Shown here: positions 1 through 64,000 of the stretch, piece by piece
Position numbering within the stretch: position 1 is the first letter of the stretch
Layout: each line of letters opens with the position of its first letter
Source: Parapedobacter soli
GTDB taxonomy: Bacteria; Bacteroidota; Bacteroidia; Sphingobacteriales; Sphingobacteriaceae
Length of the DNA stretch: 64,000 bases
Reading direction: 5' to 3'
Assembly: GCF_025460835.1 (NCBI RefSeq)
Contig: NZ_JAMXAY010000017.1
Span: 14,792-78,791, forward strand
The notes under the pieces: model-generated
What the model saw: only the letters and a program-made list of their open reading frames with translations
The model's database searches: none
What the model was told of the DNA's origin: nothing
Translations under genes and position numbers: made by a program

Positions 1-11
1 CAACAAAGGTA

Positions 12-26
12 GTGTATATAATACAC
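12..26. promoter_or_regulatory. Palindrome GTGTAT-ATA-ATACAC
   Basis: A perfect inverted repeat of 6 bp arms around a 3-bp centre lies at the left edge of the window. It is not inside a recognised gene and has no T-run, so it looks more like an operator than a terminator. The gene it would serve lies outside the window. Confidence 0.3.
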
Positions 27-71
27 ACTTCCAAACCTTTTTTACTTTTTCCCCGCTACCTGGGTCTGCCC

Positions 72-245
72 CTACCGTAACGTGCCTCCCAGATTGGGCC
101 GGAAAGAGATCTTAGTGGTAGGCCCACAACCGGCCGATCCACACCGTCTACCAGTGCAATCAATGGAGGCTGGGGCGCCGGTGATGAACCATACTTTCGT
201 TGTCGTTTTCACAGCTCGTGCTGTATCTGTTTGTTGTTGTGCCAT
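72..245 (-). pseudogene. Remnant of a short-chain dehydrogenase (SDR) N-terminus
   Basis: From the ATG at 243-245 the minus strand encodes MAQQQTDTARAV followed by KVWFITGA, which is how many Bacteroidetes SDR oxidoreductases open: the first beta strand and the start of the TGxxxGxG cofactor loop. Directly after TGA the glycine-rich loop is not continued; the rest (PASIDCTGRRCGS and on) is unlike an SDR and the frame stops after 58 residues. About 190 residues of a normal SDR are missing. I read this as a decayed 5' end, not a functional gene. The resemblance covers only about 10 residues, so it could be coincidence. Confidence 0.4.
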
Positions 246-346
246 CGTCTTAATGTTTAAATGAAATAACGGTACAAAAGTCGGGCGGCATAGTGGCGCA
301 CATGTAGCCAAACCGGGCGCGGTTGTAGCCAAAATCACGTTCTGCG

Positions 347-377
347 TTTGTTTTGTCCCTGAAATACAGCATATTTG
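347..377 (+). promoter_or_regulatory. Bacteroidetes-type promoter for the DUF4185 gene
   Basis: TTTG at 347-350 is followed after 19 bases by CATATTTG at 370-377, one mismatch from TAnnTTTG. This is the -33/-7 arrangement of the Bacteroidetes housekeeping sigma factor. The predicted transcription start is about 20 bases before the ATG at 400. Confidence 0.5.
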
Positions 378-399
378 CTATACAATAACGATAAAAACC

Positions 400-1611
400 A
401 TGCGCAAACCGTCCGCTCTCCTACCCATCACGGCAATCCTTTTTTGGTGCATAGCTTGTGGCAACTCCAGCACCGCGCAACGGGACGCCACACCGACCAC
501 CGACACGATAAACCTCAGCTATACGGTCGAAGATGCCCCGGAATGGACGGGGCTGTTTGACCGTACCTCAGGCTGGTTTGGTGCCGACGGCATTTTCACG
601 ATTCCGCTCCACGGGGTGGATACTCCGCAGTCTACACAAGGCAGCAAAACGTTGCTAGTATTCAGCGATACCATGATCGGCGAGATAGAAGACGGAGAAC
701 TGCAGCCGGGCTCGGTAATGATCAATAATTCGGTGGCCACACTGGACGGGACGACGCCCGACGAAGACCGTATCCAATTCTTCTGGGATAGCGATAGTGC
801 GGGGAAGCCCACGTCGGTATTTGTGCCGCAGACACCCCAAACCCAACCGGGCGAGTATTATTGGTTGGGCGACGGATTCGTAAACCAGGAATTGGACAAT
901 ACGACGTATGTTTTTGGCTACCGGATCAGGCATACCGATGCCGCTGTGTTCCCCTTCGAAGAAGTGGGCAATACGCTGATTGCCATTCCGGCAGGGAGCC
1001 AGCCTCCCTTTAAAGACCATCGCCAGATGGATACGCCGTTCTTTATCCGCGACCCGGTGGACAACGGCAACAACGGATCGTTTGGGGCGGGCATCTTTGT
1101 AAATACAATCGCAGCGGGTGCCCCAGACCCCGATGGCTATGTATATGTATACGGCGTGCGTGGACCAAAGAAGCACGTGCTGGTAGCCCGCGTGGCCCCA
1201 AAGGATTTCGAGCACTTCACCGCATGGCGCTTTTGGGATGGAGCTGGCTGGAACATCGACATCGATAAAGCAGCACCGATCGCCGACCGCGCATCGAACG
1301 AGCTCAGTGTAACGCCGCTGCCGGACGGCCGGTATGCGCTGGTGTTCCAAACGGATGGAATCGGCACGTCCGTGGGATTGCGCATAGGCCTTTCACCGGC
1401 AGGGCCATTTGGCCCCATCAAGGAATTATGGGATTGCCCCGAAGTGGAACAGAAGGGCTTATTCGTGTATAACGCGAAGGCGCATTTCAACCTGTCCGAA
1501 AAAAATGAACTGCTCATCAGTTACAACGTAAATTCCTTCGATTTCCTAGCGGACATCAAGAAAACGCCGAATCTTTACCGCCCGCGGTTCATACGGGTGA
1601 AGTTCAAATAA
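400..1611 (+). CDS. DUF4185 family lipoprotein (putative glycan-active beta-propeller)
   Basis: 403 residues. The N-terminus has a hydrophobic stretch ending in CIAC-GN (residues 18-22), a plausible lipobox, so the protein is probably a lipoprotein. The body carries recurring DUF4185-like features: WTGLFDRTSGWFGADGI, LLVFSDTMIG, MINNS, and late HF and SYN blocks. DUF4185 folds as a five-bladed propeller, and some members are endo-D-arabinanases (family GH183); other members are uncharacterised, so the activity here is open. It has its own promoter and stands alone: the next gene is convergent. No SusCD pair adjoins it. Confidence 0.65.
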   Translation: MRKPSALLPITAILFWCIACGNSSTAQRDATPTTDTINLSYTVEDAPEWTGLFDRTSGWFGADGIFTIPLHGVDTPQSTQGSKTLLVFSDTMIGEIEDGELQPGSVMINNSVATLDGTTPDEDRIQFFWDSDSAGKPTSVFVPQTPQTQPGEYYWLGDGFVNQELDNTTYVFGYRIRHTDAAVFPFEEVGNTLIAIPAGSQPPFKDHRQMDTPFFIRDPVDNGNNGSFGAGIFVNTIAAGAPDPDGYVYVYGVRGPKKHVLVARVAPKDFEHFTAWRFWDGAGWNIDIDKAAPIADRASNELSVTPLPDGRYALVFQTDGIGTSVGLRIGLSPAGPFGPIKELWDCPEVEQKGLFVYNAKAHFNLSEKNELLISYNVNSFDFLADIKKTPNLYRPRFIRVKFK

Positions 1612-1713
1612 GACCATACCTTAATACGGGCCGGTCGCCGTAACGGTACCGAAAATCGGAGGTACAGGCTTAGCCAACGGAGCCAATGATACCAATGATA
1701 CCCTATCAAACGC

Positions 1714-2706
1714 TTACTCTTCCACTCCCAGCGCTCCCCAGCCACTGAAAAAGATAGCAATCATCTTCCAGCTAACCTCGAAATCGGTAAAGCTGTAAAC
1801 CGGCTCCGACACCTCGATCTGCAGCTCCGCATCCGTAATGGCGCGGGCTGTGATATTTTCGGGTTCCATCACCAGCGTAGGCTCCTCGCCATTGTCATAA
1901 TAAATCTCCAACTTCAGGATGCCGGCTTCTTCCGGCAGGTAAAACGGATGCGTGAAATTGATTGTTTTATTAAAGGCATCGGAAGTATATACAACGAGCT
2001 TGTAGACGACTGGCGTGGGTGGAAGCGGGTTGTTCGGGTCGGGCTCAGGGATATGCTGCGACTTAATCGTGTACGTTGAGACGTCGCATGAATATCCCGC
2101 CACTACCTGGCTTTTTGATGAAACTTCACGATCGTATATCGCGATGTCCATCGAGCTTCCGCTGCCGACACCCAGATCGACAGAAGGCACATAAGTCAAC
2201 GACAGCTCGCGGTCTTCCTCGGCAATCTCATCCGTCTGCACCAACGTACGCATGAAAATCTTCCCTATGTCATTCTTGGCGTCGTGGTAATTATCGAACT
2301 GGTACCCGAAACCGCGCGCCTTGCCCAACACGATATCGCCCTTTACGTAATACGTACCAATAACCGCATTCATCATGAGACCGAGTGCAGCAACGGGGTT
2401 GCTTTCGGAATATTCTTCCAGAAGAGCAAGGAACGCCTGTGCCTTTGCGCTGTTCTCGGCCAGCTCAGCAAACTGCTCGGGCACATCGTCGCGCGAAAAG
2501 TCGATTTCCTTAATGAAAAAACCCAGGTCTACCCCATGGCTATACATGCCCATTTCAAGGGTGCCCTCCGTAAACGGCGTATTGTCGCCGGGCTGCTCCT
2601 CATCGGGATCTGGCGAATCGGTTTTGGCACATGCGGTAAACAGCAGTAAGGCGATAAAAAGGTAACGGGATAGGTGATTTGTCGTAAATCGGGAAAACAG
2701 ATACAT
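1714..2706 (-). CDS. Putative lipoprotein of unknown function
   Basis: 330 residues. I chose the ATG at 2706 because it gives a clean lipoprotein signal (MYLFSRFTTNHLSRYLFIALLLFTAC, written here in two parts: MYLFSRFTTNHLS and RYLFIALLLFTAC) and because the promoter at 2734-2764 lies inside the longer frame that begins at 2838. After the lipid-attached Cys comes an acidic Asp/Glu/Pro linker. The mature part is acidic and rich in beta-type sequence, with a central alanine-rich helix near residue 100. I recognise no family. It is convergent with the DUF4185 gene and divergent from the Crp-like regulator. Confidence 0.6.
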   Translation of the reverse strand: MYLFSRFTTNHLSRYLFIALLLFTACAKTDSPDPDEEQPGDNTPFTEGTLEMGMYSHGVDLGFFIKEIDFSRDDVPEQFAELAENSAKAQAFLALLEEYSESNPVAALGLMMNAVIGTYYVKGDIVLGKARGFGYQFDNYHDAKNDIGKIFMRTLVQTDEIAEEDRELSLTYVPSVDLGVGSGSSMDIAIYDREVSSKSQVVAGYSCDVSTYTIKSQHIPEPDPNNPLPPTPVVYKLVVYTSDAFNKTINFTHPFYLPEEAGILKLEIYYDNGEEPTLVMEPENITARAITDAELQIEVSEPVYSFTDFEVSWKMIAIFFSGWGALGVEE

Positions 2707-2733
2707 GTATTCGCTTTTATTTAATAAATCGGT

Positions 2734-2764
2734 CAAAAATAAGGGTTCTGAGGGGTCTGGACAA
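2734..2764 (-). promoter_or_regulatory. Bacteroidetes-type promoter for the 2706 lipoprotein gene
   Basis: Read on the minus strand, TTG at 2764-2762 is followed after 20 bases by TATTTTTG at 2741-2734, a full match to TAnnTTTG. It lies 28 bases ahead of the ATG at 2706 and decides that start. Confidence 0.55.
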
Positions 2765-2830
2765 TACCGGAAAACAAGGAGTTTGATTCCGCAGGCTAAG
2801 CTTTGGTAAAGATAAGAAATAGCTATGCGT

Positions 2831-2856
2831 TTTGCCATCCCAGTTTATTATGTTTG
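2831..2856 (+). promoter_or_regulatory. Putative promoter for the Crp/Fnr-type regulator
   Basis: TATGTTTG at 2849-2856 matches TAnnTTTG. TTTG at 2831-2834 is only 14 bases upstream, shorter than the usual 19-20, so the -33 assignment is weak. The GTG start is 42 bases further on. Confidence 0.35.
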
Positions 2857-2898
2857 TAAAACCGACGGGCAGCTTGCCTATCGGGAAAAGCAAACACC

Positions 2899-3471
2899 GT
2901 GTTTAGCGAACTAGAGAAAAACTTAAGGCAACACATAACACTCACCACCGACGAATTCGACCGGGTGAAACGGTATTTCGTACCGAAGAAACTGCGCCGG
3001 AAGCAATTTATGCTGGAGGCTAGCGATGTATGCACCCGCATGGCGTTCGTATCGAAAGGCGCGCTGTTCTCTTACTCCACTTCGGAGAAGGGTTCCATCA
3101 ACGTGGTACAGTTTGCTTTCGAATCCTGGTGGATGGCAGATCTGTATAGTTTCTTTACCGAAGAGCCAAGCAAGCTATACATCGAGGCATTGGAAGATTC
3201 GGAGCTGTTGCTTTTGAAAGCGGACCGCCTGCAGCCGCTATTGGCGGACGTACCGGCTATGGAGACTTACCTGCGGATACTCTACCAAAACGCATACGTT
3301 GCCTTGCAGCGCCGCTTGGAAGAGACTATCGGCCTCACGGCAGAACAACGATACCTCCGGTTCATGGAGCGCGACGGGCGCCTGCTGCTCCGTGTGCCGC
3401 AGCACATGATCGCGTCGTATCTCGGCGTAACCCCCGAAACGCTGAGCAGGATACGGAAGCAGGTTTCGTAA
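2899..3471 (+). CDS. Crp/Fnr family transcriptional regulator
   Basis: 190 residues, starting with GTG; the next ATG is at residue 38 and would cut into the cNMP-binding fold. Residues 20-120 form the jelly-roll sensor domain (KGALFSYS, SWWMADLYSFFTEEPS). Residues 150-190 hold the winged helix, with recognition-helix sequence IASYLGVTPETLSRIRKQ. It lacks the arginine/serine cAMP pocket of true CRP, as is usual for Bacteroidetes members of this group, so the ligand is unknown. It is followed in the same direction by the oxidoreductase gene at 3581, which is a likely target, though that gene also has its own promoter. Confidence 0.85.
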   Translation: MFSELEKNLRQHITLTTDEFDRVKRYFVPKKLRRKQFMLEASDVCTRMAFVSKGALFSYSTSEKGSINVVQFAFESWWMADLYSFFTEEPSKLYIEALEDSELLLLKADRLQPLLADVPAMETYLRILYQNAYVALQRRLEETIGLTAEQRYLRFMERDGRLLLRVPQHMIASYLGVTPETLSRIRKQVS

Positions 3472-3523
3472 GCGAAAGCGGGAAGTGTTGATATATATCA
3501 ATGCCATTCCTTATCATATGTCA

Positions 3524-3573
3524 TTGGGGCGGCACCTCCATCGCCGTACCTTTGTATCATCACAAAAGGAGGA
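3524..3573 (+). promoter_or_regulatory. Promoter and strong Shine-Dalgarno for the oxidoreductase gene
   Basis: TTG at 3524-3526 is followed after 20 bases by TACCTTTG at 3547-3554 (full TAnnTTTG match). AAAAGGAGGA at 3564-3573 ends 7 bases before the ATG at 3581. A Shine-Dalgarno this strong is unusual in Bacteroidetes and suggests high translation. Confidence 0.55.
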
Positions 3574-3580
3574 ATGAAAT

Positions 3581-4243
3581 ATGAAAACCAAATCAACAAT
3601 CGCCATCATCGGAAGCACCGGGAATATGGGCTCTGCCATTGCCAAATCGTTGGCTAAAGGATCCAACAGGCTACTGCTTTTCGGTCGCGAAGACACCAAA
3701 CTCCAGACACTGAAGAACGACATCCACACGTTGAACAGCGGGGCCGATGTGGAAGCCATCGGCTGCCCCAAGGATGCGAGCTGGGAGGCCGATATCGTTA
3801 TCCTCGCAGTTCCCTACGCCGCAGAAGCAGCGGTAGCTGAAGAAATAAGGCCCTACGTCACCCAGAAAATCGTAATCAGCATAGCCAACCCCATGAACGA
3901 AACATTCGACGGAATGGTTACCCCAGCCGACTCAAGCGCTGCACAAGAGCTGCAAAAGCTGTTGCCGGATGCGCAGGTGGTCAAAGCGTTTAACACCACC
4001 TATGCCGCAAACTTTGCCGAGCCGGTGATTGCCGGGGTACCGGCAGATGCCTATGTGGCAGGCGACGATGAGAAGGCCGTGCAAACTGTCACCGAGTTGG
4101 TGCAAAGCATGGGGCTCAATCCGGTTGTGGCCGGTGGATTGGCAGTAAGCCATACACTGGAACACATGCAGCTGCTGCTGATCCAGCTCACGGTGAAGAA
4201 CAACTATAACTGGCACGCCGGTTGGAAAATCTTACACAATTAA
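3581..4243 (+). CDS. NADP-dependent oxidoreductase, F420-NADP reductase-like (COG2085)
   Basis: 220 residues. A Rossmann fold opens at residue 7 with IAIIGSTGNMGSAIAKSL (GxxGxxG). IVILAVPYAAE, VISIANPMNE and the VVKAFNTTYA block are typical of the NADP oxidoreductase/F420-dependent family. Bacteroidetes are not known to make F420, so the partner is probably a flavin or another small oxidant; the substrate is unknown. It follows the Crp-like regulator and precedes the yceI-type gene by 36 bases, so the two may be cotranscribed. Confidence 0.7.
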   Translation: MKTKSTIAIIGSTGNMGSAIAKSLAKGSNRLLLFGREDTKLQTLKNDIHTLNSGADVEAIGCPKDASWEADIVILAVPYAAEAAVAEEIRPYVTQKIVISIANPMNETFDGMVTPADSSAAQELQKLLPDAQVVKAFNTTYAANFAEPVIAGVPADAYVAGDDEKAVQTVTELVQSMGLNPVVAGGLAVSHTLEHMQLLLIQLTVKNNYNWHAGWKILHN

Positions 4244-4279
4244 TATTTAACTATTTTATAACTACGAAAAATCATTGAC

Positions 4280-4852
4280 ATGAAAAAAGGATTATTAGCG
4301 ATTGCACTGCTTGTAGCATCAACAGTTTTTGCAGCAGTGACACTATGGACAAACGACAAAGCACACTCCCAGCTGCAATTTACCGTGACCCACCTGGGGC
4401 TGAGCGACGTATCGGGCACGTTCAACGACTTTGACGTGAAGGTGAGCGCCACAAAAGAGGACTTCAGCGACGCAGTATTCGAACTGACAGCCAAAGCAGC
4501 CTCTATCGATACCCGTGTGGAAGCGCGCAACAACCACTTGAAGAGTGCAGATTTTTTCGATGTAGAGAAATACCCGGAAATCACCTACAAAAGCACGGCT
4601 ATCAAAAAGAAAGGCAAAAACAAGTATAAGCTCACAGGCGACCTGACGATACACGGTGTTACCAAATCAGTAACCATGGACCTAGTATACCGCGGTAAGC
4701 TGGTAGATGAAGAAACCGGCAAAGAAACCGTAGGATTCCAACTTACCGGCGAAATCAAGCGCTCCGACTTTAACGTAGGTCCCGGATTCCCCGAGCCGAT
4801 GATCAGCGACCTGGTACGGATCAAGGCCGACGGCGAATTTGTGAAACAGTAG
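4280..4852 (+). CDS. YceI family periplasmic lipocalin-like protein
   Basis: 190 residues with a cleavable signal peptide (MKKGLLAIALLVASTVFA). The mature protein shows the YceI pattern: DKAHSQLQFTVTHLGLSDV, SIDTRVEARNNHLKSADFFD, YPEITYKST and LTGDLTIHGVTKSV. YceI proteins form a hydrophobic barrel that binds polyisoprenoids or other amphiphiles and are often induced by stress. Only 36 bases separate it from the upstream oxidoreductase, and a clear terminator follows at 4881-4925, so it probably closes that operon. Confidence 0.9.
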   Translation: MKKGLLAIALLVASTVFAAVTLWTNDKAHSQLQFTVTHLGLSDVSGTFNDFDVKVSATKEDFSDAVFELTAKAASIDTRVEARNNHLKSADFFDVEKYPEITYKSTAIKKKGKNKYKLTGDLTIHGVTKSVTMDLVYRGKLVDEETGKETVGFQLTGEIKRSDFNVGPGFPEPMISDLVRIKADGEFVKQ

Positions 4853-4880
4853 GGGTTCTTAAACTACAACAAGCTTAACG

Positions 4881-4925
4881 GCCCGGAAGCCGCGCGCACC
4901 CCGCGTAGCTTCCGGGCTTTTTTTT
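4881..4925 (+). terminator. Rho-independent terminator after yceI
   Basis: Perfect 10-bp stem GCCCGGAAGC (4881-4890) / GCTTCCGGGC (4908-4917), 17-base loop, then a run of eight T. It ends the oxidoreductase-yceI transcription unit. Confidence 0.85.
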
Positions 4926-4977
4926 GGAAAACGTGGCTAGCGGAATTTTGTATATTGCACGCAACAAAAAATACGGC

Positions 4978-6087
4978 ATGGCCTCTTCTTCCGCCCAACT
5001 GATTTACAAAACCACCATCACCGTTATCGGTGCGGGACAGGCCGGGCTTTCCTCGGCTTTCCACCTCAAACAGCTGGGGCTGGAGCCGGGCCGCGATTTC
5101 GTGGTACTGGACCAATCGCCCCGGCCGGGCGGCGCTTGGCAATACCGCTGGCCGTCGCTCACACTGAGTACGGCCAACCGTATACACGACCTCCCGGGCC
5201 TCCCTTTTTCTGAGACCGTGGCTGATACCCGGGCCGAGGAGGTTCCGGCCAACAGCGCCGTACCGCAATACTTCGATGTCTATGAACGCCAGTTTGGCTT
5301 ACTGGTATACCGGCCCGTAAAGGTGACCGTAGTGTGCGAACGGGATGGGCTGCTGCGCGTAGAGACGGATAAAGGCCTCTTTTCGGCCCGGGGCATCATC
5401 AACGCTACAGGCACATGGGATAAGCCATACATACCGGAGTATCCCGGGGCATCTTTATTCGAGGGCAGCCAGCTGCATACCCGCGATTACCAAACAGCTG
5501 ATGCGTTCGCGGGCAAACATGTGCTTATCGTCGGCGGCGGTATCTCGGCCATCCAGCTGCTCGACGAAATCTCGCAGGTAACGGACACCACGTGGGTGAC
5601 CCGCCGCCCGCCGGTATTCGAGCCGGGGCCATTTACCCCCGAGCGGGGCCGCCAAGCGGTGGCGATGGTGGAAGAGCGCGTGCGCCAAGGGTTGCCCCCG
5701 GCATCGGTGGTTTCCGTAACCGGGCTACCCATCACACCGGCCATCGAGGCCATGCGCAAGCGGGGCGTACTTAACCGACAGCCCATGTTTGGCGAGATAA
5801 CACCCACCGGCGTGCGCTGGCCCGATGGCCGCACGCTCGATGTGGACGTCATCCTGTGGTGCACCGGCTTCCGCAGCTCACTGGACCACCTGATGCCACT
5901 CATGTTGCGCGAACCTACCGGGGGCATTACCATGGCCGGCCGGCTGGCCACCATGGTGGCCAAAGACCCCCGCATCCACCTGGTAGGCTATGGTCCCTCC
6001 GCATCGACCATCGGTGCCAACCGTGCCGGGCGGGCAGCAGCACAGGAGCTAACAGATTACCTGGGGATGGGAAAAAATCTAAACTGA
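4978..6087 (+). CDS. Flavin-containing monooxygenase-like NAD(P)/FAD protein
   Basis: 369 residues from the ATG at 4978. An in-frame start at 4924 lies inside the terminator and is rejected. An FAD-binding motif sits near residue 15 (VIGAGQAGLSSAFHL), RPGGAWQYRWPSLTLST follows, and a second nucleotide motif VLIVGGGISAIQLLDE lies near residue 180. The C-terminus has CTGF and a final IGANRAGR. This two-dinucleotide layout is that of CzcO/FMO-type proteins; the substrate is unknown. It stands 56 bases upstream of the DUF808 gene, same strand. Confidence 0.75.
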   Translation: MASSSAQLIYKTTITVIGAGQAGLSSAFHLKQLGLEPGRDFVVLDQSPRPGGAWQYRWPSLTLSTANRIHDLPGLPFSETVADTRAEEVPANSAVPQYFDVYERQFGLLVYRPVKVTVVCERDGLLRVETDKGLFSARGIINATGTWDKPYIPEYPGASLFEGSQLHTRDYQTADAFAGKHVLIVGGGISAIQLLDEISQVTDTTWVTRRPPVFEPGPFTPERGRQAVAMVEERVRQGLPPASVVSVTGLPITPAIEAMRKRGVLNRQPMFGEITPTGVRWPDGRTLDVDVILWCTGFRSSLDHLMPLMLREPTGGITMAGRLATMVAKDPRIHLVGYGPSASTIGANRAGRAAAQELTDYLGMGKNLN

Positions 6088-6143
6088 CAACGGAATAGAC
6101 CGGCGATTTTACTAAGTTTACAGCCGTAACGACACCATCGGCA

Positions 6144-7013
6144 ATGGCATCAGGTATTTTTGCAGTTTTGGATGATATAGCGGCACTGATGGACGACGTG
6201 GCCGTGGCCAGTAAAATCGCTACGCGTAAAACAGCAGGCATACTAGGCGACGACCTCGCCGTAAACGCCGAGAAAGCTACCGGTTTTCTGGCTTCGCGCG
6301 AGCTGCCGGTACTATGGGCCATTACAAAAGGGTCTTTTTTGAATAAACTGATCATCATTCCACTGGCATTGCTGCTGAATGCCCTCTTTCCGGTAGCCAT
6401 CAAGGTGGTCTTGGTATTGGGCGGGTTTTACCTGGCTTACGAGGGGGTAGAGAAAGTAATCGAGTTCTTGTTCCACCGAAAGAAAAAAGGACAGGAGGTA
6501 ATAGAGGAACAAGAAGAAAAATCAAGCGACGTGGAAAAGACGAAAGTCAAAGCTGCCATCACCACAGATTTCATCCTATCGGTAGAGATTGTCATCATCG
6601 CGCTCGGTACTGTACTCGATAAAAGCCTCGCCATCCAGATACTCACTGTATCGATAGTCGCGCTACTAGCCACGGTAGGGGTGTACGGCATTGTGGCCCT
6701 CATTGTGCGGATGGACGATGCAGGCCATCGGCTCATCTCCTATAGCAACGAGAAGGGCTGGCTATCCACGCTCGGCAAACTGCTGGTAAAGTCGCTGCCA
6801 GTAGTTATCAAAAGCTTGTCGGTAATCGGCACTATAGCGCTGCTGTTGGTTTCGGGTGGCATTTTTGTACATAACATCGACTACCTGCACCATTTGGTGC
6901 CCAATATGCCGCCTGTCATTAAGGAGCTGTCTTTCGGCCTGCTGGCCGGATTAGCAGCAGTGGCGGTAATAAGCGCAGGGAAGCGGGTGTTTGGTTCGAC
7001 TTCTCACATTTAG
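6144..7013 (+). CDS. DUF808 family inner-membrane protein (YedI-like)
   Basis: 289 residues. The N-terminus MASGIFAVLDDIAALMDDVA and the following KIATRKTAGILGDDLAVNAEK are the signature of DUF808. About five membrane segments follow, near residues 70-100, 145-165, 170-190, 230-250 and 265-280, with a charged loop KKGQEVIEEQEEKSS near residue 113. The family has no known biochemical role. Length is normal for the family (about 290-310). It may be cotranscribed with the flavoprotein upstream. Confidence 0.85.
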   Translation: MASGIFAVLDDIAALMDDVAVASKIATRKTAGILGDDLAVNAEKATGFLASRELPVLWAITKGSFLNKLIIIPLALLLNALFPVAIKVVLVLGGFYLAYEGVEKVIEFLFHRKKKGQEVIEEQEEKSSDVEKTKVKAAITTDFILSVEIVIIALGTVLDKSLAIQILTVSIVALLATVGVYGIVALIVRMDDAGHRLISYSNEKGWLSTLGKLLVKSLPVVIKSLSVIGTIALLLVSGGIFVHNIDYLHHLVPNMPPVIKELSFGLLAGLAAVAVISAGKRVFGSTSHI

Positions 7014-7214
7014 ATGAGGGCCTTTATTCGGAAGGCGGTTTGTTGCCTAACTCCGCGCAATAACATCACTTATGGTAAAGAGGGAAAGCGTTCAAACAAA
7101 TTTTCTCGTTATAATCAGCGTCTAATCCAAAAAAATACCGATATTTAGGCTCCAGAAGCCAGTGGTCACGGTATCATGACTCCTCGCCATTATAGAACCG
7201 AAAGAAATTGAATA

Positions 7215-8717
7215 ATGACGGACCTATCCAGACGTAAATTTATCCGGAACACGGCGGCTGCCGCGGGGTTTTCAATTGTTTCCAGCCACGTGTTGGGCAG
7301 GATAACAGGCCACGTGGCGCCTAGCGATAAGCTAAACATCGCCGGTATCGGCGTGGGGGGCGTGGGACGCCGCAACCTCGCCAACATGGCTACCGAAAAT
7401 ATCGTAGCGTTGTGCGACGTGGATTGGCGTTATGCGGCAAAAACATTTGGCGACTACCCCGATGCCCGCCGATTCAAAGATTGGCGGGTGATGTTTGACG
7501 AGATAGGTGACTCCATAGACGGAGTGATGGTGGCCACGCCCGACCATACCCATGCCGGCGTAACCGCACATTCCATCACCCTGGGAAAGCATTGCTACAC
7601 ACAGAAACCCCTCACCCACTCGGTATATGAGTCGAGGCTGCTCACCAAGCTGGCCGAAAAATACCGCGTGGCTACCCAAATGGGCAACCAAGGCAATTCC
7701 TTCGACTGGTGCCGCAGCATAACGGAGTGGATACAATCGGGCGCCATAGGCGACGTATATGAGGTGCACTGCTGGACCAACCGGCCCATCTGGCCGCAGG
7801 GGCTCAACCTGCCTACCGGCAGCGAACCCGTACCGAGCACGCTCGACTGGAATCTCTTTATCGGCCCCGCCGAGCAACGGCCCTACCACCCGGCATATAC
7901 TCCATGGAACTGGCGCGGGTGGTGGGACTTCGGAACCGGTGCACTCGGCGATATGGCATGCCACATCATGGACCCCATCTACTGGGCGCTCGACCTGAAA
8001 TACCCTACCAAAGTGTATGGCAGCTCCACGCTGAGCAACCTCTACTCCGCACCCCATGCCCAGATGGTGCATTATACTTTCCCCGAACGGCCCGCCAAGG
8101 GCAAGGTGAACATGCCCGAAGTGAAGGTGGTATGGTATGATGGTGGCCTACTGCCCGAACGGCCTGCCGAACTGGCGCCAGGAAAAATGCTGGGCGACCC
8201 GGATGGGGGAATTATTTTTGTGGGCACCAAAGGCAAAATCATGACGGGTTGCTTCGGCATGAACCCTACCCTACTGCCCGAAAGTGAAATGGCCCACTTC
8301 CAAGAGCCCACACCGTGGATACCCCGCATCGAGGGCGGCAATGGCAACATCTGGGATACCAACGCACACGAGCAGGAGTGGATTCGCGCAGCGAAAGAAT
8401 CGCCCCGCAACCGTACCGAATCCTCATCCCACTTCGGGTTTTCCGGGCCATTCAATGAGGCCGTGGTGATGGGCGTGCTGGCCGTAAGGCTTCAAGGCCT
8501 CAATAGGGAGCTCCTCTGGGATGGCGAACACATGGAGTTTACCAACATCGGGGCCGATGAAAAGATACAAGTGGTAACGGCAGACAACTTTGAAGTCATC
8601 GACGGCGACCCACGGTTCGACCGCCGGTTTACCGAGCTGAATGCTGCAGACGCCGCCCGCGAATGGATAAACCATACGTACCACAACGGATTCGCACTGC
8701 CGGAAATGCCCCAGTGA
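7215..8717 (+). CDS. Secreted Gfo/Idh/MocA family oxidoreductase
   Basis: 500 residues. A Tat-type signal opens it: SRRKFIRNTAAAAGFSIVSS, so a folded, cofactor-loaded enzyme is probably exported. The NAD(P)-binding motif GIGVGGVGRRNLANM lies near residue 45, and the family's catalytic EKP-type segment appears as YTQKPLTHSVYE near residue 130, where the usual Glu is replaced by Gln. The C-terminal domain is long, with W-rich segments (TPWNWRGWWDFGTGALGDM). Such enzymes oxidise sugars or inositols at a hydroxyl next to the ring. It stands alone; 201 bases upstream show no clear gene or site. Confidence 0.85.
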   Translation: MTDLSRRKFIRNTAAAAGFSIVSSHVLGRITGHVAPSDKLNIAGIGVGGVGRRNLANMATENIVALCDVDWRYAAKTFGDYPDARRFKDWRVMFDEIGDSIDGVMVATPDHTHAGVTAHSITLGKHCYTQKPLTHSVYESRLLTKLAEKYRVATQMGNQGNSFDWCRSITEWIQSGAIGDVYEVHCWTNRPIWPQGLNLPTGSEPVPSTLDWNLFIGPAEQRPYHPAYTPWNWRGWWDFGTGALGDMACHIMDPIYWALDLKYPTKVYGSSTLSNLYSAPHAQMVHYTFPERPAKGKVNMPEVKVVWYDGGLLPERPAELAPGKMLGDPDGGIIFVGTKGKIMTGCFGMNPTLLPESEMAHFQEPTPWIPRIEGGNGNIWDTNAHEQEWIRAAKESPRNRTESSSHFGFSGPFNEAVVMGVLAVRLQGLNRELLWDGEHMEFTNIGADEKIQVVTADNFEVIDGDPRFDRRFTELNAADAAREWINHTYHNGFALPEMPQ

Positions 8718-8718
8718 A

Positions 8719-8744
8719 TTGACAGAAAATTATTGCTATCTTTG
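8719..8744 (+). promoter_or_regulatory. Putative promoter of the Rrf2 regulator
   Basis: TATCTTTG at 8737-8744 matches TAnnTTTG. TTGACA begins at 8719, 15 bases upstream, a short spacing. The ATG at 8773 follows 28 bases later. Confidence 0.5.
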
Positions 8745-8772
8745 TTAGTTGATAAACTACTAGGAGTCAGGG

Positions 8773-9216
8773 ATGTTATCCAAAAAAACAAAATACGCCA
8801 TCAAGGCACTGATAGTATTAGGGCGGAATTACGGTAAGGAGCCCATGCAGATCCTTCGTATTGCGGAAGCTGAACGTATTCCCAAAAAGTTCCTCGAACA
8901 GATTTTGTTGGAAATGCGCAACGCAGGCATCTTATACAGCAAAAAGGGTGCTGGGGGCGGCTACAGCCTCAACAAAGCCCCCGAAGACATCCGCCTGTCG
9001 CAGGTGATGCGCCTTATCGATGGTCCCATAGCGCTGCTGCCGTGCGTGAGCCTCAATTTCTACCGGAAATGCGACGAATGCAAGGAAGAGGAAGTGTGTG
9101 GTATCCGCGATGCATTCATCGACGTACGCGATGCTATGCTCCAGATACTCAATGATACCAGTATTGCCGACATCATCAACAAGGAAAAGCGGCTGGCAAT
9201 CGATATCGACATTTAA
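8773..9216 (+). CDS. Rrf2 family transcriptional regulator
   Basis: 147 residues. The winged helix occupies residues 1-70: KYAIKALIVLGRNYG, ILRIAEAERIPKKFLEQIL, and the wing GAGGGYSLNKAP. Four cysteines lie at residues 91, 100, 103 and 109. IscR and NsrR bind an Fe-S cluster with three cysteines at roughly positions 92-104, so this protein may also carry a redox-sensing cluster, but the spacing C-x8-C-x2-C-x5-C is not that of IscR. Targets are unknown. It is convergent with the symporter gene. Confidence 0.85.
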   Translation: MLSKKTKYAIKALIVLGRNYGKEPMQILRIAEAERIPKKFLEQILLEMRNAGILYSKKGAGGGYSLNKAPEDIRLSQVMRLIDGPIALLPCVSLNFYRKCDECKEEEVCGIRDAFIDVRDAMLQILNDTSIADIINKEKRLAIDIDI

Positions 9217-9243
9217 CCGGCAGATACTTACCGACCCCTAAGA

Positions 9244-10731
9244 TCAGGTGGTTGCCGGGGAGGCAGGCTTACCCAACGACGAAGTAGCCCACAGCATCAA
9301 ACACGTGAGTGCACCATTGTAGATGATCAGCTCAAAACCGACCGCATAACTCGTATACGGCTCCACAACAAACGTATTGGTCAAATAACATAATAGCGGT
9401 GACAGCACGCAGATGTAAGGTACCAAACGATCTGCCACGGGCAGCTTGGTGAGGATACCGAAGGCGAAGAGCCCCAGTAGGGGCCCGTAGGTATAGCTGG
9501 CCGCAGTGAAAATTGCATTGACCACCGAGTCGTTGTTGATGACCCGAAATACGAGGATAACCAGCAACATGACAACCGAAAACCCGAAATGCACGCGGTT
9601 GCGCGTGCGCACCAGTGCCCGGTCATTGGGGTCGGCCTTCTTATTGAAGTTAAGGAAATCGACACAAAACGAAGTGGTCAGCGCGGTCAGCGCCGAATCT
9701 GTGGTGGCAAATGTGGCTGCGGTAAGCCCCATCATAAACACGATGCCGGGCACAATAGCCAAATGGTGAAGTGCAATCTCCGGATAGAGGTAATCCGGTG
9801 TAGGCATAGCCGCAACGTCGATTCCGTTCTGGCCGGCGTAGATATACAGCAGCGCACCTACCGCTAGGAAGAACAGGTTGATTACCACGAATATACCCGT
9901 AAAGGTGAGCATATTCTTCTGTGCTTCACCAATAGTTTTCATACTCAGATTCTTCTGCATCAGGTCTTGGTCAAGCCCAGTCATGGCTACCGTCACGAAG
10001 ATACCGCCGAGGAAGTGCTTCCAGAAATGGATGCGATCACCCAAGAAGTCATCCCAGAAAAAAATCTTTGAATAACTGCTTTCTTTCACCGTCTCTATGG
10101 TTTCCAGCAGGCTGAGGCCAAGACTATCGGCCATGAAGTAGATAGACAGTACCACGGCCAGCAGCAGAAAAAAGGTCTGCAACATGTCGGTCACAATGAT
10201 GGTCTTCAGCCCTCCTTTATTGGTGTACAGCCAAATGAGCAGCAAGCACAAGGCAATTGTAACGGCGAAGGGTATATTCCACGCATCGAAGATAAACCAT
10301 TGCAATATAATGGCTACCAAATAGAGGCGGAAAGCCGACCCGATAGTGCGCGATATGAGGAAAATCATGGCTCCCGTCTTGTAGCTGCGGTGCCCCAGTC
10401 GTTCTTCGAGGTAGGTATAGATAGAGGTAAGGTTCATCCGGTAATACAGCGGCAACAACACGTACGCGATGATAACAAACCCCACGGCGTTGCCAAGGAT
10501 AAACTGGAAATAACCGAAGTCGCTGTGTCCTACCGCACCCGGCACGGAGATGAACGTAACGCCCGACAGGGCAGTGCCGATCATCCCGAATGCCACCATG
10601 TACCACTTGGCACTCCGGTTGGCCACGAAAAATGCGGAGTTATCGGCCGATTTGCGCGACGTAAAACAGGCCACACCAAGCAACAGGCTGAAATAAACAA
10701 CCAAAAACAGAAGAAGGACGGTAGGTGTCAT
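9244..10731 (-). CDS. Sodium:solute symporter, candidate MurNAc importer (MurT-like)
   Basis: 495 residues with about 13 predicted membrane segments. SSS-family features: FFVANRSAKWYMVAFGMIG, GTALSGVTFISVPG, and the GLTAATFATTDSALTALTTSF segment (here MGLTAATFATTDSALTALTT), which carries the conserved Ser/Thr pair of the second sodium site. It is the last gene of the locus and starts 14 bases after murQ ends. In Tannerella forsythia a symporter of this kind next to murQ imports MurNAc (MurT), so MurNAc is the likely cargo. This rests on context; SSS proteins also carry sialate and other solutes. Confidence 0.8.
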   Translation of the reverse strand: MTPTVLLLFLVVYFSLLLGVACFTSRKSADNSAFFVANRSAKWYMVAFGMIGTALSGVTFISVPGAVGHSDFGYFQFILGNAVGFVIIAYVLLPLYYRMNLTSIYTYLEERLGHRSYKTGAMIFLISRTIGSAFRLYLVAIILQWFIFDAWNIPFAVTIALCLLLIWLYTNKGGLKTIIVTDMLQTFFLLLAVVLSIYFMADSLGLSLLETIETVKESSYSKIFFWDDFLGDRIHFWKHFLGGIFVTVAMTGLDQDLMQKNLSMKTIGEAQKNMLTFTGIFVVINLFFLAVGALLYIYAGQNGIDVAAMPTPDYLYPEIALHHLAIVPGIVFMMGLTAATFATTDSALTALTTSFCVDFLNFNKKADPNDRALVRTRNRVHFGFSVVMLLVILVFRVINNDSVVNAIFTAASYTYGPLLGLFAFGILTKLPVADRLVPYICVLSPLLCYLTNTFVVEPYTSYAVGFELIIYNGALTCLMLWATSSLGKPASPATT

Positions 10732-10745
10732 GCAGTCTTATGAGT

Positions 10746-11561
10746 TTAATGATCCGTTACGCGTGAATGTTCGATGGCTTTACGTACGCTACCGTACTTT
10801 TCCAGTAAATCAGACGCGGTTTGGGCATCGATACCCGTCTCTTCCATAATAATACGGATGCCCCGGCTGAACAGCTTGTTATTGGTGAGCTGCATATCAA
10901 CCATTTTATTCCCCTTCACGCGGCCCAACTGGATCATCACCGTGGTGCTTATCATATTGAGCACCAGCTTCTGGGCTGTACCCGCTTTCATACGGGTGGA
11001 ACCCGTTACAAATTCGGGGCCCACGATCACTTCTACGGGGAAACCGGCAGCCGCGGCTATCGGCGTATTATCGTTGCAAACGATACACCCCGTTACGAGC
11101 CCGGCTTCATTGGCTCGTCGGAGGGCACCGAGCACATAAGGCGTTCCACCGGATGCCGCTATACCCACTACCACATCTTTGCTGTTGATGCCATGCTCTT
11201 GCAGATCTATCCACGCCTGCTCCATGTCGTCCTCCGCAAATTCCACTGCCTTGCGGATGGCGGTATCGCCACCGGCAATGATGCCGATGATCCAATCGTA
11301 AGGTACCCCGAAAGTGGGCGGGCACTCCGAAGCATCCAAAATACCCAGCCGGCCGCTGGTGCCGGCACCGATATAAAACAACCGACCACCTTCTTTCATG
11401 GAAGCCACGGTAACTTCGATAAGGCGCTCGATCTGGGGGATGGCTCGCTGCACAGCCGACGGCACCGTCTGGTCTTCGTTGTTGATATTGACCAACAATT
11501 CACTTACCGTCATTTTGTCCAAATCCTGGTAATTCGATTCTTTCTCCGTGGTATTTGTCAT
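10746..11561 (-). CDS. murQ: N-acetylmuramic acid 6-phosphate etherase
   Basis: 271 residues, near the usual 270-300. It converts MurNAc-6-phosphate to GlcNAc-6-phosphate plus D-lactate in the cytoplasm. The SIS fold carries the diagnostic FYIGAGTSGRLGILDASECP near residue 65, with the catalytic Glu in SECPP, followed by GIIAGGDTAIRKAVEFAEDD, VGIAASGGTPYVLGAL and GSTRMKAGTAQKLVLNM. It lies between the GH9 multidomain gene, with a 154-base gap that may hold a secondary promoter, and the symporter gene, spaced 14 bases. This is the gene that fixes MurNAc as the sugar handled by the locus. Confidence 0.95.
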   Translation of the reverse strand: MTNTTEKESNYQDLDKMTVSELLVNINNEDQTVPSAVQRAIPQIERLIEVTVASMKEGGRLFYIGAGTSGRLGILDASECPPTFGVPYDWIIGIIAGGDTAIRKAVEFAEDDMEQAWIDLQEHGINSKDVVVGIAASGGTPYVLGALRRANEAGLVTGCIVCNDNTPIAAAAGFPVEVIVGPEFVTGSTRMKAGTAQKLVLNMISTTVMIQLGRVKGNKMVDMQLTNNKLFSRGIRIIMEETGIDAQTASDLLEKYGSVRKAIEHSRVTDH

Positions 11562-11715
11562 CTCTCTCGTTGTTGTTATTCTACTCGGTGACCCCCGCTA
11601 TCGATACGTTGTCTGCCCTGTATTAGTCCGTTTCGTTTTGAGCAACCAAAAGTCGTTAAAGTAAAGAAAAAACGACTACAAATTAGTGAAATAATTCATC
11701 TATCCGTTTAAATGT

Positions 11716-14700
11716 CTACTTTTCTGGCTGTGCCTCCTCACGCGCTTGCTGTTCTTTGGCCGCTAGCAGATAAATCAACGACGCCGTACCATCCATGGTA
11801 GGCTCATTGGTACTGTAGTCGCCATAGTCGTCATGGTAGACTGCCAGATCTGACTGGAACGGCTCATGTGCATCTGGCTTGGTAAGCCGGATACCGATGA
11901 GATTATTGAATATGCTGCCGTACACGGGGCCATCAACCAGGCCGCCGTCTATCGGATAACTCTCCAAGTGGGTAAACGCTGAGTGTGGGTCGGTTGGTGT
12001 ATCGCCCCACGCCGGCAGGCCATACACCATGCTTGTACCCCATGGGTTGCAACCGAAGAGCCAGTCGAAATTGGCTTGCTCAAGCTGCGCATACGTATCG
12101 TCGTCCGCCAGTTCGCGGTACCATTGGCACTGGATGGCGAATGATGTGGTGAGGTTATTGCTGCACCAGATGAACGGCACACCCCGGTAGAAGGCATTCT
12201 GCCCCGCGCGCGCCCACACCTGCTCGATGCCTTGCCGGTAGTAGGCTATCACCTCATCGCGCTGGGCACCTTCCAGGTGTTGTGCCAGCTCGCGGTGCGC
12301 CAAGTTGATGAAGGGGTACCATTGGTAATGGGCTGCCGTATCTTGCGCCATCCAGGGTGTAACCGGCTCTTGCCGCGCGTAGGACAGGGCGTCGTTCAGA
12401 AAGCGTTCGTCGCCGGTGGCCTGCCATTGGGTCGCTGCGGCCAATGCCATGTCATCTACCCAGTTGTCTTCCGCATAGATGTAGGGCGACAAGATCGAGA
12501 CCGTTTGCGTAACGCCCGGCTTCCGGTTTGCAAAATCATAAGCCGTGGAAGCCTTGCCACTCAACAACTGGGCGTAGCCTTGGTTCACCTGCTCGAAGAG
12601 CGTACTTCCGAGGTTGAAGGCACTGGTAAACTTGGCCGCCGTAGAGCTGGTACCGGTGGTATTGTTCATAAACTTACCGCGTTGCTGCGGCTCACCATCG
12701 ATAAAGTATACGGGCCGCTCGTAACCACGGCCATAGAAATCGTCTTCACCCGGCATGCGCATGCCGGCATGGTCCCTGTCGTCAGCAATCTGGTTGAACA
12801 GCAGGTGTGGCTCGGGGTGCATTTTCAGCAGCCAATCCAACCCCCATTTAGCCTCATCGAGCACGTCGGCCACGCCATTGCTACCGTTTAGCCCGTTGGC
12901 CTGTTTGTGGTCGCTGAAAACATCTGGGAAATCGCGGTATGCTGCCAACAGATGATAGGTAGCATTGGCAGAAGTGGTGGAATATTGTAAATAGTCTGAC
13001 GCATCATGCCAGCCGCCAGCCACGTCGATGTGTGTACTATCGGGCAGACCTGCGCCGGACGCGTAGAGGGTGAACCCGTCGTGCGTGTGGCAACTATCCT
13101 GCAGGAACGGGTTGAACAGCGTACGTTGCTGCCGCATGTAACGCAGGGCAAAGTCGGCGGCGCCATCATAAACATCCGGGGCGATACGGAACTGGGGCGA
13201 GCGGGCGCCATCTACCTCAAGGTAATAGGTACCCGTATCTACATGGGCCGAAAAATCGAGCCGATAAGAGGTACGGAACGGCCCATACGCCCCAAAGTTG
13301 TTGCCTGTGCGGCCGGTATACACCGGCCTGCCCGTGTGTGCTTCAATAAGTGAAAATTTACGGAAATGTTGCGTGCCTTTGCCGCCCAATACGGCCACCT
13401 TGACCCCTTGTGGTGTATAGCCTAGCTGGTTGATGCGGATCCAAGCCCGCTCTTCAGGGTCGCCGTAAGCTAAGCAGACCACCTTGCCATCCATTGTGCT
13501 GGCCACCAGCTGCCGGTCTTTTAGCGGCAACATGGGGTTCACCATTGCATTGGAAAGCTTATACTGCCATATCACGGTGCCGCTGGTTGCATCCAGCCCA
13601 CTTACCAGTCCCGAGTGGCTGGGAACGAATACCTGTCCGTCGTTAGCCGCAATAGCCGAAGGTGTGAGCTCATAAGGTAGCTGCAGGGCTGAGGTCCAGT
13701 CAATCTGCATGGTATCGGCAGAAGTAGAGACACCCAGTACCTGGCCATCCATTGTCTTCACATACACAAGCCTACCGTCTTCGGACAAGCCCATAGATTC
13801 GCGGACCCGGATGCTATCGACTTTCTTGCGCCATACTTCCGAGCCGGTACGGGCATCGAGCGCGGTCATGTACCTGTCGGGCGCAACGATAAATACGCGG
13901 CCATTGGCCCCTACGGGATAGCAAGCCGCCGGTGAAAGCATACGGCTAGAAGCGCCGTTAGACCACTCCCATTTCAGCCGGCCATCGGCCGGGTCGAGCG
14001 CATAGAAGCCATTGCCCCACGAGCCGAAATACAGCGTATTTTCATACAGGAGCGGTTTGCCAGACACGTAGCCTTTTACGTCATCGAACGACCAGCGCAG
14101 CTGGCCTGACTTGATATCGATGGCACGGAATACACCGTCGGAGGCACCGATATAAGCCATTCCTTTATGCACCAGTGGGGAGCCCAGCACGGCCTTATCA
14201 GCCGCAAGGCGCCACCGTTCTTTGCCTGTTTTGGCGTCGAGGCCATAGATGTGCCGGTCGGTAGAGCCTACCACCACGTAATCTTTCCACACTGCCGGGG
14301 TCGAGTACACCTTGCCACCGGTTTGGAAGCTCCATACCTTACGGCCCGTCTGCGCATCGAGCGCATAGACCTGCCCGGCGGTATTGGCCGTGATTACGAA
14401 CTGCTTATAGGCAGCCAGTCCGGCACCGATATCGCTATTATCTTGGAAAGACCATGTCTCCCGCACGGCTGCGTGCCGGGTGTTCACGTCGTAGCTCGGG
14501 CGATCGTAATAGCGGCGCTCTGATGTGAAATCGTGGTTGACCAACGGAACCGTAGCCCACGCCGGCCGGGTGCCCACTCCCGGATTGCGCTCCCGGTAGG
14601 TAGCTTGGCCGTTGCCGATGGTAACGATGTTGTAGCCGCCCACGGTGTCTTTTGCCCGTAGGTTAGACCGCCCCATGATGCCGGGGATACCTTCGAAGTC

Positions 14701-15336
14701 GTATTGCTTGTTCTGGTGGCCGTGGCCACAGAAAAAGAGCTGCACATTACGTGTCTTTATGCGGTCGAGCGCTTCGAACCAGTTGTTGAGCGATGAGTCT
14801 TGCGGATAATGATTTACATAGATAAGCGGCATATCCGAGTCGGGGTTTGCCGCGAAGAGGGAGTCCATCCACACCAGGTTTTCGCGGGGCACTTGCCCGG
14901 GGCTCATCCGCATATTGGGGCCCGAGTTGGTGCCCACGAAGAAATAACCGTTGTGCACGAAGGCGAACGTTTCGCTACCGAACACCTCACGGAAGCTGTT
15001 ACCCCCGCTTTCGGACCAATTGGTGTCGTGGTTGCCCGGTATAATGTACCATGGGATGGTGAGGCTATCCAAAATCTGTTTAGCAAGCCGCAGCTCATCA
15101 TCCGAACCGAATTCGGTCACATCCCCCGACAGGATTACAAAGTCGAGATCGGGGTTGGCATTAATATCAGCTACCGTGCGCCGCAGGTCGTCTGCCGCCG
15201 TTGAGCCGCCCACGTGCGTATCGGTGACATGTGCGAATTGAAAGGGCTGGGCATCTACGGCCAACGCCGTAAAAAGCACCAGCACCTTCAACAGCACTAT
15301 TGGTTTTAATAGGTAAGGAGGTCTTTTAGCCGTCAT
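11716..15336 (-). CDS. Metallophosphoesterase / PQQ-propeller / GH9 glycosidase fusion
   Basis: 1206 residues from the ATG at 15336; the in-frame ATG at 15387 lies before the hairpin and has no signal peptide. Residues 10-30 form a signal peptide ending DAQ. Residues 33-245: calcineurin-like phosphoesterase with all metal motifs (DTH near 39, GDV 71, GNHD 101, NHYP 175, GHGH 204). Residues 290-625: repeated PQQ-type blades (VYALDAQTGRKVWSF, IYGLDAKTGKERW, FYALDPADGRLKW). Residues 632-720: GH9 N-terminal Ig-like domain (IRINQLGYTPQGVKVAVL). Residues 725-1200: GH9 (alpha/alpha)6 barrel, with GGWHDASDY giving Asp778 and Asp781 and NEPTMDG giving Glu1178 as proton donor. All catalytic residues appear present. 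GH9 is mostly cellulase, but exo-beta-glucosaminidases are known in it, which would suit a murein locus. It follows SusD. Confidence 0.85.
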   Translation of the reverse strand: MTAKRPPYLLKPIVLLKVLVLFTALAVDAQPFQFAHVTDTHVGGSTAADDLRRTVADINANPDLDFVILSGDVTEFGSDDELRLAKQILDSLTIPWYIIPGNHDTNWSESGGNSFREVFGSETFAFVHNGYFFVGTNSGPNMRMSPGQVPRENLVWMDSLFAANPDSDMPLIYVNHYPQDSSLNNWFEALDRIKTRNVQLFFCGHGHQNKQYDFEGIPGIMGRSNLRAKDTVGGYNIVTIGNGQATYRERNPGVGTRPAWATVPLVNHDFTSERRYYDRPSYDVNTRHAAVRETWSFQDNSDIGAGLAAYKQFVITANTAGQVYALDAQTGRKVWSFQTGGKVYSTPAVWKDYVVVGSTDRHIYGLDAKTGKERWRLAADKAVLGSPLVHKGMAYIGASDGVFRAIDIKSGQLRWSFDDVKGYVSGKPLLYENTLYFGSWGNGFYALDPADGRLKWEWSNGASSRMLSPAACYPVGANGRVFIVAPDRYMTALDARTGSEVWRKKVDSIRVRESMGLSEDGRLVYVKTMDGQVLGVSTSADTMQIDWTSALQLPYELTPSAIAANDGQVFVPSHSGLVSGLDATSGTVIWQYKLSNAMVNPMLPLKDRQLVASTMDGKVVCLAYGDPEERAWIRINQLGYTPQGVKVAVLGGKGTQHFRKFSLIEAHTGRPVYTGRTGNNFGAYGPFRTSYRLDFSAHVDTGTYYLEVDGARSPQFRIAPDVYDGAADFALRYMRQQRTLFNPFLQDSCHTHDGFTLYASGAGLPDSTHIDVAGGWHDASDYLQYSTTSANATYHLLAAYRDFPDVFSDHKQANGLNGSNGVADVLDEAKWGLDWLLKMHPEPHLLFNQIADDRDHAGMRMPGEDDFYGRGYERPVYFIDGEPQQRGKFMNNTTGTSSTAAKFTSAFNLGSTLFEQVNQGYAQLLSGKASTAYDFANRKPGVTQTVSILSPYIYAEDNWVDDMALAAATQWQATGDERFLNDALSYARQEPVTPWMAQDTAAHYQWYPFINLAHRELAQHLEGAQRDEVIAYYRQGIEQVWARAGQNAFYRGVPFIWCSNNLTTSFAIQCQWYRELADDDTYAQLEQANFDWLFGCNPWGTSMVYGLPAWGDTPTDPHSAFTHLESYPIDGGLVDGPVYGSIFNNLIGIRLTKPDAHEPFQSDLAVYHDDYGDYSTNEPTMDGTASLIYLLAAKEQQAREEAQPEK

Positions 15337-15349
15337 GCGTTCGTTTAAT

Positions 15350-15374
15350 AAGGTCGCCCTTAACGGGGCGACCT
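15350..15374 (-). other. Perfect 10-bp hairpin between susD and the GH9 fusion gene
   Basis: AAGGTCGCCC and GGGCGACCTT, separated by 5 bases, form a strong stem 43 bases after the susD stop. It is not followed by a T-run on the minus strand, so it is not a standard terminator. It may be an mRNA-stabilising or partial-termination element that sets the SusD:enzyme ratio. Confidence 0.55.
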
Positions 15375-15416
15375 TTCCTATATACAATCAAGTTAGTACA
15401 TTCACACTGCAACATG

Positions 15417-17255
15417 TTATTCCCAACCTCTGGTTTGAGTAAGGGTGTAACCCTTTTCCATATAGTCAACAATCTGCGATTGCCCTACAGGCGATAGATA
15501 CACCTCATCACCAAATTCATTGCGGTTAGACGCATTCTGGATCATGAAATAACCCACCATATCGGCGGCATTGCTACCATTGTAAGTCACCACGGTACCG
15601 TCTTCCTTCTGCACCTTCAGCACGTCCACATAACTTTCCTGGATATAGGCAGGCACTTCCGCCTGTATATCTACCCAAGGACCAAGGAAGCGATCGGCGT
15701 CTTTGCTGTAATCCATGTATTCGATTTTCTTCCAGCGCTTGATGTCCAATAGACGGCTATATTCAAAGAAGAATTCCATACGGCGTTCCCGGCGGATTTC
15801 CCACATCAACGGCGACACGTCCGCATCGCGGTCAGGGTCATTGGGAAGTGCCGTTAGTAACAGCGGCGCCGTTTTCTTCACCCCTTTGGCAATCGCAACT
15901 TCATCAAGTGGCCTGTCGCGAATAGCATTAATCGACGCGTCAATATCAGCTTGGGTAACGGCTGCGCCACCGAAATTCTCGGCCAATACGGCCTTCGCCT
16001 CGATCCAATTGAGTACCGGCTCGGCAAGCCGCATAACCGGCGCATCGCTCGTGTTGGTATTGCTGCCCCAGGCGGGCGGATAGCCCCGGCCGATATAGGT
16101 CATCGCCTCGCGCGAGGCGAACTTATACGTATAGAACAACGACGCGGAAGCCGGAAGTGGCCGCTCAAAGAATGTCGCTTCGAAGCGAGGGTCACGCGTT
16201 ACAGCTAAATCGGCAATGGAGAAGCTGGAGGCATCGGCTACCGACGAACTTTGCCACACGTCGCCATCGTTACAGATAAAAGATTTGACCATATCCAGGT
16301 TGGCCCCTACCGGCTGCCCTTCAGTACCATTATTGTAGGAGCCGATGTGGTGAGTGATACCCAGCCCTGCATCATACGTACGCCATAGCATCACCTCCGG
16401 ATTTCCAGCTAAGTCTTCCGAGGCAAAAAGGCTTTTGAAGTCGCTCGTGAACGAGTAAGGACCACTCATGGCAAAGGCCGCGCTTTCCACTGCAAACTCC
16501 AGGTATTTCTGCGCACGGGTAGCATCCAGCCCGTGGTAGTGCAGGAAGGTCCCTTCGAACAGCATGAATCGCGATATGAAGGCGGCTGCGATGTACTTGT
16601 TCAGTTTTTGCTCACCATCATCCGCACGCATGTTTTCCATCACGAACTTGAAATCATCGTACACGGCATCCATCACGACGCCGCGGTCATCGCGGTCCTT
16701 GAACAATTCGTCCCAGGCATCGTCAGCCACCACGTGGTCGTAATACGGCACGTCGCCGAATACACTTACCAGGCGGCTATACTCAAACCCCCTGAAAAAA
16801 CGGGCTACCGCCATCCAGTGGTTAAAGGCATCTGGTGCCAGGTTGGGTTGTGCAACATTCTGTAGGCGATCAATGAAAATATTGGCTTTGCGCACCCAGG
16901 CGAAGTTCCACGTGGGCCCTGCATATTGGGTCATCCAAGCGGCACCCTCGCTAGCCGAACCCCTACTGGAGGGCACACTGCTCTCGAAGTGGCTTTGCAC
17001 ATTACGGCCGGTCAAGTCGTCGGAAAAGGTGTATCCCCTTACCGGCGTATAGTCGACACCCCAAGCACTATTATAGCCCACAAAATAGTTGGTGTAAAAC
17101 CCATTGGCAAACAAGTCGATGTCGGTTTCGTTACGCCAAAAATTATCGTCGACTGGCTGAGTCAATGGCGGCCGGTCCAAGACTTCTTCACTACACGCAA
17201 CCAAAAGTAACGAGGCTGCGCAGACACTGTATATCAATTTATTTAGAAGTTTCAT
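15417..17255 (-). CDS. SusD/RagB family glycan-binding lipoprotein (MurNAc locus)
   Basis: 612 residues. Lipoprotein signal MKLLNKLIYSVCAASLLLVAC; the sequence after it (EEVLDRPPLTQPVDDNFWRNE) is the usual SusD opening. The C-terminal part has the hallmark block WEIRRERRMEFFFEYSRLLDIKRW. SusD proteins sit on the cell surface as the lid of the SusC channel and bind the glycan. Its gene begins 11 bases after susC ends. The partner and context suggest murein fragments as ligand, which is inference. Confidence 0.95.
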   Translation of the reverse strand: MKLLNKLIYSVCAASLLLVACSEEVLDRPPLTQPVDDNFWRNETDIDLFANGFYTNYFVGYNSAWGVDYTPVRGYTFSDDLTGRNVQSHFESSVPSSRGSASEGAAWMTQYAGPTWNFAWVRKANIFIDRLQNVAQPNLAPDAFNHWMAVARFFRGFEYSRLVSVFGDVPYYDHVVADDAWDELFKDRDDRGVVMDAVYDDFKFVMENMRADDGEQKLNKYIAAAFISRFMLFEGTFLHYHGLDATRAQKYLEFAVESAAFAMSGPYSFTSDFKSLFASEDLAGNPEVMLWRTYDAGLGITHHIGSYNNGTEGQPVGANLDMVKSFICNDGDVWQSSSVADASSFSIADLAVTRDPRFEATFFERPLPASASLFYTYKFASREAMTYIGRGYPPAWGSNTNTSDAPVMRLAEPVLNWIEAKAVLAENFGGAAVTQADIDASINAIRDRPLDEVAIAKGVKKTAPLLLTALPNDPDRDADVSPLMWEIRRERRMEFFFEYSRLLDIKRWKKIEYMDYSKDADRFLGPWVDIQAEVPAYIQESYVDVLKVQKEDGTVVTYNGSNAADMVGYFMIQNASNRNEFGDEVYLSPVGQSQIVDYMEKGYTLTQTRGWE

Positions 17256-17266
17256 CGTATTTGATT

Positions 17267-20200
17267 TTAGAAGTTCAACTGAACACCAAAGGAAACGCTC
17301 TTGAATGCCGGCACACCTACACCCGTGCGGCCCAAGTTGTAGTTACTTAAATTCCACATCGAATACCCGCTGATGGCTTCCGGATCAATGGGCAACCCGT
17401 TGAGGTTATCCCAAGTCATGATATTCTCAAGCGAAGCGTATACACGCAAGGTGTTAACGCCTATCTGGTTGAGTAATGACGCGGGCAGGGAATAGCCCAA
17501 CATGACGTTCTTGATGCGGAGGTACGACATATCCAACAGGTACTTCGACTGCACTTGCATGTTATTACCTGAATTACCGCCACCCATGTCGTAGGCTGCC
17601 GGATAGAATGCGTCGGTATTATCTTCGGTCCAATAGTCGTCTGCTATCGCTGCTGGCATGGCACCGTCTGAGGTATTGAACCCGGGGATAGCCAGGTTAC
17701 CACCACCCCACATCTGACGACTTCCCACACCCTGGAAGAAGATGGCAAAATCGAAGCCCTTGAAATCAGCACCAAAACGGAGTCCGTATTCATAACGGGG
17801 GGTTTCGTTACCGATAACCTCCAAGTCGCCATGGTCATCGAGCAGTGAGCTGCCATTGTCCAGTTCCCCATCGCCGTTAAGGTCAACAAACTTAACATCA
17901 CCCGGCCCAAAGAAGAAATTGGCACTGTTTTGCAGGTAGGCTTGGTAAACCGGCTTTTCCCCGTTGGGACCAGGTTTCAATTTATATGCCTTGCGGCCAG
18001 CATATTTGGCGCTCTCCGCATCCGTAAGGGTGATTTGTATGGGATCGCCGTTATCATCCAATTCGAAATCATCTTTTTGGTAGAGCCGATCCGTGCGGTA
18101 ACCCCAAATTTCGCCGAACGTTTTACCTACGTAGTAGCTATTTACCCCTTGCGTGGTTCCATAAGCTGTGATTGTGGATACAGCGTCCGAAATATTACCA
18201 CGGAAACTGATGCCTAAGCCGTTGTCAAATCGGTGGTTGAAGTCAACAGCGAGCTCCCAGCCCTCGGTACTTAACGAACCATAGTTGCTCCGTGGTGCGC
18301 CCGTACCGAAGGTAAGGGGCACTCCTTCTGCCGGCACAATCATGTTTTCCGTATCACGGCGATACCAATCAAATATGAAACCGAGCCGGTTATTTAAAAA
18401 ACGGGCATCCACACCGAAATCGAGTGTAGTGATATCCTGCCAGGTAATCGCTGCCGATACGGCAGTGGGTGTACCCACATAGTTTACGCGCGTACCGCTG
18501 CCTCCGATCCATGTCGACTGACCCGTAGACATGGTCGGAATATACAGACTGTTAGGTACCGTTTGGTCACCAATCGAACCCCATGAGCCCCTGAACTTCA
18601 CTAAATCGAGCCACGAGCGCGTACTTTCCATAAACGCTTCCTCGCTCAGCACCCAGCCCGCGGAGAACGATGGAAACCACCGCCATTTCAGATCGGTGGG
18701 GAATTTGGACGAGCCGTCATACCGGAGGTTACCTTCAAAGAGGTATTTGTTTTGGTATGCATAGTTCACACGGCCGAAGTAACCCAGCTGGGACTCCCAG
18801 TAGGTGCCACCACCACCTGTCCACGTACCGATACCGTAACCGAACTGCGGGTTCACGATGTCGGTGAGGTTGGTGACTTGTGTATAGTGGTTAGACCAAT
18901 CGTCTGTCACGCGGTTCAACCCCAGCATGAACTTGAAATGGTGGTCGTCTTCCAGATCCAAGTTATACGTGGTAAAGGCGTTAACGGTATGCTTATATGA
19001 ATTTTGCGATAGTTTATAGATGTGATCGGGGTTGGATCCCGGCGCCGTATATGTATGTGAGAGCAAGTCGTATGCCGGCATGGCGCCATTACCCGGGCCG
19101 GATACCACCTGCCCGGCGTCATTGACGTAGATTGGATTTCCCGCCTCATCGAGGCGTGCGATCGGAGCGATCCATGAGTCGCGGGCGGTATATTTCGTGC
19201 CGGGCCGATCCCATATATGCTCCTCATTAGCATAGGTGTAGTCGGCATCGACCGTCCAGTTGTCCGTCAGCTTCAGGGTGCCTCCCAGGTTCAGGTTCGT
19301 GTATTTATACAGTAAACTGGCCGTGCTGGCCGCTGCCACCTCACTGGCCGGACTCCGTATAGGGTCGCCATTCTCATCGTTACCCAATGGGTAAAGCGGG
19401 CTCCAACGGAATAGGTACAACCACGGATCTGCCGTCGTAGAGTTGGTAACATAAGGGTATTGCTTGTTCCGCTCGGAATAGAGCGCGCCGGCCCTTGCTG
19501 TGAAATACTTATTGATCTCACTGGTTACTTTCACGGACGCATTATAGCGTGTAAACTGGTCTTTTTTTGCCTGTTTCATCATCCCATTTTGGTCGAGCAT
19601 TGCCAAACCGATATTATAAGATGTTTTGCCACTGGCACCGCCTAGCGACAAATTGTGCTGTTGGGTAGGTGCCCATTCGCGGACCATGATTTCATAGGGA
19701 TCATATACACGCACACCATATTTATACGGTCCGGCGGGATCGAAGTACCAATCGCGGCCATACACCGTGGGATCATTAGCCCCGATGGTGCCACCATATT
19801 TTTCCTGCCACTCGACCGCACGTTCATAGCTTTCGCGGTTGATCTTATAGAATGCGCCTGTTACCGATCCGTCTATACGCTCCAAGGCATCCAGGGAATA
19901 TTTCAGGCCGTTCACACCTGCCATCTCTAAATCCTTCCATGGGTTCTGGAACGAAAAGTTGTTTGAGTAGTTGACCTGCGGTTTCTCGGTACCGGTGCCC
20001 GTTTTCGTAGTGATCAAAATGACCCCGAAGGCCGCCTTCGAGCCGTAGATCGATGCCGCAGCAGCATCTTTCAGCACTGTAATCGACTCGACATCTTGCG
20101 GGTTGACCAATTGGATACTGGGAATCTCGACGTTGTCAAGGAGGATCAGGGGAGAAGATCCACCATAGATAGAGCCAATGGCACCTCTAATCTTAATCAA

Positions 20201-20752
20201 GGGGTCGGAACCAACCTCCCCGCTGGGAATACTGACACTCAGCCCGGGTGCAGCACCTTGGATGGCGCGACCGACATCGGCAATCGGCCTTGACTCCAAG
20301 GCTTCTTTAGTGCTGATGGTCGAAACCGCCCCGGTGAGGTTGCCGCGCCGTTGCGTACCGTAACCCACCACGACTACCTCGTCGATACTGCGATCGGCAG
20401 GTTGTAGCGTCACCGCCATGGTTGTGGAAGTCACTTCCAGATCTTGTGTCGTAAAGCCAATCATTGAAAAGCGCAGTGTGCTGCCCATCGTGGCGAAAAT
20501 CGAAAAGTTACCGTTTTCATCGGTACTTGTAGCGCCTTGGCCACCGACTACCGCAATACTGACCCCTGGCAACGGCCCCTCCGGCCCCGTTACCGTTCCC
20601 CTAACCGTCTGCTGTGCCGCATCCGATAGGCTTACTCGTATTGCGCCCGTTGCTCCTGAACGGTCGAGCATCGCTTTCGCCCCGGTTGAACCGAGGGCCC
20701 AAAGCATCATGCTCAGCGCAATCATCATCGAGAATCGTACTAGTTTTCTCAT
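17267..20752 (-). CDS. SusC/RagA family TonB-linked outer-membrane transporter (MurNAc locus)
   Basis: 1161 residues. After a signal peptide, residues 50-115 form a carboxypeptidase-regulatory-like domain (VRGTVTGPEGPLPGVSIAVV). DEVVVVGYGTQRRGNLTGAV near residue 125 is the SusC signature just before the plug, which runs to about residue 255 (VLKDAAAASIYGSKAAFGVI). The remaining part is the 22-strand barrel, ending in a Phe (VQLNF) as needed for outer-membrane assembly. No STN domain is present, so it should not signal through a FecR anti-sigma factor. It lies 48 bases after namZ and 11 before susD. Confidence 0.95.
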   Translation of the reverse strand: MRKLVRFSMMIALSMMLWALGSTGAKAMLDRSGATGAIRVSLSDAAQQTVRGTVTGPEGPLPGVSIAVVGGQGATSTDENGNFSIFATMGSTLRFSMIGFTTQDLEVTSTTMAVTLQPADRSIDEVVVVGYGTQRRGNLTGAVSTISTKEALESRPIADVGRAIQGAAPGLSVSIPSGEVGSDPLIKIRGAIGSIYGGSSPLILLDNVEIPSIQLVNPQDVESITVLKDAAAASIYGSKAAFGVILITTKTGTGTEKPQVNYSNNFSFQNPWKDLEMAGVNGLKYSLDALERIDGSVTGAFYKINRESYERAVEWQEKYGGTIGANDPTVYGRDWYFDPAGPYKYGVRVYDPYEIMVREWAPTQQHNLSLGGASGKTSYNIGLAMLDQNGMMKQAKKDQFTRYNASVKVTSEINKYFTARAGALYSERNKQYPYVTNSTTADPWLYLFRWSPLYPLGNDENGDPIRSPASEVAAASTASLLYKYTNLNLGGTLKLTDNWTVDADYTYANEEHIWDRPGTKYTARDSWIAPIARLDEAGNPIYVNDAGQVVSGPGNGAMPAYDLLSHTYTAPGSNPDHIYKLSQNSYKHTVNAFTTYNLDLEDDHHFKFMLGLNRVTDDWSNHYTQVTNLTDIVNPQFGYGIGTWTGGGGTYWESQLGYFGRVNYAYQNKYLFEGNLRYDGSSKFPTDLKWRWFPSFSAGWVLSEEAFMESTRSWLDLVKFRGSWGSIGDQTVPNSLYIPTMSTGQSTWIGGSGTRVNYVGTPTAVSAAITWQDITTLDFGVDARFLNNRLGFIFDWYRRDTENMIVPAEGVPLTFGTGAPRSNYGSLSTEGWELAVDFNHRFDNGLGISFRGNISDAVSTITAYGTTQGVNSYYVGKTFGEIWGYRTDRLYQKDDFELDDNGDPIQITLTDAESAKYAGRKAYKLKPGPNGEKPVYQAYLQNSANFFFGPGDVKFVDLNGDGELDNGSSLLDDHGDLEVIGNETPRYEYGLRFGADFKGFDFAIFFQGVGSRQMWGGGNLAIPGFNTSDGAMPAAIADDYWTEDNTDAFYPAAYDMGGGNSGNNMQVQSKYLLDMSYLRIKNVMLGYSLPASLLNQIGVNTLRVYASLENIMTWDNLNGLPIDPEAISGYSMWNLSNYNLGRTGVGVPAFKSVSFGVQLNF

Positions 20753-20800
20753 TTTCTTAAGCGTTTAGTTAGTTAATGCATAAAATTAGGTGTGAAAAAA

Positions 20801-22048
20801 TTATTCAAAATCCGGGTATAACAAGTATTTCTTACGCATGGTCTTATAGGCAGCCAAGTCGTCTGCCCAGGACTCCCTGATTTCCGACTCGGTTTGCCCC
20901 GCGGTGATCTGTTTGCGGAGCTCATCGGTACCAGCCAGCTTGTCGAAAAATTCGGGACGCGAGAAAAACGTATCTTTAAATGGCGCTTTCTGATAAAAGT
21001 CGATAAGGTATTTCAGTGTAAAGGTCTGCTCTTGGGCTGGTAGGTCGCGCAGGTCCAACCCATAGCACAGGTTCCCCTGCTGCTCCACATGTGCAGCCAT
21101 ACCGGGGCGCGTACCGGGGGTAAACGTGAAGTCACCGAACACCGGGTCGGGATATCCCAACACCTGGAACGGCCAATCCGTACCGCGACCCACACTGATA
21201 TCGGTGCCCTCAAACAGGCACAGCGACATATACAACCTTACGGACAACGCGTTCGGTAAACTGGGCGAAGGGATAACAGGAAGTTCGTAAGGCGTGCTGT
21301 GGTCGTAGTTTTCTACCGTAATCACTTCCAGATCACACTGGGTACCATTATCCAACCAGCCTTCACCATTAATCATCTTTGCCAACTCGCCCACGGTAAG
21401 GCCATGTATCATCGCAATCTTATGGTAGCTTACATTCGATTTGAACTTGTCATCTTTACGTACCGGCCCGTCCACCTGGTCGCCGTTGGGATTTGGGCGG
21501 TCCAATACAATTACCTTCTTCCCATGGTTCGCGCACAACTGCATCACGCGGTGCATTGAGGTGATGTATGTATAAAACCGGGCTCCTACGTCTTGGAGGT
21601 CAAACAGCATCACGTCGACAGAGGCAACGATCGAATCGGCCTTTTCGTTTTTGCCATAGAGAGAGTACAGCGGCAAACCCGTCTGCTCATCGACATCATT
21701 GGATACTTTTTCCCCCCGCTCGATATCGCCGCGGAAACCGTGCTCGGGAGCAAATGCAAATTTGAGGTCCACGTCGTTTTCAAGCAGCACATCCACCAGG
21801 TGGCGGTCGCCCACCACCGAAGTCTGGTTGCCCATCAGCCCCACTTTCTTGCCTGCGAGCAGCGGCAAATAACGATCGAGCTGCTCGGCACCCGTTTGGA
21901 TGGCAGCAGATAGGGTGGTATCAGCAGTCGTACCATCGGCTTGCTGTGCGTTGCTGCCGCACGACAGCACAGATACCAGCGGAAGGACCGCCAATGCAAA
22001 AAATACCCTCCGTATTACGTTGTTTCTATTTTGTAAAAAAAAGCCCAT
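20801..22048 (-). CDS. namZ: DUF1343 exo-beta-N-acetylmuramidase (NamZ-type, GH171), lipoprotein
   Basis: 415 residues from the ATG at 22048; this start places VLPLVSVLSC at the end of a normal signal, giving lipid attachment at Cys30. A frame open to 22096 adds 16 unlikely residues and overlaps the putative promoter. The conserved core is all present: GLMGNQTSVV, FAPEHGFRGDIERGEKV (Glu102 in the family's EHGFRG motif), DVMLFDLQDVGARFYTYI, VLDRPNPN, GRGTDWPFQVLGYP. NamZ releases MurNAc from the non-reducing end of murein-derived glycans. First gene of the NamZ-SusCD-GH9-MurQ-symporter run. Confidence 0.88.
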   Translation of the reverse strand: MGFFLQNRNNVIRRVFFALAVLPLVSVLSCGSNAQQADGTTADTTLSAAIQTGAEQLDRYLPLLAGKKVGLMGNQTSVVGDRHLVDVLLENDVDLKFAFAPEHGFRGDIERGEKVSNDVDEQTGLPLYSLYGKNEKADSIVASVDVMLFDLQDVGARFYTYITSMHRVMQLCANHGKKVIVLDRPNPNGDQVDGPVRKDDKFKSNVSYHKIAMIHGLTVGELAKMINGEGWLDNGTQCDLEVITVENYDHSTPYELPVIPSPSLPNALSVRLYMSLCLFEGTDISVGRGTDWPFQVLGYPDPVFGDFTFTPGTRPGMAAHVEQQGNLCYGLDLRDLPAQEQTFTLKYLIDFYQKAPFKDTFFSRPEFFDKLAGTDELRKQITAGQTESEIRESWADDLAAYKTMRKKYLLYPDFE

Positions 22049-22083
22049 GCAACATTTATAAGGTCTACATTCAATTGGACATA

Positions 22084-22132
22084 CAATGATAGTCAATATT
22101 TTTTAAAAACATGCATGTTTATGCATGTTTTT
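22084..22132 (-). promoter_or_regulatory. Putative namZ promoter overlapped by a 28-bp palindrome
   Basis: On the minus strand TATCATTG (22091-22084) is one mismatch from TAnnTTTG and sits 36 bases before the namZ ATG. Immediately upstream, AAAAACATGCAT (22105-22116) and ATGCATGTTTTT (22121-22132) form a perfect 12-bp inverted repeat with a GTTT centre, covering where the -33 element would be. This is a typical repressor position. TTTATGCATGTT recurs exactly at 22255-22266, and ATGCATAAA occurs at 20776-20784, ahead of susC. Confidence 0.45.
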
Positions 22133-22276
22133 TTAAAAAAAGCAAAAAAACACAAACTAAAAAGAACACCCACGCAGCTCATTAAACCTTCAATATATTG
22201 TTTATCAACATATTAAACAAAAAGGAGATTATCGGTTAAATGCTTGATTGCGATTTTATGCATGTTAAGGCGTGCT
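22133..22276. other. AT-rich intergenic DNA upstream of namZ
   Basis: No gene is seen here. The stretch is A-rich and contains the second exact copy of TTTATGCATGTT (22255-22266). With the flanking terminator and operator candidates it forms the 412-base gap between the two murein transcription units. Confidence 0.5.
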
Positions 22277-22311
22277 AAAAAAAGCCTGCATCCACATCGC
22301 GGACACAGGCT
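22277..22311 (-). terminator. Rho-independent terminator after the GHL10 gene
   Basis: On the minus strand AGCCTG (22311-22306) pairs with CAGGCT (22288-22283), with an inner TCC/GGA pairing, followed by a run of seven T (22283-22277). It separates the amidase-GHL10 unit from namZ. Confidence 0.7.
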
Positions 22312-22423
22312 CGTGCTTAATCTAATAGGCTCTTCTCACTATGGTGTATCCCACCAAACAGGTGTATCCAGCGACTCCTGGGTGGGGATACTGATTGAAT
22401 TATTTACTTGCCTCATAACCATT

Positions 22424-22472
22424 GTCTAATGTCTATTGTCTAATGTCTATTGTCTATCGTCTATTGTCTATC
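22424..22472. repeat. Tandem heptanucleotide repeat, seven units of GTCTAnn
   Basis: Seven consecutive 7-bp units read GTCTAAT, GTCTATT, GTCTAAT, GTCTATT, GTCTATC, GTCTATT, GTCTATC. The right end runs 12 bases into the GHL10 gene and supplies its last three codons and stop (DRQ-stop). Each unit carries TAG on the minus strand, so any change in copy number still gives an early stop. Confidence 0.9.
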
Positions 22473-23981
22473 ACCAAAACCACTCTCATTACCCAGCCGG
22501 TCTACCGCCGTCACCTTAACATCCGCCAATGCCGTCTCGCCGTCGGCTGCATAGGTGGCTAGCTTCAATGTCTGGGTATCATGCGGCAAGATGGTGTAAT
22601 CCCAATTCTCATCATAGCGGTAGTACACCACCCACTTGAATACGTCGTCGGGGTCGGCGTGCGACCAGCTTACTTCCACTTCACTTCCGTGTTTTTCGTG
22701 GGTAACCACCGGTGCATCAGGGGCCTCATTGCCCAACCACGGACTGGCGGGTACCAGTGCCTCCTTTTTATAGGGGCCGTCCAGCAGGCCTTGTGCCAAA
22801 AGCGGGTTCCGCGTGAGCGACGAGATACTCCAATGCACGGCACCTTTGCTTGCCGGCACGATACCGCGCGTGATCATGATCTGGTTGGTCACCTCTTTCA
22901 GGTTGGCCTCATCGCCACCCCGCCCTACATTCATACCGGGCCAAAGGTGGCGGCCCACTGTATTTTCCTGTTGCCACCAGCCCAGCAGCACGGGGAAGCT
23001 TTGGGGGATCTGCGATATCGGCCAATACAGCTGCGGTGTGAAGTAATCTATCCATCCCTTGTTCAACCACAGCTTGGCATCGGCGTACAGCTTGTCGTAC
23101 TGGTCCATCCCTGCGATGCCTGCTGGATAGCCGGGGCGCCAGATGCCAAAGGGGCTCAATCCGAACTTCACGTGTTTTTTAGTTGCCTTGATTTCCCGGT
23201 ATACGCGTTCAATGAATTGGTTCACCTGGCTCCGCCGCCAATCACCACGCGACAGCCTGCCGCCGTCCTGCTGATAGGCTTCCCACGAATCGTCATCGGG
23301 AAAATCCGCACCACCGTTGTATGAGTCGTACGGATAGAAGTAGTCATCGAAATGCACCCCATCGATATCATAACGCTTCACGATGTCCATCACCACCGCT
23401 GCCGCATGATCCTGCGTGGTCCTTTTAGCCGGGTCGAACCACCAATAGCCCTCCTTTAGCTTCACGACCGACTCCGGCATCCGGTTAACCATGGATGGCA
23501 GCTCCACCTCACCTGCCGCTACATGGTGGGCCCGGTACGGGTTTAGCCATACATGCAGCTCAAGGCCGCGTTTATGAGCTTCGTCTACCCAAAAGGTCAA
23601 TGGATCGTAGAAGGGATCAGGCGGCGTCCCCTGCTTGCCGGTGAGGTAATACGACCAGGGCTCGAGCGCACTATCGTAAAGTGCATCGGCCTGCGGCCGC
23701 ACTTGGAAGATAACGGCATTGAAGTGGTGGTCTTTCAGAAAGTCGAGTATGATGAGTGCTTCTGCCTGCTGGTCGGCAGTGTTCAACCCGGGTTTGCTCG
23801 GCCAGTTGATGTTGGCTACCGTCGCCACCCACGCAGCCCGGAACTCCCGCAAAGCTGGCGTTGGTGGCACCGACGACGAATCTTGCATAGCTGGCTTACC
23901 TACCGCATAAGAAGAAAAGAACCCGATACAGAGCAGCAAACACTTGGATATACTGCTTTTCAGCTTGAAACGTCGTTGCAT
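22461..23981 (-). CDS. GHL10 family glycosidase (DUF187, DigH/YngK-like)
   Basis: 506 residues with a signal peptide. Residues 45-400 form a TIM-barrel of the glycosyl-hydrolase-like GHL10 family: EFRAAWVATVANINWPSKPG, FNAVIFQVRPQADALYDS, EPWSYYLTGKQG, LELHVWLNPYRAHH, YDIDGVHFDDYFYPY and GLSPFGIWRPG. The C-terminal ~95 residues are a fibronectin-III-like domain (APDAPVVTHEKHGSEVEVSW). The E. coli member DigH cuts murein glycan strands that amidases have stripped of peptide. The gene directly upstream (28 bases) is such an amidase, which strongly suggests the same substrate. The 3' end lies in the heptanucleotide repeat. Confidence 0.85.
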   Translation of the reverse strand: MQRRFKLKSSISKCLLLCIGFFSSYAVGKPAMQDSSSVPPTPALREFRAAWVATVANINWPSKPGLNTADQQAEALIILDFLKDHHFNAVIFQVRPQADALYDSALEPWSYYLTGKQGTPPDPFYDPLTFWVDEAHKRGLELHVWLNPYRAHHVAAGEVELPSMVNRMPESVVKLKEGYWWFDPAKRTTQDHAAAVVMDIVKRYDIDGVHFDDYFYPYDSYNGGADFPDDDSWEAYQQDGGRLSRGDWRRSQVNQFIERVYREIKATKKHVKFGLSPFGIWRPGYPAGIAGMDQYDKLYADAKLWLNKGWIDYFTPQLYWPISQIPQSFPVLLGWWQQENTVGRHLWPGMNVGRGGDEANLKEVTNQIMITRGIVPASKGAVHWSISSLTRNPLLAQGLLDGPYKKEALVPASPWLGNEAPDAPVVTHEKHGSEVEVSWSHADPDDVFKWVVYYRYDENWDYTILPHDTQTLKLATYAADGETALADVKVTAVDRLGNESGFGDRQ

Positions 23982-24009
23982 TATTTGGTCATTTACGTAT
24001 ACTTATTAT

Positions 24010-25797
24010 TTATGGTATGGAATCCAAGAAACCCTTGACACCATCCACAATACGCCCCGCAACCTCATCCTGGAACGCAGGGTCCAGCAGCCGCTCTTCG
24101 TCGGCAGGATTGGAAAGGAACCCCACCTCCACCAGTACGTTGGGCAGCTCCGTCGGTGCGTTCAACGTGAAGTTGAACCCGCCCACATTGCCGAAATCGG
24201 CCAGTCCTAACTTCCGCATCTCCGCCAGGATATGCTGCGACAACGGCCGATATGCCTGGTGGCGGTAGTAAGTGGATACCCCCTGCACCATCGGATTACG
24301 GGAAGAATTGCAGTGGATACTGATCAACAGGTCGGCCTCCGACTGCCGGAACCGCTGCAACCGGTAACTGTTTGCCACCGACTGGTCGCGCGTGCGGGTC
24401 ATGATCACCATACTCCCCGCCGCTTCCAATGCAGCCTTCAGCTTCAGGGCCATCGATAGGTTGAGCTCCTTTTCCAGTACACCCGTCATACCCGACGCAC
24501 CGCGATTGCTACCACCGTGTCCGGCATCTACTGCAATAGTAAGTCCCCGCAAGTCTAGCCGGTCAGGCTGCGGCTTCACCCGGATAACCAACATATTTTT
24601 CTCATATCCAACATGATACCCCCACAACTGTTTCTCTTTTAGTTCGATAAACACGCGGAAAACATCCTTGCTTACCTGTTCATACCAAACATTGCTGATT
24701 GCCCGGAGGCCCTCCTTCTGCGTAATCCAATTGCTGTTTGATACAGCACCGTAAACATCAACAACAATACGCGTGGGGTGCTGCTGCACCACGTGGGTAT
24801 ACGGGAGCCGTTCACCCAAACCAATCCGCACGAAATCGTACGTGCTGTCAGAGGTTATCGACCAGCTGCCGGTAAGTGAGTATGGGCGGAAATGTACGCC
24901 CTCTTGTAAGCGCAGGCTGCTCACCGGAATATAAGCCTGGGCTTGACCGGAAAGCCGAACCCGGTACATATCGCCCATCTTTCCGGTTACCTCCAGCTTT
25001 ACCAAGCTATCGAGGTGGCCCATCTTAGCCCCGCCCAGGCGATCGCTACCCAACCCATAAAACAGTGGTGCATGACCGGTCGCTGTCAATCCGGTCAGCA
25101 CATGCGGTTGGTTGAGCACGGTGATCCGCTGTCGACTTTCCACCGTGACTGTTTTTTGGGTTGCTTTATCACGCAAGTAAAACGACACGGGTAAGCCGGT
25201 AAGACTATCCGATGGCTTGAGAATATATTCGCCCCGATAGATACCTGCAACACCGGCCGCAGCAGTATCGACTTCAAAAAGAGGGGTATTGTTATAAAAC
25301 GTGGCCTCCATGCCCGGTGTCGCTTTCATCTCTACTTGGAGGAGGTCGCCCGGTTGCAACCAAAGGTCGCCCGCAGGCAATATCCGGGCATATTCGATAG
25401 CAAATCCCACCGTAGGCTGTGGCGGTTCTGGCTTTTCATACACCAACACCAGCCTTTTGCGCAACGTATCTGTGCCCATCACGTGACAGACCTGCAATTC
25501 GTTTATTCCCAGCTGCAGATGTAACGGAGCCGCAAAGACACCGGTACTGTATACCGGGACGTCCACGCCGTTGACAGACAATGTCCCTGCAGGGTCCGCG
25601 ATTCCCCGGAAATACACGGGCGTATCGATGATGACCGTGCTGTCTTTTAGCGGGGATTTGATGGTTAACCTAGCACGTTGCTGCCCCATAGCTGTTTCCG
25701 AGCATACACCGACAATTCCGATAATGCTTAAGCAAAGTATCGCAACACAGCGTCGCCACTTATCGTTAGTCCGTAGATGATCAATCGTTCGATTCAT
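24010..25797 (-). CDS. N-acetylmuramoyl-L-alanine amidase (Amidase_3)
   Basis: 595 residues, with a signal peptide ending near AMGQQ. Residues 45-300 are Ig-like and SH3-like segments. An AMIN-like stretch lies near 310-410 (HPTRIVVDVYGAVSNSNW). The zinc amidase is at 421-595: DAGHGGSNRG (His427), EKELNL (Glu444), LLISIHCNSS (His495) and VLVEVGFLSNP (catalytic Glu557). It splits the lactyl-amide bond between MurNAc and the stem peptide in the periplasm, leaving bare glycan. It is the first gene of the unit with the GHL10 glycosidase and is divergent from murF. The long N-terminus, absent from short AmiC-type enzymes, is probably for wall binding. Confidence 0.92.
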   Translation of the reverse strand: MNRTIDHLRTNDKWRRCVAILCLSIIGIVGVCSETAMGQQRARLTIKSPLKDSTVIIDTPVYFRGIADPAGTLSVNGVDVPVYSTGVFAAPLHLQLGINELQVCHVMGTDTLRKRLVLVYEKPEPPQPTVGFAIEYARILPAGDLWLQPGDLLQVEMKATPGMEATFYNNTPLFEVDTAAAGVAGIYRGEYILKPSDSLTGLPVSFYLRDKATQKTVTVESRQRITVLNQPHVLTGLTATGHAPLFYGLGSDRLGGAKMGHLDSLVKLEVTGKMGDMYRVRLSGQAQAYIPVSSLRLQEGVHFRPYSLTGSWSITSDSTYDFVRIGLGERLPYTHVVQQHPTRIVVDVYGAVSNSNWITQKEGLRAISNVWYEQVSKDVFRVFIELKEKQLWGYHVGYEKNMLVIRVKPQPDRLDLRGLTIAVDAGHGGSNRGASGMTGVLEKELNLSMALKLKAALEAAGSMVIMTRTRDQSVANSYRLQRFRQSEADLLISIHCNSSRNPMVQGVSTYYRHQAYRPLSQHILAEMRKLGLADFGNVGGFNFTLNAPTELPNVLVEVGFLSNPADEERLLDPAFQDEVAGRIVDGVKGFLDSIP

Positions 25798-25966
25798 ACG
25801 AGTAGCCTTTTCCTTTCCGTTTTAACCGGTTTATCTTTTGGCAGAGCAAGGATAAATAAAAATAGTGGAAAAGATTGCATGTTCTTGCGCTTTTATTTGA
25901 ATATGTTGCAATAAAGCGTATTTCTTTGATGCGGGCTAACCCGAACTTTTTCCCTAAACTTGCATT

Positions 25967-27268
25967 ATGGAAGCCGAATCATTGTATCCTTATTACCGCC
26001 AACATCCTGTCATTAGCACGGATACCCGGGATATCCGGCCCGGCAGCCTCTTCTTCGCCTTGAAAGGGGAGCGTTTCAACGGGAATCGATTTGCGGCACA
26101 AGCACTCGAAAAAGGTGCTAGCTACGCCGTGGTGGATGAAGCGCAGGCGGACAATGACGAGCGTTACTTATACGTCGACAATGTACTCGCAGCCCTCCAG
26201 GAACTGGCCCTCCACCATCGCGCCCATCTCAATATCCCCGTTATCGGTATCACGGGGACGAACGGGAAAACCACGACGAAGGAGCTGATTTATGCAGTGC
26301 TATCGCAACGGTTCGATACCCATGCCACAAAAGGCAACCTGAACAACCACATCGGCGTTCCGCTGACTATCCTTTCCATCACTGCACAGACCGAAATCGC
26401 CATTATCGAAATGGGAGCCAACCATGTGGGTGAAATAGCTTTTCTCTGCGGAATTGCACAACCCACGCACGGATTGATCACGAATGTCGGCAGGGCACAT
26501 TTGGAGGGCTTCGGAAGCTTCGAGGGTGTAAAGAAAGCCAAAGGTGAGCTCTATGACCACTTGGCTTTGCACGGAGGAACATTATTTCTGCAAAATGATA
26601 ACCCCATACTCCATGAGATGGCAGCTGCACGCTCGATTGCCCAAGTGGTTACCTATGGCGTCTCGCCGCAAAACCACATCATCGGGGAACTGGTCTCGGC
26701 CAATCCATTGTTGATCGTCAAGTGGACAACAGCCGGGGCAGACGGATACCACGTGATCCACACCCAATTGACCGGGTCTTACAATACCGAAAACATCCTT
26801 GCCGCAATCTGTATCGGCAACTCGTTTGGTGTGCAAACCGAGCAAATCAAACGCGGAATAAGTGAATACGTACCGACCAACAACCGTTCGCAACTCACCA
26901 AAACAGACCGCAACACCTTGATCTGTGACTATTACAATGCCAATGCCAGCAGCATGGCTGCGGCGCTTGAAAACTTGCGCACGTTAGAAGCAAATCGGAA
27001 GGCCGTTGTTCTCGGCGACATGTTTGAAATGGGCAACGATACTTACGAAGAGCATCGCAAAGTTGTGGAGGCAGCTCTTTCAGTGCATGCCAACCGGATA
27101 ATATTTGTGGGTAAGGCTTTTTACGAACACCGCCGGGCAGAGGCCGAGTTTTACGACACTACGGAAGCGGCTAAAGATGCGCTCCTGGCCAACCCCATCC
27201 AACATGCACTGGTGTTGCTAAAAGCATCACGCGGTATGGCATTCGAAAAACTGGTGGAGGCACTATGA
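25967..27268 (+). CDS. murF: UDP-N-acetylmuramoyl-tripeptide--D-alanyl-D-alanine ligase
   Basis: 433 residues. It adds D-Ala-D-Ala to UDP-MurNAc-tripeptide in the cytoplasm, the last soluble step of murein precursor synthesis. The N-terminal domain carries STDTRDIRPGSLFFALKGERF. The Mur-ligase P-loop is GITGTNGKTTTKEL (residues 94-107), then KGNLNNHIGVPLTIL, EMGANHVGEI and ITNVGRAHLEGFGS. The C-terminal domain has CDYYNANASSMAAAL and VLGDMFEMG. Length is normal for Bacteroidetes. TAAACTTG at 25955-25962 resembles a -7 element and would give an almost leaderless mRNA. It normally lies elsewhere in the genome from catabolic genes; here it neighbours the murein-degrading unit. Confidence 0.95.
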   Translation: MEAESLYPYYRQHPVISTDTRDIRPGSLFFALKGERFNGNRFAAQALEKGASYAVVDEAQADNDERYLYVDNVLAALQELALHHRAHLNIPVIGITGTNGKTTTKELIYAVLSQRFDTHATKGNLNNHIGVPLTILSITAQTEIAIIEMGANHVGEIAFLCGIAQPTHGLITNVGRAHLEGFGSFEGVKKAKGELYDHLALHGGTLFLQNDNPILHEMAAARSIAQVVTYGVSPQNHIIGELVSANPLLIVKWTTAGADGYHVIHTQLTGSYNTENILAAICIGNSFGVQTEQIKRGISEYVPTNNRSQLTKTDRNTLICDYYNANASSMAAALENLRTLEANRKAVVLGDMFEMGNDTYEEHRKVVEAALSVHANRIIFVGKAFYEHRRAEAEFYDTTEAAKDALLANPIQHALVLLKASRGMAFEKLVEAL

Positions 27269-27293
27269 ACACTGTCCATTACCGAACATGAGG

Positions 27294-27368
27294 TGTTCGA
27301 TATCGAACAATTATATTTCAGCCACCAATACAACACATTGTATTCAAGACAGTTGCTTTTTTGGCACG
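27294..27368 (+). promoter_or_regulatory. 16-bp palindrome and TTGGCACGG element upstream of the exporter adaptor
   Basis: TGTTCGATATCGAACA (27294-27309) is a perfect palindrome. After 51 bases comes TTGGCACGG (27361-27369), identical to the -24 half of a sigma-54 promoter, but the matching -12 TTGC is not present at the right distance. The same pair occurs before the ABC ATPase gene at 59202-59278 with 52 bases between, so the layout is conserved even if the sigma factor is uncertain. Confidence 0.6.
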
Positions 27369-27405
27369 GCATTAATAGTTGATAGGTAGTCACTGGAAAG
27401 AAAAA

Positions 27406-28659
27406 ATGGATAGAGCATTACCGAAAAAACGCTGGAATAGCAAACGAATCACGATGGCAGTCGGCGCTGCAGCCATCTTGGCACTCATATTCGCAAGTTA
27501 TTATTTCACCTCCGGCAACGCCCGGCTCAATGTGGATGCCGAGCGGATCACGATATCGGAAGTACGGGAAGACTCCTTCCGTGAATTCATTCCGGTGAAC
27601 GGCAAGGTGCTTCCCATCACCAGTATTTTCTTGGATGCATCGGTTGGCGGCCGGGTGGAAGAAAAGTTCGTGGAGGATGGCGCCCGGCTCAAAAAGGGAG
27701 ACCCTATCATGCGGCTCTCCAATACCGATTTGGAGCTGAGCTTGGTAACACAGGAAACGCAGGTATATAACAACCTCACCCAGATGCAGATTGCCCAAAC
27801 GGCGGCTCAGCAGACGTCCATCGCCAACCGCAACCAGATGGCCGATGCGGAAAATGCCCTGAAAGAAGCTAAACGGGTGTTTGACCTCAACCAAACCCTC
27901 TACGAAAAGAAGGCGGTAGGGAAACAGGAGTACCTGCAGGCGAAGAACAACTACGATTACCAGGTGGAGCGCATTAAGCTGACCCGCGAGAACATTGCCC
28001 AGGACTCCATCCGCAGCGCCCAAACCCTCGATCAGAACAAGCAACTGTACGCCAGCGGCATGTCTGCCCTGGAACTGATGCGGCGCAAGGTGGGCGACCT
28101 GATCCTGCGGGCGCCCGTGGATGGTCAGCTCACCTCGTTCGACGCCGAAATCGGCCAGAGCAAAAACCCCGGTGAACGCCTTGGGCAGATTGACGTGCTA
28201 ACGGGCTTCAAAGTCCGCGCGGATATCGACGAACATTACATATCACGGATATATCCGGACCTCGAAGGCGAGTTTACCTTCGCCGGCAAAAGCTACAAGC
28301 TCGTCATCAAAAAGGTATACACCCAAGTGACCAACGGCCGCTTCCAGGTGGACATGGAGTTTGTAAACGAAGTACCCGATGGCATCCGCCGGGGCCAGAC
28401 GCTACAGATCCGCCTTGCCCTGAGCGACGAAACGAAGGCTGTCTTATTGGCCAAGGGAGGATTCTATCAACAAACCGGAGGCAATTGGGTATTCAAGCTT
28501 ACAAAAGACGGCAAAACGGCTTACCGCGTGGACGTGCAACTAGGCCGCCAAAACCCAGACTATTATGAAGTGATCAGCGGGTTGGAGCCGGGCGACAAAG
28601 TGGTGACGTCAAGCTATGAGACGTACGAACGGGTGCAAGAGTTGAGTATTAGCAACTAG
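27406..28659 (+). CDS. HlyD/MacA-type periplasmic adaptor of an ABC exporter
   Basis: 417 residues from the ATG at 27406, which follows GGAAAGAAAAA; a TTG at 27379 in frame is rejected. One membrane anchor lies near residues 17-36 (ITMAVGAAAILALIFASYYF). Residues 65-100 form the first half of a biotinyl-lipoyl-like domain (VNGKVLPITSIFLDASVGGR), followed by a long alpha-helical hairpin (115-225), the second lipoyl half (ILRAPVDGQLTSFDAEIGQ) and a C-terminal beta domain (VISGLEPGDKVVTSSYE). Such proteins bridge FtsX-type ABC permeases to a TolC channel. The permease gene that should follow is reduced to a stub at 28676. Confidence 0.88.
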   Translation: MDRALPKKRWNSKRITMAVGAAAILALIFASYYFTSGNARLNVDAERITISEVREDSFREFIPVNGKVLPITSIFLDASVGGRVEEKFVEDGARLKKGDPIMRLSNTDLELSLVTQETQVYNNLTQMQIAQTAAQQTSIANRNQMADAENALKEAKRVFDLNQTLYEKKAVGKQEYLQAKNNYDYQVERIKLTRENIAQDSIRSAQTLDQNKQLYASGMSALELMRRKVGDLILRAPVDGQLTSFDAEIGQSKNPGERLGQIDVLTGFKVRADIDEHYISRIYPDLEGEFTFAGKSYKLVIKKVYTQVTNGRFQVDMEFVNEVPDGIRRGQTLQIRLALSDETKAVLLAKGGFYQQTGGNWVFKLTKDGKTAYRVDVQLGRQNPDYYEVISGLEPGDKVVTSSYETYERVQELSISN

Positions 28660-28675
28660 GAGTTAGCTGGCAACC

Positions 28676-28762
28676 ATGATAAAGAACCATATCAAAACGC
28701 CATTCCGTACGCTGATCAAAAGCCGATCCTATTCTCCTTATCGTAAGCTCACAGGTCCTTAA
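28676..28762 (+). pseudogene. 5' stub of an FtsX/MacB-type ABC permease
   Basis: Sixteen bases after the adaptor gene, an ATG opens MIKNHIKTPFRTLIKSRSYS, which is how MacB_PCD/FtsX permeases of this phylum begin (MIKNxxKxAxRxLxKxKxYS). The homology stops after residue 20 and the frame ends at residue 28, so roughly 770 residues including all membrane segments are gone. The position, second in the operon, agrees with the usual gene order. Nothing permease-like follows before the toxin-antitoxin promoter. Confidence 0.7.
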
Positions 28763-28822
28763 GGCCGTATTGACGAGTCCGGCGGAGGAGTTTTCGGAAC
28801 GAGCGATCACGAGATATCTGAT

Positions 28823-28854
28823 TTTGTTATAATCGAGGGATTTAACTATCTTTG
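28823..28854 (+). promoter_or_regulatory. Promoter of the DUF433/DUF5615 pair
   Basis: TTTG at 28823-28826, 20 bases, then TATCTTTG at 28847-28854: a full match to the Bacteroidetes -33/-7 pattern. A GGAGG (28866-28870 region, ACGGAGGTATAA) precedes the ATG at 28876. Confidence 0.7.
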
Positions 28855-28875
28855 ATAAAACATACGGAGGTATAA

Positions 28876-29106
28876 ATGGACAATTTACTCGCGCGGATTA
28901 CTATCAATCCGGATATTTGTCATGGGAAGCCGGTTATCAGAAATATGAGATGGCCTGTGGAAGTAATTTTGGACATGCTTTCGGCCGGAATGACTACGGA
29001 AGAGATTATCGAAGATCACCCCGAGCTGGAAAAGGAAGATATAATGGCCGCGCTTCGTTTTGCAAAGATTTCGGTATCTGGCCGATCATTAGCCGAGGCT
29101 GTATAG
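28876..29106 (+). CDS. DUF433 family protein, putative antitoxin
   Basis: 76 residues. DUF433 pattern: LARITINPDICHGKPVIRNMRWPVE, split here as ARITINPDICHGKPVI and RNMRWPVEVILDML, then GMTTEEIIEDHPELEKEDI and ALRFA. The fold is a short winged-helix-like domain. DUF433 proteins are commonly paired with a DUF5615 PIN-like protein, as here (4-base gap), and are predicted antitoxins and autorepressors. No experimental support is visible from the sequence. Confidence 0.85.
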   Translation: MDNLLARITINPDICHGKPVIRNMRWPVEVILDMLSAGMTTEEIIEDHPELEKEDIMAALRFAKISVSGRSLAEAV

Positions 29107-29110
29107 ATAC

Positions 29111-29473
29111 ATGAAATTTTTACTGGATGTCCATATCGCATTTAAAATCAAAAACTTCTTGATTAACGATTGTCTTGTAGAAGCAATCCATGTCAACAAT
29201 ATTCTAGACGGTTACCACTCAAGCGACCACCAAATCGCTTCCTATGCTGACAAACACGGATTGACGGTGATAACAAAAGATATTGATTTCCGTAACACCT
29301 ATTTCATCAAACAGATACCAAAGCGTATCATCAGGATTTGTTTAGGCAATATCAGTACGCAAGATCTGATTTCATTATTGAAAGCCCATTGGCTGGTAAT
29401 TGAAAAGACGCATCAGCAATACGATAGATTTTATTGCGAAATCAGTAAGGAAGATATATCCCTAATTGCTTAA
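29111..29473 (+). CDS. DUF5615 PIN-like protein, putative toxin nuclease
   Basis: 120 residues. The opening MKFLLDVHIAFKIKNFL carries the first acidic residue of a PIN-like site (usually LLDENL; here LDVH, so the second acidic residue is lost). SDHQIASYADKHGLTVITKDIDFRN keeps the later acidic cluster (TKDIDF). PIN-like toxins cleave RNA. The change at the first site may lower or change activity. It is cotranscribed with the DUF433 gene and lies between the permease stub and repeat copy A, a typical place for a mobile addiction module. Confidence 0.8.
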   Translation: MKFLLDVHIAFKIKNFLINDCLVEAIHVNNILDGYHSSDHQIASYADKHGLTVITKDIDFRNTYFIKQIPKRIIRICLGNISTQDLISLLKAHWLVIEKTHQQYDRFYCEISKEDISLIA

Positions 29474-29506
29474 GCCGACACCATCGCATAGTGTCGCAGA
29501 TGACAC

Positions 29507-29821
29507 TCATAAGCGTTCAACCAGCTCTTCCGGTGTCTTCCGCGACAGGCCATAATAGAACAGTTGGCCGGGTACATATTTTTCCCTGAGTTCAAAATTC
29601 TCGAATGAGGGCCCGCCGGGGATGTGCATGTAACGCGATATATCCCGGGTGCCGCCGCTCCAGTAGCGGGCCCTCCCGTTTACCCGGACAGATAAGGAAG
29701 AGTTTTCCTTCCTCGCCAACTTGCCGGACCACATGGTCGCATTTTGAATGGTCAGTACCCATAACATCGTGTCAAACACAAAAATAAGCAGCCTCGCGGC
29801 GGCCGAAAACCTATTAATCAA
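29507..29821 (-). pseudogene. Gene fragment, copy A of a dispersed repeat
   Basis: A 104-residue frame whose C-terminal 42 residues (from RYMHIPGGPSFENFE to FYYGLSRKTPEELVE) closely match the frame at 58112-58342. The DNA similarity covers about 29516-29640 against 58137-58262, same orientation, by eye about four in five bases, with many differences at third codon positions. The N-terminal part (MINRFSAAARLLIFVFD...) is not shared. I recognise no family. It fills most of the 365-base gap between the toxin gene and the Gfo/Idh/MocA gene; otherwise nothing is seen there. Confidence 0.55.
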
Positions 29822-29838
29822 CCAATCGTGACTGTATG

Positions 29839-30924
29839 TTATCTCAGAAACACCGGCTTCCCCGTCTTGACCGATTCATCACATGCAAATGCGATCCGCA
29901 GGCTATCGATGGCATGCTGGGTCAATTCATCCAAATCCAAATCAGACCGTATCGCTTCGAGGAAAAACCGCTGCTCACGGTTGCATAGTTCCTGGTGGTC
30001 CGGCTCATCTTTCAGGTCAATCCATTCATCGGGTTTCACGAACGCGTTGTTATCATCGATTGCCGCGTGGTGCACGCGCAGTGATTCGGTTTTGGTATGT
30101 GCCGCTACGTTGTCGGAAAGCCCGCTCCCACCAGCATCCTTTGCGACGATGGAAACCGAGCCTTTCGGACCGATTACGTCCTTGATGAAAAATGCCGTTT
30201 CACTGATCATCGGCCCCCATCCTGCCTCATACCAACCCACCGAGCCGTCTTCGAAGCGGATTTGCAGCTGTCCGTAGTTATAGTTACCCTCGGGAATATC
30301 CTCGGTGAGCCGGGCGCCAATGGCGTTGACCTGTACCGGCTTGCTGCCGGTCATCTGGCACATCACATCGATGTAGTGCACGCCGCAGTCGACGATAGGG
30401 CTGAGGCTGGCCATCAGGTTGCGGTGCACATCCCACATACGGCCCTGGCTCTGCTGGTTGAGGTTCATGCGCATCACCAGCGGCTTACCCAATTGACCGC
30501 TGAGCTGGACGAAGCGTTGCCACGACGGGTGGTAGCGGAGGATATACCCGACAACTAATTTCTTGCCCAGACGCCTGGCTGCTTCCGCTACCCGTTCTGC
30601 GCCTTCCACCGTATCGGCCAGGGGCTTCTCGATAAACACATGGCAGCCATGCTCCATCGCCATGATGGCGTATGCTTCGTGGGTGTCCGGATACGTGGAG
30701 ATGCACACGGCATCGGGCTTGGTATCCGTTAGCGCCTGGGCGTAGTCGCTGTAAAGCGGATATGTGCCGCCCAGCTGTTCGTTCAGCCGCACTTTACTGT
30801 CGCCGCGCGCCACCAGCCCGCAGATTTCGAAACCTTCCATGTCGTGATACGCCTGCGCATGCGACGCACCCATGTTGCCGCAGCCGACAACCAATACGCG
30901 CACCTTACTACCCATTTTTTCCAT
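29839..30924 (-). CDS. Gfo/Idh/MocA family oxidoreductase, cytoplasmic
   Basis: 361 residues. No signal peptide. The NAD(P) motif VRVLVVGCGNMGASHAQAY starts near residue 8. The family catalytic segment FIEKPLADTVEGAERVAEAA (EKP) is intact near residue 95, and GVHYIDVMCQMTG in the C-terminal domain supplies the usual catalytic His/Asp region. The ATG at 30924 follows AAAGGAAAAAGAA; an ATG at 30915 is also possible. It oxidises a sugar or sugar derivative with NAD(P). It is the last gene of the ECF-controlled locus, 48 bases after the MFS permease. Confidence 0.88.
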   Translation of the reverse strand: MEKMGSKVRVLVVGCGNMGASHAQAYHDMEGFEICGLVARGDSKVRLNEQLGGTYPLYSDYAQALTDTKPDAVCISTYPDTHEAYAIMAMEHGCHVFIEKPLADTVEGAERVAEAARRLGKKLVVGYILRYHPSWQRFVQLSGQLGKPLVMRMNLNQQSQGRMWDVHRNLMASLSPIVDCGVHYIDVMCQMTGSKPVQVNAIGARLTEDIPEGNYNYGQLQIRFEDGSVGWYEAGWGPMISETAFFIKDVIGPKGSVSIVAKDAGGSGLSDNVAAHTKTESLRVHHAAIDDNNAFVKPDEWIDLKDEPDHQELCNREQRFFLEAIRSDLDLDELTQHAIDSLRIAFACDESVKTGKPVFLR

Positions 30925-30972
30925 TTCTTTTTCCTTTGTTTATTTTTCCTACGCCTTTCTTGGCAACATCTA

Positions 30973-32184
30973 TTACCTACCATTCTGTTCATCCACCGGC
31001 CGGTCTCTGAACGAAATCAGGAATACCACCAGTACAACCGCGGCGATGCCCGCCGGGACAAGCCAAACCCCTTGCCAATTAAACTGCATGGCCGACCCTT
31101 CCGGCAACATAAACCATTCGGTAATCAATCCCGCAATATATGAACCAATCAGCATACCTACTCCGTACGTCGCAACAGTAATCAATCCCTGCGCAGAACT
31201 ACGGATACGGTCACCAGCCGTACGATCCACATAAATCTGACCGGATACAAAAAAGAAGTCATAGCATACGCCATGCAGTAAGATACCTAGATACAGCAGC
31301 CCCATGCCACTGTCGGCATCACCAAAAGCAAACAGTATATAACGTACAATCCATGCAATGATCCCTATGACTAAAATCACTTTGATGCCAAGGCGCCTGA
31401 AAGCAAAAGGTATAACAAGCAAAAACAGAAATTCTGAAAGTTGTCCAAGGGTCATCTTTCCTGCTGCATTCGTTATCCCAAGATCATTCAGATAGGGGTT
31501 GGCAAAACTGTAATAAAAGGATAACGGGATGCAGATAGCCAAAGATGCGAGGAAAAAAACCGAAAACGATCGCTGTTTGAATAACACCAGCGCTTCTTTT
31601 CCTAACACAGCGCCTAGGCTGGTTGTCGCAGTCCGGTCTGGCGGCGTTTCGGGAAGCATAAAGCTCACTAATCCCAGCACCGCCGACGCTCCTCCTGCAA
31701 GGTAAAACATGGACGTGCTGCTTTCCATGCCGAGGTAACCTAACAACAGACCCGCAACAATCCAGCCGGCCGTACCAAACACCCGGATAAGCGGAAATTC
31801 CCTGCCAGCATCTTTGAGCTGGCGGAAGGTGACGGAATTCATTAATGCCATGGTTGGCGCGAACAACAGTGCATAAAGTAACAGCAGCCACCAGAACACG
31901 CCGTAGTCGGCCGTATTGGCCAGTATAAGCAAAACGCTGGCACCGAGCAAGTGCAGTACACCGAGCACTCGTTGCGCTGCGAAATACCGGTCGGCCACCA
32001 GCCCCACAAATACCGGCGATAACGCCGCAGCGATAGAAAAGTTGGCATAAGCCGACCCCACCTGTACAGCGCTCGCACCGAGCTGGTCGAACAGGTAGGT
32101 GCCCAGAGTAACATACCAGGCCCCCCACGTGAAAAATTCCAGGAACATGGCCAACGAGAGCCGGACCCGAAGCCATAACGGCAT
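30973..32184 (-). CDS. MFS permease, nucleoside:H+ symporter (NupG-like) family
   Basis: 403 residues, 12 membrane segments. Family features: RLSLAMFLEFFTWGAWYVTLGTYL (in parts RLSLAMFLEFFTWGAW and YVTLGTYL), VGLVADRYFAAQRVLG, FPLIRVFGTAGWIVAGLLLG and GVCYDFFFVSGQIYVD. AGGGAG precedes the ATG by 9 bases. In Bacteroidetes PULs this family often accompanies Gfo/Idh/MocA enzymes and seems to carry sugars or oxidised sugars, not nucleosides. Here it lies between two oxidoreductase genes and a PQQ dehydrogenase gene, so an oxidised sugar is the likely cargo. Confidence 0.85.
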   Translation of the reverse strand: MPLWLRVRLSLAMFLEFFTWGAWYVTLGTYLFDQLGASAVQVGSAYANFSIAAALSPVFVGLVADRYFAAQRVLGVLHLLGASVLLILANTADYGVFWWLLLLYALLFAPTMALMNSVTFRQLKDAGREFPLIRVFGTAGWIVAGLLLGYLGMESSTSMFYLAGGASAVLGLVSFMLPETPPDRTATTSLGAVLGKEALVLFKQRSFSVFFLASLAICIPLSFYYSFANPYLNDLGITNAAGKMTLGQLSEFLFLLVIPFAFRRLGIKVILVIGIIAWIVRYILFAFGDADSGMGLLYLGILLHGVCYDFFFVSGQIYVDRTAGDRIRSSAQGLITVATYGVGMLIGSYIAGLITEWFMLPEGSAMQFNWQGVWLVPAGIAAVVLVVFLISFRDRPVDEQNGR

Positions 32185-32196
32185 ATCTATTTCTCC

Positions 32197-34869
32197 CTAT
32201 CGATTATAAAATTTCAGCCAATCGATGCTGAATAGCGCCTTATCCCCTACCTCGTCATTTACAAATACAAAATAGAGGTCATGCACGTCACCGATGTCAT
32301 CCACCAACCCCATCATTTCCTTCCAACCCTCTTCCGCACCGCTGAAATTACCCGCTGGTATTTCCAAACGGGAAACCACCGGTCCGGCGATACTGTCCAA
32401 GCGTACCTCGATGGTGCCTCCCGCACCGCTGGCCTGTACCCGGTAGCCAACACGGCGCACATGCGTCAGGTCGATATTCCGGAAAGAAATATAACTTCCA
32501 TTCTGGATTCCGTACACGTAGGACATAAAGGCCGTGGTCACCGTAGCAATCCGTACATTTCCTGCATCGAAATCCTCTGCCTGGATCTGCGGATTGCGTA
32601 GCAGGATATGGTCGCTGCCGTTCAAGGGTTGGATTCCGTTTGCTCCTTGATCCGTATAGCGGGCACTAAGCAAGTACGCACCGTCCGTGTCTCCCTCGCT
32701 ATGGCTGTCAAGCTGCAGTACGCCGCGTGGCGGCAACTTCTGCCGCCCGGCACCGAGCGATAGGATATAACGGACCATTTCCCGCGCATCTCCCTCGGCC
32801 AACTCGGGATGTGGTGACATCGCCCGCTCTCCCCAGTTGCCGCTGCCGCCATCGATTATTTTGTTGACCAGGAGCGCTTCTGCCCCCGGCTTATCCACAT
32901 AGCGGGCAGCCACGGCCTGATAAGTAGGGCCTACGGATGCTTTATCGATGGAATGGCACGACTTGCAATCCAGGTTGGCAATCAGCTGCTGCCCTTTCAG
33001 GTAACGCAAGCTGTTCGGATCCTGTCCGCCGCTCAGCACCAGTGCTGCGTCTTTGCCATGGGGTATATAGCCGAATGCCAGGTCCACATCGTCCATGGAT
33101 ACATTGTCTTCCTTATCGCTTGCTTCTACCGCATAATCCAGCGTACCGCCGTCCCAGTAAAAGCTGCGGTTGGCCGACGTACGGATGTGTACATCCGGTG
33201 GTGTATTGCCTACATAAACCCGGGTCGAAGTAGTCCCTTCACCGCCGTGGCCATCGCTTACGGTCAGCTCCACGTCGTAGATTCCCGGCTTGGCAAACGT
33301 ATGGGAGACGGTCTCGCCGTGATTGTCTTCATCCTCCATGCGCCAACGGAAGGACAACTCGTCTCCGTCGTCGTGGTCCATGGATCCACCGGCCGATAAA
33401 GAGACGGTCAACGGTGCCGCCCCATATTGTTTGTCGACCACTATCGAAGCCACCGGTTTACGGTTGCCCTCTGCGTATTCAATCCGCACCAAACGGGCAT
33501 TGGTATTCTTCGAGAACCAGTTTGTACCGTACTCTAGCAGATAAATCGCGCCGTCAGATGCAAATTGCATGTCCACCGGCGCATCGAATTTCCAATGGCC
33601 TAGGAAAGGTTCCATTTCCTTGAAGTTTCCTTCCTCATCAAAGCTTACGGCCATGATCCACCCCCTGATCCATTCGAAGATGAAAAGCTTCCCATCGTAA
33701 TATTGGGAAAGCTTATACGGTGCATTTTTAAAATGCTTGCTGTGATAAACGGGGCCTGCCATGGCGCTCGCTCCACCGTTGCCTACCAGCGGGAAGTATG
33801 TTGAGTTGTTCTTCCCATACCAGATCATTGCCGGCCTTGCTGGGGGCAGTTTCTTCAGTCCCGTGTTGTTGGGCGATTCATTCATCGGCTTCGATGGATC
33901 TTTTCCGGGACCGAGTTCCCCCGTTGCATAATCATATTTCCCGAACACCTCGTTATTACCCAGGAAATACGGCCAGCCGTAATAACCCGGCTCGCGCACC
34001 TGGTTGATTTCGTCGAAGCTCATCAACTCCCCGTCCGACGCCTTCAATTTCGTATCCGGGCCAACGTCGCCGAAATACAGGTAACCCGTCTCCGCATCGA
34101 TACTAAAACGGTAGGGGTTGCGGGCACCCATCACATAGATTTCCGGCCGTGTACCTGCTGTACCTTTGGGAAACAGGTTGCCTTCCGGTATGGCATACCC
34201 CCCTTCGGGCAGTGGCTTGATCCGCAGTATTTTCCCCCGGAGGTCGTTGGTGTTCGATGCCGTGGCCTGATCGTCGGAAAGCTCCCTCCCGGGGCGTTCA
34301 TCCACTGGCGTGTAACCATTCGTTTCCTCGGCATTGGTATTGTCGCCCGTAGACAGGTAGAGGTTTCCATGCTTGTCGAACTTCAGGTACCCCGCAGAAT
34401 GGCAGCAGTAGATACGTTGCGTTGGGATTTCAAGGATGACGGTCTCGGTGGACCGCAGCAGGCTGTCGTTGCGGAACTCCATCCGCGACAACCGGCTCAC
34501 CGCCTTCTCGCCCCCCACCGCATAGTAGAAATACAGCCAGTGGTTCTTCTCGTAATCCGGATCGGCAACGACGCCCAACAACCCATCTTCGATGCCACTG
34601 AATACCTCCAAATTCGCCACTGCACGGAGCTCTTTCGTAGCGTCTTTGTACAACCTCACCCCGCCCTTGCGCTCCACGAACAGCACATCGTTTCCGGGAA
34701 GGATAACCATTTCCATCGGTTCATCAAGGCCTTCGGCGAGTACTGTCCGTGTATAACGGCTGCTGTCGGGTTTCACGGTCGGATCACTGCTGCCTGTACG
34801 GTTGCAGGATGCCAGCGAAGCAGACAAAATAACTCCCAAACAAAAGAAAATCAAAGGTTGGTTCATCAT
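32197..34869 (-). CDS. PQQ-type sugar dehydrogenase / PKD / cytochrome c / CBM6 lipoprotein
   Basis: 890 residues. Lipobox LASC, lipid Cys22. Residues 40-465: six-bladed sGDH/sorbosone-dehydrogenase-like propeller (GLDEPMEMVILPG, IEDGLLGVVADPDY, LYLSTGDN, GARNPYRFSIDAETGYLYFG). Residues 471-553: PKD domain. Residues 620-705: mono-haem cytochrome c with CKSCH (635-639) and a likely distal Met684. Residues 755-890: CBM6-like module (QAEDFDAG ... IDWLKFY). The order suggests a surface or periplasmic enzyme that oxidises a bound sugar and passes electrons through its own haem. PQQ synthesis genes are not in the window. Cotranscribed with MFS (12-base gap). Confidence 0.85.
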   Translation of the reverse strand: MMNQPLIFFCLGVILSASLASCNRTGSSDPTVKPDSSRYTRTVLAEGLDEPMEMVILPGNDVLFVERKGGVRLYKDATKELRAVANLEVFSGIEDGLLGVVADPDYEKNHWLYFYYAVGGEKAVSRLSRMEFRNDSLLRSTETVILEIPTQRIYCCHSAGYLKFDKHGNLYLSTGDNTNAEETNGYTPVDERPGRELSDDQATASNTNDLRGKILRIKPLPEGGYAIPEGNLFPKGTAGTRPEIYVMGARNPYRFSIDAETGYLYFGDVGPDTKLKASDGELMSFDEINQVREPGYYGWPYFLGNNEVFGKYDYATGELGPGKDPSKPMNESPNNTGLKKLPPARPAMIWYGKNNSTYFPLVGNGGASAMAGPVYHSKHFKNAPYKLSQYYDGKLFIFEWIRGWIMAVSFDEEGNFKEMEPFLGHWKFDAPVDMQFASDGAIYLLEYGTNWFSKNTNARLVRIEYAEGNRKPVASIVVDKQYGAAPLTVSLSAGGSMDHDDGDELSFRWRMEDEDNHGETVSHTFAKPGIYDVELTVSDGHGGEGTTSTRVYVGNTPPDVHIRTSANRSFYWDGGTLDYAVEASDKEDNVSMDDVDLAFGYIPHGKDAALVLSGGQDPNSLRYLKGQQLIANLDCKSCHSIDKASVGPTYQAVAARYVDKPGAEALLVNKIIDGGSGNWGERAMSPHPELAEGDAREMVRYILSLGAGRQKLPPRGVLQLDSHSEGDTDGAYLLSARYTDQGANGIQPLNGSDHILLRNPQIQAEDFDAGNVRIATVTTAFMSYVYGIQNGSYISFRNIDLTHVRRVGYRVQASGAGGTIEVRLDSIAGPVVSRLEIPAGNFSGAEEGWKEMMGLVDDIGDVHDLYFVFVNDEVGDKALFSIDWLKFYNR

Positions 34870-34875
34870 TTGTTG

Positions 34876-35883
34876 TTAGAATAATAAAGAGGATAAGGAA
34901 ACGGGGCTCCCTTGGTTTCTGCGGCTTTCGTCGGCTGCCTGCATGAAAGAAAAAAGTTCCAACGTCTCCGCAGCAGTGACCGGAGGCACTTTACTGTCAA
35001 AGAACTGGATAATCTGATCAATCAATTGCTTATACGTATCTTCGGAAAACGGTCCCAATGGTGCTGTTCCTTTTTCGCCGAATGCCGTACCTGCTATTCC
35101 TGCCGGCCATTTCCGCACACCCCGAACCGTACCCATCCGCCCGTCGTCCCAGGTACCGATGATGATATCGGTATCTTCTTGGTACAGCCGGGTCACGGAT
35201 ATACAACCCCGTCCTAAGACGGCATACAGCATTTCCAGGCCATGCAGCGCGTACCACGCCATATCCAGGTGGCTTGGCTCCATTTCTGCCGGCGTAAACA
35301 CATCAGCCCCGGTCACGCGGCCGATGTTTCCCGCCACGACCTTTTGTACATTTGCGTCAAAACGAAGTGAGGAAGAAGAAAAGAAAGGGGTATTGTATTT
35401 TTCTGCGGCAGCAACGATTGCTTTTGCTCCTTCCAAGGTTGCAGACAGCGGCTTGTCGATGAACACAGGTTTACCCGCCTTCAGCACCGGGAGCGCCTGC
35501 TCAAGGTGCGGAACCCCGTCGATCGTCTCCAGCAGTACCACATCACAAGCATCCAGCAACTCGTCCATACTGTTTACAAGCATGGCGCCATGCTTTTGCA
35601 CGGCGGCAGCGATCTTTGGCTTTACATTAAGGATATCGCGGTTCGTTTCGGGATGGTAAGCCGCCACCACACGGAAACCACGCATCTCTGTACTACCCGT
35701 ATTAATCATCCGGGTAAACACTTCGCTATGCGAAGTATCCAGACCGATGATACCGATTCGCTTTCCCCGTGGTACCCTTAGGGTACGCGCCTGCAGCATC
35801 GGATGGTATAATATCCCTGCTCCCACGGCGACCGAAGAAGCGGCTTTTACAAAACCTCTTCGATTATATCTTTTCCCTTCCAT
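34876..35883 (-). CDS. Secreted Gfo/Idh/MocA family oxidoreductase
   Basis: 335 residues with a twin-arginine signal: YNRRGFVKAASSVAVGAGIL. The nucleotide motif is atypical (RIGIIGLDTSHSEVFTRMIN), a pattern shared by a subgroup of exported members. The catalytic segment VFIDKPLSATLEGAKAIVAAA has DKP in place of EKP. The gene ends 6 bases before the PQQ dehydrogenase gene and starts 38 bases after susD. With two oxidoreductases of this family, one exported and one cytoplasmic, the locus probably oxidises its sugar more than once. Confidence 0.85.
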   Translation of the reverse strand: MEGKRYNRRGFVKAASSVAVGAGILYHPMLQARTLRVPRGKRIGIIGLDTSHSEVFTRMINTGSTEMRGFRVVAAYHPETNRDILNVKPKIAAAVQKHGAMLVNSMDELLDACDVVLLETIDGVPHLEQALPVLKAGKPVFIDKPLSATLEGAKAIVAAAEKYNTPFFSSSSLRFDANVQKVVAGNIGRVTGADVFTPAEMEPSHLDMAWYALHGLEMLYAVLGRGCISVTRLYQEDTDIIIGTWDDGRMGTVRGVRKWPAGIAGTAFGEKGTAPLGPFSEDTYKQLIDQIIQFFDSKVPPVTAAETLELFSFMQAADESRRNQGSPVSLSSLLF

Positions 35884-35921
35884 CTTTCCAAATTATACTG
35901 ATAGTGGCTTTCTAAGTTATA

Positions 35922-37589
35922 CTAATAATTTGAATGTTGCGTCAGCTTATTGTTGGAACGGTCGATCTCGACCTGCGGAATAGGGAAAGGCCAACTATCT
36001 GTCCCCGCATCCCGGCCTTTATCCGCAAACCCATACGTATCATAAAACGTCTGCATGGTGTTGGCATAGTCGCCCCAACGGATTAAATCATAGAGCCGCA
36101 ACCCTTCCAATGCCAGTTCAGCACGGCGTTCGCGTTTGATGGCTGCCAACAGATCATCCGATGCTTTTACGGCGTATGTCGATTCAAATAAAGGTTCACT
36201 GATCGGCTTCAGGTCGGCCGCAAACTTCCGGAAAATAGCCGGATCATCCGTCTTCGACGTGGTGACAAAAGCCCGCCGCCTCACTTCATTGATCCGCTCC
36301 ACCACGTCGGCAGTGCTGCCATTGCTCTTCAACGATGCTTCTGCATAGATGAGCAACACTTCCGCGTAGCGTATCCAATACGGCTGCCAGTTGCTGCGCA
36401 GCAGATCGTTGTTCTCGCGGTATTGCTGTGGAACGAATGCTTTGCGGCTATGCTGCAGGTTATAGTCGTTGAAATAGCCTTGGTAGTTATGTACCTCCTG
36501 TCCGCCAGCTGAGGTTCGGAATATGTCGTTGTGGCTAATGATGGTAAACAACTTCCGCGGATCGGTCGGATCGTATGAAGCTGCCAGATCCCGCGTGGGT
36601 GTATTTCCGCCGTACCCGCCTACGTTGTTTCGTCCCACATTCATAATGGCGAAGGCATCCCCGCCTAAACCAAATGCCGGATTATAATCGCGCAATACAC
36701 CGAAGATATTTTCGCTTGAGAAGGGTCCCGTTTCGTAGTCGCCCCTAAACAGGTCTTGAAAATCCGGTAACAGGGACAACCCACCGTTTTCCACCACTTC
36801 TCCCGCTGCGGTTCTGGCAATCGTGTATTCTGCGGCAGCATCGCCGTCCATACGGCCTTGTTCCATCAGCCCCGCAAAAAACAATGCGGCTCTCGCCTTC
36901 AAGGCGTAGGCTGCATCTTTTGAAGCTCGCCCTGTCTCCGACGCGGCTAGCTGCATCGACCGCGGAAAATCAGGCTCGTTGATCGCTGCATCCAGATCAT
37001 TGTATAACTGCTCCCGCAATGCGACGATACTGGCCTTTTCCTTACGCGTGGCGGTTTCCTCAACGGTGGTTATCAATGGCACTTCCTTGAATACGGTGAT
37101 CAGGTCAAAATAATACCATGCACGCAAAAAACGTATCTCGGCCAAATAACGTGCAACCGTCTCTTGGGGGATTGCGACGCCACCCGAAACCAGATTGCCT
37201 CCTTCGCGCATAATAGCATCCAATGCAATGTTGCACTTACCAATGCCCCTATAACGATTCGACCAACATTCGAGCAAGAGCGGATTGGAGGTCAGCGGGC
37301 GCCCCCGGCCCACTTCCGTTGTCTGGGGACGATCGCCCGGGTCCGACCCGCCGGCATCGGCATTGTCTACTACTTCATCGCCCAGCGCCACTTTATTGAC
37401 GGAATATCCCCAGCCATCCAACATAGGCTGATAACAACTGGTCACCAATTTGATGCCCGCATCGTTTGTTTTAAAAAAATCCTGCTCGTTTGTCACACCG
37501 TAAGGTGGTCTATCGAGAAAATCACCGCTGCATCCGGAAATCACCAGTATGAGGGCGGTTATGCCTAAAACATATTGTTGCTTTTTCAT
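35922..37589 (-). CDS. SusD/RagB family lipoprotein (ECF-controlled locus)
   Basis: 555 residues. Signal MKKQQYVLGITALILVISGC and then SGDFLDRPPYGVTNEQDFF, the usual SusD N-terminus. The C-terminal RERRAELALEGLRLYDLIRWGDYA is the family hallmark, followed by the WPFPIPQVEIDRSNN block and a final NKLTQHSNY. It lies 21 bases after susC. The glycan is unknown. Confidence 0.95.
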   Translation of the reverse strand: MKKQQYVLGITALILVISGCSGDFLDRPPYGVTNEQDFFKTNDAGIKLVTSCYQPMLDGWGYSVNKVALGDEVVDNADAGGSDPGDRPQTTEVGRGRPLTSNPLLLECWSNRYRGIGKCNIALDAIMREGGNLVSGGVAIPQETVARYLAEIRFLRAWYYFDLITVFKEVPLITTVEETATRKEKASIVALREQLYNDLDAAINEPDFPRSMQLAASETGRASKDAAYALKARAALFFAGLMEQGRMDGDAAAEYTIARTAAGEVVENGGLSLLPDFQDLFRGDYETGPFSSENIFGVLRDYNPAFGLGGDAFAIMNVGRNNVGGYGGNTPTRDLAASYDPTDPRKLFTIISHNDIFRTSAGGQEVHNYQGYFNDYNLQHSRKAFVPQQYRENNDLLRSNWQPYWIRYAEVLLIYAEASLKSNGSTADVVERINEVRRRAFVTTSKTDDPAIFRKFAADLKPISEPLFESTYAVKASDDLLAAIKRERRAELALEGLRLYDLIRWGDYANTMQTFYDTYGFADKGRDAGTDSWPFPIPQVEIDRSNNKLTQHSNY

Positions 37590-37610
37590 TTCAATAGCTT
37601 TTTGAACGAG

Positions 37611-40600
37611 CTAAAAGCTCGCATTGATTCCAAACATAAATGACTTCGCCTGTGGATAGTATCCTTGGTCGACCCCCATACTTAACGGCGACCCGCTTCC
37701 GATTTCCGGATCCAACCCGGAATAGCCGGTAAACGTCAGCAGGTTATACCCACCGGCCCAAATACGGATGCTTTGGAGTTTGATGGCTTCCATCATGAAC
37801 CGGGGAAATGTATAGCCCACCTGCAAGCTCTTCATCCGCAGGTACGACCCATCTTCCACCAACCAATCTGACACTTGCAGGTTATTGGTATTTACGGCAT
37901 TGATGGCAAACTGTGTGTTGCTGGGGTTCGTAGGCGACCAAGCCTCGTCCAACAGCTCCCTTGGGGCGTTATACCAGCCCACACCTGATTTCATATCGAT
38001 TTTAGCGATATTCATGATGTCATTCCCCAATGTTCCCTGCACCACCATCTGAAGGTCGAAGTTTTTATAATCAAGCCCCAGCCGCAGCCCATAAGTCAAA
38101 TCCGGGAACGGATCCCCGATGTTAGTACGGTCATTGTTATCGATGACACCATCGTTATTGGTATCTACAAACCGTAGGTCGCCCGGCCTGGCCCCGGCCT
38201 GGATATAATCGTCCACCTCCGGCTCCGACTGGAAGATACCATCGGTTTTAAATCCATAGAAGTACCCAATGGGCATCCCTTCTTCGGTTCGCGTAGTTGT
38301 ATAGCTGATCCAGCCTCCCCCGGCAATGGGCTCTCCGCCACCTAAGCTAAGCACCTCATTCTGAAACGTTGATGCATTCACACCGATGGAATACCCCAAC
38401 GCTCCGGCTTTATCCTGGTACGATAAATCAAACTCTATCCCCCGGTTGCGTACCCCTCCGGCATTGCTCCAAGGGTTGTTTGGAAAGCCCAGGTATACCG
38501 GCAGCGGCACGTTAAGCAACATGCCATCTGTGGTTTTCTGGTAAGCATCGACGACTACGTTCAATTTCCGGTCTAGGAAACCGAGTTCCAATCCTACATC
38601 AATCTGTTCGGTGGTCTCCCACTGAACCAGTGGATTGCCTAAGTAGTTACTTCCCCCACCCAGTTGGGGAACATAGGGTCCAAACAGGTAATAGCCCATA
38701 TTGCCCGAATAGGTAGTCAGGTAGGCGCCCCGGCTAATGTTCTGGTTACCGATCTCGCCCCAGCTGGCACGGAGTTTTCCCGTATTGAGCCAGTCCCAGC
38801 CTTCGAGGAATGCTTCGTCCTTAAAATTCCATCCGACGGAAACCGAGGGGAATGCACCCCATCGCTGCCCATCACCGAAATTTGAGGATCCGTCGTATCG
38901 AAAATTGGCGGTAACCATGTATCGTTCTTTGAATGAATAAAACACCCTGCCGAAATAGGAATTGAGTGCCATCTCCCATTTGGAACCGGATGCGCCCGGA
39001 TTGATGCTGGCAGCGTCGATAATCCACTGGCTCGGATCATTAGACACCAAACCCTGTTTAGAAGCACCGGTAGACTCGCTTTTCCATTGCTCGGCAGAGG
39101 TACCTGCCAACAGGGTGAAGTGATGATCATCCATCCTTTTTTCGTAGGATAACGTGTTTTCCCACACCCAGTAATCCGTCTTTGAATAACTTTTACTCAC
39201 CGTTGCATCCGAATTGAACTGTTCGCCATCCAGGTAATAGGCGGGTGTAAAACCATCCGACACCCCCCGGGCCATATCGATACCGAAATTACTCCGGAAT
39301 TTCAACCCTTTGTACAAATCAATATCCAGAGCGGTGCCCCCTTTAATGGCATTGCCCCGCCACTTGTTCGCTTCATAAATAGCGGTTTGCGACACAGGGT
39401 TTTGCTTATTCGTCAGCAAAATCGGTGCATAAAACGACCAGGGGTTATTCTGATCGATGCGATCCAGGAAAAAAGCATCTTCTAGGAAGCCCGGGATATT
39501 GGTCAGGTTAGTCCGATATACCGGTGATATCGGGTCAGCCGCAAATGCGATGAACGCCGTATTGAAGCCCGGGCTTCCTTCCAGCACATTCCCCCGAGTT
39601 TCATTGATCAGCCCGAAGTTTCCTGAAAGCCGCAACCATTCGCGGATGTTGTGATTGAAATTGCTACGCCAGGACAAACGGTCGTAATCTGACCCTTTGA
39701 TAATCCCTTGTTGATCCATGTATTGCAAGCTGGTCCGATAGGCGAGGTCTTTCATCCCACCGGATATCGAAACACCATGATTTTGGACAACCGCATTCCG
39801 ATTGTTGATTTCTTTCCACCAATTGGTACCTTCTTCATTGCCAAAATTGGTCCGCAGGAAATCCAACACCTCCGATTTCTCGTCTTCTGAAAAAAATGGG
39901 TCCAGACCCGCATTTACATTTGCCAAGTTTTTATAATCCATAAATTCAGCGGCATTCATCATATCATAGGTTTTTACCGGATTCTGGAAACCCACATGGG
40001 TATCATACGTAACAAGGCTGTGGAGTTCATTGCCCGTCATCGACCCCTTTGCTGTCGTAACCATGATCACACCGTTGGCGGCTCTGGCGCCGTAGATAGC
40101 GGTTGCAGAGGCATCTTTTAATACCTCCATAGACGTAATGTCGTTCGGGTTGAGCCAGCCGATGTCAGATTGGGGTAGCCCGTCTACCACATACAGTGGA
40201 TTGTTATCATTCAGCGTCCCCACGCCCCGGATCCGGACCGCAGGCGGCGTACCCGGGCTTCCCCCGGTGGAAGTGATCAATACCCCCGCCACTTGCCCTT
40301 GCAGCGCTTCCGTCGCATTGCGCACGGGCATATTCTTGATATCCTCGCCTTTGATTTGGCTAACGGCGCCGGTGAGGTCCCGTTTCCGTTGAACCCCATA
40401 TCCAACCACCACCACTTCCTCCAAATTGGAAGACTGCATAGCCAATACCACGCGGATATCCCCTTCGCCTACGGCCACCTCCTCTGATTCATAGCCTATG
40501 ATACTAAAAACCAGCACATCGCCTTGTTGCGCTTCGATAACAAATCGGCCATCCTTTCCCGTAGTCGTACCGCGCTGTTGCCCTTTTACCATCACCGAAA

Positions 40601-40991
40601 CCCCTTCTATCGGTGCATTCACCGAGTCGGTAACCGAACCCGAAACAGGCTGTTGGTGCACGGAGGCTTTTTCGACGGTATTTTCCGCTTGATCGTGCCG
40701 TTTATCACGAACAACAATCGTGTTTTTTTCAATCTTGTAAGTTAGCGGTTGGTCCTTAAAAATCACGGCCAGCGCTTCGCCTATCGGCGCCTGGCGGATG
40801 TCAATCGTTACACGATTCGCCCGCTTCATCTGGGCATCGCGGTACACAAAGTCTACATCGCTTTGCTTGCGGATTTCATCGAAGATATCCACCAAGAGCC
40901 CGTTCCTGACATTTATGGTAACGCGTTGGGCCAATGCGGCCGCATTTACCTGAATGCAGGTTAGCAACATGAAAAAAGTCAATAATCTCAT
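37611..40991 (-). CDS. SusC family TonB-linked transducer with STN domain
   Basis: 1126 residues. After a signal peptide, residues 22-95 form a secretin/TonB N-terminal (STN) domain (TINVRNGLLVDIFDEIRKQS, VTIDIRQAPIGEALAVIF), which binds the FecR anti-sigma factor. Then a carboxypeptidase-regulatory domain (112-185), the SusC signature LEEVVVVGYGVQRKRDLTGAV, the plug (VLKDASATAIYGARAANGVI) and the barrel, ending in FGINASF. Binding of substrate is expected to activate the sigma factor encoded upstream. It lies 73 bases after fecR. Confidence 0.95.
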   Translation of the reverse strand: MRLLTFFMLLTCIQVNAAALAQRVTINVRNGLLVDIFDEIRKQSDVDFVYRDAQMKRANRVTIDIRQAPIGEALAVIFKDQPLTYKIEKNTIVVRDKRHDQAENTVEKASVHQQPVSGSVTDSVNAPIEGVSVMVKGQQRGTTTGKDGRFVIEAQQGDVLVFSIIGYESEEVAVGEGDIRVVLAMQSSNLEEVVVVGYGVQRKRDLTGAVSQIKGEDIKNMPVRNATEALQGQVAGVLITSTGGSPGTPPAVRIRGVGTLNDNNPLYVVDGLPQSDIGWLNPNDITSMEVLKDASATAIYGARAANGVIMVTTAKGSMTGNELHSLVTYDTHVGFQNPVKTYDMMNAAEFMDYKNLANVNAGLDPFFSEDEKSEVLDFLRTNFGNEEGTNWWKEINNRNAVVQNHGVSISGGMKDLAYRTSLQYMDQQGIIKGSDYDRLSWRSNFNHNIREWLRLSGNFGLINETRGNVLEGSPGFNTAFIAFAADPISPVYRTNLTNIPGFLEDAFFLDRIDQNNPWSFYAPILLTNKQNPVSQTAIYEANKWRGNAIKGGTALDIDLYKGLKFRSNFGIDMARGVSDGFTPAYYLDGEQFNSDATVSKSYSKTDYWVWENTLSYEKRMDDHHFTLLAGTSAEQWKSESTGASKQGLVSNDPSQWIIDAASINPGASGSKWEMALNSYFGRVFYSFKERYMVTANFRYDGSSNFGDGQRWGAFPSVSVGWNFKDEAFLEGWDWLNTGKLRASWGEIGNQNISRGAYLTTYSGNMGYYLFGPYVPQLGGGSNYLGNPLVQWETTEQIDVGLELGFLDRKLNVVVDAYQKTTDGMLLNVPLPVYLGFPNNPWSNAGGVRNRGIEFDLSYQDKAGALGYSIGVNASTFQNEVLSLGGGEPIAGGGWISYTTTRTEEGMPIGYFYGFKTDGIFQSEPEVDDYIQAGARPGDLRFVDTNNDGVIDNNDRTNIGDPFPDLTYGLRLGLDYKNFDLQMVVQGTLGNDIMNIAKIDMKSGVGWYNAPRELLDEAWSPTNPSNTQFAINAVNTNNLQVSDWLVEDGSYLRMKSLQVGYTFPRFMMEAIKLQSIRIWAGGYNLLTFTGYSGLDPEIGSGSPLSMGVDQGYYPQAKSFMFGINASF

Positions 40992-41064
40992 TTTTTGTTT
41001 TTTTGGTTATAAAAAGTTATTCAATTGGGATCGGCTATGTTTAATGATGTTTCATACGCTCTTT

Positions 41065-42201
41065 CTATTCATTAGGGTTAACAATAATTGTCCGGTCTTC
41101 TATGGTAAATGTGACGCCTCCGGTAAGCTCCAAGACACGCAAGACTTCGCTGAGTTTTTTAGACCTCGCTATTTTGCCGCCGAAGGCTTCGTTCGGCACG
41201 GTGCCGCGATACGCTACGTCCATGTCATACCAACGCGCTAATTGTTGCATAATCTCACGAATGGAAGAACCATCAAAAACGAAATCGCCATTTTTCCATC
41301 CCATGGCCGATTCCAAATTGGCGACCAGCTTTTCGGTATGCTGTGCTGTCGTGACCGCTTGAAAGCCCGGTTCCAGCATCAGGGGTTCAGCCACGGGGCT
41401 ATGGTGCACGGGGTCTATGCCGCTTACACGCACTGCGCCATGCACCAGTGTAGTTACCGTCTGGGGCGACTCTTCATAAGCCGACACATTGAACCCCGTG
41501 CCGAGCACGGTTACCTCTTGCCGCCGGGTCTTCACCGTGAACGTCGCCTTCCCCCCTTCGCGGCTCTGGCGGCTGCTAACGTCAAAATAGGCTTCACCGT
41601 TGAGCGTAACGATCCGTTCGCTGTCGTCGGGTTGCAACTCAAATTCCAATGTCGTTGCCGCATTCAACCAGACCTCCGTGCCGTCTGGAAGAATTACCCG
41701 GTACTGACCGCCCCTTGGGGTTGCTATTGTCATCCGTTGCAGATCAAGCTGTACGGGGCTCTCGATTGAAGAACCATCCAGGTAAGTAATATGGGGGCCT
41801 ATTAAAATGCCTTCCTGGTTCTCGTCCAGGTCTACCAGCGTTCCATCGGCCAGCTTAAGCACAATGTGGTTCCTGCTCGTTTGGATAGCCGCGATTTCCT
41901 GTACAGTCGTCTCCTCCCCAAGGTGCCGGGAGGCCTTGTACTTATAGAAATAAATACCTGTCGCTACCACAAACAAAACGGCGGCCGCTGCTACAAAACG
42001 GCGCAGGTGCGCCGGGCGTCGTTTGCGAGTATGTTTCCAAACCTCTCTTTTCAGCCGACCCTCATCTATCGCTATTTCATCCCGCTGCTTTTCTTCGTCT
42101 AGCAACTCGTGGTACCATAATTCCACCAAACGTTGTTCCTTTGGTGAACACCGTCCGTCGAGATACCGCCTCAATAATTGTTCTACCTGCTTCTTATCCA
42201 T
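41065..42201 (-). CDS. FecR family anti-sigma factor
   Basis: 378 residues. The N-terminal 65 residues are cytoplasmic and bind the sigma factor. One membrane segment follows the basic patch KRRPAHLRR (residues 68-88, FVAAAAVLFVVATGIYFYKY). The periplasmic FecR domain shows TIATPRGGQYRVILPDGTEVWLNA, split as TIATPRGGQYRVIL and PDGTEVWLNAATTLEF, then GEAYFDV and VLGTGFNVSAY. A C-terminal DUF4974-like domain ends the protein (LEVLRVLEL region, TIEDRTIIV). It lies 102 bases after the sigma factor gene and receives the signal from the STN domain of the downstream SusC. Confidence 0.93.
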   Translation of the reverse strand: MDKKQVEQLLRRYLDGRCSPKEQRLVELWYHELLDEEKQRDEIAIDEGRLKREVWKHTRKRRPAHLRRFVAAAAVLFVVATGIYFYKYKASRHLGEETTVQEIAAIQTSRNHIVLKLADGTLVDLDENQEGILIGPHITYLDGSSIESPVQLDLQRMTIATPRGGQYRVILPDGTEVWLNAATTLEFELQPDDSERIVTLNGEAYFDVSSRQSREGGKATFTVKTRRQEVTVLGTGFNVSAYEESPQTVTTLVHGAVRVSGIDPVHHSPVAEPLMLEPGFQAVTTAQHTEKLVANLESAMGWKNGDFVFDGSSIREIMQQLARWYDMDVAYRGTVPNEAFGGKIARSKKLSEVLRVLELTGGVTFTIEDRTIIVNPNE

Positions 42202-42303
42202 AAAACCACTGTCGACTTGTTGTGCCCAAAGGGGCGCGGGAGCCGTGCGCTTTCTAATAAGACAAGATGATTACCGCCTTGTGTAAGACGAAAAGAAAAA
42301 AAA

Positions 42304-42855
42304 CTAAAAAATTCCCAACTTCAATCGGAGTTGCCGGATGGCATTACTGATTTGCTTCTTGACCGTGTTTTGGGAGATATGCAGTTTACCTGCAATTTCA
42401 TAGTAAGTAAGGCTATGCTTCCGGCTTAATTCGAACACTTCACGCATTTTATCCGGCAACCGGTTTAGCTCGTCCTCAATTTGCCGTGCCATTTGCTTTT
42501 CCCGGATGGCAAAATCTGCCGGGGCTTCCATCTGCTCCGAAAAGTGTACCAATGAAGCTAAATATTTATCCTTCACCTTGCTTCTCAGCAATAGGTTTAA
42601 TATCCGGTTACGCACTAATGCGTGGAGGTATGCAGAAAGCGAAATCCTGGGCTCGATGGCATGTGCCTTTTCCCACAGGGTGGTAAAGGTATCCTGTAGT
42701 ACATCCCTGATTTCATCTTCATCTCGCAATAATCGACGTGCCTGTCGGAACAATATTGGCCAGTATCGATCGTACAATGTGGCAAAGGCAGCCTCATCGC
42801 CTTCTCTAAGACGTTCCATCAACATTTGGTCGTTCAATGTTGCTTTGCGCTGCAT
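42304..42855 (-). CDS. ECF RNA polymerase sigma factor (Bacteroidetes RpoE-like)
   Basis: 183 residues. Sigma region 2 (residues 15-90): EAAFATLYDRYWPILFRQA and DEIRDVLQDTFTTLWEKA. Sigma region 4 (125-178): LPDKMREVFELSRKHSLTYYEIAGKL and ISQNTVKKQISNAIRQL, split here at the helix turn. The pair with FecR and an STN-SusC is a complete surface-signalling cascade. Its own promoter was not identified with confidence in the 83 bases upstream. Expected targets are susC and the genes after it. Confidence 0.94.
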   Translation of the reverse strand: MQRKATLNDQMLMERLREGDEAAFATLYDRYWPILFRQARRLLRDEDEIRDVLQDTFTTLWEKAHAIEPRISLSAYLHALVRNRILNLLLRSKVKDKYLASLVHFSEQMEAPADFAIREKQMARQIEDELNRLPDKMREVFELSRKHSLTYYEIAGKLHISQNTVKKQISNAIRQLRLKLGIF

Positions 42856-42938
42856 CCGAATCTACGATCAGTGACTACAATCCATCCGCTATGATTAGTT
42901 GTTCATCTTACGAGTTTCTTCTTGATACCATGGGTAGT

Positions 42939-44660
42939 CTATTGCTGTTCCGGCCAAGCAGTTTCGATACCTTGGCTTCGGATAAATGATTGGAAATCCG
43001 CAAGGATCTTTCCGTCTTTCCGCACTTCAGCAGGTGTTAACGCCTTCTTGTGGGCATACGAAATAAGTAGCCCGACCGCTTCTCCGATACTCCACTCCAC
43101 GGGGTGGAGGCGATAACATCCGTTGGTGATGTGTGTCGTTCCGATATTTTTATTGGCCGGCAGCAAATTCTTCATCCGGATGGGCAGCAGGGCCCCCAAC
43201 GGAATCTGAAACCGCAAGGAATCAAAATCAACGTAATTTACCCGGTTGCTGCTGGGATGCAGATCGATGTGATAATAGCCGATACCCACACTATCGTAAA
43301 ATTCGGCGGCTTTGTCTTTATTGGTCTGCGCAACCCTTTCACGGTTTGCTTTGCCTACATGTTCCTCACGTATCGTAAACAACGCTTTGATGCGGCGCGA
43401 TTCACGTACATAAGGGTATTTCGCCAATCCGTCGCTTGTACCCATGATGTCTTTTCGCAGCCGTAGCCCCGGCCATCCTTTTCCGCCGTCTGGCCTGGGA
43501 GCTTCGGTTTGCAACCAATAAAGCAACGAAAGGCTCAATACCTTGGCGGCCGCTACATGCTTGTTAAATTCTTCTTCGGAAACCCCCACAATGTTACCCA
43601 GCATGTAGTCGTTCTGTGGCCAGTTTACCAACGTAATTTCCCCCGGGTACGTTCCGGGCACAAAATTAGCCTTACTAATAATTTTCCGGTAATTCCAAAG
43701 GTTCAGCGCATCGCCCGTTTCCCCTCCCCGGGGGTCAAACCCCAGTTTTTTTGGCTGAAGCGTTTTCGGATTGGAGTAGTGCAATTCCAGTAATTTTCCC
43801 GGCCAGGGCGGGGTAAGGTCTGGCACGTGATTCCGCCAGAAGGTATAATTGTCGGGTTTCTTGATGGTATGGTCTTCCCCCGGTATATAATCCATTGCGA
43901 AGCACATGGTAAACGCCTGGTTGTTGGACGGGTCGGCTTTTTCGGGCGCATGCAACTCATCGGTGTCCGTTTTCGACTCCGTTCCCGTAACAAACTCCGT
44001 TCCCGTAAGCGGCAATAAATCGCCCAGCTCTGTGGCGTCCACAAAAAAAGGCGCCGCCAGCTTTTTCATGGCTCCGGTCCGGCTTTCTTTTACATGGATT
44101 GCGTTCACTCGATCGCCATCTGTATCCGCGGCGGTGACCTTGTGCTCCAACAACAGTATTAGCTGTCCGGTGCTGAGGTATGGATTTAGCATATCGGTCA
44201 GCACGGCCAGGGCCACGCGTGGTTCGTGGCACAACTGCGACACAACACCGTTTCCGGGGTTTAATAGCGGATTATCCTTCGCCGCCTCAGTTAGCGGATA
44301 GTTTTTCCGATAGTAATCCCGCACGCCGTTCCGGAAGTCGCGGTACAGCTGCGTAGCACCGGTCGTTTCTATCCATGCGTGCTCATCGGGCGGCACCCCT
44401 TGCTGGGTCAGTTGTCCGCCGATCCAATCGGTTTCTTCGGTCATGATGACCGACTGCCCGTTACGGAGGGCAGCCATCGCTGCGGCGAAGCCACCCAAGC
44501 CGCCGCCCGCAATAACGACATCTGCTTCCAGCTGTTCCGTTCCATCGGATTTCTTAATCTGTTTAACCGCTGCCTGTGCAGATAAGCTCGATAACGGAGC
44601 AACTGCAAAAAGGCTGCTACCCACTGCTAATGTTTCTAAAAAATTCCTGCGTCTCATCAT
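42939..44660 (-). CDS. Tat-exported FAD-dependent oxidoreductase
   Basis: 573 residues. Twin-arginine signal RRRNFLETLAVGSSLFAVAP. FAD motif DVVIAGGGLGGFAAAMAAL near residue 48, with EETDWIGGQLTQQGVPPDEH after it, as in the FAD_oxidored family seen in carbohydrate loci. Later blocks: FVDATELGDLLPLTGTEFVTG, and a C-terminal NIGTTHITNGCYRLHPVEWSIGEA, split as NIGTTHITNGCYRLHP and VEWSIGEAVGLL. Tat export fits a folded flavoprotein acting in the periplasm. It is the last gene of the eight-gene run, 3 bases after the DUF4127 gene. Substrate unknown. Confidence 0.83.
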   Translation of the reverse strand: MMRRRNFLETLAVGSSLFAVAPLSSLSAQAAVKQIKKSDGTEQLEADVVIAGGGLGGFAAAMAALRNGQSVIMTEETDWIGGQLTQQGVPPDEHAWIETTGATQLYRDFRNGVRDYYRKNYPLTEAAKDNPLLNPGNGVVSQLCHEPRVALAVLTDMLNPYLSTGQLILLLEHKVTAADTDGDRVNAIHVKESRTGAMKKLAAPFFVDATELGDLLPLTGTEFVTGTESKTDTDELHAPEKADPSNNQAFTMCFAMDYIPGEDHTIKKPDNYTFWRNHVPDLTPPWPGKLLELHYSNPKTLQPKKLGFDPRGGETGDALNLWNYRKIISKANFVPGTYPGEITLVNWPQNDYMLGNIVGVSEEEFNKHVAAAKVLSLSLLYWLQTEAPRPDGGKGWPGLRLRKDIMGTSDGLAKYPYVRESRRIKALFTIREEHVGKANRERVAQTNKDKAAEFYDSVGIGYYHIDLHPSSNRVNYVDFDSLRFQIPLGALLPIRMKNLLPANKNIGTTHITNGCYRLHPVEWSIGEAVGLLISYAHKKALTPAEVRKDGKILADFQSFIRSQGIETAWPEQQ

Positions 44661-44663
44661 CTG

Positions 44664-46277
44664 TTAATTAAGGGCGCATTCGATATCAAAATCAATTTCA
44701 GCCTCAAATGTACGGTTCCAAGGTAGGGAAAAGCGGATATCGCCTATGCATTTGCAATGTATTTGTTGCTTCTCGGTGGCTACGTCTCTAAAAAACGTCT
44801 CGGTAAACCCGTCAAAGAAATCATGCATCAGCGTTCTCGCATATTGCTCCACGCCACGGGCTTGTTCCTCATCCATGATCAGTGATCCCAGACCTTCGGC
44901 TTTCATGTAGCCCTGCGTTTTTTTCCTGACTAAGTTATGGTAATAATAATCGTCCATTACGCGATGTAGCGTAAACCACCGATGTGCGGCCATGACCTTC
45001 CGGCTCGTCGCCGGATCGGTCATAAGCCGACTGTCTGTCAACGTAAAGATAAGCCCTTGGGGAAGTACGGTCCCAATCGTGTTACCCGCTGTATTCCACG
45101 AGGCATAGCCGCTAAGGCGCGGCATCAGCCCCTCGCGGATCAACAACGATGTAAAGGTCTCATCACCGCCCTGAATATTTCCGATGGGATCCACGTCCGC
45201 TACGGCCACCCGTTTTCCTTGCTCCACGTATCGGGCTATCTCTTCCACAAATGTTTCTGCCCGGCCGGCTACATCGCGGGAGGCAAATACAAAAAACAGC
45301 AGGTCTGCTTCTTCCTCGTCCTGCACTTCGCTTGCCCCAGCAGCCGCTAGGTGGTGACTCACGGTTTCCCGTAGCGGCACATCTTCATAGGGCATTACGG
45401 TATTGGCCTTTTCTTCCGAGCAATAGATGGCTTTCACCGCGGTACGCTGATGATGGAACGTGTTCAGGGCCCGGGCCAGGAGCAGCATAGACACCTCGTC
45501 GGCGCCCGGTTGTATCGCTACTTTGCTGGTTACGCCGAGTTCTTTGATTGCCTGTTTCAGCTTTTCCCGGTCTGCAACATGAATGCCAACCGGCGAGGCA
45601 TCGTCTTGCGAAAGGATCAGGAAATCGACCACGCCCTTTTTGACCAGACGGATGGCCGCTAGGTTACTCTGCAGGTTCCGCTTGCGGGCCCGGAGGTAGT
45701 TTTTCAGTATATGCCCAGGGATTTCCTTTTCGAATTCGGCCGTCCGTTGCCGTGATGCCGCATCCGTGGAGGCACTGATTTTTGCCCATTCAGAAAATTT
45801 ACTGTAATAGGCCGCATTTTCTCGGTCATATGTCAGCGCTAGCCGCATGATGACATTCTGTGCATAAATCTTTAGTCCGGGAGCCTTTGAACGCATCTCC
45901 TCCAATACCCGGATCCGCCGCAGCGCTGCTGACGAGCTCACCTGATACGTACGGGAGCCGACCAATCCGCCATACGCCAGCATGTCGACGGCTACGATGG
46001 CTGCATCATAAGTCGACAGATCCTGCGAACGGATCCATGAAACGATCCGATCGGATTGGCCGGGTTCCATAAACCGACCCCACAGCGCCCGGGGAGGCAA
46101 GACCACATCCACATCGCCGATCTCGCCCATCTTTTGGGGAAATTGCCAACTGCTTGGTCGATCATCCAGCGGCACCAGCAAAATTTTCATCTTTGCAGCT
46201 ACCGGACCAATCCCACCACATACAATGAGCGAGAATAACCCTATCCATCTGACTAACCACACCCTAACCGTCACCAT
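44664..46277 (-). CDS. Exported DUF4127 family protein
   Basis: 537 residues. A signal peptide (VWLVRWIGLFSLIVCGGIGPVAA) precedes MKILLVPLDDRPSSWQFPQK, the DUF4127 opening. Further family blocks: DMLAYGGLVGSRTY, DFLILSQDDASPVGIHV, IQPGADEVSMLLLARAL, RVAVADVDPIGNIQGGDE and GYASWNTAGNTIGTVLPQG. No activity is known for the family. The Asp/Glu-rich, Rossmann-like core looks like an enzyme. Many relatives appear to lack a signal peptide; this one is exported, as are its neighbours. It sits 10 bases after an unknown lipoprotein gene and 3 before the FAD oxidoreductase. Confidence 0.8.
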   Translation of the reverse strand: MVTVRVWLVRWIGLFSLIVCGGIGPVAAKMKILLVPLDDRPSSWQFPQKMGEIGDVDVVLPPRALWGRFMEPGQSDRIVSWIRSQDLSTYDAAIVAVDMLAYGGLVGSRTYQVSSSAALRRIRVLEEMRSKAPGLKIYAQNVIMRLALTYDRENAAYYSKFSEWAKISASTDAASRQRTAEFEKEIPGHILKNYLRARKRNLQSNLAAIRLVKKGVVDFLILSQDDASPVGIHVADREKLKQAIKELGVTSKVAIQPGADEVSMLLLARALNTFHHQRTAVKAIYCSEEKANTVMPYEDVPLRETVSHHLAAAGASEVQDEEEADLLFFVFASRDVAGRAETFVEEIARYVEQGKRVAVADVDPIGNIQGGDETFTSLLIREGLMPRLSGYASWNTAGNTIGTVLPQGLIFTLTDSRLMTDPATSRKVMAAHRWFTLHRVMDDYYYHNLVRKKTQGYMKAEGLGSLIMDEEQARGVEQYARTLMHDFFDGFTETFFRDVATEKQQIHCKCIGDIRFSLPWNRTFEAEIDFDIECALN

Positions 46278-46287
46278 CTGATTCTTG

Positions 46288-47181
46288 TTAATAACCTGAT
46301 CCGCTTATGTTTATTTTCTCCGCGCCAACCTTCAGTTCTTCGTCGGTGGCAATGATATTAAAATGGTTCCGTCCGGGACATCGCATATCGGTAAACCGCT
46401 GGTTGTGTACCGGAACCTCCACGACTTCCCCTTCGTACAGCCGGAAATAATGGGTTTCCTTCCATTCGGCTCCGGTCACTTCTGTTTGTGTAGGCTGTAC
46501 AGGTTTACCTTCGTTGGCCACCTGGTCAATGGCGTTCACCCGCTTGAACTCACCGAAGCTATTCACGTTATATCCATCGCAATCAAAGTCACGCTCAAAC
46601 CGCTTACCTTCGCCGGCGACCACAAACCGGATTTTTTTGTTTTCCAGCACCCTGATGGATATCTCTACCTCATCTCCCGGATACCAATAGTACTGACTTT
46701 CAGCAGGTGCATTCTCGTAGGCTGCCTGCTGCCCCGTCGCGGAATAGCCTGTCCGCCGGAGGAAAGGGCGGAATGCCCGGCGGTCGGCCGTCACGTTCCC
46801 GTTTTCATCCCGGATCACCTCCCATGTCAATCCGATATCCGTTTCCTGGCCGCCCATGTTGCCGCCCAGATAAATCGACGGATTGTCGAGATATTGCCCG
46901 GGCTTGTTCGGATTTTTGCGGTTTTCATCAAAGGTGATTTGCGGCAGCACAACCTTTCCGCCGATACCCAGCCATTTATCTTTACTAGATACCACTTTCC
47001 GGTAATAAGCGCCGCTGAAACACGGCAGCGTTTCACTAGGCCGTACTTCTCCCTTAAAAAACGTGGTAATCGGATCCCCTCCCGTTTCGGGTTCATCCGG
47101 AGTTGCTTTTTCCTCGCTGCAGGCCAGCAAAACCGTCCATAGGAGCATTGCAAAACCGGCAATAAATGATAATTTCTTCAT
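46288..47181 (-). CDS. Lipoprotein of unknown function in the DUF4127 locus
   Basis: 297 residues. Lipobox LLAC at residues 18-21 (WTVLLACSEEK), then an acidic linker. The mature part is beta-rich with WLGIGGKVVLPQITFDENR, IYLGGNMGGQETDIGLTWE and YYWYPGDEVEISIRV, suggesting a carbohydrate-binding or concanavalin-like sandwich, but I do not recognise a family. It is 10 bases from each neighbour, so it belongs to the operon. A surface-binding role beside SusD is a guess from position. Confidence 0.6.
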   Translation of the reverse strand: MKKLSFIAGFAMLLWTVLLACSEEKATPDEPETGGDPITTFFKGEVRPSETLPCFSGAYYRKVVSSKDKWLGIGGKVVLPQITFDENRKNPNKPGQYLDNPSIYLGGNMGGQETDIGLTWEVIRDENGNVTADRRAFRPFLRRTGYSATGQQAAYENAPAESQYYWYPGDEVEISIRVLENKKIRFVVAGEGKRFERDFDCDGYNVNSFGEFKRVNAIDQVANEGKPVQPTQTEVTGAEWKETHYFRLYEGEVVEVPVHNQRFTDMRCPGRNHFNIIATDEELKVGAEKINISGSGY

Positions 47182-47190
47182 ATTCGGAAC

Positions 47191-48999
47191 TTAATTTTCA
47201 AGTTTATACAGCTGTAAACCGATATTCGTGCAGGCAAACACCGCGTGCAATTTACCATTGATCACTGCCATATCGGCATCCATGGTATTATTTCCATTGG
47301 GTTCGCCCGAAGCCATCCATTTTTCAAAGATCGGCTGTTGGTAGGAATTGGCGCCGCCATCTGTAATATCGCAAATCCGGAACAACGCCCCCTTTCCGGA
47401 GACGTACGCTGTATACGCCAGATACGTGCGGCCGTTGTATTCCTTTATCTTGCAATCCGACGTCATGATGCCCGACTGTTGAAAATCAGCGTCGAAGGTG
47501 CTGGTCAGCGATGCAATTCCGCTGAAACTATTGCCAACAATCGCACTGACATAGCCGTCGGTTCCGATTGGCATCGGTTCCACGCTCCAGTAATAAGCGG
47601 TGCGATCAAACGGAATAGCGAACTTAGATGGCGTTTTGTTTAGCACGCCTCCCTGCACCTTCCACACGTATACTTCAGAACGCTGCGCAAGGCCCACGGT
47701 AATGATCGCGTCCCCATCGAGGCTACCGGTTATGTTGATGCCTGCTGTCCGCGGATTCGCATCGATGCCCAGTGTGGCCTTCGAATATGTGATATAGGGA
47801 ACCGGTTTTGCAGTGACGTTATCCCACCGGTAAATCGTCTGCTGATCACTGGTAATACCCAGCGATACCACGAGCAGTCGCCCTTCGTCGTCCGACGCCA
47901 GTTTACGCAAGCTGTGCGCAATTTCCACCCCTGTCTTGTCCAGCATACCTACCGGTTTGCCGTCCAAGTCGTAGTAATTGGGCCCAATCTCGGTAGGTGC
48001 CACCGCGGAATAATTGGCAATGACGATATGGTTGCCGCTGAAGGCGACGCCCGCCATATCGTTTGCACCGAAACCGAACTGGTTGTAAGTTTTTTCCACC
48101 AGTGGCGTCAAGGATAACCTTGGCCGCGCGATGGTGAATGTCTTTTCTATCCCATCCGACCCGGTTATTTTCACTTGGTTGTCGCCCGCCAGCAAATTAA
48201 GCCCTTTTCCCGTAAATGCGGGGTCCAACCGGTTTCCAAACCCGGTTTCCAGCACCACGTCGGCAGCTGAAAAATCGGCCAGACCCGTTATATATGGAAC
48301 CAGTGTCGAGCTTTCGACCACGACCACGGAATCCGTGGGTACGCCGTTGATGGTCATTCCCTGCACTGACGCCGGCCCGACATCCTGCGTTGTGATGATG
48401 AAATCGTACGTATAGCGCGTCTCTTCATCGACCGCTAGTAGGGTGAGGCTCTTCGGTTCCGTATAATCGTCCGCTTGGCCATTGGCGAAATCAACCAACG
48501 TACCGTTCAGGAATTCTAGGGTAACCGCCAGATTGGAAAGGTCGGTTCCTTCGGGAACCTGGACAATGAGCGATGCTTCGGCAAAATGGATGTGGTCGGC
48601 CTCCACAGCCAGCCCTTCGATGATGAAGCTAGCCAATGCGGGGGGCGACTGAACTTTCAGCGTCACTTCGCGTTGACTGCCATCAGCCCCTTTCAGCTGA
48701 ATGTTAAGGGGCTTACGGCAATCGTATTCCCTGCTGTTCTCAAATCCTACCAATTCCCCATTGGCAACCAATAACTGTAGATTTACACGGGAAAGATCTT
48801 GCCCTGCCGGAAGTGTAACCACCACCGACTGATCATTATTTTGCGGCAGGAAAAGGTCGCCGTTTATTTTTACGCCGACAATGTCTACGCCCTCAAAGGC
48901 TCTGTCGTCTAATTTTTCCTTTTCACAGGAAACTGTCAATACGCAGGCGAACATCAGCGTCAGGATGCTAGGCCACGTTACGATTCGTATCTTTTTCAT
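47191..48999 (-). CDS. Surface lipoprotein, DUF5018-like, with beta-propeller region
   Basis: 602 residues from the ATG at 48999, which gives the signal KIRIVTWPSILTLMFACVLTVSC; in-frame ATGs at 49011 and 49044 add a hydrophilic prefix, and the last overlaps the susD stop. Residues 30-290 look like tandem Ig-like domains of the DUF5018 type (VVVTLPAGQDLSRVNLQL, LIVQVPEGTDLSNLAVTLEF: two similar repeats). Residues 300-600 resemble a beta-propeller (GRLLVVSLGITSDQQTIYRW, MDADMAVINGKLHAVFAC). Probably an accessory glycan-binding protein at the surface. It lies 25 bases after susD. Confidence 0.65.
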   Translation of the reverse strand: MKKIRIVTWPSILTLMFACVLTVSCEKEKLDDRAFEGVDIVGVKINGDLFLPQNNDQSVVVTLPAGQDLSRVNLQLLVANGELVGFENSREYDCRKPLNIQLKGADGSQREVTLKVQSPPALASFIIEGLAVEADHIHFAEASLIVQVPEGTDLSNLAVTLEFLNGTLVDFANGQADDYTEPKSLTLLAVDEETRYTYDFIITTQDVGPASVQGMTINGVPTDSVVVVESSTLVPYITGLADFSAADVVLETGFGNRLDPAFTGKGLNLLAGDNQVKITGSDGIEKTFTIARPRLSLTPLVEKTYNQFGFGANDMAGVAFSGNHIVIANYSAVAPTEIGPNYYDLDGKPVGMLDKTGVEIAHSLRKLASDDEGRLLVVSLGITSDQQTIYRWDNVTAKPVPYITYSKATLGIDANPRTAGINITGSLDGDAIITVGLAQRSEVYVWKVQGGVLNKTPSKFAIPFDRTAYYWSVEPMPIGTDGYVSAIVGNSFSGIASLTSTFDADFQQSGIMTSDCKIKEYNGRTYLAYTAYVSGKGALFRICDITDGGANSYQQPIFEKWMASGEPNGNNTMDADMAVINGKLHAVFACTNIGLQLYKLEN

Positions 49000-49024
49000 A
49001 ACCTGATTCATTTCTTGCTTGAGT

Positions 49025-50902
49025 CTATTCACCATATCCTGCATTCTGTGTCAGCCAGGGGGCTTTGTTCCGTTCGGTCTGTGGAATTGGCCACAGATAC
49101 AGCTTGTCGTCCCACATGCGATCTCTATCGCGCACCCTCAGTTTGCTTGCATATGCCTGATAGCTGGCTATATCGTTGAGGTCGCGTTCCGATCCGGCCG
49201 GCCCATACGACGGCACCATATCCGGCGTAACCTGCTCATATCCGTCGGGATAAATTCCCTGGGCCGCATTGACGCCGCTTGCCAACGGGTAGCCGTAGGT
49301 AGGCTCCGCGTTTTGCAGGTCGCCGATACGCCACCTACGCATATCAAAGAAATGCAAAGATTCCCGGGAAAACTCAACCTTGCGTTCGCGTCTGACAATT
49401 TGCCGCATCTTGGCCTCATCACCGTTGCGCGATGGGTCTACGGTGAGGATCCCCGGCATGCCGACCCTGGTTCGTACCTGATCGACCGCATTTACAACCG
49501 TCGCATCCATCTCACCAAGTTCAATTTTGGCTTCTGCATAGTTCAGCAGTATTTCTGCATACCGCATAATCAGGATGTTATAGGTAGGCGTTGCTGATGC
49601 CTCATCGTCAAAGTGGTTATACTTTTTCCAGGCAAAGCCGACACCGCTCTGTACGTACCCATATTGAGCTACTGCCCCGGCATAGTCCGCGTTGTCCACT
49701 TCCCGCTCGTTTCCCTCGGCATCCCACGCTTTGGTTTTGGGCTTGTACAATTCCATCAGAAATTTCTGCTTATTGCTTCCTGTATTTCCGATGATTGTAT
49801 CGTGGTGCGTATAGATGGAATACTTTAATCGGGGATCCCGGTTATCAAAAGGTTTTTTCGGATCGTATCCGGACCCCGGTTCGTCAATCCGCTTTCCGTT
49901 GGCCATCTCGTAGGTGTCAACCAATTGCTGCGTTGGGAACCGTCCGCTTTGTCCGATCATCCGAACTTGTTCACCGAGCGACAGGTAATGTGTACTTTTG
50001 CTTCCAAAATCCGAAAACATCATGAACAACATCGTCTCGCTCTTCGCGTCGGCTTTTAGCTGCCCCGCGCGGGTAAAGAGGTCGTTGAAGTTATTAGCCA
50101 AGCTGCGGCCACTTTCATCCATTACCCGTTTTGCTGCGGTTTCGGCGTGCCGGAAATAGGCTTCTGCCTTCGCGTCGTCTGTCGCTCCATCTTTTCCGTA
50201 TCCGAATTTCGCCCATGAACCGGCATAAAGTGCAATCCGCGATTTAAGGCCTAACGCTACGGATTTATCAACCCGACCCCACTCCAGTGCCGTCCACGGA
50301 AGCACCGCTACAGCTGCATCCAAGTCAGCAATAATCAGGTCCACGACCTCGTTCCACGGTGTCCGTTCCACGCTCCTGAGTTGCTCGGCGGTAACCCCGA
50401 TGGGAAAATAAGGAACATCACCATACAGGCTAACCAGTTGGATGTAAAAGTGCGCCCGGAGGGTCTTTATCTCTGCCAGGTAAATTTTGGCGTTGTCATT
50501 CAACTGATCGTAAAAAGGTGCAGCGCCATCCAGTACTGTATTGCAGCGGGCAATGGAGGTATATAATATCGCCCACGTTTGCTCATTCGTGAAATTTGAA
50601 CGCAGGTCTACATTGCCCACCCCTATCGATGTATTGTCTGCCCGCTCAATGCCAAACGGCGTGTACATATCCCACAGCACGGACAGCGGGATGGAAGATG
50701 AACTCGCATGATCCATCTTCAAGCGCTGGTATACACCATTGGCACCTTGCCGGATGGCTCCTTCGTTGTTATAGAAATTAGACGACAGGTAGTCGCTGAG
50801 CGGTTCGCGGTCCAGGTAGTTCTCGCAGCCGGACGTGAGCGCCAGGGCGACCACCGAAATCCAGAAGACGGGAATCGATACCTTTTTATTTCGTTCTTTC
50901 AT
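49025..50902 (-). CDS. SusD/RagB family lipoprotein (ROK/AGE locus)
   Basis: 625 residues from ATG 50902 (ATG 50914 adds four residues). Signal ending in LTSGC, then ENYLDREPLSDYLSSNFYNN. C-terminal hallmark RRERKVEFSRESLHFFDMRRW and the closing YLWPIPQTERNKAPWLTQN are typical. It begins 20 bases after susC ends. Probable surface binder of the sugar imported by the locus. Confidence 0.94.
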   Translation of the reverse strand: MKERNKKVSIPVFWISVVALALTSGCENYLDREPLSDYLSSNFYNNEGAIRQGANGVYQRLKMDHASSSSIPLSVLWDMYTPFGIERADNTSIGVGNVDLRSNFTNEQTWAILYTSIARCNTVLDGAAPFYDQLNDNAKIYLAEIKTLRAHFYIQLVSLYGDVPYFPIGVTAEQLRSVERTPWNEVVDLIIADLDAAVAVLPWTALEWGRVDKSVALGLKSRIALYAGSWAKFGYGKDGATDDAKAEAYFRHAETAAKRVMDESGRSLANNFNDLFTRAGQLKADAKSETMLFMMFSDFGSKSTHYLSLGEQVRMIGQSGRFPTQQLVDTYEMANGKRIDEPGSGYDPKKPFDNRDPRLKYSIYTHHDTIIGNTGSNKQKFLMELYKPKTKAWDAEGNEREVDNADYAGAVAQYGYVQSGVGFAWKKYNHFDDEASATPTYNILIMRYAEILLNYAEAKIELGEMDATVVNAVDQVRTRVGMPGILTVDPSRNGDEAKMRQIVRRERKVEFSRESLHFFDMRRWRIGDLQNAEPTYGYPLASGVNAAQGIYPDGYEQVTPDMVPSYGPAGSERDLNDIASYQAYASKLRVRDRDRMWDDKLYLWPIPQTERNKAPWLTQNAGYGE

Positions 50903-50922
50903 AATACGTATCATTTTTTAGG

Positions 50923-53900
50923 TTAAAACTTCAGATCCAGACCAAAGGTGTACGTTTTCATAATGGGATAAAATTCTCCGCCCAGCGAGCCACCGTAGCT
51001 TACTTCCGGATCGTATCCTTTGTAGAAATTGCTGAGGGTAATCAGGTTCTGGCCGCTTACATACAACCGAATGCTACCGACACCCATCCGCTTCGTAAAG
51101 GGGTTGTTGAGCGTATATCCCAGCATCACGTTTTTCAATCTGCCATAAGAAGCATCGCGAACCCATTTATCAGAGCGCACGAAATTGTCCGCGGAATTAG
51201 CTTCAGGAACCAGTATGGGGTAATCGGCGTTCGGATTGTCTTCCGACCAGTAATCCAGCTGATGCCTAAATAAGTTTGCCCCGTTGGCAAACGGCTTCAA
51301 ACCGATGCCGCTCAGAAATGCCGATCGCTTGCCAACGCCCTGAATAAAGGCTGTGAAATCAAATTGCCGCCACGACGCATTGAGGGTCAGCCCATATTCC
51401 ATATGCGGGAACGGATCGCCAAGGTAAACCAAGTCGCGGGAATCAATCACCATCGGGTCAACGCCTTCTCCCTCATAAATCTTTTTATATTTCACGTACC
51501 CTGGGCGGACACTTTTACTCAGTGCCGGCGAGGATGCCACGTCGTCCCAGTCGGTGTAATAGCCATCGGTTAGGTATCCCCAAACGCCGTTATTCGGGTA
51601 TCCCTCTACCATGGAGCGGTCTTGTGTAGTCAATCCATTCAGGTTTGTGATTTCGTTTTGGTTGTCGTTGAGTGATAAGGTTACACCATACCGGAACTCA
51701 TTGATTCTTCCTTTATGCCCGATACTGATTTCCCAGCCCCGGTTCTCCATATCGCCGGCATTGGAAAACGCTGGTTGCATCCCCGCATAGTACGGCAATG
51801 GGAATTTGAGCAGCATGTCATAAATGGATTTCACATAGTAGTCTGCGGTAACTGACAATTTATCGTTCCATAGATTCACATCCACCCCCACATCAAATTG
51901 CTTCGATTTTTCCCACAGAATATTGGCATTTGCCAGCGCAGTCTGTGCAACGCCCGAAGCCAATTCCTTGTTGTCGCCCAAGTAATACCCATATCCGGGA
52001 TTAACCGTGGCCGTATAGGGATAGTTTCCGATATCCTGATTACCGAGCACACCGTACGAAACACGGATCTTCAGCATATCCAGGTAGTTCGACGTTGCCT
52101 CCATGAAGTCTTCCGCCGAAACAACCCAGCCCGCCGATACTGACGGGAAAAAGCCCCAGCGGTTTTTAGTAATAAAACGAGAAGACCCATCGTAGCGACC
52201 GTTGACTTCCAGCAGGTACTTTTCGGCAAAGTTGTAGTTAATCCTGCCATAGCCAGACATCATGGCCCAACTGTTGGCACCGCCACCCGATGTAGCTGTG
52301 GCACCGTCGCCATTGCCCAGGTAATAGCGCCCCAGCTCAAACCCGCGCTTGCTGCCAAAGAACGATGAGAAATGGCTGTCTTCGGCCTGGAAACCTGCCA
52401 AGATCTTTGCATAGTGCTGACCGTGTTGTTTTTCATACGATCCCTGGAACCGGTAGAAATTGCGGATCGTCTCTTGCCAACCTTCTTGCAGGTTGTCTTG
52501 CGATGGGTACATCCCCATTACAGCTCCCTTCAGGGACACCGTATAGGGAAGGATGAGACTACGGTCACGGAGGGTTACATTGCGATACGAATATTGCCCG
52601 ACCAATTCCAGTCCTTCTAAGGGCGTTAATGTAAGTGTACCATTTAGCAAGACCTCCGAATTTTTATCCAGTTGTTCGCCGCTATCATTGGCCTGAGCTG
52701 CAGGGTTGTCACCATTTTTGCCATAGCCCCAATGGCCATCCAGCTCTTTGGCCGCAGACAGCGTGGGCAACATATACAATGCCTTATTGATGATGCTTTT
52801 CGGCGTGCTCACACCCGGTGCTTTTGTCGTAGATTGCCGCAGGTTGGTATTTAGCGCTAACCGAGCCCAAGGTGCCAGTTGTGCGTCCGCATTGACCCGA
52901 AAATTCACCCGTTTGTAGCTATTGTTGGGAATCAGTCCATCTTGGTGCAGGTAAGAGCCTGCCCCAAAGAACCTGATCCGCTCCGTTCCTCCCTGTATCG
53001 ACAGGCTATGTTTTTGCAGGAGCGAAACGTCCTTCATCGTGGCGTCTCTCCAATCGGTATCGTAGCGATTCCAGTTATCCGGTCTAAGGTTCTTCTGATC
53101 TTCAATCAGCTTCAGCTGTTGTTCGCGTTGCGTGGGAGACACCGAAATGCCCGCATTGTCCCAAGCCTTTAGCTCCGCATCCAGGTATTCCCACGCATCT
53201 ACCGCTTCGGGCATGTTTGTGGGCTGCTGCAATGTGGTATAACCGTTGTAAGTCGTTGAAATTTTCCCCGCAGTGCCTCGCTTGGTGGTGATCAGGATGA
53301 CGCCGTTGGACGCCCGGGACCCATAGATGGATGCCGAAGCGGCATCCTTCAGTACGGAGATACTTTCTACAGTGTTGATGTCAACCTGGTCTATACTCAT
53401 CTCGATACCGTCTACCAACACCAATGGGAAAGTGGTTGAGTTGATCGATCCGATACCCCGTATCCGGATGTTGGAACCGTCTGCACCCGGTTGACCAGAT
53501 GTTTGCTGGATGGTAACCCCGGGCATGGTACCCTGCAAGGCTGTCGAAAGCGATGCAACACTCCGTTTGGCAATATCAGTTGCGCTAACTGCGGATACCG
53601 ATCCGGTTAGGTTTGCCTTCCGTTGCGTACCGTACCCTACCACCACCACTTCGTCCAATTGGTTTTCTGCCAATTGAAGGGTAACGGCCAGCTGTTTCTG
53701 TTCACCTACCGTCTGGCTGAACGGTTCGTATCCGACCAGTGAAAATTCGAGCATGTCTCCCGATGCGGCTTCCATCAAAAATGCACCCTCCGCATCCGTT
53801 ATGGCAACGCGCGACGTTCCCGCAACCCGCACCGTAACACCTTGCAAGGCTTCACCGGCTTCGTTCACCACTTTACCGGCAATCCCCGCTTGCTGCAGCC

Positions 53901-54036
53901 AGCCGATAACCGACGGACTCGGGGCGCTTTTCTTTGCAATGGAGCTCATTGGCAGCAGAAAACAAACCATCATAAGCGCCTCCAACGGTATGGATGGTCT
54001 TCCTCTGCCGACTTTCGTTCTTTTTTTTGGATTCAT
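50923..54036 (-). CDS. SusC family TonB-linked transporter (ROK/AGE locus)
   Basis: 1037 residues from ATG 54036; an ATG two codons earlier is possible. The N-terminus is basic, with a hydrophobic segment (LEALMMVCFLLPMSS). Carboxypeptidase-regulatory domain near 55-130 (IAGKVVNEAGEALQGVTVRV), signature LDEVVVVGYGTQRKANLTGSV, plug VLKDAASASIYGSRASNGVI, barrel ending FGLDLKF. No STN domain, consistent with control by a cytoplasmic repressor such as the nearby ROK protein, not by FecR. A 121-base gap separates it from the MFS gene. Confidence 0.94.
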   Translation of the reverse strand: MNPKKRTKVGRGRPSIPLEALMMVCFLLPMSSIAKKSAPSPSVIGWLQQAGIAGKVVNEAGEALQGVTVRVAGTSRVAITDAEGAFLMEAASGDMLEFSLVGYEPFSQTVGEQKQLAVTLQLAENQLDEVVVVGYGTQRKANLTGSVSAVSATDIAKRSVASLSTALQGTMPGVTIQQTSGQPGADGSNIRIRGIGSINSTTFPLVLVDGIEMSIDQVDINTVESISVLKDAASASIYGSRASNGVILITTKRGTAGKISTTYNGYTTLQQPTNMPEAVDAWEYLDAELKAWDNAGISVSPTQREQQLKLIEDQKNLRPDNWNRYDTDWRDATMKDVSLLQKHSLSIQGGTERIRFFGAGSYLHQDGLIPNNSYKRVNFRVNADAQLAPWARLALNTNLRQSTTKAPGVSTPKSIINKALYMLPTLSAAKELDGHWGYGKNGDNPAAQANDSGEQLDKNSEVLLNGTLTLTPLEGLELVGQYSYRNVTLRDRSLILPYTVSLKGAVMGMYPSQDNLQEGWQETIRNFYRFQGSYEKQHGQHYAKILAGFQAEDSHFSSFFGSKRGFELGRYYLGNGDGATATSGGGANSWAMMSGYGRINYNFAEKYLLEVNGRYDGSSRFITKNRWGFFPSVSAGWVVSAEDFMEATSNYLDMLKIRVSYGVLGNQDIGNYPYTATVNPGYGYYLGDNKELASGVAQTALANANILWEKSKQFDVGVDVNLWNDKLSVTADYYVKSIYDMLLKFPLPYYAGMQPAFSNAGDMENRGWEISIGHKGRINEFRYGVTLSLNDNQNEITNLNGLTTQDRSMVEGYPNNGVWGYLTDGYYTDWDDVASSPALSKSVRPGYVKYKKIYEGEGVDPMVIDSRDLVYLGDPFPHMEYGLTLNASWRQFDFTAFIQGVGKRSAFLSGIGLKPFANGANLFRHQLDYWSEDNPNADYPILVPEANSADNFVRSDKWVRDASYGRLKNVMLGYTLNNPFTKRMGVGSIRLYVSGQNLITLSNFYKGYDPEVSYGGSLGGEFYPIMKTYTFGLDLKF

Positions 54037-54157
54037 TATCATTGTTTTAGTTGGTTAGATTCGTAAAATAAAACTTGACAGTCATACATTGTCCGTGTAA
54101 CCGTCTATCATCGTCACTGGTTCCACCGTTGATTGGAAATTTTCATCCGCGTATCCA

Positions 54158-55399
54158 TTATTCGGCCCGCCTCGGCTGGTATCCGCGCCAGGCAAAAAAC
54201 ACGATATACAAATAACAGATAAGTGGCAAACCAAAAGAGACCTGCCAACTAAAGCGATCGATTAACAACCCCTGTAGGTAAGGAATCACGGCGCCACCAA
54301 CAATAGCAGAAGAAAGAAGGCCGGAAGCCCGTGTTGTGTGTGTTCCGAGTCCATGGATGGAAAGCGAAAATACAATAGCGAACATCACCGAGTTACATAG
54401 GCCTACAGCAACCATGCTCCACACGGCCAAATAACCAGTGGAGAAAACGGAAAGCAAGATTAAGCTAATGGATGCCGCCCCCATCCAACGGAGCACTACC
54501 TCCGGTTTGACCACCTTCAACACCAATGATCCGAGCAATCTACCTACCAACATACCGCCCCAGTAAAACGAGACATAGGTGTTGGCCATATGCTCTTCGA
54601 TACCGATGGTGTCGGCGATGTAGTTGGTTAGAAAGGTGCCGATGGCTACTTCGGCACCGACATACATAAATAAAGCAACGAGCCCAAATTTGAGGTGCCT
54701 GAAAGAGAAAATCCCGGCCTTTACATCATGAGACGCGCCTGTCGGCCCGCTTTTGGTAATCATCGTGGGTAGGGCTATACAAGAAACAACCACCGCGATG
54801 ATCACCAAGATGCCACCTATGCCCAAATAAGGTATGCTTACGGCATTATTCGCCACACCAGAGGTAGATATCTTGGATAGTATAAAGTGTGCTCCAAAAA
54901 GGGGCGCAACGGTTGTACCTATAGAGCCGATACCTTGTATAATGGTAAGTCTTGATGATGCGGTCTCTGGTTTCCCAAGTAATGTAATATAAGGGTTGGC
55001 GGCTACTTGCAGTAAAACAATACCAATAGCGAGAATAAATAAGGCGCCGAGGAATACGCCGTACTGGTGCCACAAAGAAGCCGGATAAAAGAGAAAAGCG
55101 CCAATACCGGCTATTGCAAAACCGTAAACCATCCCGCGTTTGTACCCTACTTTTTCAACGATCCTTCCCGCTGGCACTGACATAACCGCGTAGGTGAGAA
55201 AAAAATAGAACTGCACTAAGGCTGAGTCGGCATAGCTCAACGCAAATCCCGCCTTGAAAAATGGCACCAACGTGTCGTTCAAGCACGTGATGAAACCCAT
55301 CATGAAGTACAAAACAGCCAATACGACGAGCGCAGGCGTATAGCGCCGCCCATTATTGGTACTGCTTGTCATCGGACTATTTACAACCCCTAATGCCAT
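54158..55399 (-). CDS. MFS sugar permease, FucP/GluP type
   Basis: 413 residues with 12 membrane segments. Family signatures: ALVVLAVLYFMMGFITCLND, VGYKRGMVYGFAIAGIGAFLF, VLLQVAANPYITLLGKPETA and RLTIIQGIGSIGTTVAPLFG. Relatives move L-fucose, glucose/galactose or GlcNAc with protons. A start at 55372 (MTSSTNNGRRY) is equally possible. The gene starts 3 bases after the epimerase stop, so the two are translationally linked. An acylamino sugar is the likely cargo, by context. Confidence 0.88.
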   Translation of the reverse strand: MALGVVNSPMTSSTNNGRRYTPALVVLAVLYFMMGFITCLNDTLVPFFKAGFALSYADSALVQFYFFLTYAVMSVPAGRIVEKVGYKRGMVYGFAIAGIGAFLFYPASLWHQYGVFLGALFILAIGIVLLQVAANPYITLLGKPETASSRLTIIQGIGSIGTTVAPLFGAHFILSKISTSGVANNAVSIPYLGIGGILVIIAVVVSCIALPTMITKSGPTGASHDVKAGIFSFRHLKFGLVALFMYVGAEVAIGTFLTNYIADTIGIEEHMANTYVSFYWGGMLVGRLLGSLVLKVVKPEVVLRWMGAASISLILLSVFSTGYLAVWSMVAVGLCNSVMFAIVFSLSIHGLGTHTTRASGLLSSAIVGGAVIPYLQGLLIDRFSWQVSFGLPLICYLYIVFFAWRGYQPRRAE

Positions 55400-55402
55400 A
55401 CG

Positions 55403-56602
55403 TTATGTATATTGAATCAGTGTGTTCCGTTGTGTCGTCCGCATGTCTTCCATCGTTCTCCACAGCTGAAACAGCCCCCGCGGCACGTGGAAGCACCCTT
55501 TCCATTTTCCACCTTTCAACGGAAGGAGTACTTCCCCTTGCCGATTGAGATAACCGTACCACTCCCCTCCTTCAGCATCGGGGAAATGGGACCAAGTATA
55601 CTCGTGGAGCCTGTTGAACCATTCGGCGCAACGCTGGTCGCCCGTGTGCAAGTAACCTTTCGCAAATGCGATCATCGCTTCGATATGTACCCACCAAAGC
55701 TTTTGGTCCCACTCTAGTTGTTGCAGGGGCTTGCCTTTTACATCCAAAAAATAAAAGATACCACCATAGGTTTTATCCCAGCCGTATTCGACAAGCTGTA
55801 CGGCGATGTCGATAGCTTGCTTCATCAGTTCCGTACTACCGGTGCGTTTAGCAAGGTCCATCACAAACCACATCGCTTCCAAGCCGTGGCCGGGATTCAC
55901 CAACCGGCCGTCAAAAGAATCGGAAAATTGACCATCAGTGGTTACGTTTTCCAAAACGACACCGACATCGGGTTGATAGAACGTTTCCATAACGGACTGG
56001 ATGCCGTACTGGATGGTACTATCGACCAGATCGGATTCAATCAAATGTTCAATCTCGAGCACCAAGTTGCATAGGATCATCGGTAATGCGAAATTCTGCA
56101 GTGGTCGCGTATCCGGATATTGCTTGTTGTACTTTCCCTTCGGGTCAGCCTGGCGCCGCAAGATATTGTTGAACGTGTTCTTTGCAATAACAGCATATTC
56201 CGCCCGGCCGGTAGCTTTGTATAATTGACCGAAGGCCATGGCAGCAAAGCAGTCCGAGAAAATATTATAGGGCTGAACCAAGGGCCGCCCCTCCCGATTC
56301 ACCGCGAAATACCAATTCCCCTGCGCATCGGTGCCGTGGGCTTCGAGGAAATCAGCACCAATCTGTGCTGCATCGAGCCATTCTTGCCGCTTCTCAACGG
56401 TATTATAAAGCATTGCGAATGTCCAGACCTGTCGAGCTTGCAGCCAAATAAACTTATCGGTATCGTAAACACCGCCCGACTCGTCTAAACAGCTGTAGTA
56501 ACCCCCATATTCGGTATCGAGTGAGTTTAACAACCAAAAGGGAACTACATCATCTAACAATTGGCGCTTATACAGGTCCGCCAACCCATCGGTATCAATC
56601 AT
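55403..56602 (-). CDS. N-acylglucosamine 2-epimerase (AGE) family protein
   Basis: 399 residues from ATG 56602 (MIDTDGLADLYKRQLLDDV), which matches how AGE proteins open; a frame open to 56644 adds 14 residues of poor fit. The (alpha/alpha)6 barrel carries KFIWLQARQVWTFAMLYN, PDTRPLQNFALPMILCNLVLE, NPGHGLEAMWFVMDLAKRTG (catalytic His region) and KLWWVHIEAMIAF (second catalytic His). AGE enzymes interconvert GlcNAc and ManNAc; related enzymes act on free sugars or cellobiose. First gene of the run, divergent from the ROK regulator. Confidence 0.88.
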   Translation of the reverse strand: MIDTDGLADLYKRQLLDDVVPFWLLNSLDTEYGGYYSCLDESGGVYDTDKFIWLQARQVWTFAMLYNTVEKRQEWLDAAQIGADFLEAHGTDAQGNWYFAVNREGRPLVQPYNIFSDCFAAMAFGQLYKATGRAEYAVIAKNTFNNILRRQADPKGKYNKQYPDTRPLQNFALPMILCNLVLEIEHLIESDLVDSTIQYGIQSVMETFYQPDVGVVLENVTTDGQFSDSFDGRLVNPGHGLEAMWFVMDLAKRTGSTELMKQAIDIAVQLVEYGWDKTYGGIFYFLDVKGKPLQQLEWDQKLWWVHIEAMIAFAKGYLHTGDQRCAEWFNRLHEYTWSHFPDAEGGEWYGYLNRQGEVLLPLKGGKWKGCFHVPRGLFQLWRTMEDMRTTQRNTLIQYT

Positions 56603-56892
56603 ATTATTTTCGCACACTACATGTAAACGTACCTCGGCCATCAATTGGCCTATAATTGTGACTGCTAAATAAAAATATAAATTTTAATAATCCAAATTAT
56701 TTTTAAATATTTTTTTTATATACCTGACATTAAATAAATTTTTTGGTTATCTATTCCCTATTATTTTGTGTGAAACGGACAGTCACTCCTATTTAATGGA
56801 GGCACCGTCCGTACATAGGTAGAAATAATCAGGTTATTTTTAATTTTTTTTAAAAATGTATACATTTGCATATCCATGGTAATATATATCCG
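56603..56892. promoter_or_regulatory. Divergent AT-rich promoter region between the AGE operon and the ROK gene
   Basis: TACATTTG at 56861-56868 is a full TAnnTTTG match for the ROK gene and lies 24 bases before its ATG at 56893; it also rules out the in-frame TTG at 56866. An imperfect hairpin pairs ACGGAC (56775-56780) with GTCCGT (56807-56812). The rest is very AT-rich. Operators for the ROK protein are likely here, but none could be fixed. Confidence 0.5.
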
Positions 56893-58122
56893 ATGACGAC
56901 TACTTTCTTTGATGAATTGCACAGTGCTGAGCTTTCGGGCGTGGCCTATAAAAATGTGCAGCTAAAAAAGAGGATACTCGCCCATTTTGCAAATGAGGGG
57001 AGCACTACACTGGCCGATCTTAGTAAAGAGATCAACACGAGCATACCGAAGATAAGCGACCTTGTCAACGGACTCATTGCCGATGGGTTGGCCAAGGACT
57101 ATGGAAAGTCAGGTTCGGGTGTCGGCCGTAGACCGAATTTGTATGGCCTAGAGCCCGATTCGGCATTTTTCATCGGCGTTGAAGTAAAGAAATCGCACAT
57201 CAACATTGGCCTGATGGACTTCAAGCGCAGCCTCATTAAAGTGACCATGGGCATCCCCTACCTGCTGAATAACACGGAAGAGTCGCTGAACACCTTATGT
57301 ACGGTTATCGATGAGTTTATCCGCGCCAGTTCGGTGCAGCGCGAAAAAATCCTCGGAATCGGCGTTAACCTCACGGGTCGCATCAATTACAAAACCGGAT
57401 ACAGCTATAGTTTCTTCAACTTCCACGAGGACCCGTTAAGCAAGATCATAGAGGCATACATCGGTATCCACACTTTTCTCGAAAACGACTCGAGGGCCAT
57501 GGCCTACGGCGAATTTTGCAACGGCGCAGTACGCGAAGAAAAGGATGTGCTGTTTGTGAACCTCGACCACGGCATTGGTATGGGCATCATGGTTAATGGC
57601 CAGCTTTACTATGGCAAATCGGGTTTCGCAGGTGAAGTGGGGCATATACCGATGCTCGACAATGAAATCCTATGCCATTGCGGCAAAAAGGGCTGCTTGG
57701 AAACCGAAGCCTCGGGCGAAGCGATTACCCGCATATTCAAGGAGCGGCTCAGCAAAGGGGCTACCAGCATTGTTACAAACAAACGCCCTGTAGTTGACGA
57801 AATCACCTTGGAAGATATCATAGAAGCGGCCAACAACGATGATACATTGGCCATCGAGCTCATTACAGAAGCCGGCGAGAAAATTGGCAAGGGCATGGCT
57901 ATGTTGGTGAACCTTTTCAATCCCGAATTGATTATCCTTGGTGGATGCTTGGCCACCACGGGCGATTACATCCGGCTGCCCATCAAAAACGCCTTGAATA
58001 AATACTCACTAAGCCTGGTGAATAACGATACGCAGTTGGCCATTTCCCAATTGGCAGACCGGGCTGGCATCACCGGCGCCTGCCTGCTGGTGCGCGATCG
58101 CTTACTCGCTATTACTTCCTAG
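56893..58122 (+). CDS. ROK family transcriptional regulator (NagC/Mlc-type)
   Basis: 409 residues. Winged helix at residues 12-80 (KNVQLKKRILAHFANEGSTT, LADLSKEINTSIPKISDLVNGL). The ROK sugar-binding domain follows: FLENDSRAMAYGEF, DHGIGMGIMVNGQLYYGKSG, GEVGHIP and the zinc motif CHCGKKGCLETEASGEA. The N-terminal DxGxT phosphate motif of ROK kinases is missing (GVEVKKSHINIGL), so this is a repressor and not a kinase. It is divergent from the AGE-MFS-SusCD run, which it probably controls in response to an amino sugar. Confidence 0.9.
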   Translation: MTTTFFDELHSAELSGVAYKNVQLKKRILAHFANEGSTTLADLSKEINTSIPKISDLVNGLIADGLAKDYGKSGSGVGRRPNLYGLEPDSAFFIGVEVKKSHINIGLMDFKRSLIKVTMGIPYLLNNTEESLNTLCTVIDEFIRASSVQREKILGIGVNLTGRINYKTGYSYSFFNFHEDPLSKIIEAYIGIHTFLENDSRAMAYGEFCNGAVREEKDVLFVNLDHGIGMGIMVNGQLYYGKSGFAGEVGHIPMLDNEILCHCGKKGCLETEASGEAITRIFKERLSKGATSIVTNKRPVVDEITLEDIIEAANNDDTLAIELITEAGEKIGKGMAMLVNLFNPELIILGGCLATTGDYIRLPIKNALNKYSLSLVNNDTQLAISQLADRAGITGACLLVRDRLLAITS

Positions 58123-58342
58123 CGGATGGCTTGCAGCCCTCAACCAGCTCCTCCGGCGTCTTCCGCGACAAGCCGTAATAGAACCGTTGGCCGGCTATAT
58201 ACTTTTCCTTGAATTCAAAGTTCTCGAACGACGGCCCCCAGGGGATGGGCATATAACGGGGCAATGGCATAAATATGAGCTGGCGAAACGAGCTGCATAC
58301 TTTTAAAGCATCTAGGAGACCATGAATAAACAACGACCACAC
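58112..58342 (-). pseudogene. Gene fragment, copy B of the dispersed repeat
   Basis: A 76-residue frame whose residues from RYMPIPWGPSFENFEFKEKY to YYGLSRKTPEELVE match copy A at 29507-29821; the matched DNA is about 58137-58262. The reading frame overlaps the last codons of the ROK gene on the other strand. No family recognised. It occupies the first half of the 398-base gap before the DUF6266 gene; the second half holds phased repeats and a promoter. Confidence 0.55.
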
Positions 58343-58368
58343 AAATTCGTCAAAAGTCCCATTAGTCG

Positions 58369-58417
58369 ATAGGTCTTAATAGGAACATTATAGGGTTTTT
58401 ATAGGGACTTCATAGGG
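58369..58417 (+). repeat. Five helically phased ATAGG repeats
   Basis: ATAGG occurs at 58369, 58379, 58390, 58401 and 58412, i.e. every 10 or 11 bases; the last three are ATAGGG. An inverted copy CCCTAT lies at 58435-58440. The array ends 50 bases before the -33 element of the DUF6266 promoter, so it may bind an activator in tandem on one face of the helix. Confidence 0.65.
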
Positions 58418-58467
58418 GAAAACACGAATTATATCCCTATTATATATTATCTAAATCCCTTTAACAT

Positions 58468-58498
58468 TTTGATTAATCTAGAGAACATTGTACATTTG
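58468..58498 (+). promoter_or_regulatory. Promoter of the DUF6266 gene
   Basis: TTTG at 58468-58471, 19 bases, TACATTTG at 58491-58498: an exact Bacteroidetes consensus promoter. The ATG at 58521 follows 22 bases later. Confidence 0.75.
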
Positions 58499-58520
58499 GT
58501 GAGAAACCAATAACAAAACC

Positions 58521-59165
58521 ATGGCAGTATTTAAAAACGGTCCGAACGGTAGCTTCAGTGGAAAAGTAGGTAGCGTAGTCGGCTATAAATGGAAAGGCAT
58601 TGATGTGATCCGGGGATTACCCCGTAAAAGCAACAAACCACGCAGCGAAGCACGATTGGCGAACGAACAGGCGATGAAACTCATTATGGGCGTGCTCAAA
58701 CCATTAAAGCTATTCATCCGCATGGGTTTCCGGGATGCAGCGGAGCCATTGAACATGAGTGCCTTTAACCTCGCGCTGTCGCGGAACAAAAAGCATGCAA
58801 TCAGAGGCCAATACCCCGATTTAGAAATCGACTGGGATAACCTGCGAATAAGCCAGGGCGATCGCGCCGGCGTTAGGGACTTAACCGCCGAATGGGTAGC
58901 CGACGGTCTGCGACTCACCTGGGCAACAAATATCGGCAGCGCTCCCGGGCATGCCGCCGACCTGCTGTCTTTCGCCGTATACTCACCTGTGGAAAATTTT
59001 TGGTGGCCCTTCTTTAATGAAGCCACACGGGGTGCCGGCGAATGTGTTCTTCCACATGACGAAGATTGGCTATCTAGCGGAGCACATGTATTTGCTATGC
59101 TTGTTTCGTTTACCGGAGATGCGGTCTCGGACAGCAGCCACGTACATGTCCCAGCCCGGGGCTAG
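58521..59165 (+). CDS. DUF6266 family protein
   Basis: 214 residues. The opening MAVFKNGPNGSFSGKVGSVV followed by GYKWKGIDVIRGLPRKSNKP is the DUF6266 signature known from Sphingobacteriaceae. No signal peptide or membrane segment. The N-terminal third is basic, the rest acidic and beta-rich (AEWVADGLRLTWATN). Function is unknown; the family is often present in many copies per genome. It stands alone with a consensus promoter and a phased repeat array upstream. Confidence 0.75.
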   Translation: MAVFKNGPNGSFSGKVGSVVGYKWKGIDVIRGLPRKSNKPRSEARLANEQAMKLIMGVLKPLKLFIRMGFRDAAEPLNMSAFNLALSRNKKHAIRGQYPDLEIDWDNLRISQGDRAGVRDLTAEWVADGLRLTWATNIGSAPGHAADLLSFAVYSPVENFWWPFFNEATRGAGECVLPHDEDWLSSGAHVFAMLVSFTGDAVSDSSHVHVPARG

Positions 59166-59201
59166 CGGAAAACAAACCGCTGTACGCAAACGGACAGCAG
59201 G

Positions 59202-59278
59202 TGTTCGATATCGGACACTGCCCCAACCCCTGAAAACAATAACATGCTGTTTATAAGTACATTAATTTTTTGGAACGG
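59202..59278 (+). promoter_or_regulatory. 16-bp palindrome and TTGGAACGG element upstream of the ABC ATPase
   Basis: TGTTCGATATCGGACA (59202-59217), one base off a perfect palindrome, lies 52 bases before TTGGAACGG (59270-59278). This reproduces the arrangement at 27294-27369 before the exporter adaptor gene and implies one regulator for both. A canonical sigma-54 -12 element is again missing. Confidence 0.6.
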
Positions 59279-59313
59279 TAATGTATGGGGATTAATCGTA
59301 ATTAGCGGTCGAC

Positions 59314-59988
59314 ATGATTAAAATCTCAGAACTACAGAAATTTTACCGTACCGAAGAAGTGGAAACGGTAGCGCTCAACAACTTAAGTATCCACGTACAG
59401 GAGGGCGAATTCGTTGCCGTGATGGGGCCATCCGGATGTGGCAAGTCAACATTACTCAACATCGTGGGCCTGCTTGACGACCTGGACAGTGGGAGCTACC
59501 TGTTCAACAATATCGAAGTAGCCAGATTCAATGAACGGAAACGCTCCGACCTACGCAAACACAATATCGGTTTCGTTTTCCAAAGCTTCAACCTTATCGA
59601 TGAGCTAACCGTTTTTGAAAATGTGGAGCTGCCGCTCATCTATACCAAGGTACCGGCTGGCGAGCGCAAGAAGCGCGTGGAAGAAGTACTGGAAAAGGTC
59701 CAGATCATGCACCGCCGCAACCATTTCCCACAGCAGCTGTCGGGTGGCCAGCAGCAGCGTGTAGCCGTAGCGCGGGCCGTAGTGAACCGCCCGAAGCTGA
59801 TCCTGGCGGATGAGCCCACCGGTAACCTCGACTCCAACAACGGGAATGAGGTCATGCAGCTGCTTACCGAGCTTAACGAACAGGGCACGACCATTGTGAT
59901 GGTAACCCACAGCGAGCATGACGCCCGCTATGCCGACCGCATTATCCGCATGCTGGATGGACAGGTATTAATGGAAACCGTGGGCTGA
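59314..59988 (+). CDS. ABC exporter ATP-binding protein (LolD/MacB type), orphan
   Basis: 224 residues, a full-length single ATPase domain. Walker A GPSGCGKST (38-46), Q-loop FVFQSFNLIDELTV, signature QQLSGGQQQRVAVARAVV, Walker B LILADEPTGNLDS and H-loop MVTHSEHD are all intact. This subtype energises FtsX-like permeases working with a HlyD-type adaptor. No permease follows: the next gene begins on the other strand 14 bases later. The adaptor gene and permease stub at 27.4-28.8 kb carry the same upstream palindrome, so the two may be parts of one system. Confidence 0.93.
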   Translation: MIKISELQKFYRTEEVETVALNNLSIHVQEGEFVAVMGPSGCGKSTLLNIVGLLDDLDSGSYLFNNIEVARFNERKRSDLRKHNIGFVFQSFNLIDELTVFENVELPLIYTKVPAGERKKRVEEVLEKVQIMHRRNHFPQQLSGGQQQRVAVARAVVNRPKLILADEPTGNLDSNNGNEVMQLLTELNEQGTTIVMVTHSEHDARYADRIIRMLDGQVLMETVG

Positions 59989-60002
59989 GGGAAGTGTCCC
60001 TT

Positions 60003-60659
60003 TCAACCCAACCGATCTTCCAATAAGAAGACATAGAGGTCTTTCGGCCCGTGGGCTCCTAATACCAATGTTTTTTCAATATCGGCGGTACGGCTCGGCC
60101 CGGTGACGACACTGACCAACGACGGCATGTTATCGCCGTACCGCTCCTTGACAAGGCTAAAGCCATCTTTGAGATCCATGACCAATTGGGAGGCATAAGC
60201 CACCACGACATGGATATGCGGATAAATCGTTAGGCGCCGGCCGGCGGCGCTACCATTGCTGACCAGCACGCTGCCCGACCGCGCAATCAGTGCTTCACAA
60301 GCTGTGATACCTGCCTCAGCCTCCGTGAAATCCTTATCGGTCTGGAAATAGGGGAATTCATATTGGTCTAACAGCTGCTTCACACGCGGCTCCCACGCAT
60401 ACATCCGGCGCAGCTTCTCCTGTTCGGCCAAAGCCAGCAACCCCTCAATGAAACTTATCTCATCTTCACAGTAAATGAAATGACCGGCAACGGCCGTGAG
60501 CCGCTGGGCAAACAGTACATCCATGGGCTCGGACGTCTCGGCGTGCAAAGCGGTCTCCTCAAAATTGGGAAACGGATGTTCCCGCTTTTGCAATAAGGCA
60601 TGCCGAACCTTCTTCAGCATCTGCTCTTTAGCCGTGATCGCCTTTATGTTTCTTTGCAA
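60003..60659 (-). CDS. LutC/YkgG-type LUD domain protein
   Basis: 218 residues. The LUD domain shows GITACEALIARSGSVLVSNG, HIHVVVAYASQLV, and the closing VVTGPSRTADIEKTLVLGAHGPKDL, split as VVTGPSRTADIEKT and LVLGAHGPKDL. LutC is part of the L-lactate oxidising LutABC complex, but lutA and lutB are absent here; in Bacteroidetes the gene is commonly found next to ftsH, as in this window. It starts 20 bases after ftsH ends and is probably in the rsfS-ftsH transcript. MurQ releases D-lactate, but a link is speculative. Confidence 0.85.
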   Translation of the reverse strand: MQRNIKAITAKEQMLKKVRHALLQKREHPFPNFEETALHAETSEPMDVLFAQRLTAVAGHFIYCEDEISFIEGLLALAEQEKLRRMYAWEPRVKQLLDQYEFPYFQTDKDFTEAEAGITACEALIARSGSVLVSNGSAAGRRLTIYPHIHVVVAYASQLVMDLKDGFSLVKERYGDNMPSLVSVVTGPSRTADIEKTLVLGAHGPKDLYVFLLEDRLG

Positions 60660-60679
60660 ACCAATTCTGTTAGCACGAT

Positions 60680-62782
60680 TTACGTCGAGGTTGTCCCCGT
60701 GGCATCGCCTTTGGCAGGCTTATCGTCCAATACGCCCGAGTTATCGCCCACCCCGTCATGTACCAATCCCTCCGCAGCCTTGCTTTGGTCCCCTTCGTCA
60801 GATTCACCGTTTACAAATTCGTCATAGGTGGTACGGTGGTCAAAGGGTCGCTTACCCAATATTTCTTCCAGATCAGACTGGAAGAGGATTTCCTTTTCAA
60901 GCAGCTTGGTAGCTAATGCATTGAGGCCATCCTGCTTGTCGAGCAGAAGCTGCTTCGTTTTGCCGTAGATATCGGCAATCAGCTTACGCACTTCTTCGTC
61001 AATCAATTCAGCTGTTTTCTCAGAATATGGACGCTGGAATTGGTGTTCCTGGTTGTCATTGAACGACACGTTGCCGACGCGGTCGTTCATGCCATACACT
61101 GCCACCATAGCGTAAGCCAGCTTGGTAATCCGCTCCAAGTCGTTCTGTGCGCCGGTGGATATTTTACCGAAAGTAATGTCTTCGGCTACCCGGCCGCCCA
61201 TGGTCATACACATGCCGTCGATCAACTGCTCGGTTGTATACAGAAACTGTTCCTTGGGTAAGTACTGCGCATACCCCAAGGCGGCTACCCCACGCGGCAC
61301 AATAGACACCTTTACCAATGGGTCTGCATGCTCAAGGAACCAGCCTGCGATGGCATGCCCGGCTTCATGGAATGCAACAATCCGTTTCTCTTCCGGAGAG
61401 ATGATCTTGTTTTTCTTCTCCAAGCCGCCAATCACACGGTCTATCGCATCTTGGAAGTCGTGCATGTCAATAGCCGTTTTATTGCGCCGGGCGGCAATAA
61501 GGGCCGCTTCGTTACATACGTTGGCAATCTCAGCACCTGCAAAACCGGGGGTCTGTGCCGAAAGCTTCTTGGCGTCCACATCAGCCGCCAATTTCAGCGG
61601 TTTAAGGTGTACCTTGAAAATCTGCTCACGCCCCACTAAATCGGGCTTATCGATGGAAATCTGCCGGTCGAACCGCCCGGGGCGCAGCAAGGCTGAGTCT
61701 AACACGTCCGGCCTGTTGGTGGCAGCCATGATGATAATACCTGAGTCGGTACCGAAGCCATCCATCTCCACCAGCAGTTGGTTCAATGTATTCTCACGCT
61801 CGTCATTGCCGCCCATCACACTGTTCTTGCCGCGTGCGCGCCCGATAGCATCGATTTCGTCGATAAAGATAATACATGGGGCCTTATCCTTGGCCTGGCG
61901 GAAGAGGTCACGCACGCGCGATGCACCCACGCCCACAAACATCTCCACGAAGTCTGAGCCGGAAAGTGAGAAGAAGGGCACCTGCGCTTCTCCTGCCACC
62001 GCTTTGGCCAGCAAGGTTTTACCGGTACCCGGCGAACCTACCAATAGCGCTCCTTTGGGGATTTTACCTCCCAAGCTCGTGTATTTTTTAGGATTTTTCA
62101 AGAAATCAACGATTTCCATCACTTCCTGCTTAGCCTCTTCCAATCCCGCCACATCGTTGAATGTAATGGCTACCTGCGATTCCTTGTCGAAAAGCGTAGC
62201 TTTGGATTTCCCAATATTGAAGATCTGGCCTCCGGGCCCACCGCCACCGCCCATGCGGCGCATGATGAAGATCCAAAAAACAATGATCAGCAGCAGCGGC
62301 AACATGATGGAAAAGATCCACCCCGTCCAAGCGTTGGTGCGGTCCTCTAACCGCAGCGACACCCGGTCGGCCGCAGGCAAATCGGCCTGCGCTTCGTCCA
62401 GTTTGCGTTCCAATGCGTCGTACGAACCATCTGTGAAGAAGTACTGTGGGCCGCTGGGCGGCGACAGGCTCAGCCCATTGGCGTTCGGCCGTACATCTTT
62501 ATACTTATCTTCTGTAAGCCGGTCTTTCTTGATAAACACCTCGACGAAGAAAAGGTCATTACGCTTATAGGCAATCAGGCGATCCACATCCCCTTCCTTC
62601 AGCATCTTTTCCTCAAACTCCTGGTATGTAATCTGCTTTGCGCTCTCGTCTGTAAAAAGATATTGCAACGCAAAGAACCCGAAAAACATGGCCACCCACA
62701 ACCAAATGATGTTGAACCGTGGCGGCTTTGGCGTTACCTTCTTACTGGGCACTCTCTTTAAACTATCTGGTCCTTTAGGCAT
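60680..62782 (-). CDS. ftsH: ATP-dependent zinc metalloprotease FtsH
   Basis: 700 residues. Two membrane segments (near 27-45 and 172-193) flank a periplasmic domain, then a glycine-rich linker [12 protein letters not shown] domain: Walker A GSPGTGKT, where the second residue is Ser in place of the usual Pro; Walker [13 protein letters not shown]; second region of homology [12 protein letters not shown]. Protease: [10 protein letters not shown] zinc site, with the third ligand in [11 protein letters not shown]. It degrades misfolded and short-lived membrane and soluble proteins. The C-terminal tail after residue 660 is acidic and rich in Gly/Asp. Order rsfS-ftsH-lutC is typical for the phylum. 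Confidence 0.96.
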
Positions 62783-62818
62783 ACCTTTGCTTCCCCTTAA
62801 TTTAATGCTATGTGTGAA

Positions 62819-63193
62819 TTACGCGCTTCGGTAATATTCCATTTCGGCATCGCCCCATAGATCTTCAATACCGTAGTAGCTGCGTTTGTCTGTTTTGAAA
62901 ATATGTACAACAACATCGACGAAATCCAATAAAATCCATTCGCCGTGTTCCATTCCTTCCTTACGCCAAGGTTCTTGGTGGAGTGCCTTATAGACCTCTT
63001 CTTCCACACTTTTAGCCAATGCGTTGACCTGTGTGGACGAGTCTGCGTGGCAGATTACGAAATAATCAGAGACCGACCCCCCTATGTTCCTCAAATCAAG
63101 CCTAACGATTTCATTTCCTTTCTTCTCCTGCATGCCATGGACAACAACCTCTGATAAGCGGGCGGATAGGACTGATTTTTTGTTTTTTATCAT
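62819..63193 (-). CDS. rsfS: Ribosomal silencing factor RsfS
   Basis: 124 residues. Typical blocks: KGNEIVRLDLRNIGGSVSDY, FVICHADSSTQVNALAKSV, EPWRKEGMEHGEWILLDFVD and VVHIFKTDKRSYYGIEDLW. RsfS binds ribosomal protein L14 and stops subunit joining when nutrients are short. It is divergent from birA and precedes ftsH by 36 bases. Confidence 0.95.
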   Translation of the reverse strand: MIKNKKSVLSARLSEVVVHGMQEKKGNEIVRLDLRNIGGSVSDYFVICHADSSTQVNALAKSVEEEVYKALHQEPWRKEGMEHGEWILLDFVDVVVHIFKTDKRSYYGIEDLWGDAEMEYYRSA

Positions 63194-63243
63194 TAAAAAT
63201 AATTATAGTTTTGGGGCGATGACACCCATTTACTCCATTCGTA

Positions 63244-64000
63244 TTGCAAAGTAACACATTTTCGGGATTATTCGAGGGACAAAATGTTATTACATTACAG
63301 CGGGTTCCTTCCACCAACGAATACCTCAAAGAAGCACTGTCAAAATCCAAGCCACTCCCTGAAGGCACTGTAATAATGGCAGTTGATCAGCATGCTGGCA
63401 AAGGCCAAAAGGGCACGGTATGGGAAAGCGAGCCCGGCAAGAACCTGACGATTAGTCTGCTACTCACCCCCAACTTCCTGGATCCAAAGCACCAATTCGT
63501 ACTGACTGCAGCCATCAGCCTCGCCATTGCCCGGTGGTTGGAGCAACTAACTAAAGTAACCGTAAAAATAAAGTGGCCTAACGACCTCTATATCGAAGAC
63601 CGCAAAATCGGCGGTATACTGATTGAGAACATCCTGAAAGGAAAGACATGGAAGTCGGCCATTGTGGGTATCGGCATCAACGTCAACCAAATTACTTTTC
63701 CAGCTACGATCAAAGAGCATGCTACTTCCGTGAAGCAAATTTTACATAGGGATTGCCAAGTATCGGAATTATTACCCGACCTTTGCAGGCATATCGAGCG
63801 AGAGTACATGGCGCTGAAGTCGGACCGCTTTGAAACCGTCCTGGCTGACTACACCCAACGGCTGTATCGTCTAGGTGAATTACATCCCTACCTCGTGGAC
63901 GGGATACGCGTGCCGGGCGTACTGAGCGGCGTCAGTGAGACGGGGCGGTTGCAGATCGATTTCAATGGCCATCGTGTTGATTTTGACATCAAGGAGATTG
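63244..64000 (+). CDS. birA: Biotin--[acetyl-CoA-carboxylase] ligase, cut by window end
   Basis: At least 252 codons, open at the right edge. The frame is closed upstream by TGA near 63222, and no ATG precedes the conserved start, so TTG at 63244 is the likely start: it gives (M)QSNTFSGLFEGQNVITL, like other Bacteroidetes BirA openings. Then RVPSTNEYLKE, AGKGQKGTVWESEPGKNLT (biotin loop, with Lys where GRGQ is usual), VKIKWPNDLYIEDRKIGGIL and AIVGIGINVNQ. No N-terminal winged helix, so it is an enzyme without repressor function. It attaches biotin to acetyl-CoA carboxylase. Confidence 0.9.
   Translation, partial: MQSNTFSGLFEGQNVITLQRVPSTNEYLKEALSKSKPLPEGTVIMAVDQHAGKGQKGTVWESEPGKNLTISLLLTPNFLDPKHQFVLTAAISLAIARWLEQLTKVTVKIKWPNDLYIEDRKIGGILIENILKGKTWKSAIVGIGINVNQITFPATIKEHATSVKQILHRDCQVSELLPDLCRHIEREYMALKSDRFETVLADYTQRLYRLGELHPYLVDGIRVPGVLSGVSETGRLQIDFNGHRVDFDIKEI

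Follow-up and report, generated by a model that had tools for sequence, protein, structure and literature searches.

A single exported protein that joins a metallophosphoesterase (MPP), a β-propeller, and a GH9 glycosidase raises two questions: how such an architecture arose and on which glycan it acts. The protein is encoded in the window, the 64,000-nucleotide stretch of Parapedobacter soli DNA analyzed here. The reading that we favor, with a probability of about 70%, is that an MPP-propeller gene and a GH9 gene have fused within an N-acetylmuramic acid (MurNAc) operon, that relatives of this GH9 carry a CE4 deacetylase attached either by direct fusion or through a −1 ribosomal slip, and that the window copy has lost both the deacetylase and the slip site.

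Domain organization of the fusion protein

The fusion protein is encoded at positions 11716..15336 of the reverse strand, on which all features below also lie, and has 1206 residues counted from its ATG; an alternative TTG start upstream, at 15387, would extend it to 1223 residues. Read by eye, the N-terminal hydrophobic stretch (15250..15336; MTAKRPPYLLKPIVLLKVLVLFTALAVDA, followed by QPF) ends in ALAVDA before QPF and fits a signal peptide. The frame is open throughout and carries four Pfam domains, each matched above its curated cut-off, and the original prediction of one exported 1206-residue MPP-propeller-GH9 frame with all catalytic residues is upheld.

The calcineurin-like metallophosphoesterase domain (14713..15240; Metallophos, residues 50–225 in the 1223-residue numbering, E 9e-17) displays the full metal motif set DxH, GD, GNH[DE], H, and GHxH in the form DTH, GD, GNHD, H, and GHGH; these motifs, already pointed out in the prediction, are kept across 29 sequences. 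A BamB/PQQ_2-type β-propeller of about eight blades (13480..14472; PQQ_2, E 2e-57) comes next, with an AlphaFold pLDDT of 90.6 and with BamB and designed eight-bladed propellers as its Foldseek matches. The propeller announced as a PQQ propeller is thus present, but its PQQ label falls away: the fold is BamB-like, and the quinoprotein model TIGR03075 scores 89 bits against a cut-off of 480. A PQQ-dependent dehydrogenase was considered and discarded, as neither family score nor fold points specifically to quinoproteins and “PQQ” serves as a fold label only. The CelD_N Ig-like domain (13201..13452; residues 646–729, E 7e-21) and the GH9 catalytic domain (11764..13170; residues 740–1208, E 5e-68; both in the 1223-residue numbering) complete the protein. 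The two Asp and one Glu characteristic of CelD_N-containing GH9 enzymes are Asp778 (codon 13005–13003), Asp781 (12996–12994), and Glu1178 (11805–11803) in the 1206-residue numbering, exactly where they had been placed; none of the three varies across an alignment of 45 sequences (A1 columns D153, D156, and E553).

Origin of the fusion

The MPP-propeller and GH9 halves are neighboring separate genes in P. tibetensis, Olivibacter, and Sphingobacterium. Comparison with P. tibetensis locates the fusion junction at CL-AYGDPEERA-WIRINQLG (13444..13470), where AYGDPEERA stands in place of a stop codon, intergenic DNA, and the GH9 signal peptide. Judged from this comparison, the window protein is an in-frame fusion of two adjacent exported-enzyme genes found in some Parapedobacter species. 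The genome is a draft of 177 contigs, which might suggest an assembly or sequencing error, but the same fused frame, 1213–1216 residues long and 81–84% identical, recurs with identical architecture in the independent assemblies of P. pyrenivorans and P. composti; an artifact is therefore effectively excluded and the fusion is genuine. The three-part architecture had been called unusual, rightly so, with the narrower scope of two neighboring genes joined at the level of one genus.

Operon and wall-sugar context

The fusion gene belongs to an operon of the order NamZ-SusC-SusD-[MPP-PQQ-GH9]-MurQ-symporter, which is conserved in about 40 genomes. It is preceded by genes for the exo-β-N-acetylmuramidase NamZ (20801..22096; PF07075/PF20732), a SusC/RagA TonB-dependent transporter (17267..20752; TIGR04056), and a SusD-like glycan-binding lipoprotein (15417..17255), and followed by those for the N-acetylmuramic acid 6-phosphate etherase MurQ (10746..11561; TIGR00274 above cut-off) and a sodium:solute symporter, the candidate MurNAc importer (9244..10731; PF00474). 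A GHL10 glycosyl-hydrolase-like protein (22461..23981) is encoded nearby, as is an N-acetylmuramoyl-L-alanine amidase of the Amidase_3 type (24010..25797) that is counted with the operon. With MurQ, an exo-muramidase, an outer-membrane SusCD pair, and an inner-membrane transporter in one operon, the gene content identifies a MurNAc/peptidoglycan-utilization locus. No MurNAc kinase of the MurK/BadF type is encoded in the operon, and two sub-threshold PF01869 matches lie elsewhere in the genome.

The wall or amino-sugar context proposed for the protein is supported by this NamZ-SusCD-MurQ-symporter operon and by the GH9 clade's association with a PdaA-like polysaccharide deacetylase; since the two are physically tied, a GlcN- or MurN-bearing substrate is plausible. 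Such a substrate does not follow for the GH9 clade as a whole, because about 40 GH9-CE4 loci, mostly in-frame fusions, have no MurQ in the DNA fetched around them; the co-occurrence of MurQ across relatives is uninformative because MurQ is nearly universal there. Phosphate removal from teichoic acid, which the prediction had also suggested, stays a conjecture. The best solved relative of the window phosphoesterase, 2dxl/2zo9, is listed just as “phosphohydrolase”; we take it to be the glycerophosphodiesterase GpdQ, a relationship that gives no more than a hint of the phosphoesterase's target.

A CE4 deacetylase partner in relatives

In the loci compared, the usual partner of this Bacteroidota GH9 clade, absent from the prediction, is a PdaA-like CE4 deacetylase (PF01522; best PDB match Bacillus subtilis PdaA, E 2e-9), which follows GH9 as an in-frame fusion at 39 loci and in the −1 frame at 40 (41 rows, including one duplicate). 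Every split CE4 detected sits in −1: 39/39 by motif search, plus loci L079 and L101. The −1-frame CE4 has a dN/dS of 0.06–0.15, and its catalytic motif 1 is atypical (GDE/GHD/ADE). On the GH9 tree, at least 14 changes are counted among the frameshift, A-run, fused, and no-CE4 states.

At the end of the GH9 gene, the slippery heptamer A_AAA_AAG is present in 34 of the 40 −1-frame loci, directly before the stop codon in 32, and the remaining six have A10 runs instead. None of 1091 other ORFs ends in AAAAAAG-stop, and 41 end in Lys-Lys. A GGAGG element precedes the heptamer by 10 nt in 24 rows (one being the duplicate), by 13 nt in six, and by 9 nt in one, within the 9–14 nt published for Shine-Dalgarno (SD)-like stimulators of −1 frameshifting, for which dnaX has 10 nt (PMC5009743). 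Around this motif GAG outnumbers GAA by 48:5, as against 305:452 across the body of the gene, a difference with a Fisher P of 2e-13 (relatedness ignored). The relatives thus combine an in-phase A_AAA_AAG, an open −1 frame under selection, and an SD-like element, features that predict a programmed −1 frameshift yielding GH9 with or without the deacetylase.

Other features fit less well. Folding downstream of the heptamer is inconsistent among loci, with a mean z of −1.1 against mononucleotide shuffles and some loci below −3. P. tibetensis encodes tRNA-Lys(CUU) besides tRNA-Lys(UUU), and the former should make slippage on AAG less efficient (PMC5009743). Locus L193, a GH9 without adjacent CE4, retains the in-phase A_AAA_AAG without GGAGG, which counts against the frameshift reading. 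The mode of action of GGAGG is puzzling, because Bacteroidia ribosomes are reported to hide their anti-SD (PMC9976891). Two 16S-tail patterns used to find the anti-SD matched none of the genomes, even a complete one, probably through masking of the rRNA or a faulty pattern.

GH9 and CE4 might instead be ordinary overlapping genes, in which case GGAGG would recruit ribosomes for CE4 and re-initiation past the GH9 stop would yield a separate deacetylase. Loci L031, L032, L045, L052, and L079 would suit such an arrangement, with a TAGTG overlap of stop and GTG and with GGAGG upstream. But 17 of the 40 loci have no ATG, GTG, or TTG ahead of catalytic motif 1, the first usual start codon lying up to 104 codons into CE4 (L108), and the deacetylase lacks a signal peptide despite its exported GH9 partner. 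Nor would re-initiation predict an invariant A_AAA_AAG or a constant −1 frame, and at 39 loci GH9 and CE4 are in-frame fusions; we regard it as distinctly improbable.

Relics of the lost partner in the window copy

The window copy preserves traces of this arrangement. A GGAGG relic of the SD-like stimulator (11733..11737) lies 7 nt ahead of the former slip site, closer than the 10 or 13 nt of most relatives; the heptamer position (11719..11725) reads A_GAA_AAG; and a deletion scar (11683..11712) retains the last codons of CE4, FKRIDELFH-stop. With the heptamer altered and no −1 ORF downstream, the window copy shows no dnaX-type frameshift signal, and the comparison indicates that CE4 was lost by deletion and the heptamer by mutation. 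At another site, the genome encodes a standalone CE4 that has a likely signal peptide and could act in trans. Genome-wide, the pattern GGAGG...AAAAAAG has 12 matches, against five for its reversed control.

What kind of GH9

GH9 cellulases typically have the Arg of PHHR and the Tyr of NE..DYNA. In the window GH9, PHSAF and NEPTMDGTA replace these residues and are near-invariant in 45 sequences. An ordinary endo-β-1,4-glucanase or xyloglucanase that lies in a wall-sugar operon by chance would accord with the nearest solved relatives, all endo-acting (3x17, CelD, J30, and BoGH9A); it is unlikely in view of the merely 20–25% identity to them, the replaced cellulase residues, the conserved MurQ/NamZ operon with its partner deacetylase, and the fact that this GH9 is the sole GH9 Pfam match in the genome. 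The original prediction had looked to exo-β-glucosaminidases, and an enzyme of the Vibrio/Photobacterium type (VC0615, PBPRA0520) standing in for NagZ would agree with a deacetylase partner, as VC0615 cleaves (GlcN)2 but not (GlcNAc)2 (PMC6096475). The analogy fares poorly: in sequence and fold the window GH9 is nearer to the endo-GH9s (TM 0.68–0.74, against 0.63–0.68 to the exo group), and the genome has, at another site, a gene for a GH3 relative of the NagZ-like protein. The long α9-10 linker that blocks the pocket in VC0615 (residues 404–442) has no counterpart, since the region shows no insertion relative to endo-GH9s and is modeled with linkers of 14 and 5 residues, in part at pLDDT 62–67. 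We consider this alternative doubtful; established membership in the Vibrio-type group was rejected, being unsupported by loop anatomy or fold ranking. At pLDDT 78, and with several active-site loops below 50, the GH9 model itself does not allow a choice between endo and exo action.

Proposed mechanism and implications

In the fusion-and-slip reading, ribosomes of the relatives would partly slip by −1 at the heptamer and thereby make exported GH9-CE4 next to exported GH9 by itself, and species with A10 runs would reach the same outcome by slippage on the run. Less firmly, the deacetylase may strip N-acetyl groups off a wall-derived amino-sugar glycan, which GH9 might then cleave; NamZ might free MurNAc, the symporter bring it in, and a kinase absent from the operon phosphorylate it before MurQ turns MurNAc-6-P into GlcNAc-6-P. 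The phosphoesterase probably takes a phosphate or phosphodiester substituent off the same wall fragments, with the propeller as a putative docking or spacer module.

A broader proposal, which we put at somewhat below even odds, is that in a Bacteroidota wall-glycan family −1 frameshifting guided by an internal SD sets the ratio of GH9 to GH9-deacetylase, and that the clade is the first peptidoglycan-active GH9. If so, a metabolic enzyme would join the bacterial genes with productive −1 frameshifting, and slip site, A-run, in-frame fusion, and loss would provide natural replicates on one tree. The conserved GGAGG raises the question of whether the Bacteroidota anti-SD, sequestered in initiation, is active in elongation, and frameshift output could depend on bS21-lacking ribosomes. 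The clade likely acts on wall-derived amino-sugar glycan rather than on cellulose, where automatic annotation would say endoglucanase. We found no prior description in full-text searches of open-licence papers.

Comparison with known systems

The relatives share with Escherichia coli dnaX the heptamer, its phase, and the distance of the SD-like element, but their 0-frame stop comes after the heptamer, so that the shift lengthens the protein; moreover, they have no consistent 3′ hairpin, P. tibetensis also has tRNA-Lys(CUU), and initiation in the phylum reportedly does without SD. The endoglucanases CelD, 3x17, and BoGH9A have the same CelD_N and GH9 fold with two Asp and one Glu, from which the window GH9 departs by its low identity, its altered PHHR and NE..DYNA motifs, and its peptidoglycan operon. 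VC0615, PBPRA0520, and VP2484 are likewise GH9 enzymes of amino-sugar pathways, described for chitin, and possess the blocking loop missing here. B. subtilis PdaA, a MurNAc deacetylase, matches the partner CE4 along its whole length, whereas the latter is fused or frameshift-linked to GH9, has an altered motif 1, and is deleted in the window. The muropeptide-scavenging murTKQ/NamZ cluster of Tannerella forsythia follows the same logic of MurQ, NamZ, a transporter, and MurNAc catabolism; the window operon differs by lacking the kinase and by adding the MPP-propeller and GH9, joined in relatives by CE4.

Architecture and origin of the fusion protein

The gene at 11716–15336 (minus strand) is a single open frame encoding 1206 residues from its ATG, or 1223 from an upstream TTG. 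Its Pfam domains follow the order Metallophos, PQQ_2, CelD_N and GH9, each above cut-off. The GH9 catalytic residues Asp778, Asp781 and Glu1178 lie where the original prediction placed them and are invariant across 45 aligned sequences. The phosphoesterase (MPP) domain, with 2dxl/2zo9 as its best PDB match, looks active; its metal motifs are conserved in 29 sequences. AlphaFold gave a confident model of the MPP-propeller part (pLDDT 90.6) and a weaker one of GH9 (pLDDT 78). By structure comparison, the modelled propeller resembles BamB and designed 8-bladed propellers; no indication that it is a quinoprotein was found.

The same fusion occurs in P. pyrenivorans and P. composti (81–84% identity), and MPP-PQQ and GH9 are neighbouring genes, a few bases apart, in P. 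tibetensis, Olivibacter and Sphingobacterium. At the junction, nine linker residues connect STMDGKVVCL, the end of the first gene, with WIRINQLG, where mature GH9 begins; no stop codon, spacer or GH9 signal peptide is left. MPP-PQQ accompanies MurQ without GH9 in L116, L121 and L122, and GH9 with its CE4 deacetylase accompanies MurQ without MPP-PQQ in L127, so that the two units act as independent modules of one system.

Operon context

The operon, which reads amidase, GHL10, NamZ, SusC, SusD, fusion, MurQ and sodium symporter, is a MurNAc/peptidoglycan-utilisation locus. The order MPP-PQQ, GH9, MurQ and symporter, with NamZ and SusCD nearby, is repeated in about 40 genomes and partly rearranged in Pontibacter. 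No MurNAc kinase was found within the operon, and two weak BadF-type matches lie elsewhere in the genome. Related loci carry a NagZ-like GH3/β-lactamase-domain gene between MPP-PQQ or CE4 and MurQ (L116:13287–16241; a 981-residue product in L127). A GH3 relative is encoded elsewhere in the window's genome, where the two halves of such a protein match separate contigs, C103 and C91. Farther along the window, a Nuc_H_symport family transporter (30973–32184) adjoins GFO/IDH/MocA oxidoreductases near a SusD-like gene (35922–37589). Just upstream of the window, two near-identical genes for 185-residue lipoprotein-like products (L114:2569–3126 and L114:4994–5551) lie on either side of a gene whose product has a Fic-like motif, HPFLDGNGR.

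A partner deacetylase and its probable −1 frameshift

In most relatives, a CE4 deacetylase of about 220–240 residues (PF01522), whose nearest solved structure is B. subtilis PdaA (E 2e-9), sits between GH9 and MurQ. It is joined in frame to GH9 in 39 loci and apparently separate, in the −1 frame, in 41, or 40 non-redundant ones, L130 being a second fetch of the P. tibetensis locus L045. The −1-frame CE4 is under purifying selection (dN/dS 0.06–0.15). CE4 has no signal peptide, and no ATG, GTG or TTG precedes its first catalytic motif in 17 of the 40 loci.

GH9 carries an in-phase A_AAA_AAG heptamer in 34/40 loci, immediately 5' of the stop codon in 32 of those. The arrangement GGAGG-(~10 nt)-A_AAA_AAG-stop, with CE4 continuing in the −1 frame, is found at L045:13680–13730, L071:11700–11760, L125 and some 30 further loci; the distance is exactly 10 nt in 24 sequences, 13 nt in six and 9 nt in one. 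The amino acids encoded at GGAGG differ (REV, QEG, LEE, QGG), and Glu codons around the motif are GAG:GAA 48:5, whereas the gene body has 305:452 (P 2e-13, relatedness ignored). None of 1091 other ORFs ends in AAAAAAG-stop, although 41 end in Lys-Lys. The simplest reading of these sequence comparisons is programmed −1 recoding, by which one message would yield both GH9 and GH9-CE4. Six Sphingobacterium loci (L041, L043, L044, L056, L061, L065) have an A10 run instead, on which slippage may have the same effect.

Close GH9-CE4 relatives are thinly spread: sampling across the class turned them up in 7 of 149 genomes. With frameshift, A-run, in-frame fusion and absence of CE4 as the four states, the GH9 tree requires at least 14 changes, spread over Sphingobacteriaceae, Hymenobacteraceae and Chitinophagaceae; recoding would have been exchanged several times for in-frame fusion, or lost.

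Loss of CE4 in the window

The window GH9 ends in CCA GAA AAG TAG, a mutated heptamer. Right behind it, 11712–11683 encodes FKRIDELFH-stop, the counterpart of the final P. pyrenivorans CE4 codons (FKRIDKLFQ-stop), and the homology continues in the trailing DNA; the missing stretch is about 670 bp long. A standalone CE4 elsewhere in this genome (G000:C68:78769–79458; L113, ~6746–7921) is 56% identical to the one lost and has a likely signal peptide. A_AAA_AAG before the stop is also absent from the remaining surveyed loci truly without CE4. L193 is a partial exception, with an in-phase heptamer but neither GGAGG nor a neighbouring CE4; a CE4 does occur in its genome, about 1.7 Mb away.

Likely GH9 substrate

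The operon and the deacetylase partner favour an amino-sugar glycan from peptidoglycan as the most likely GH9 target (probability about 0.5). Cellulose or xyloglucan is a less likely target; two motifs typical of GH9 cellulases are altered here to PHSAF and NEPTMDGTA. The nearest solved relatives are endo-acting, and the α9-10 loop that is blocking in Vibrio exo-glucosaminidases (PMC6096475) is absent. Phosphoesterase action on a phosphate or phosphodiester of wall fragments would fit this context. MurQ was not seen in the fetched DNA of about 40 GH9-CE4 loci, so roles in the clade may be wider.

Comparison with known frameshift systems

Full-text searches of open-licence papers gave us no earlier description of such a putative GH9/CE4 frameshift. 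Shine-Dalgarno-type −1 stimulators lie 9–14 nt upstream of the slippery site, 10 nt in dnaX, and efficient A_AAA_AAG slippage is tied to a sole tRNA-Lys (PMC5009743). P. tibetensis also has a CUU tRNA-Lys, which speaks against high efficiency. The anti-Shine-Dalgarno of Bacteroidia ribosomes is reportedly sequestered through bS21 (PMC9976891); the conserved GGAGG would then be a true elongation-phase signal, perhaps with bS21-free ribosomes, or have another mode of action.

Follow-up and report, generated by a model that had tools for sequence, protein, structure and literature searches.

A probable Parapedobacter soli polysaccharide utilisation locus that pairs DUF4127 and a PF12831 flavoprotein with a predicted GlcNAc/ManNAc 2-epimerase

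The window, that is, the whole 64,000-nucleotide stretch of Parapedobacter soli DNA that was analysed, contains a locus of nine genes. Eight of them, which encode AGE, MFS, SusC, SusD, two lipoproteins, DUF4127 and FAD_oxidored, are close-packed on the minus strand, and the ninth, a NagC-like ROK gene, is divergent on the plus strand. All nine genes reported by the first-pass annotation were present at the coordinates given there. The intergenic gaps from FAD_oxidored to AGE were 3, 10, 9, -20 (an overlap), 8, 115, and 3 bp.

The AGE gene (55403-56644, minus strand) is predicted to encode an N-acyl-D-glucosamine 2-epimerase of the GlcNAc/ManNAc type. The protein gave a full-length match of 697 bits to the NCBIfam equivalog NF052547, above the curated cut-off of 600 bits, and its nearest characterised relatives were GlcNAc 2-epimerases. 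Among solved structures it scored 540 bits to 6f04 and 526 bits to 2gz6, both cyanobacterial-type GlcNAc 2-epimerases, whereas its scores to cellobiose epimerases did not exceed 82 bits; this supported the amino-sugar assignment made earlier. The adjacent MFS gene (54158-55399, minus strand) encodes a sugar:H+ symporter of the GluP/FucP/NagP group (TIGR01272, 283.7 bits against a cut-off of 202.6). The original label of a FucP-type permease needs correcting, as the protein passed the cut-off of the GluP subfamily and missed that of FucP. The regulator (56866-58122, plus strand) showed the HTH and ROK architecture of NagC/Mlc-like proteins (PF00480, E 7e-55; HTH_24, 21.2 bits, slightly below the cut-off of 21.9). 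As for its description as NagC-like, this architecture agreed, but the NagC/Mlc equivalog cut-offs were clearly missed (200.6 against 650 bits for NF047937, and 188 against 530 bits). By sequence inspection, the divergent intergenic region (56645-56865) is AT-rich with imperfect palindromes and is a candidate for the ROK operator and both promoters; the operator search between AGE and ROK returned AT-rich palindromes only.

The genes of the SusC/RagA TonB-dependent transporter (50923-54042, minus strand; TIGR04056, 901 bits) and the SusD-like glycan-binding lipoprotein (49025-50914, minus strand; PF07980, E 3e-45) are adjacent, as in a polysaccharide utilisation locus (PUL). The 617-aa surface lipoprotein that follows (47191-49044, minus strand) carries a lipobox, and its DUF5018 label was softened to DUF5018-like, since the weak similarity in the C-terminal part (26.7 bits) did not reach the Pfam cut-off of 38.2. 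The locus shares with SusCD PULs the SusC/SusD tandem, the surface lipoproteins, the divergent regulator and the inner-membrane permease. Unlike them, it lacks a recognised CAZyme, no known GH or PL being found by Pfam among the operon genes, and the presumed depolymerising or debranching step would fall to DUF4127, which may itself be such an enzyme. The second lipoprotein, of 297 aa (LP297; 46288-47181, minus strand), belongs to a family without Pfam or NCBIfam entry that occurs in 42 of the 399 family genomes. Its structural model (pLDDT 60) predicted a beta jelly roll with low confidence; only this description was kept, and a function drawn from the model was dropped. The neighbours of LP297 in other loci were NAGPA, GHL10, AGE, SGNH, and DUF4434. 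In Sphingobacteriaceae, the loci L151-L168 (LP297, NAGPA, GHL10-DUF4985, DUF4434, SGNH, AGE) have the LP297 family, AGE, ROK, and SusCD in common with the window, and in L152 and L153 the block SusC-SusD-DUF5018-like lipoprotein-LP297 is shared at 57-77%. These loci differ from the window locus in having no DUF4127 and in carrying recognisable hydrolases. A literature search on combinations of DUF4434, DUF4985, DUF5009, and GHL10 found nothing.

The core of the module is DUF4127 (44664-46277, minus strand; Pfam E 8e-142), an exported enzyme candidate with a signal peptide. The family had hundreds of members in one scan, in several phyla and with no named function; the literature searched did not mention it, and a PDB sequence search with its profile gave nothing useful. 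A phage search returned one fragment only, and a divergent paralogue adjoining phage-tail genes on viral contigs was set aside for function. The AlphaFold2 model, for which plasmid-derived rows were left out of the input, reached a pLDDT of 94. Whole-model Foldseek matches were weak, and those to DJ-1 or xylose isomerase in the PDB were dismissed as noise because of their low TM-scores. Residues 27-276 showed a modest resemblance to several SGNH enzymes (VIA Z 8-10, rmsd about 4). Across 61 sequences, D38, R40, R109, R145, R198, D260, E298, D361, W394, N395, N399, W520, R522, and E525 were invariant, a set with five arginines and several acids and with zero Lys, Cys, or His. The richness in Arg and acids makes an anionic substrate plausible. 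Points against an SGNH-like domain are the modest Z, about 10, and that no SGNH-type invariant Ser/His pair was evident: D38, not an invariant Ser, follows strand 1, and there is no invariant His. S108 was found in 60 and H233 in 49 of the 61 sequences, and they may lie elsewhere than at the SGNH catalytic positions. As part of a model of the locus to which we give a little less than an even chance, DUF4127 may represent a new family of enzymes whose first domain is SGNH-like and whose invariant residues are rich in Arg and acids.

The last gene of the operon encodes FAD_oxidored, a PF12831 FAD-dependent oxidoreductase (42939-44660, minus strand; Pfam E 6e-98; MRRRNFLETLAVG...), whose N-terminus has an RR motif followed by a hydrophobic stretch, a predicted twin-arginine (Tat) signal. 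We infer oxidation by this protein solely from its FAD family membership. In a PDB sequence search with its profile, no solved structure matched beyond the FAD-binding end, and a literature search for PF12831/FAD_oxidored found flavoproteome work only. In Bacillaceae and Spirosoma sordidisoli, a signal peptide was predicted on DUF4127 and none on the flavoprotein. The proposal of an extracytoplasmic oxidation before import is thus not supported as a general scheme, and the idea of a constant exported complex of the two proteins was abandoned for the same reason. Nor is the flavoprotein strictly tied to DUF4127, since 37 family genomes have it without DUF4127. Outside Bacteroidota, DUF4127 adjoins three PF12831 flavoprotein subfamilies. 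The neighbours of the flavoprotein raise the possibility of an oxidative pathway of the 3-keto-glycoside type. Here the flavoprotein would oxidise a hydroxyl group of a hexosaminide, and the aglycone would be eliminated by DUF4127 or a lipoprotein; comparable pathways have GFO/IDH/MocA, GMC dehydrogenase, and gluconate-dehydrogenase-3 partners. Window-type flavoproteins adjoin GMC and Gluconate_2-dh3 in L125 and L129, GMC alone in L126 and L130, and GFO-GSDH-NucH-GFO in L124, a block that also borders the window locus; GFO and AP_endonuc_2 are further neighbours. But GMC and GFO are absent inside the operon, and there are DUF4127 loci with a cytosolic flavoprotein or none, and we regard this pathway as quite unlikely.

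Bacteroidota nan operons have a skeleton of AGE, MFS, ROK, and the SusCD pair NanO/NanU. The AGE, MFS symporter, ROK, and SusC/SusD of the window locus match this skeleton, and an unconventional nan locus, with DUF4127 or the flavoprotein standing in for sialate lyase or processing a modified sialic acid, would account for it. BNR_2 sialidase-like genes, which L122 has beside flavoprotein-MFS-AGE and G429 beside DUF4127-FAD, point in the same direction, as do the NanE neighbours in Bacillota. The ManNAc-to-GlcNAc(-6-P) epimerase of a nan operon is present as AGE, but sialidase, sialate esterase, and sialate lyase (NanA/NanL) are missing, DUF4127, the flavoprotein and two lipoproteins being there instead, and the ROK protein of the window, in contrast to those of nan operons, has an HTH. 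The reported lack of a sialate lyase was borne out, with none in the operon and a best NanA match in the genome of 136 bits against a cut-off of 382. Moreover, SusD matched NanU with only 29.5 bits (cut-off 425), DHDPS/NanA families did not recur in the neighbourhoods of loci with AGE, NanE, or FAD, and DUF4127 lacks the invariant Lys of a class I aldolase. A nan function is therefore highly unlikely.

The locus is not a chance neighbourhood, because its gene set is conserved across Bacteroidota. With DUF4127 as the anchor, 15 Bacteroidota loci were compared; in several gene orders, the FAD gene was found in 13, SusC in 13, AGE in 10, MFS in 10, and ROK in 9. In 10 of the 15, no more than about 10 kb separated AGE from DUF4127, against about 0.8% expected per genome, an estimate that ignores relatedness. 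In P. indicus the whole locus was kept with 69-94% protein identity. DUF4127 and the FAD gene are conserved with the rest, and the earlier interpretation thereby withstood the refuting condition it had set itself. Outside Bacteroidota, AGE is replaced beside DUF4127 by NanE (ManNAc-6-P epimerase) or an unnamed NanE-like TIM barrel (hhalign E 1e-4). One of these three, never two together, occurred in 41 of 81 DUF4127 loci and in 25 of the 28 with a flavoprotein. Bacillota NanE/MurR-RpiR clusters (Carnobacterium pCAR50, a Priestia megaterium plasmid) likewise place DUF4127 beside ManNAc epimerase activity, the Priestia cluster also having a PF12831 flavoprotein and ROK, but they differ in PTS or ABC import, a cytosolic DUF4127 and a phospho-sugar epimerase. 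In about half of the 81 loci no epimerase lay closer than 10 kb, and a glucosaminate-type pathway (DgaE) took its place in four loci from Paenibacillus; the product of DUF4127 may therefore not always be ManNAc.

Further recurrent neighbours of DUF4127 were MurR/RpiR regulators, ROK, a NagK-like kinase, a NagB-LmbE fusion, GH20, GH3, and DgaE; GH20 also occurs in further loci homologous to this one. Loci sharing LP297, AGE, or the flavoprotein carried GHL10 and NAGPA phosphodiester glycosidases, and a GHL10 gene absent from the P. soli operon occupies this position in P. indicus. GH20 and GH3 fit chitin-type or peptidoglycan glycans equally, so the substrate is not fixed by them. They and GHL10 would also suit a locus for chitin/GlcNAc or for peptidoglycan (denuded glycan, MurNAc), with GlcNAc-MurNAc oligosaccharides as the substrate of DUF4127 and the flavoprotein and with AGE merely balancing a side pool. 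DigH, which we take to be a GHL10 member, fits this reading as well. Denuded glycans are broken down by DigH (PMC12288456). A NamZ-GHL10-amidase peptidoglycan locus 17 kb off in the same window cuts both ways, since the window already has a dedicated peptidoglycan locus. The first-pass annotation had overlooked this locus, the GHL10 gene of P. indicus and the epimerase exchange. A chitin or peptidoglycan role leaves the ManNAc epimerase in 25 of 28 flavoprotein loci unexplained, and we consider it unlikely.

Most likely, the P. soli cluster captures a polymer with N-acetylated amino sugars. Such a locus is itself of a familiar type, and the new part is the uncharacterised DUF4127/flavoprotein core. 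Our tentative reading, held at somewhat under even chances, is a PUL whose target glycan contains ManNAc/GlcNAc. This glycan would probably be an anionic polymer of the bacterial cell envelope, for example a secondary wall polymer of ManNAc-GlcNAc or, in teichoic acid, the ManNAc-GlcNAc linkage unit. Polymers of ManNAc-GlcNAc are established wall components (PMC6030368). Oligosaccharides would be bound and brought across the outer membrane by SusCD together with the two lipoproteins. Periplasmic DUF4127, as a new glycosidase or lyase, would free ManNAc or a derivative, and the Tat-exported flavoprotein would act on that substrate or on the product, oxidising (or reducing) it. The N-acetylhexosamine would enter through the MFS symporter, AGE would convert ManNAc to GlcNAc, and the remaining steps would be carried out by nagA/nagB, which lie elsewhere in the genome. 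The ROK protein would keep the divergent operon repressed as long as the sugar is absent.

In several distantly related bacterial groups, DUF4127 and the flavoprotein recur next to a ManNAc/GlcNAc 2-epimerase, and they may, with the same tentativeness, mark an unrecognised step of amino-sugar breakdown. These neighbours are the first concrete, testable functional context for DUF4127. If true, a single amino-sugar pathway would take in both uncharacterised families as steps, and it may serve to recycle the wall polymers of bacteria in soil. A more doubtful extension is that DUF4127 founds a new carbohydrate-active family (glycosidase or lyase) for ManNAc-containing anionic glycans and, with redox assistance from a PF12831 flavoenzyme, releases ManNAc by a route common to Bacteroidota, Bacillota, Acidobacteriota, and Deinococcota; we know of no described pathway for such a route. 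The ManNAc/GlcNAc-glycan model is favoured because AGE groups with the GlcNAc 2-epimerases, AGE, NanE or the NanE-like TIM barrel and other amino-sugar genes recur near DUF4127, related loci carry GHL10 and NAGPA, with GHL10 at the P. indicus spot, and both nagA and nagB were found in the P. soli genome.

At 42939-58122 lies an amino-sugar utilisation locus that is well conserved and whose two-gene core is uncharacterised; its frame, a SusCD locus feeding GlcNAc metabolism, is already familiar, and the chemistry of the core is not. The first-pass annotation had described nine genes here, eight on the minus strand and a divergent ROK gene on the plus strand, and their order, strands and coordinates were all confirmed. 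The minus-strand genes are separated by gaps of at most 10 bp, with one adjacent pair overlapping, except for 115 bp before SusC. The genome (5.17 Mb, with the window on contig C78) has Parapedobacter indicus RK1 as its nearest named relative at the locus, with 69-94% identity gene by gene, highest for SusCD and lowest for AGE and MFS. RK1 carries one additional lipoprotein gene between DUF4127 and the gene of the 297-aa lipoprotein (LP297), where the window has a gap of 10 bp, and its product groups with GHL10-type glycosyl-hydrolase-like proteins in protein clustering. Two GHL10 genes were found elsewhere in the window's genome, one of them at 22461-23981 of the window.

DUF4127 is rare in Bacteroidota: of the genomes sampled, 1 of 395 across the phylum and 4 of 399 within the family carry it, this genome included. 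The GTDB genome collection was scanned with a DUF4127 alignment, and the best 80 of 525 relatives were kept with flanks of up to 10 kb. In Spirosoma, Telluribacter, Adhaeribacter, Dyadobacter and Siphonobacter, AGE, MFS, DUF4127, SusC, SusD, the FAD flavoprotein and usually ROK recur together, in varying order and often adjoined by a GH20 or glucose/sorbosone-dehydrogenase-like protein. Counted within the fetched stretches only (some of which are truncated; AGE and ROK of P. indicus, for example, lie just outside its stretch), 15 Bacteroidota DUF4127 loci contained SusC in 13, SusD in 12, AGE and MFS in 10 each and ROK in 9. The flavoprotein was found in 13/15, and with the recurrence across five genera this bears out the initial grouping of DUF4127 and FAD with the other genes. 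With the two AGE-family genes over cut-off in the window's genome, AGE would lie near DUF4127 by chance in about 0.8% of genomes; the loci are mutually related, which makes the formal probability an underestimate, yet the variety of gene orders still argues for selection on the association.

The LP297 family and the window-type flavoprotein were found in 42 and 41 of the 399 family genomes, respectively. Partners in LP297-family loci were NAGPA phosphodiester glycosidase, GHL10-DUF4985, DUF4434, paired SGNH hydrolases, DUF5009, GH20, AGE and ROK. The flavoprotein occurred with AGE-MFS and a BNR_2 protein in one fetched locus (L122), with GMC and gluconate-dehydrogenase-3 in two (L125 and L129), and with GMC alone in two more (L126 and L130). 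Given these partners in other loci, the window locus is a mosaic of three blocks, namely a surface-capture block (SusC-SusD-LP617-LP297, LP617 being the 617-aa lipoprotein, with GHL10 added in relatives), a cytoplasmic ManNAc/GlcNAc block (MFS-AGE-ROK) and the core block DUF4127-FAD.

The AGE protein scored over the curated N-acyl-glucosamine 2-epimerase cut-off. Against 6f04, a GlcNAc 2-epimerase of solved structure, it reached 540 bits, and against cellobiose epimerases no more than 82. Its catalytic residues lie in the motifs NPGHG, LEWDQ and FHVPR, all of which are conserved. The ROK protein has an HTH and scores under the NagC and Mlc cut-offs. The window's flavoprotein has an N-terminal twin-arginine signal, and its DUF4127 protein a signal peptide. 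By a crude hydrophobicity test, Bacillaceae such as Neobacillus and Lentibacillus have a signal peptide on DUF4127 and none on the flavoprotein, and the test showed no sign of export for either protein in Clostridium and Evansella, so the two proteins need not share a compartment.

The constant theme of DUF4127 loci is the entry of ManNAc or ManNAc-6-P into the GlcNAc series with no sialate lyase. In other phyla, DUF4127 shares plasmid clusters of Carnobacterium and Priestia with the ManNAc-6-P epimerase NanE, MurR/RpiR regulators and PTS or ABC import; the Priestia cluster also has ROK, a PF12831-like flavoprotein and a family-10-like glycosylhydrolase. The Deinococcus cluster includes NagZ-type GH3, and DUF4127 there comes immediately after an FAD-dependent oxidoreductase. 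In four Paenibacillus-type loci, which remain an amino-sugar context, it is instead followed by genes for an amidohydrolase, a glucosaminate ammonia lyase of DgaE type and a PfkB kinase. Among 81 loci, 10 had AGE, 9 had NanE and 22 had a member of a 235-aa family; none had two of the three, although for the single pairs such exclusivity does not by itself reach significance. Members of the 235-aa family (L058:1781-2491, L052:3493-4194 and 20 other loci) had no Pfam or NCBIfam match; hhalign aligned the family with NanE over 198 columns (E 1e-4, probability 55%). It probably folds as a NanE-like TIM barrel and may be a new ManNAc(-6-P) epimerase. One of the three was present in 25/28 loci with a flavoprotein and 16/53 without (Fisher p 3e-7, kinship ignored). 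About three PF12831 subfamilies are represented among the flavoproteins, and identity to that of the window (50-90% inside its subfamily, 20-24% outside) suggests repeated recruitment beside DUF4127.

Other neighbours that recur in several phyla (L027, L030, L038, L042, L052, L055, L065 and L076) were a hydantoinase-A-like protein (~714 aa) and a permease of 410-440 aa that has no Pfam match. A family of 385-484 aa that likewise lacks a Pfam match (cluster 16, signal peptide in part) accompanies DUF4127 in Zipacnadia and Clostridium (L047, L058, L065, L084). A divergent DUF4127 paralogue of ~600 aa lies directly upstream of PBSX-like phage-tail genes on Paenibacillus-looking contigs (L177-L194).

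The AlphaFold2 model of DUF4127 (61 sequences) had a mean pLDDT of 94 and a pTM of 0.92. Foldseek against the PDB gave low TM-scores only, and a second structural aligner placed SGNH esterases among its top matches (Z 8-10.4, residues 27-276, rmsd about 4). Since its usual background is Z 7-8, the modelled first domain is likely, but not certainly, SGNH-like. Across the 61 sequences, the polar residues D38, R40, R109, R145, R198, D260, E298, D361, N395, N399, R522, E525 and the tryptophans W394 and W520 are invariant, and no Lys, Cys or His is. This pattern points to an active site rich in arginines and acids that would take an anionic substrate, and not to a Schiff-base aldolase.

In line with the absence of a sialate lyase first reported for the locus, no NanA scored over cut-off in the window's genome; nagA and nagB are present. 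ManNAc would then have to originate from a glycan. Secondary cell-wall polymers of Paenibacillus and Bacillus have a ManNAc-GlcNAc repeat backbone, often pyruvylated, and the wall teichoic acid platform is a lipid-linked GlcNAc-ManNAc disaccharide (PMC6030368). A bacterial-envelope glycan would be the ManNAc source, with chitin-like, peptidoglycan, sialic-acid and 3-keto-glycoside readings as the rivals. Partners such as phosphodiester glycosidase and GHL10 are consistent with an envelope source, as is the NamZ/GHL10/amidase peptidoglycan locus nearby.

That neighbour (9244-25797, minus strand) encodes an SSF symporter, a SIS-domain (MurQ/GKRP-type) protein, SusD, SusC, a NamZ exo-muramidase, GHL10 and Amidase_3, and is apparently a peptidoglycan utilisation locus. 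At 11716-15387 lies an unusual 1223-aa fusion of a calcineurin-like phosphoesterase, a PQQ-type beta-propeller and a CelD_N-GH9 module. A second SusCD locus (29839-42855) contains ECF sigma/FecR, two GFO/IDH/MocA proteins, a GSDH-PKD-cytochrome c-CBM6 protein and a nucleoside-type symporter. Two Parapedobacter genomes have it next to the DUF4127 locus, and in the fetched locus L124 its GFO-GSDH-NucH-GFO block stands beside a window-type flavoprotein.
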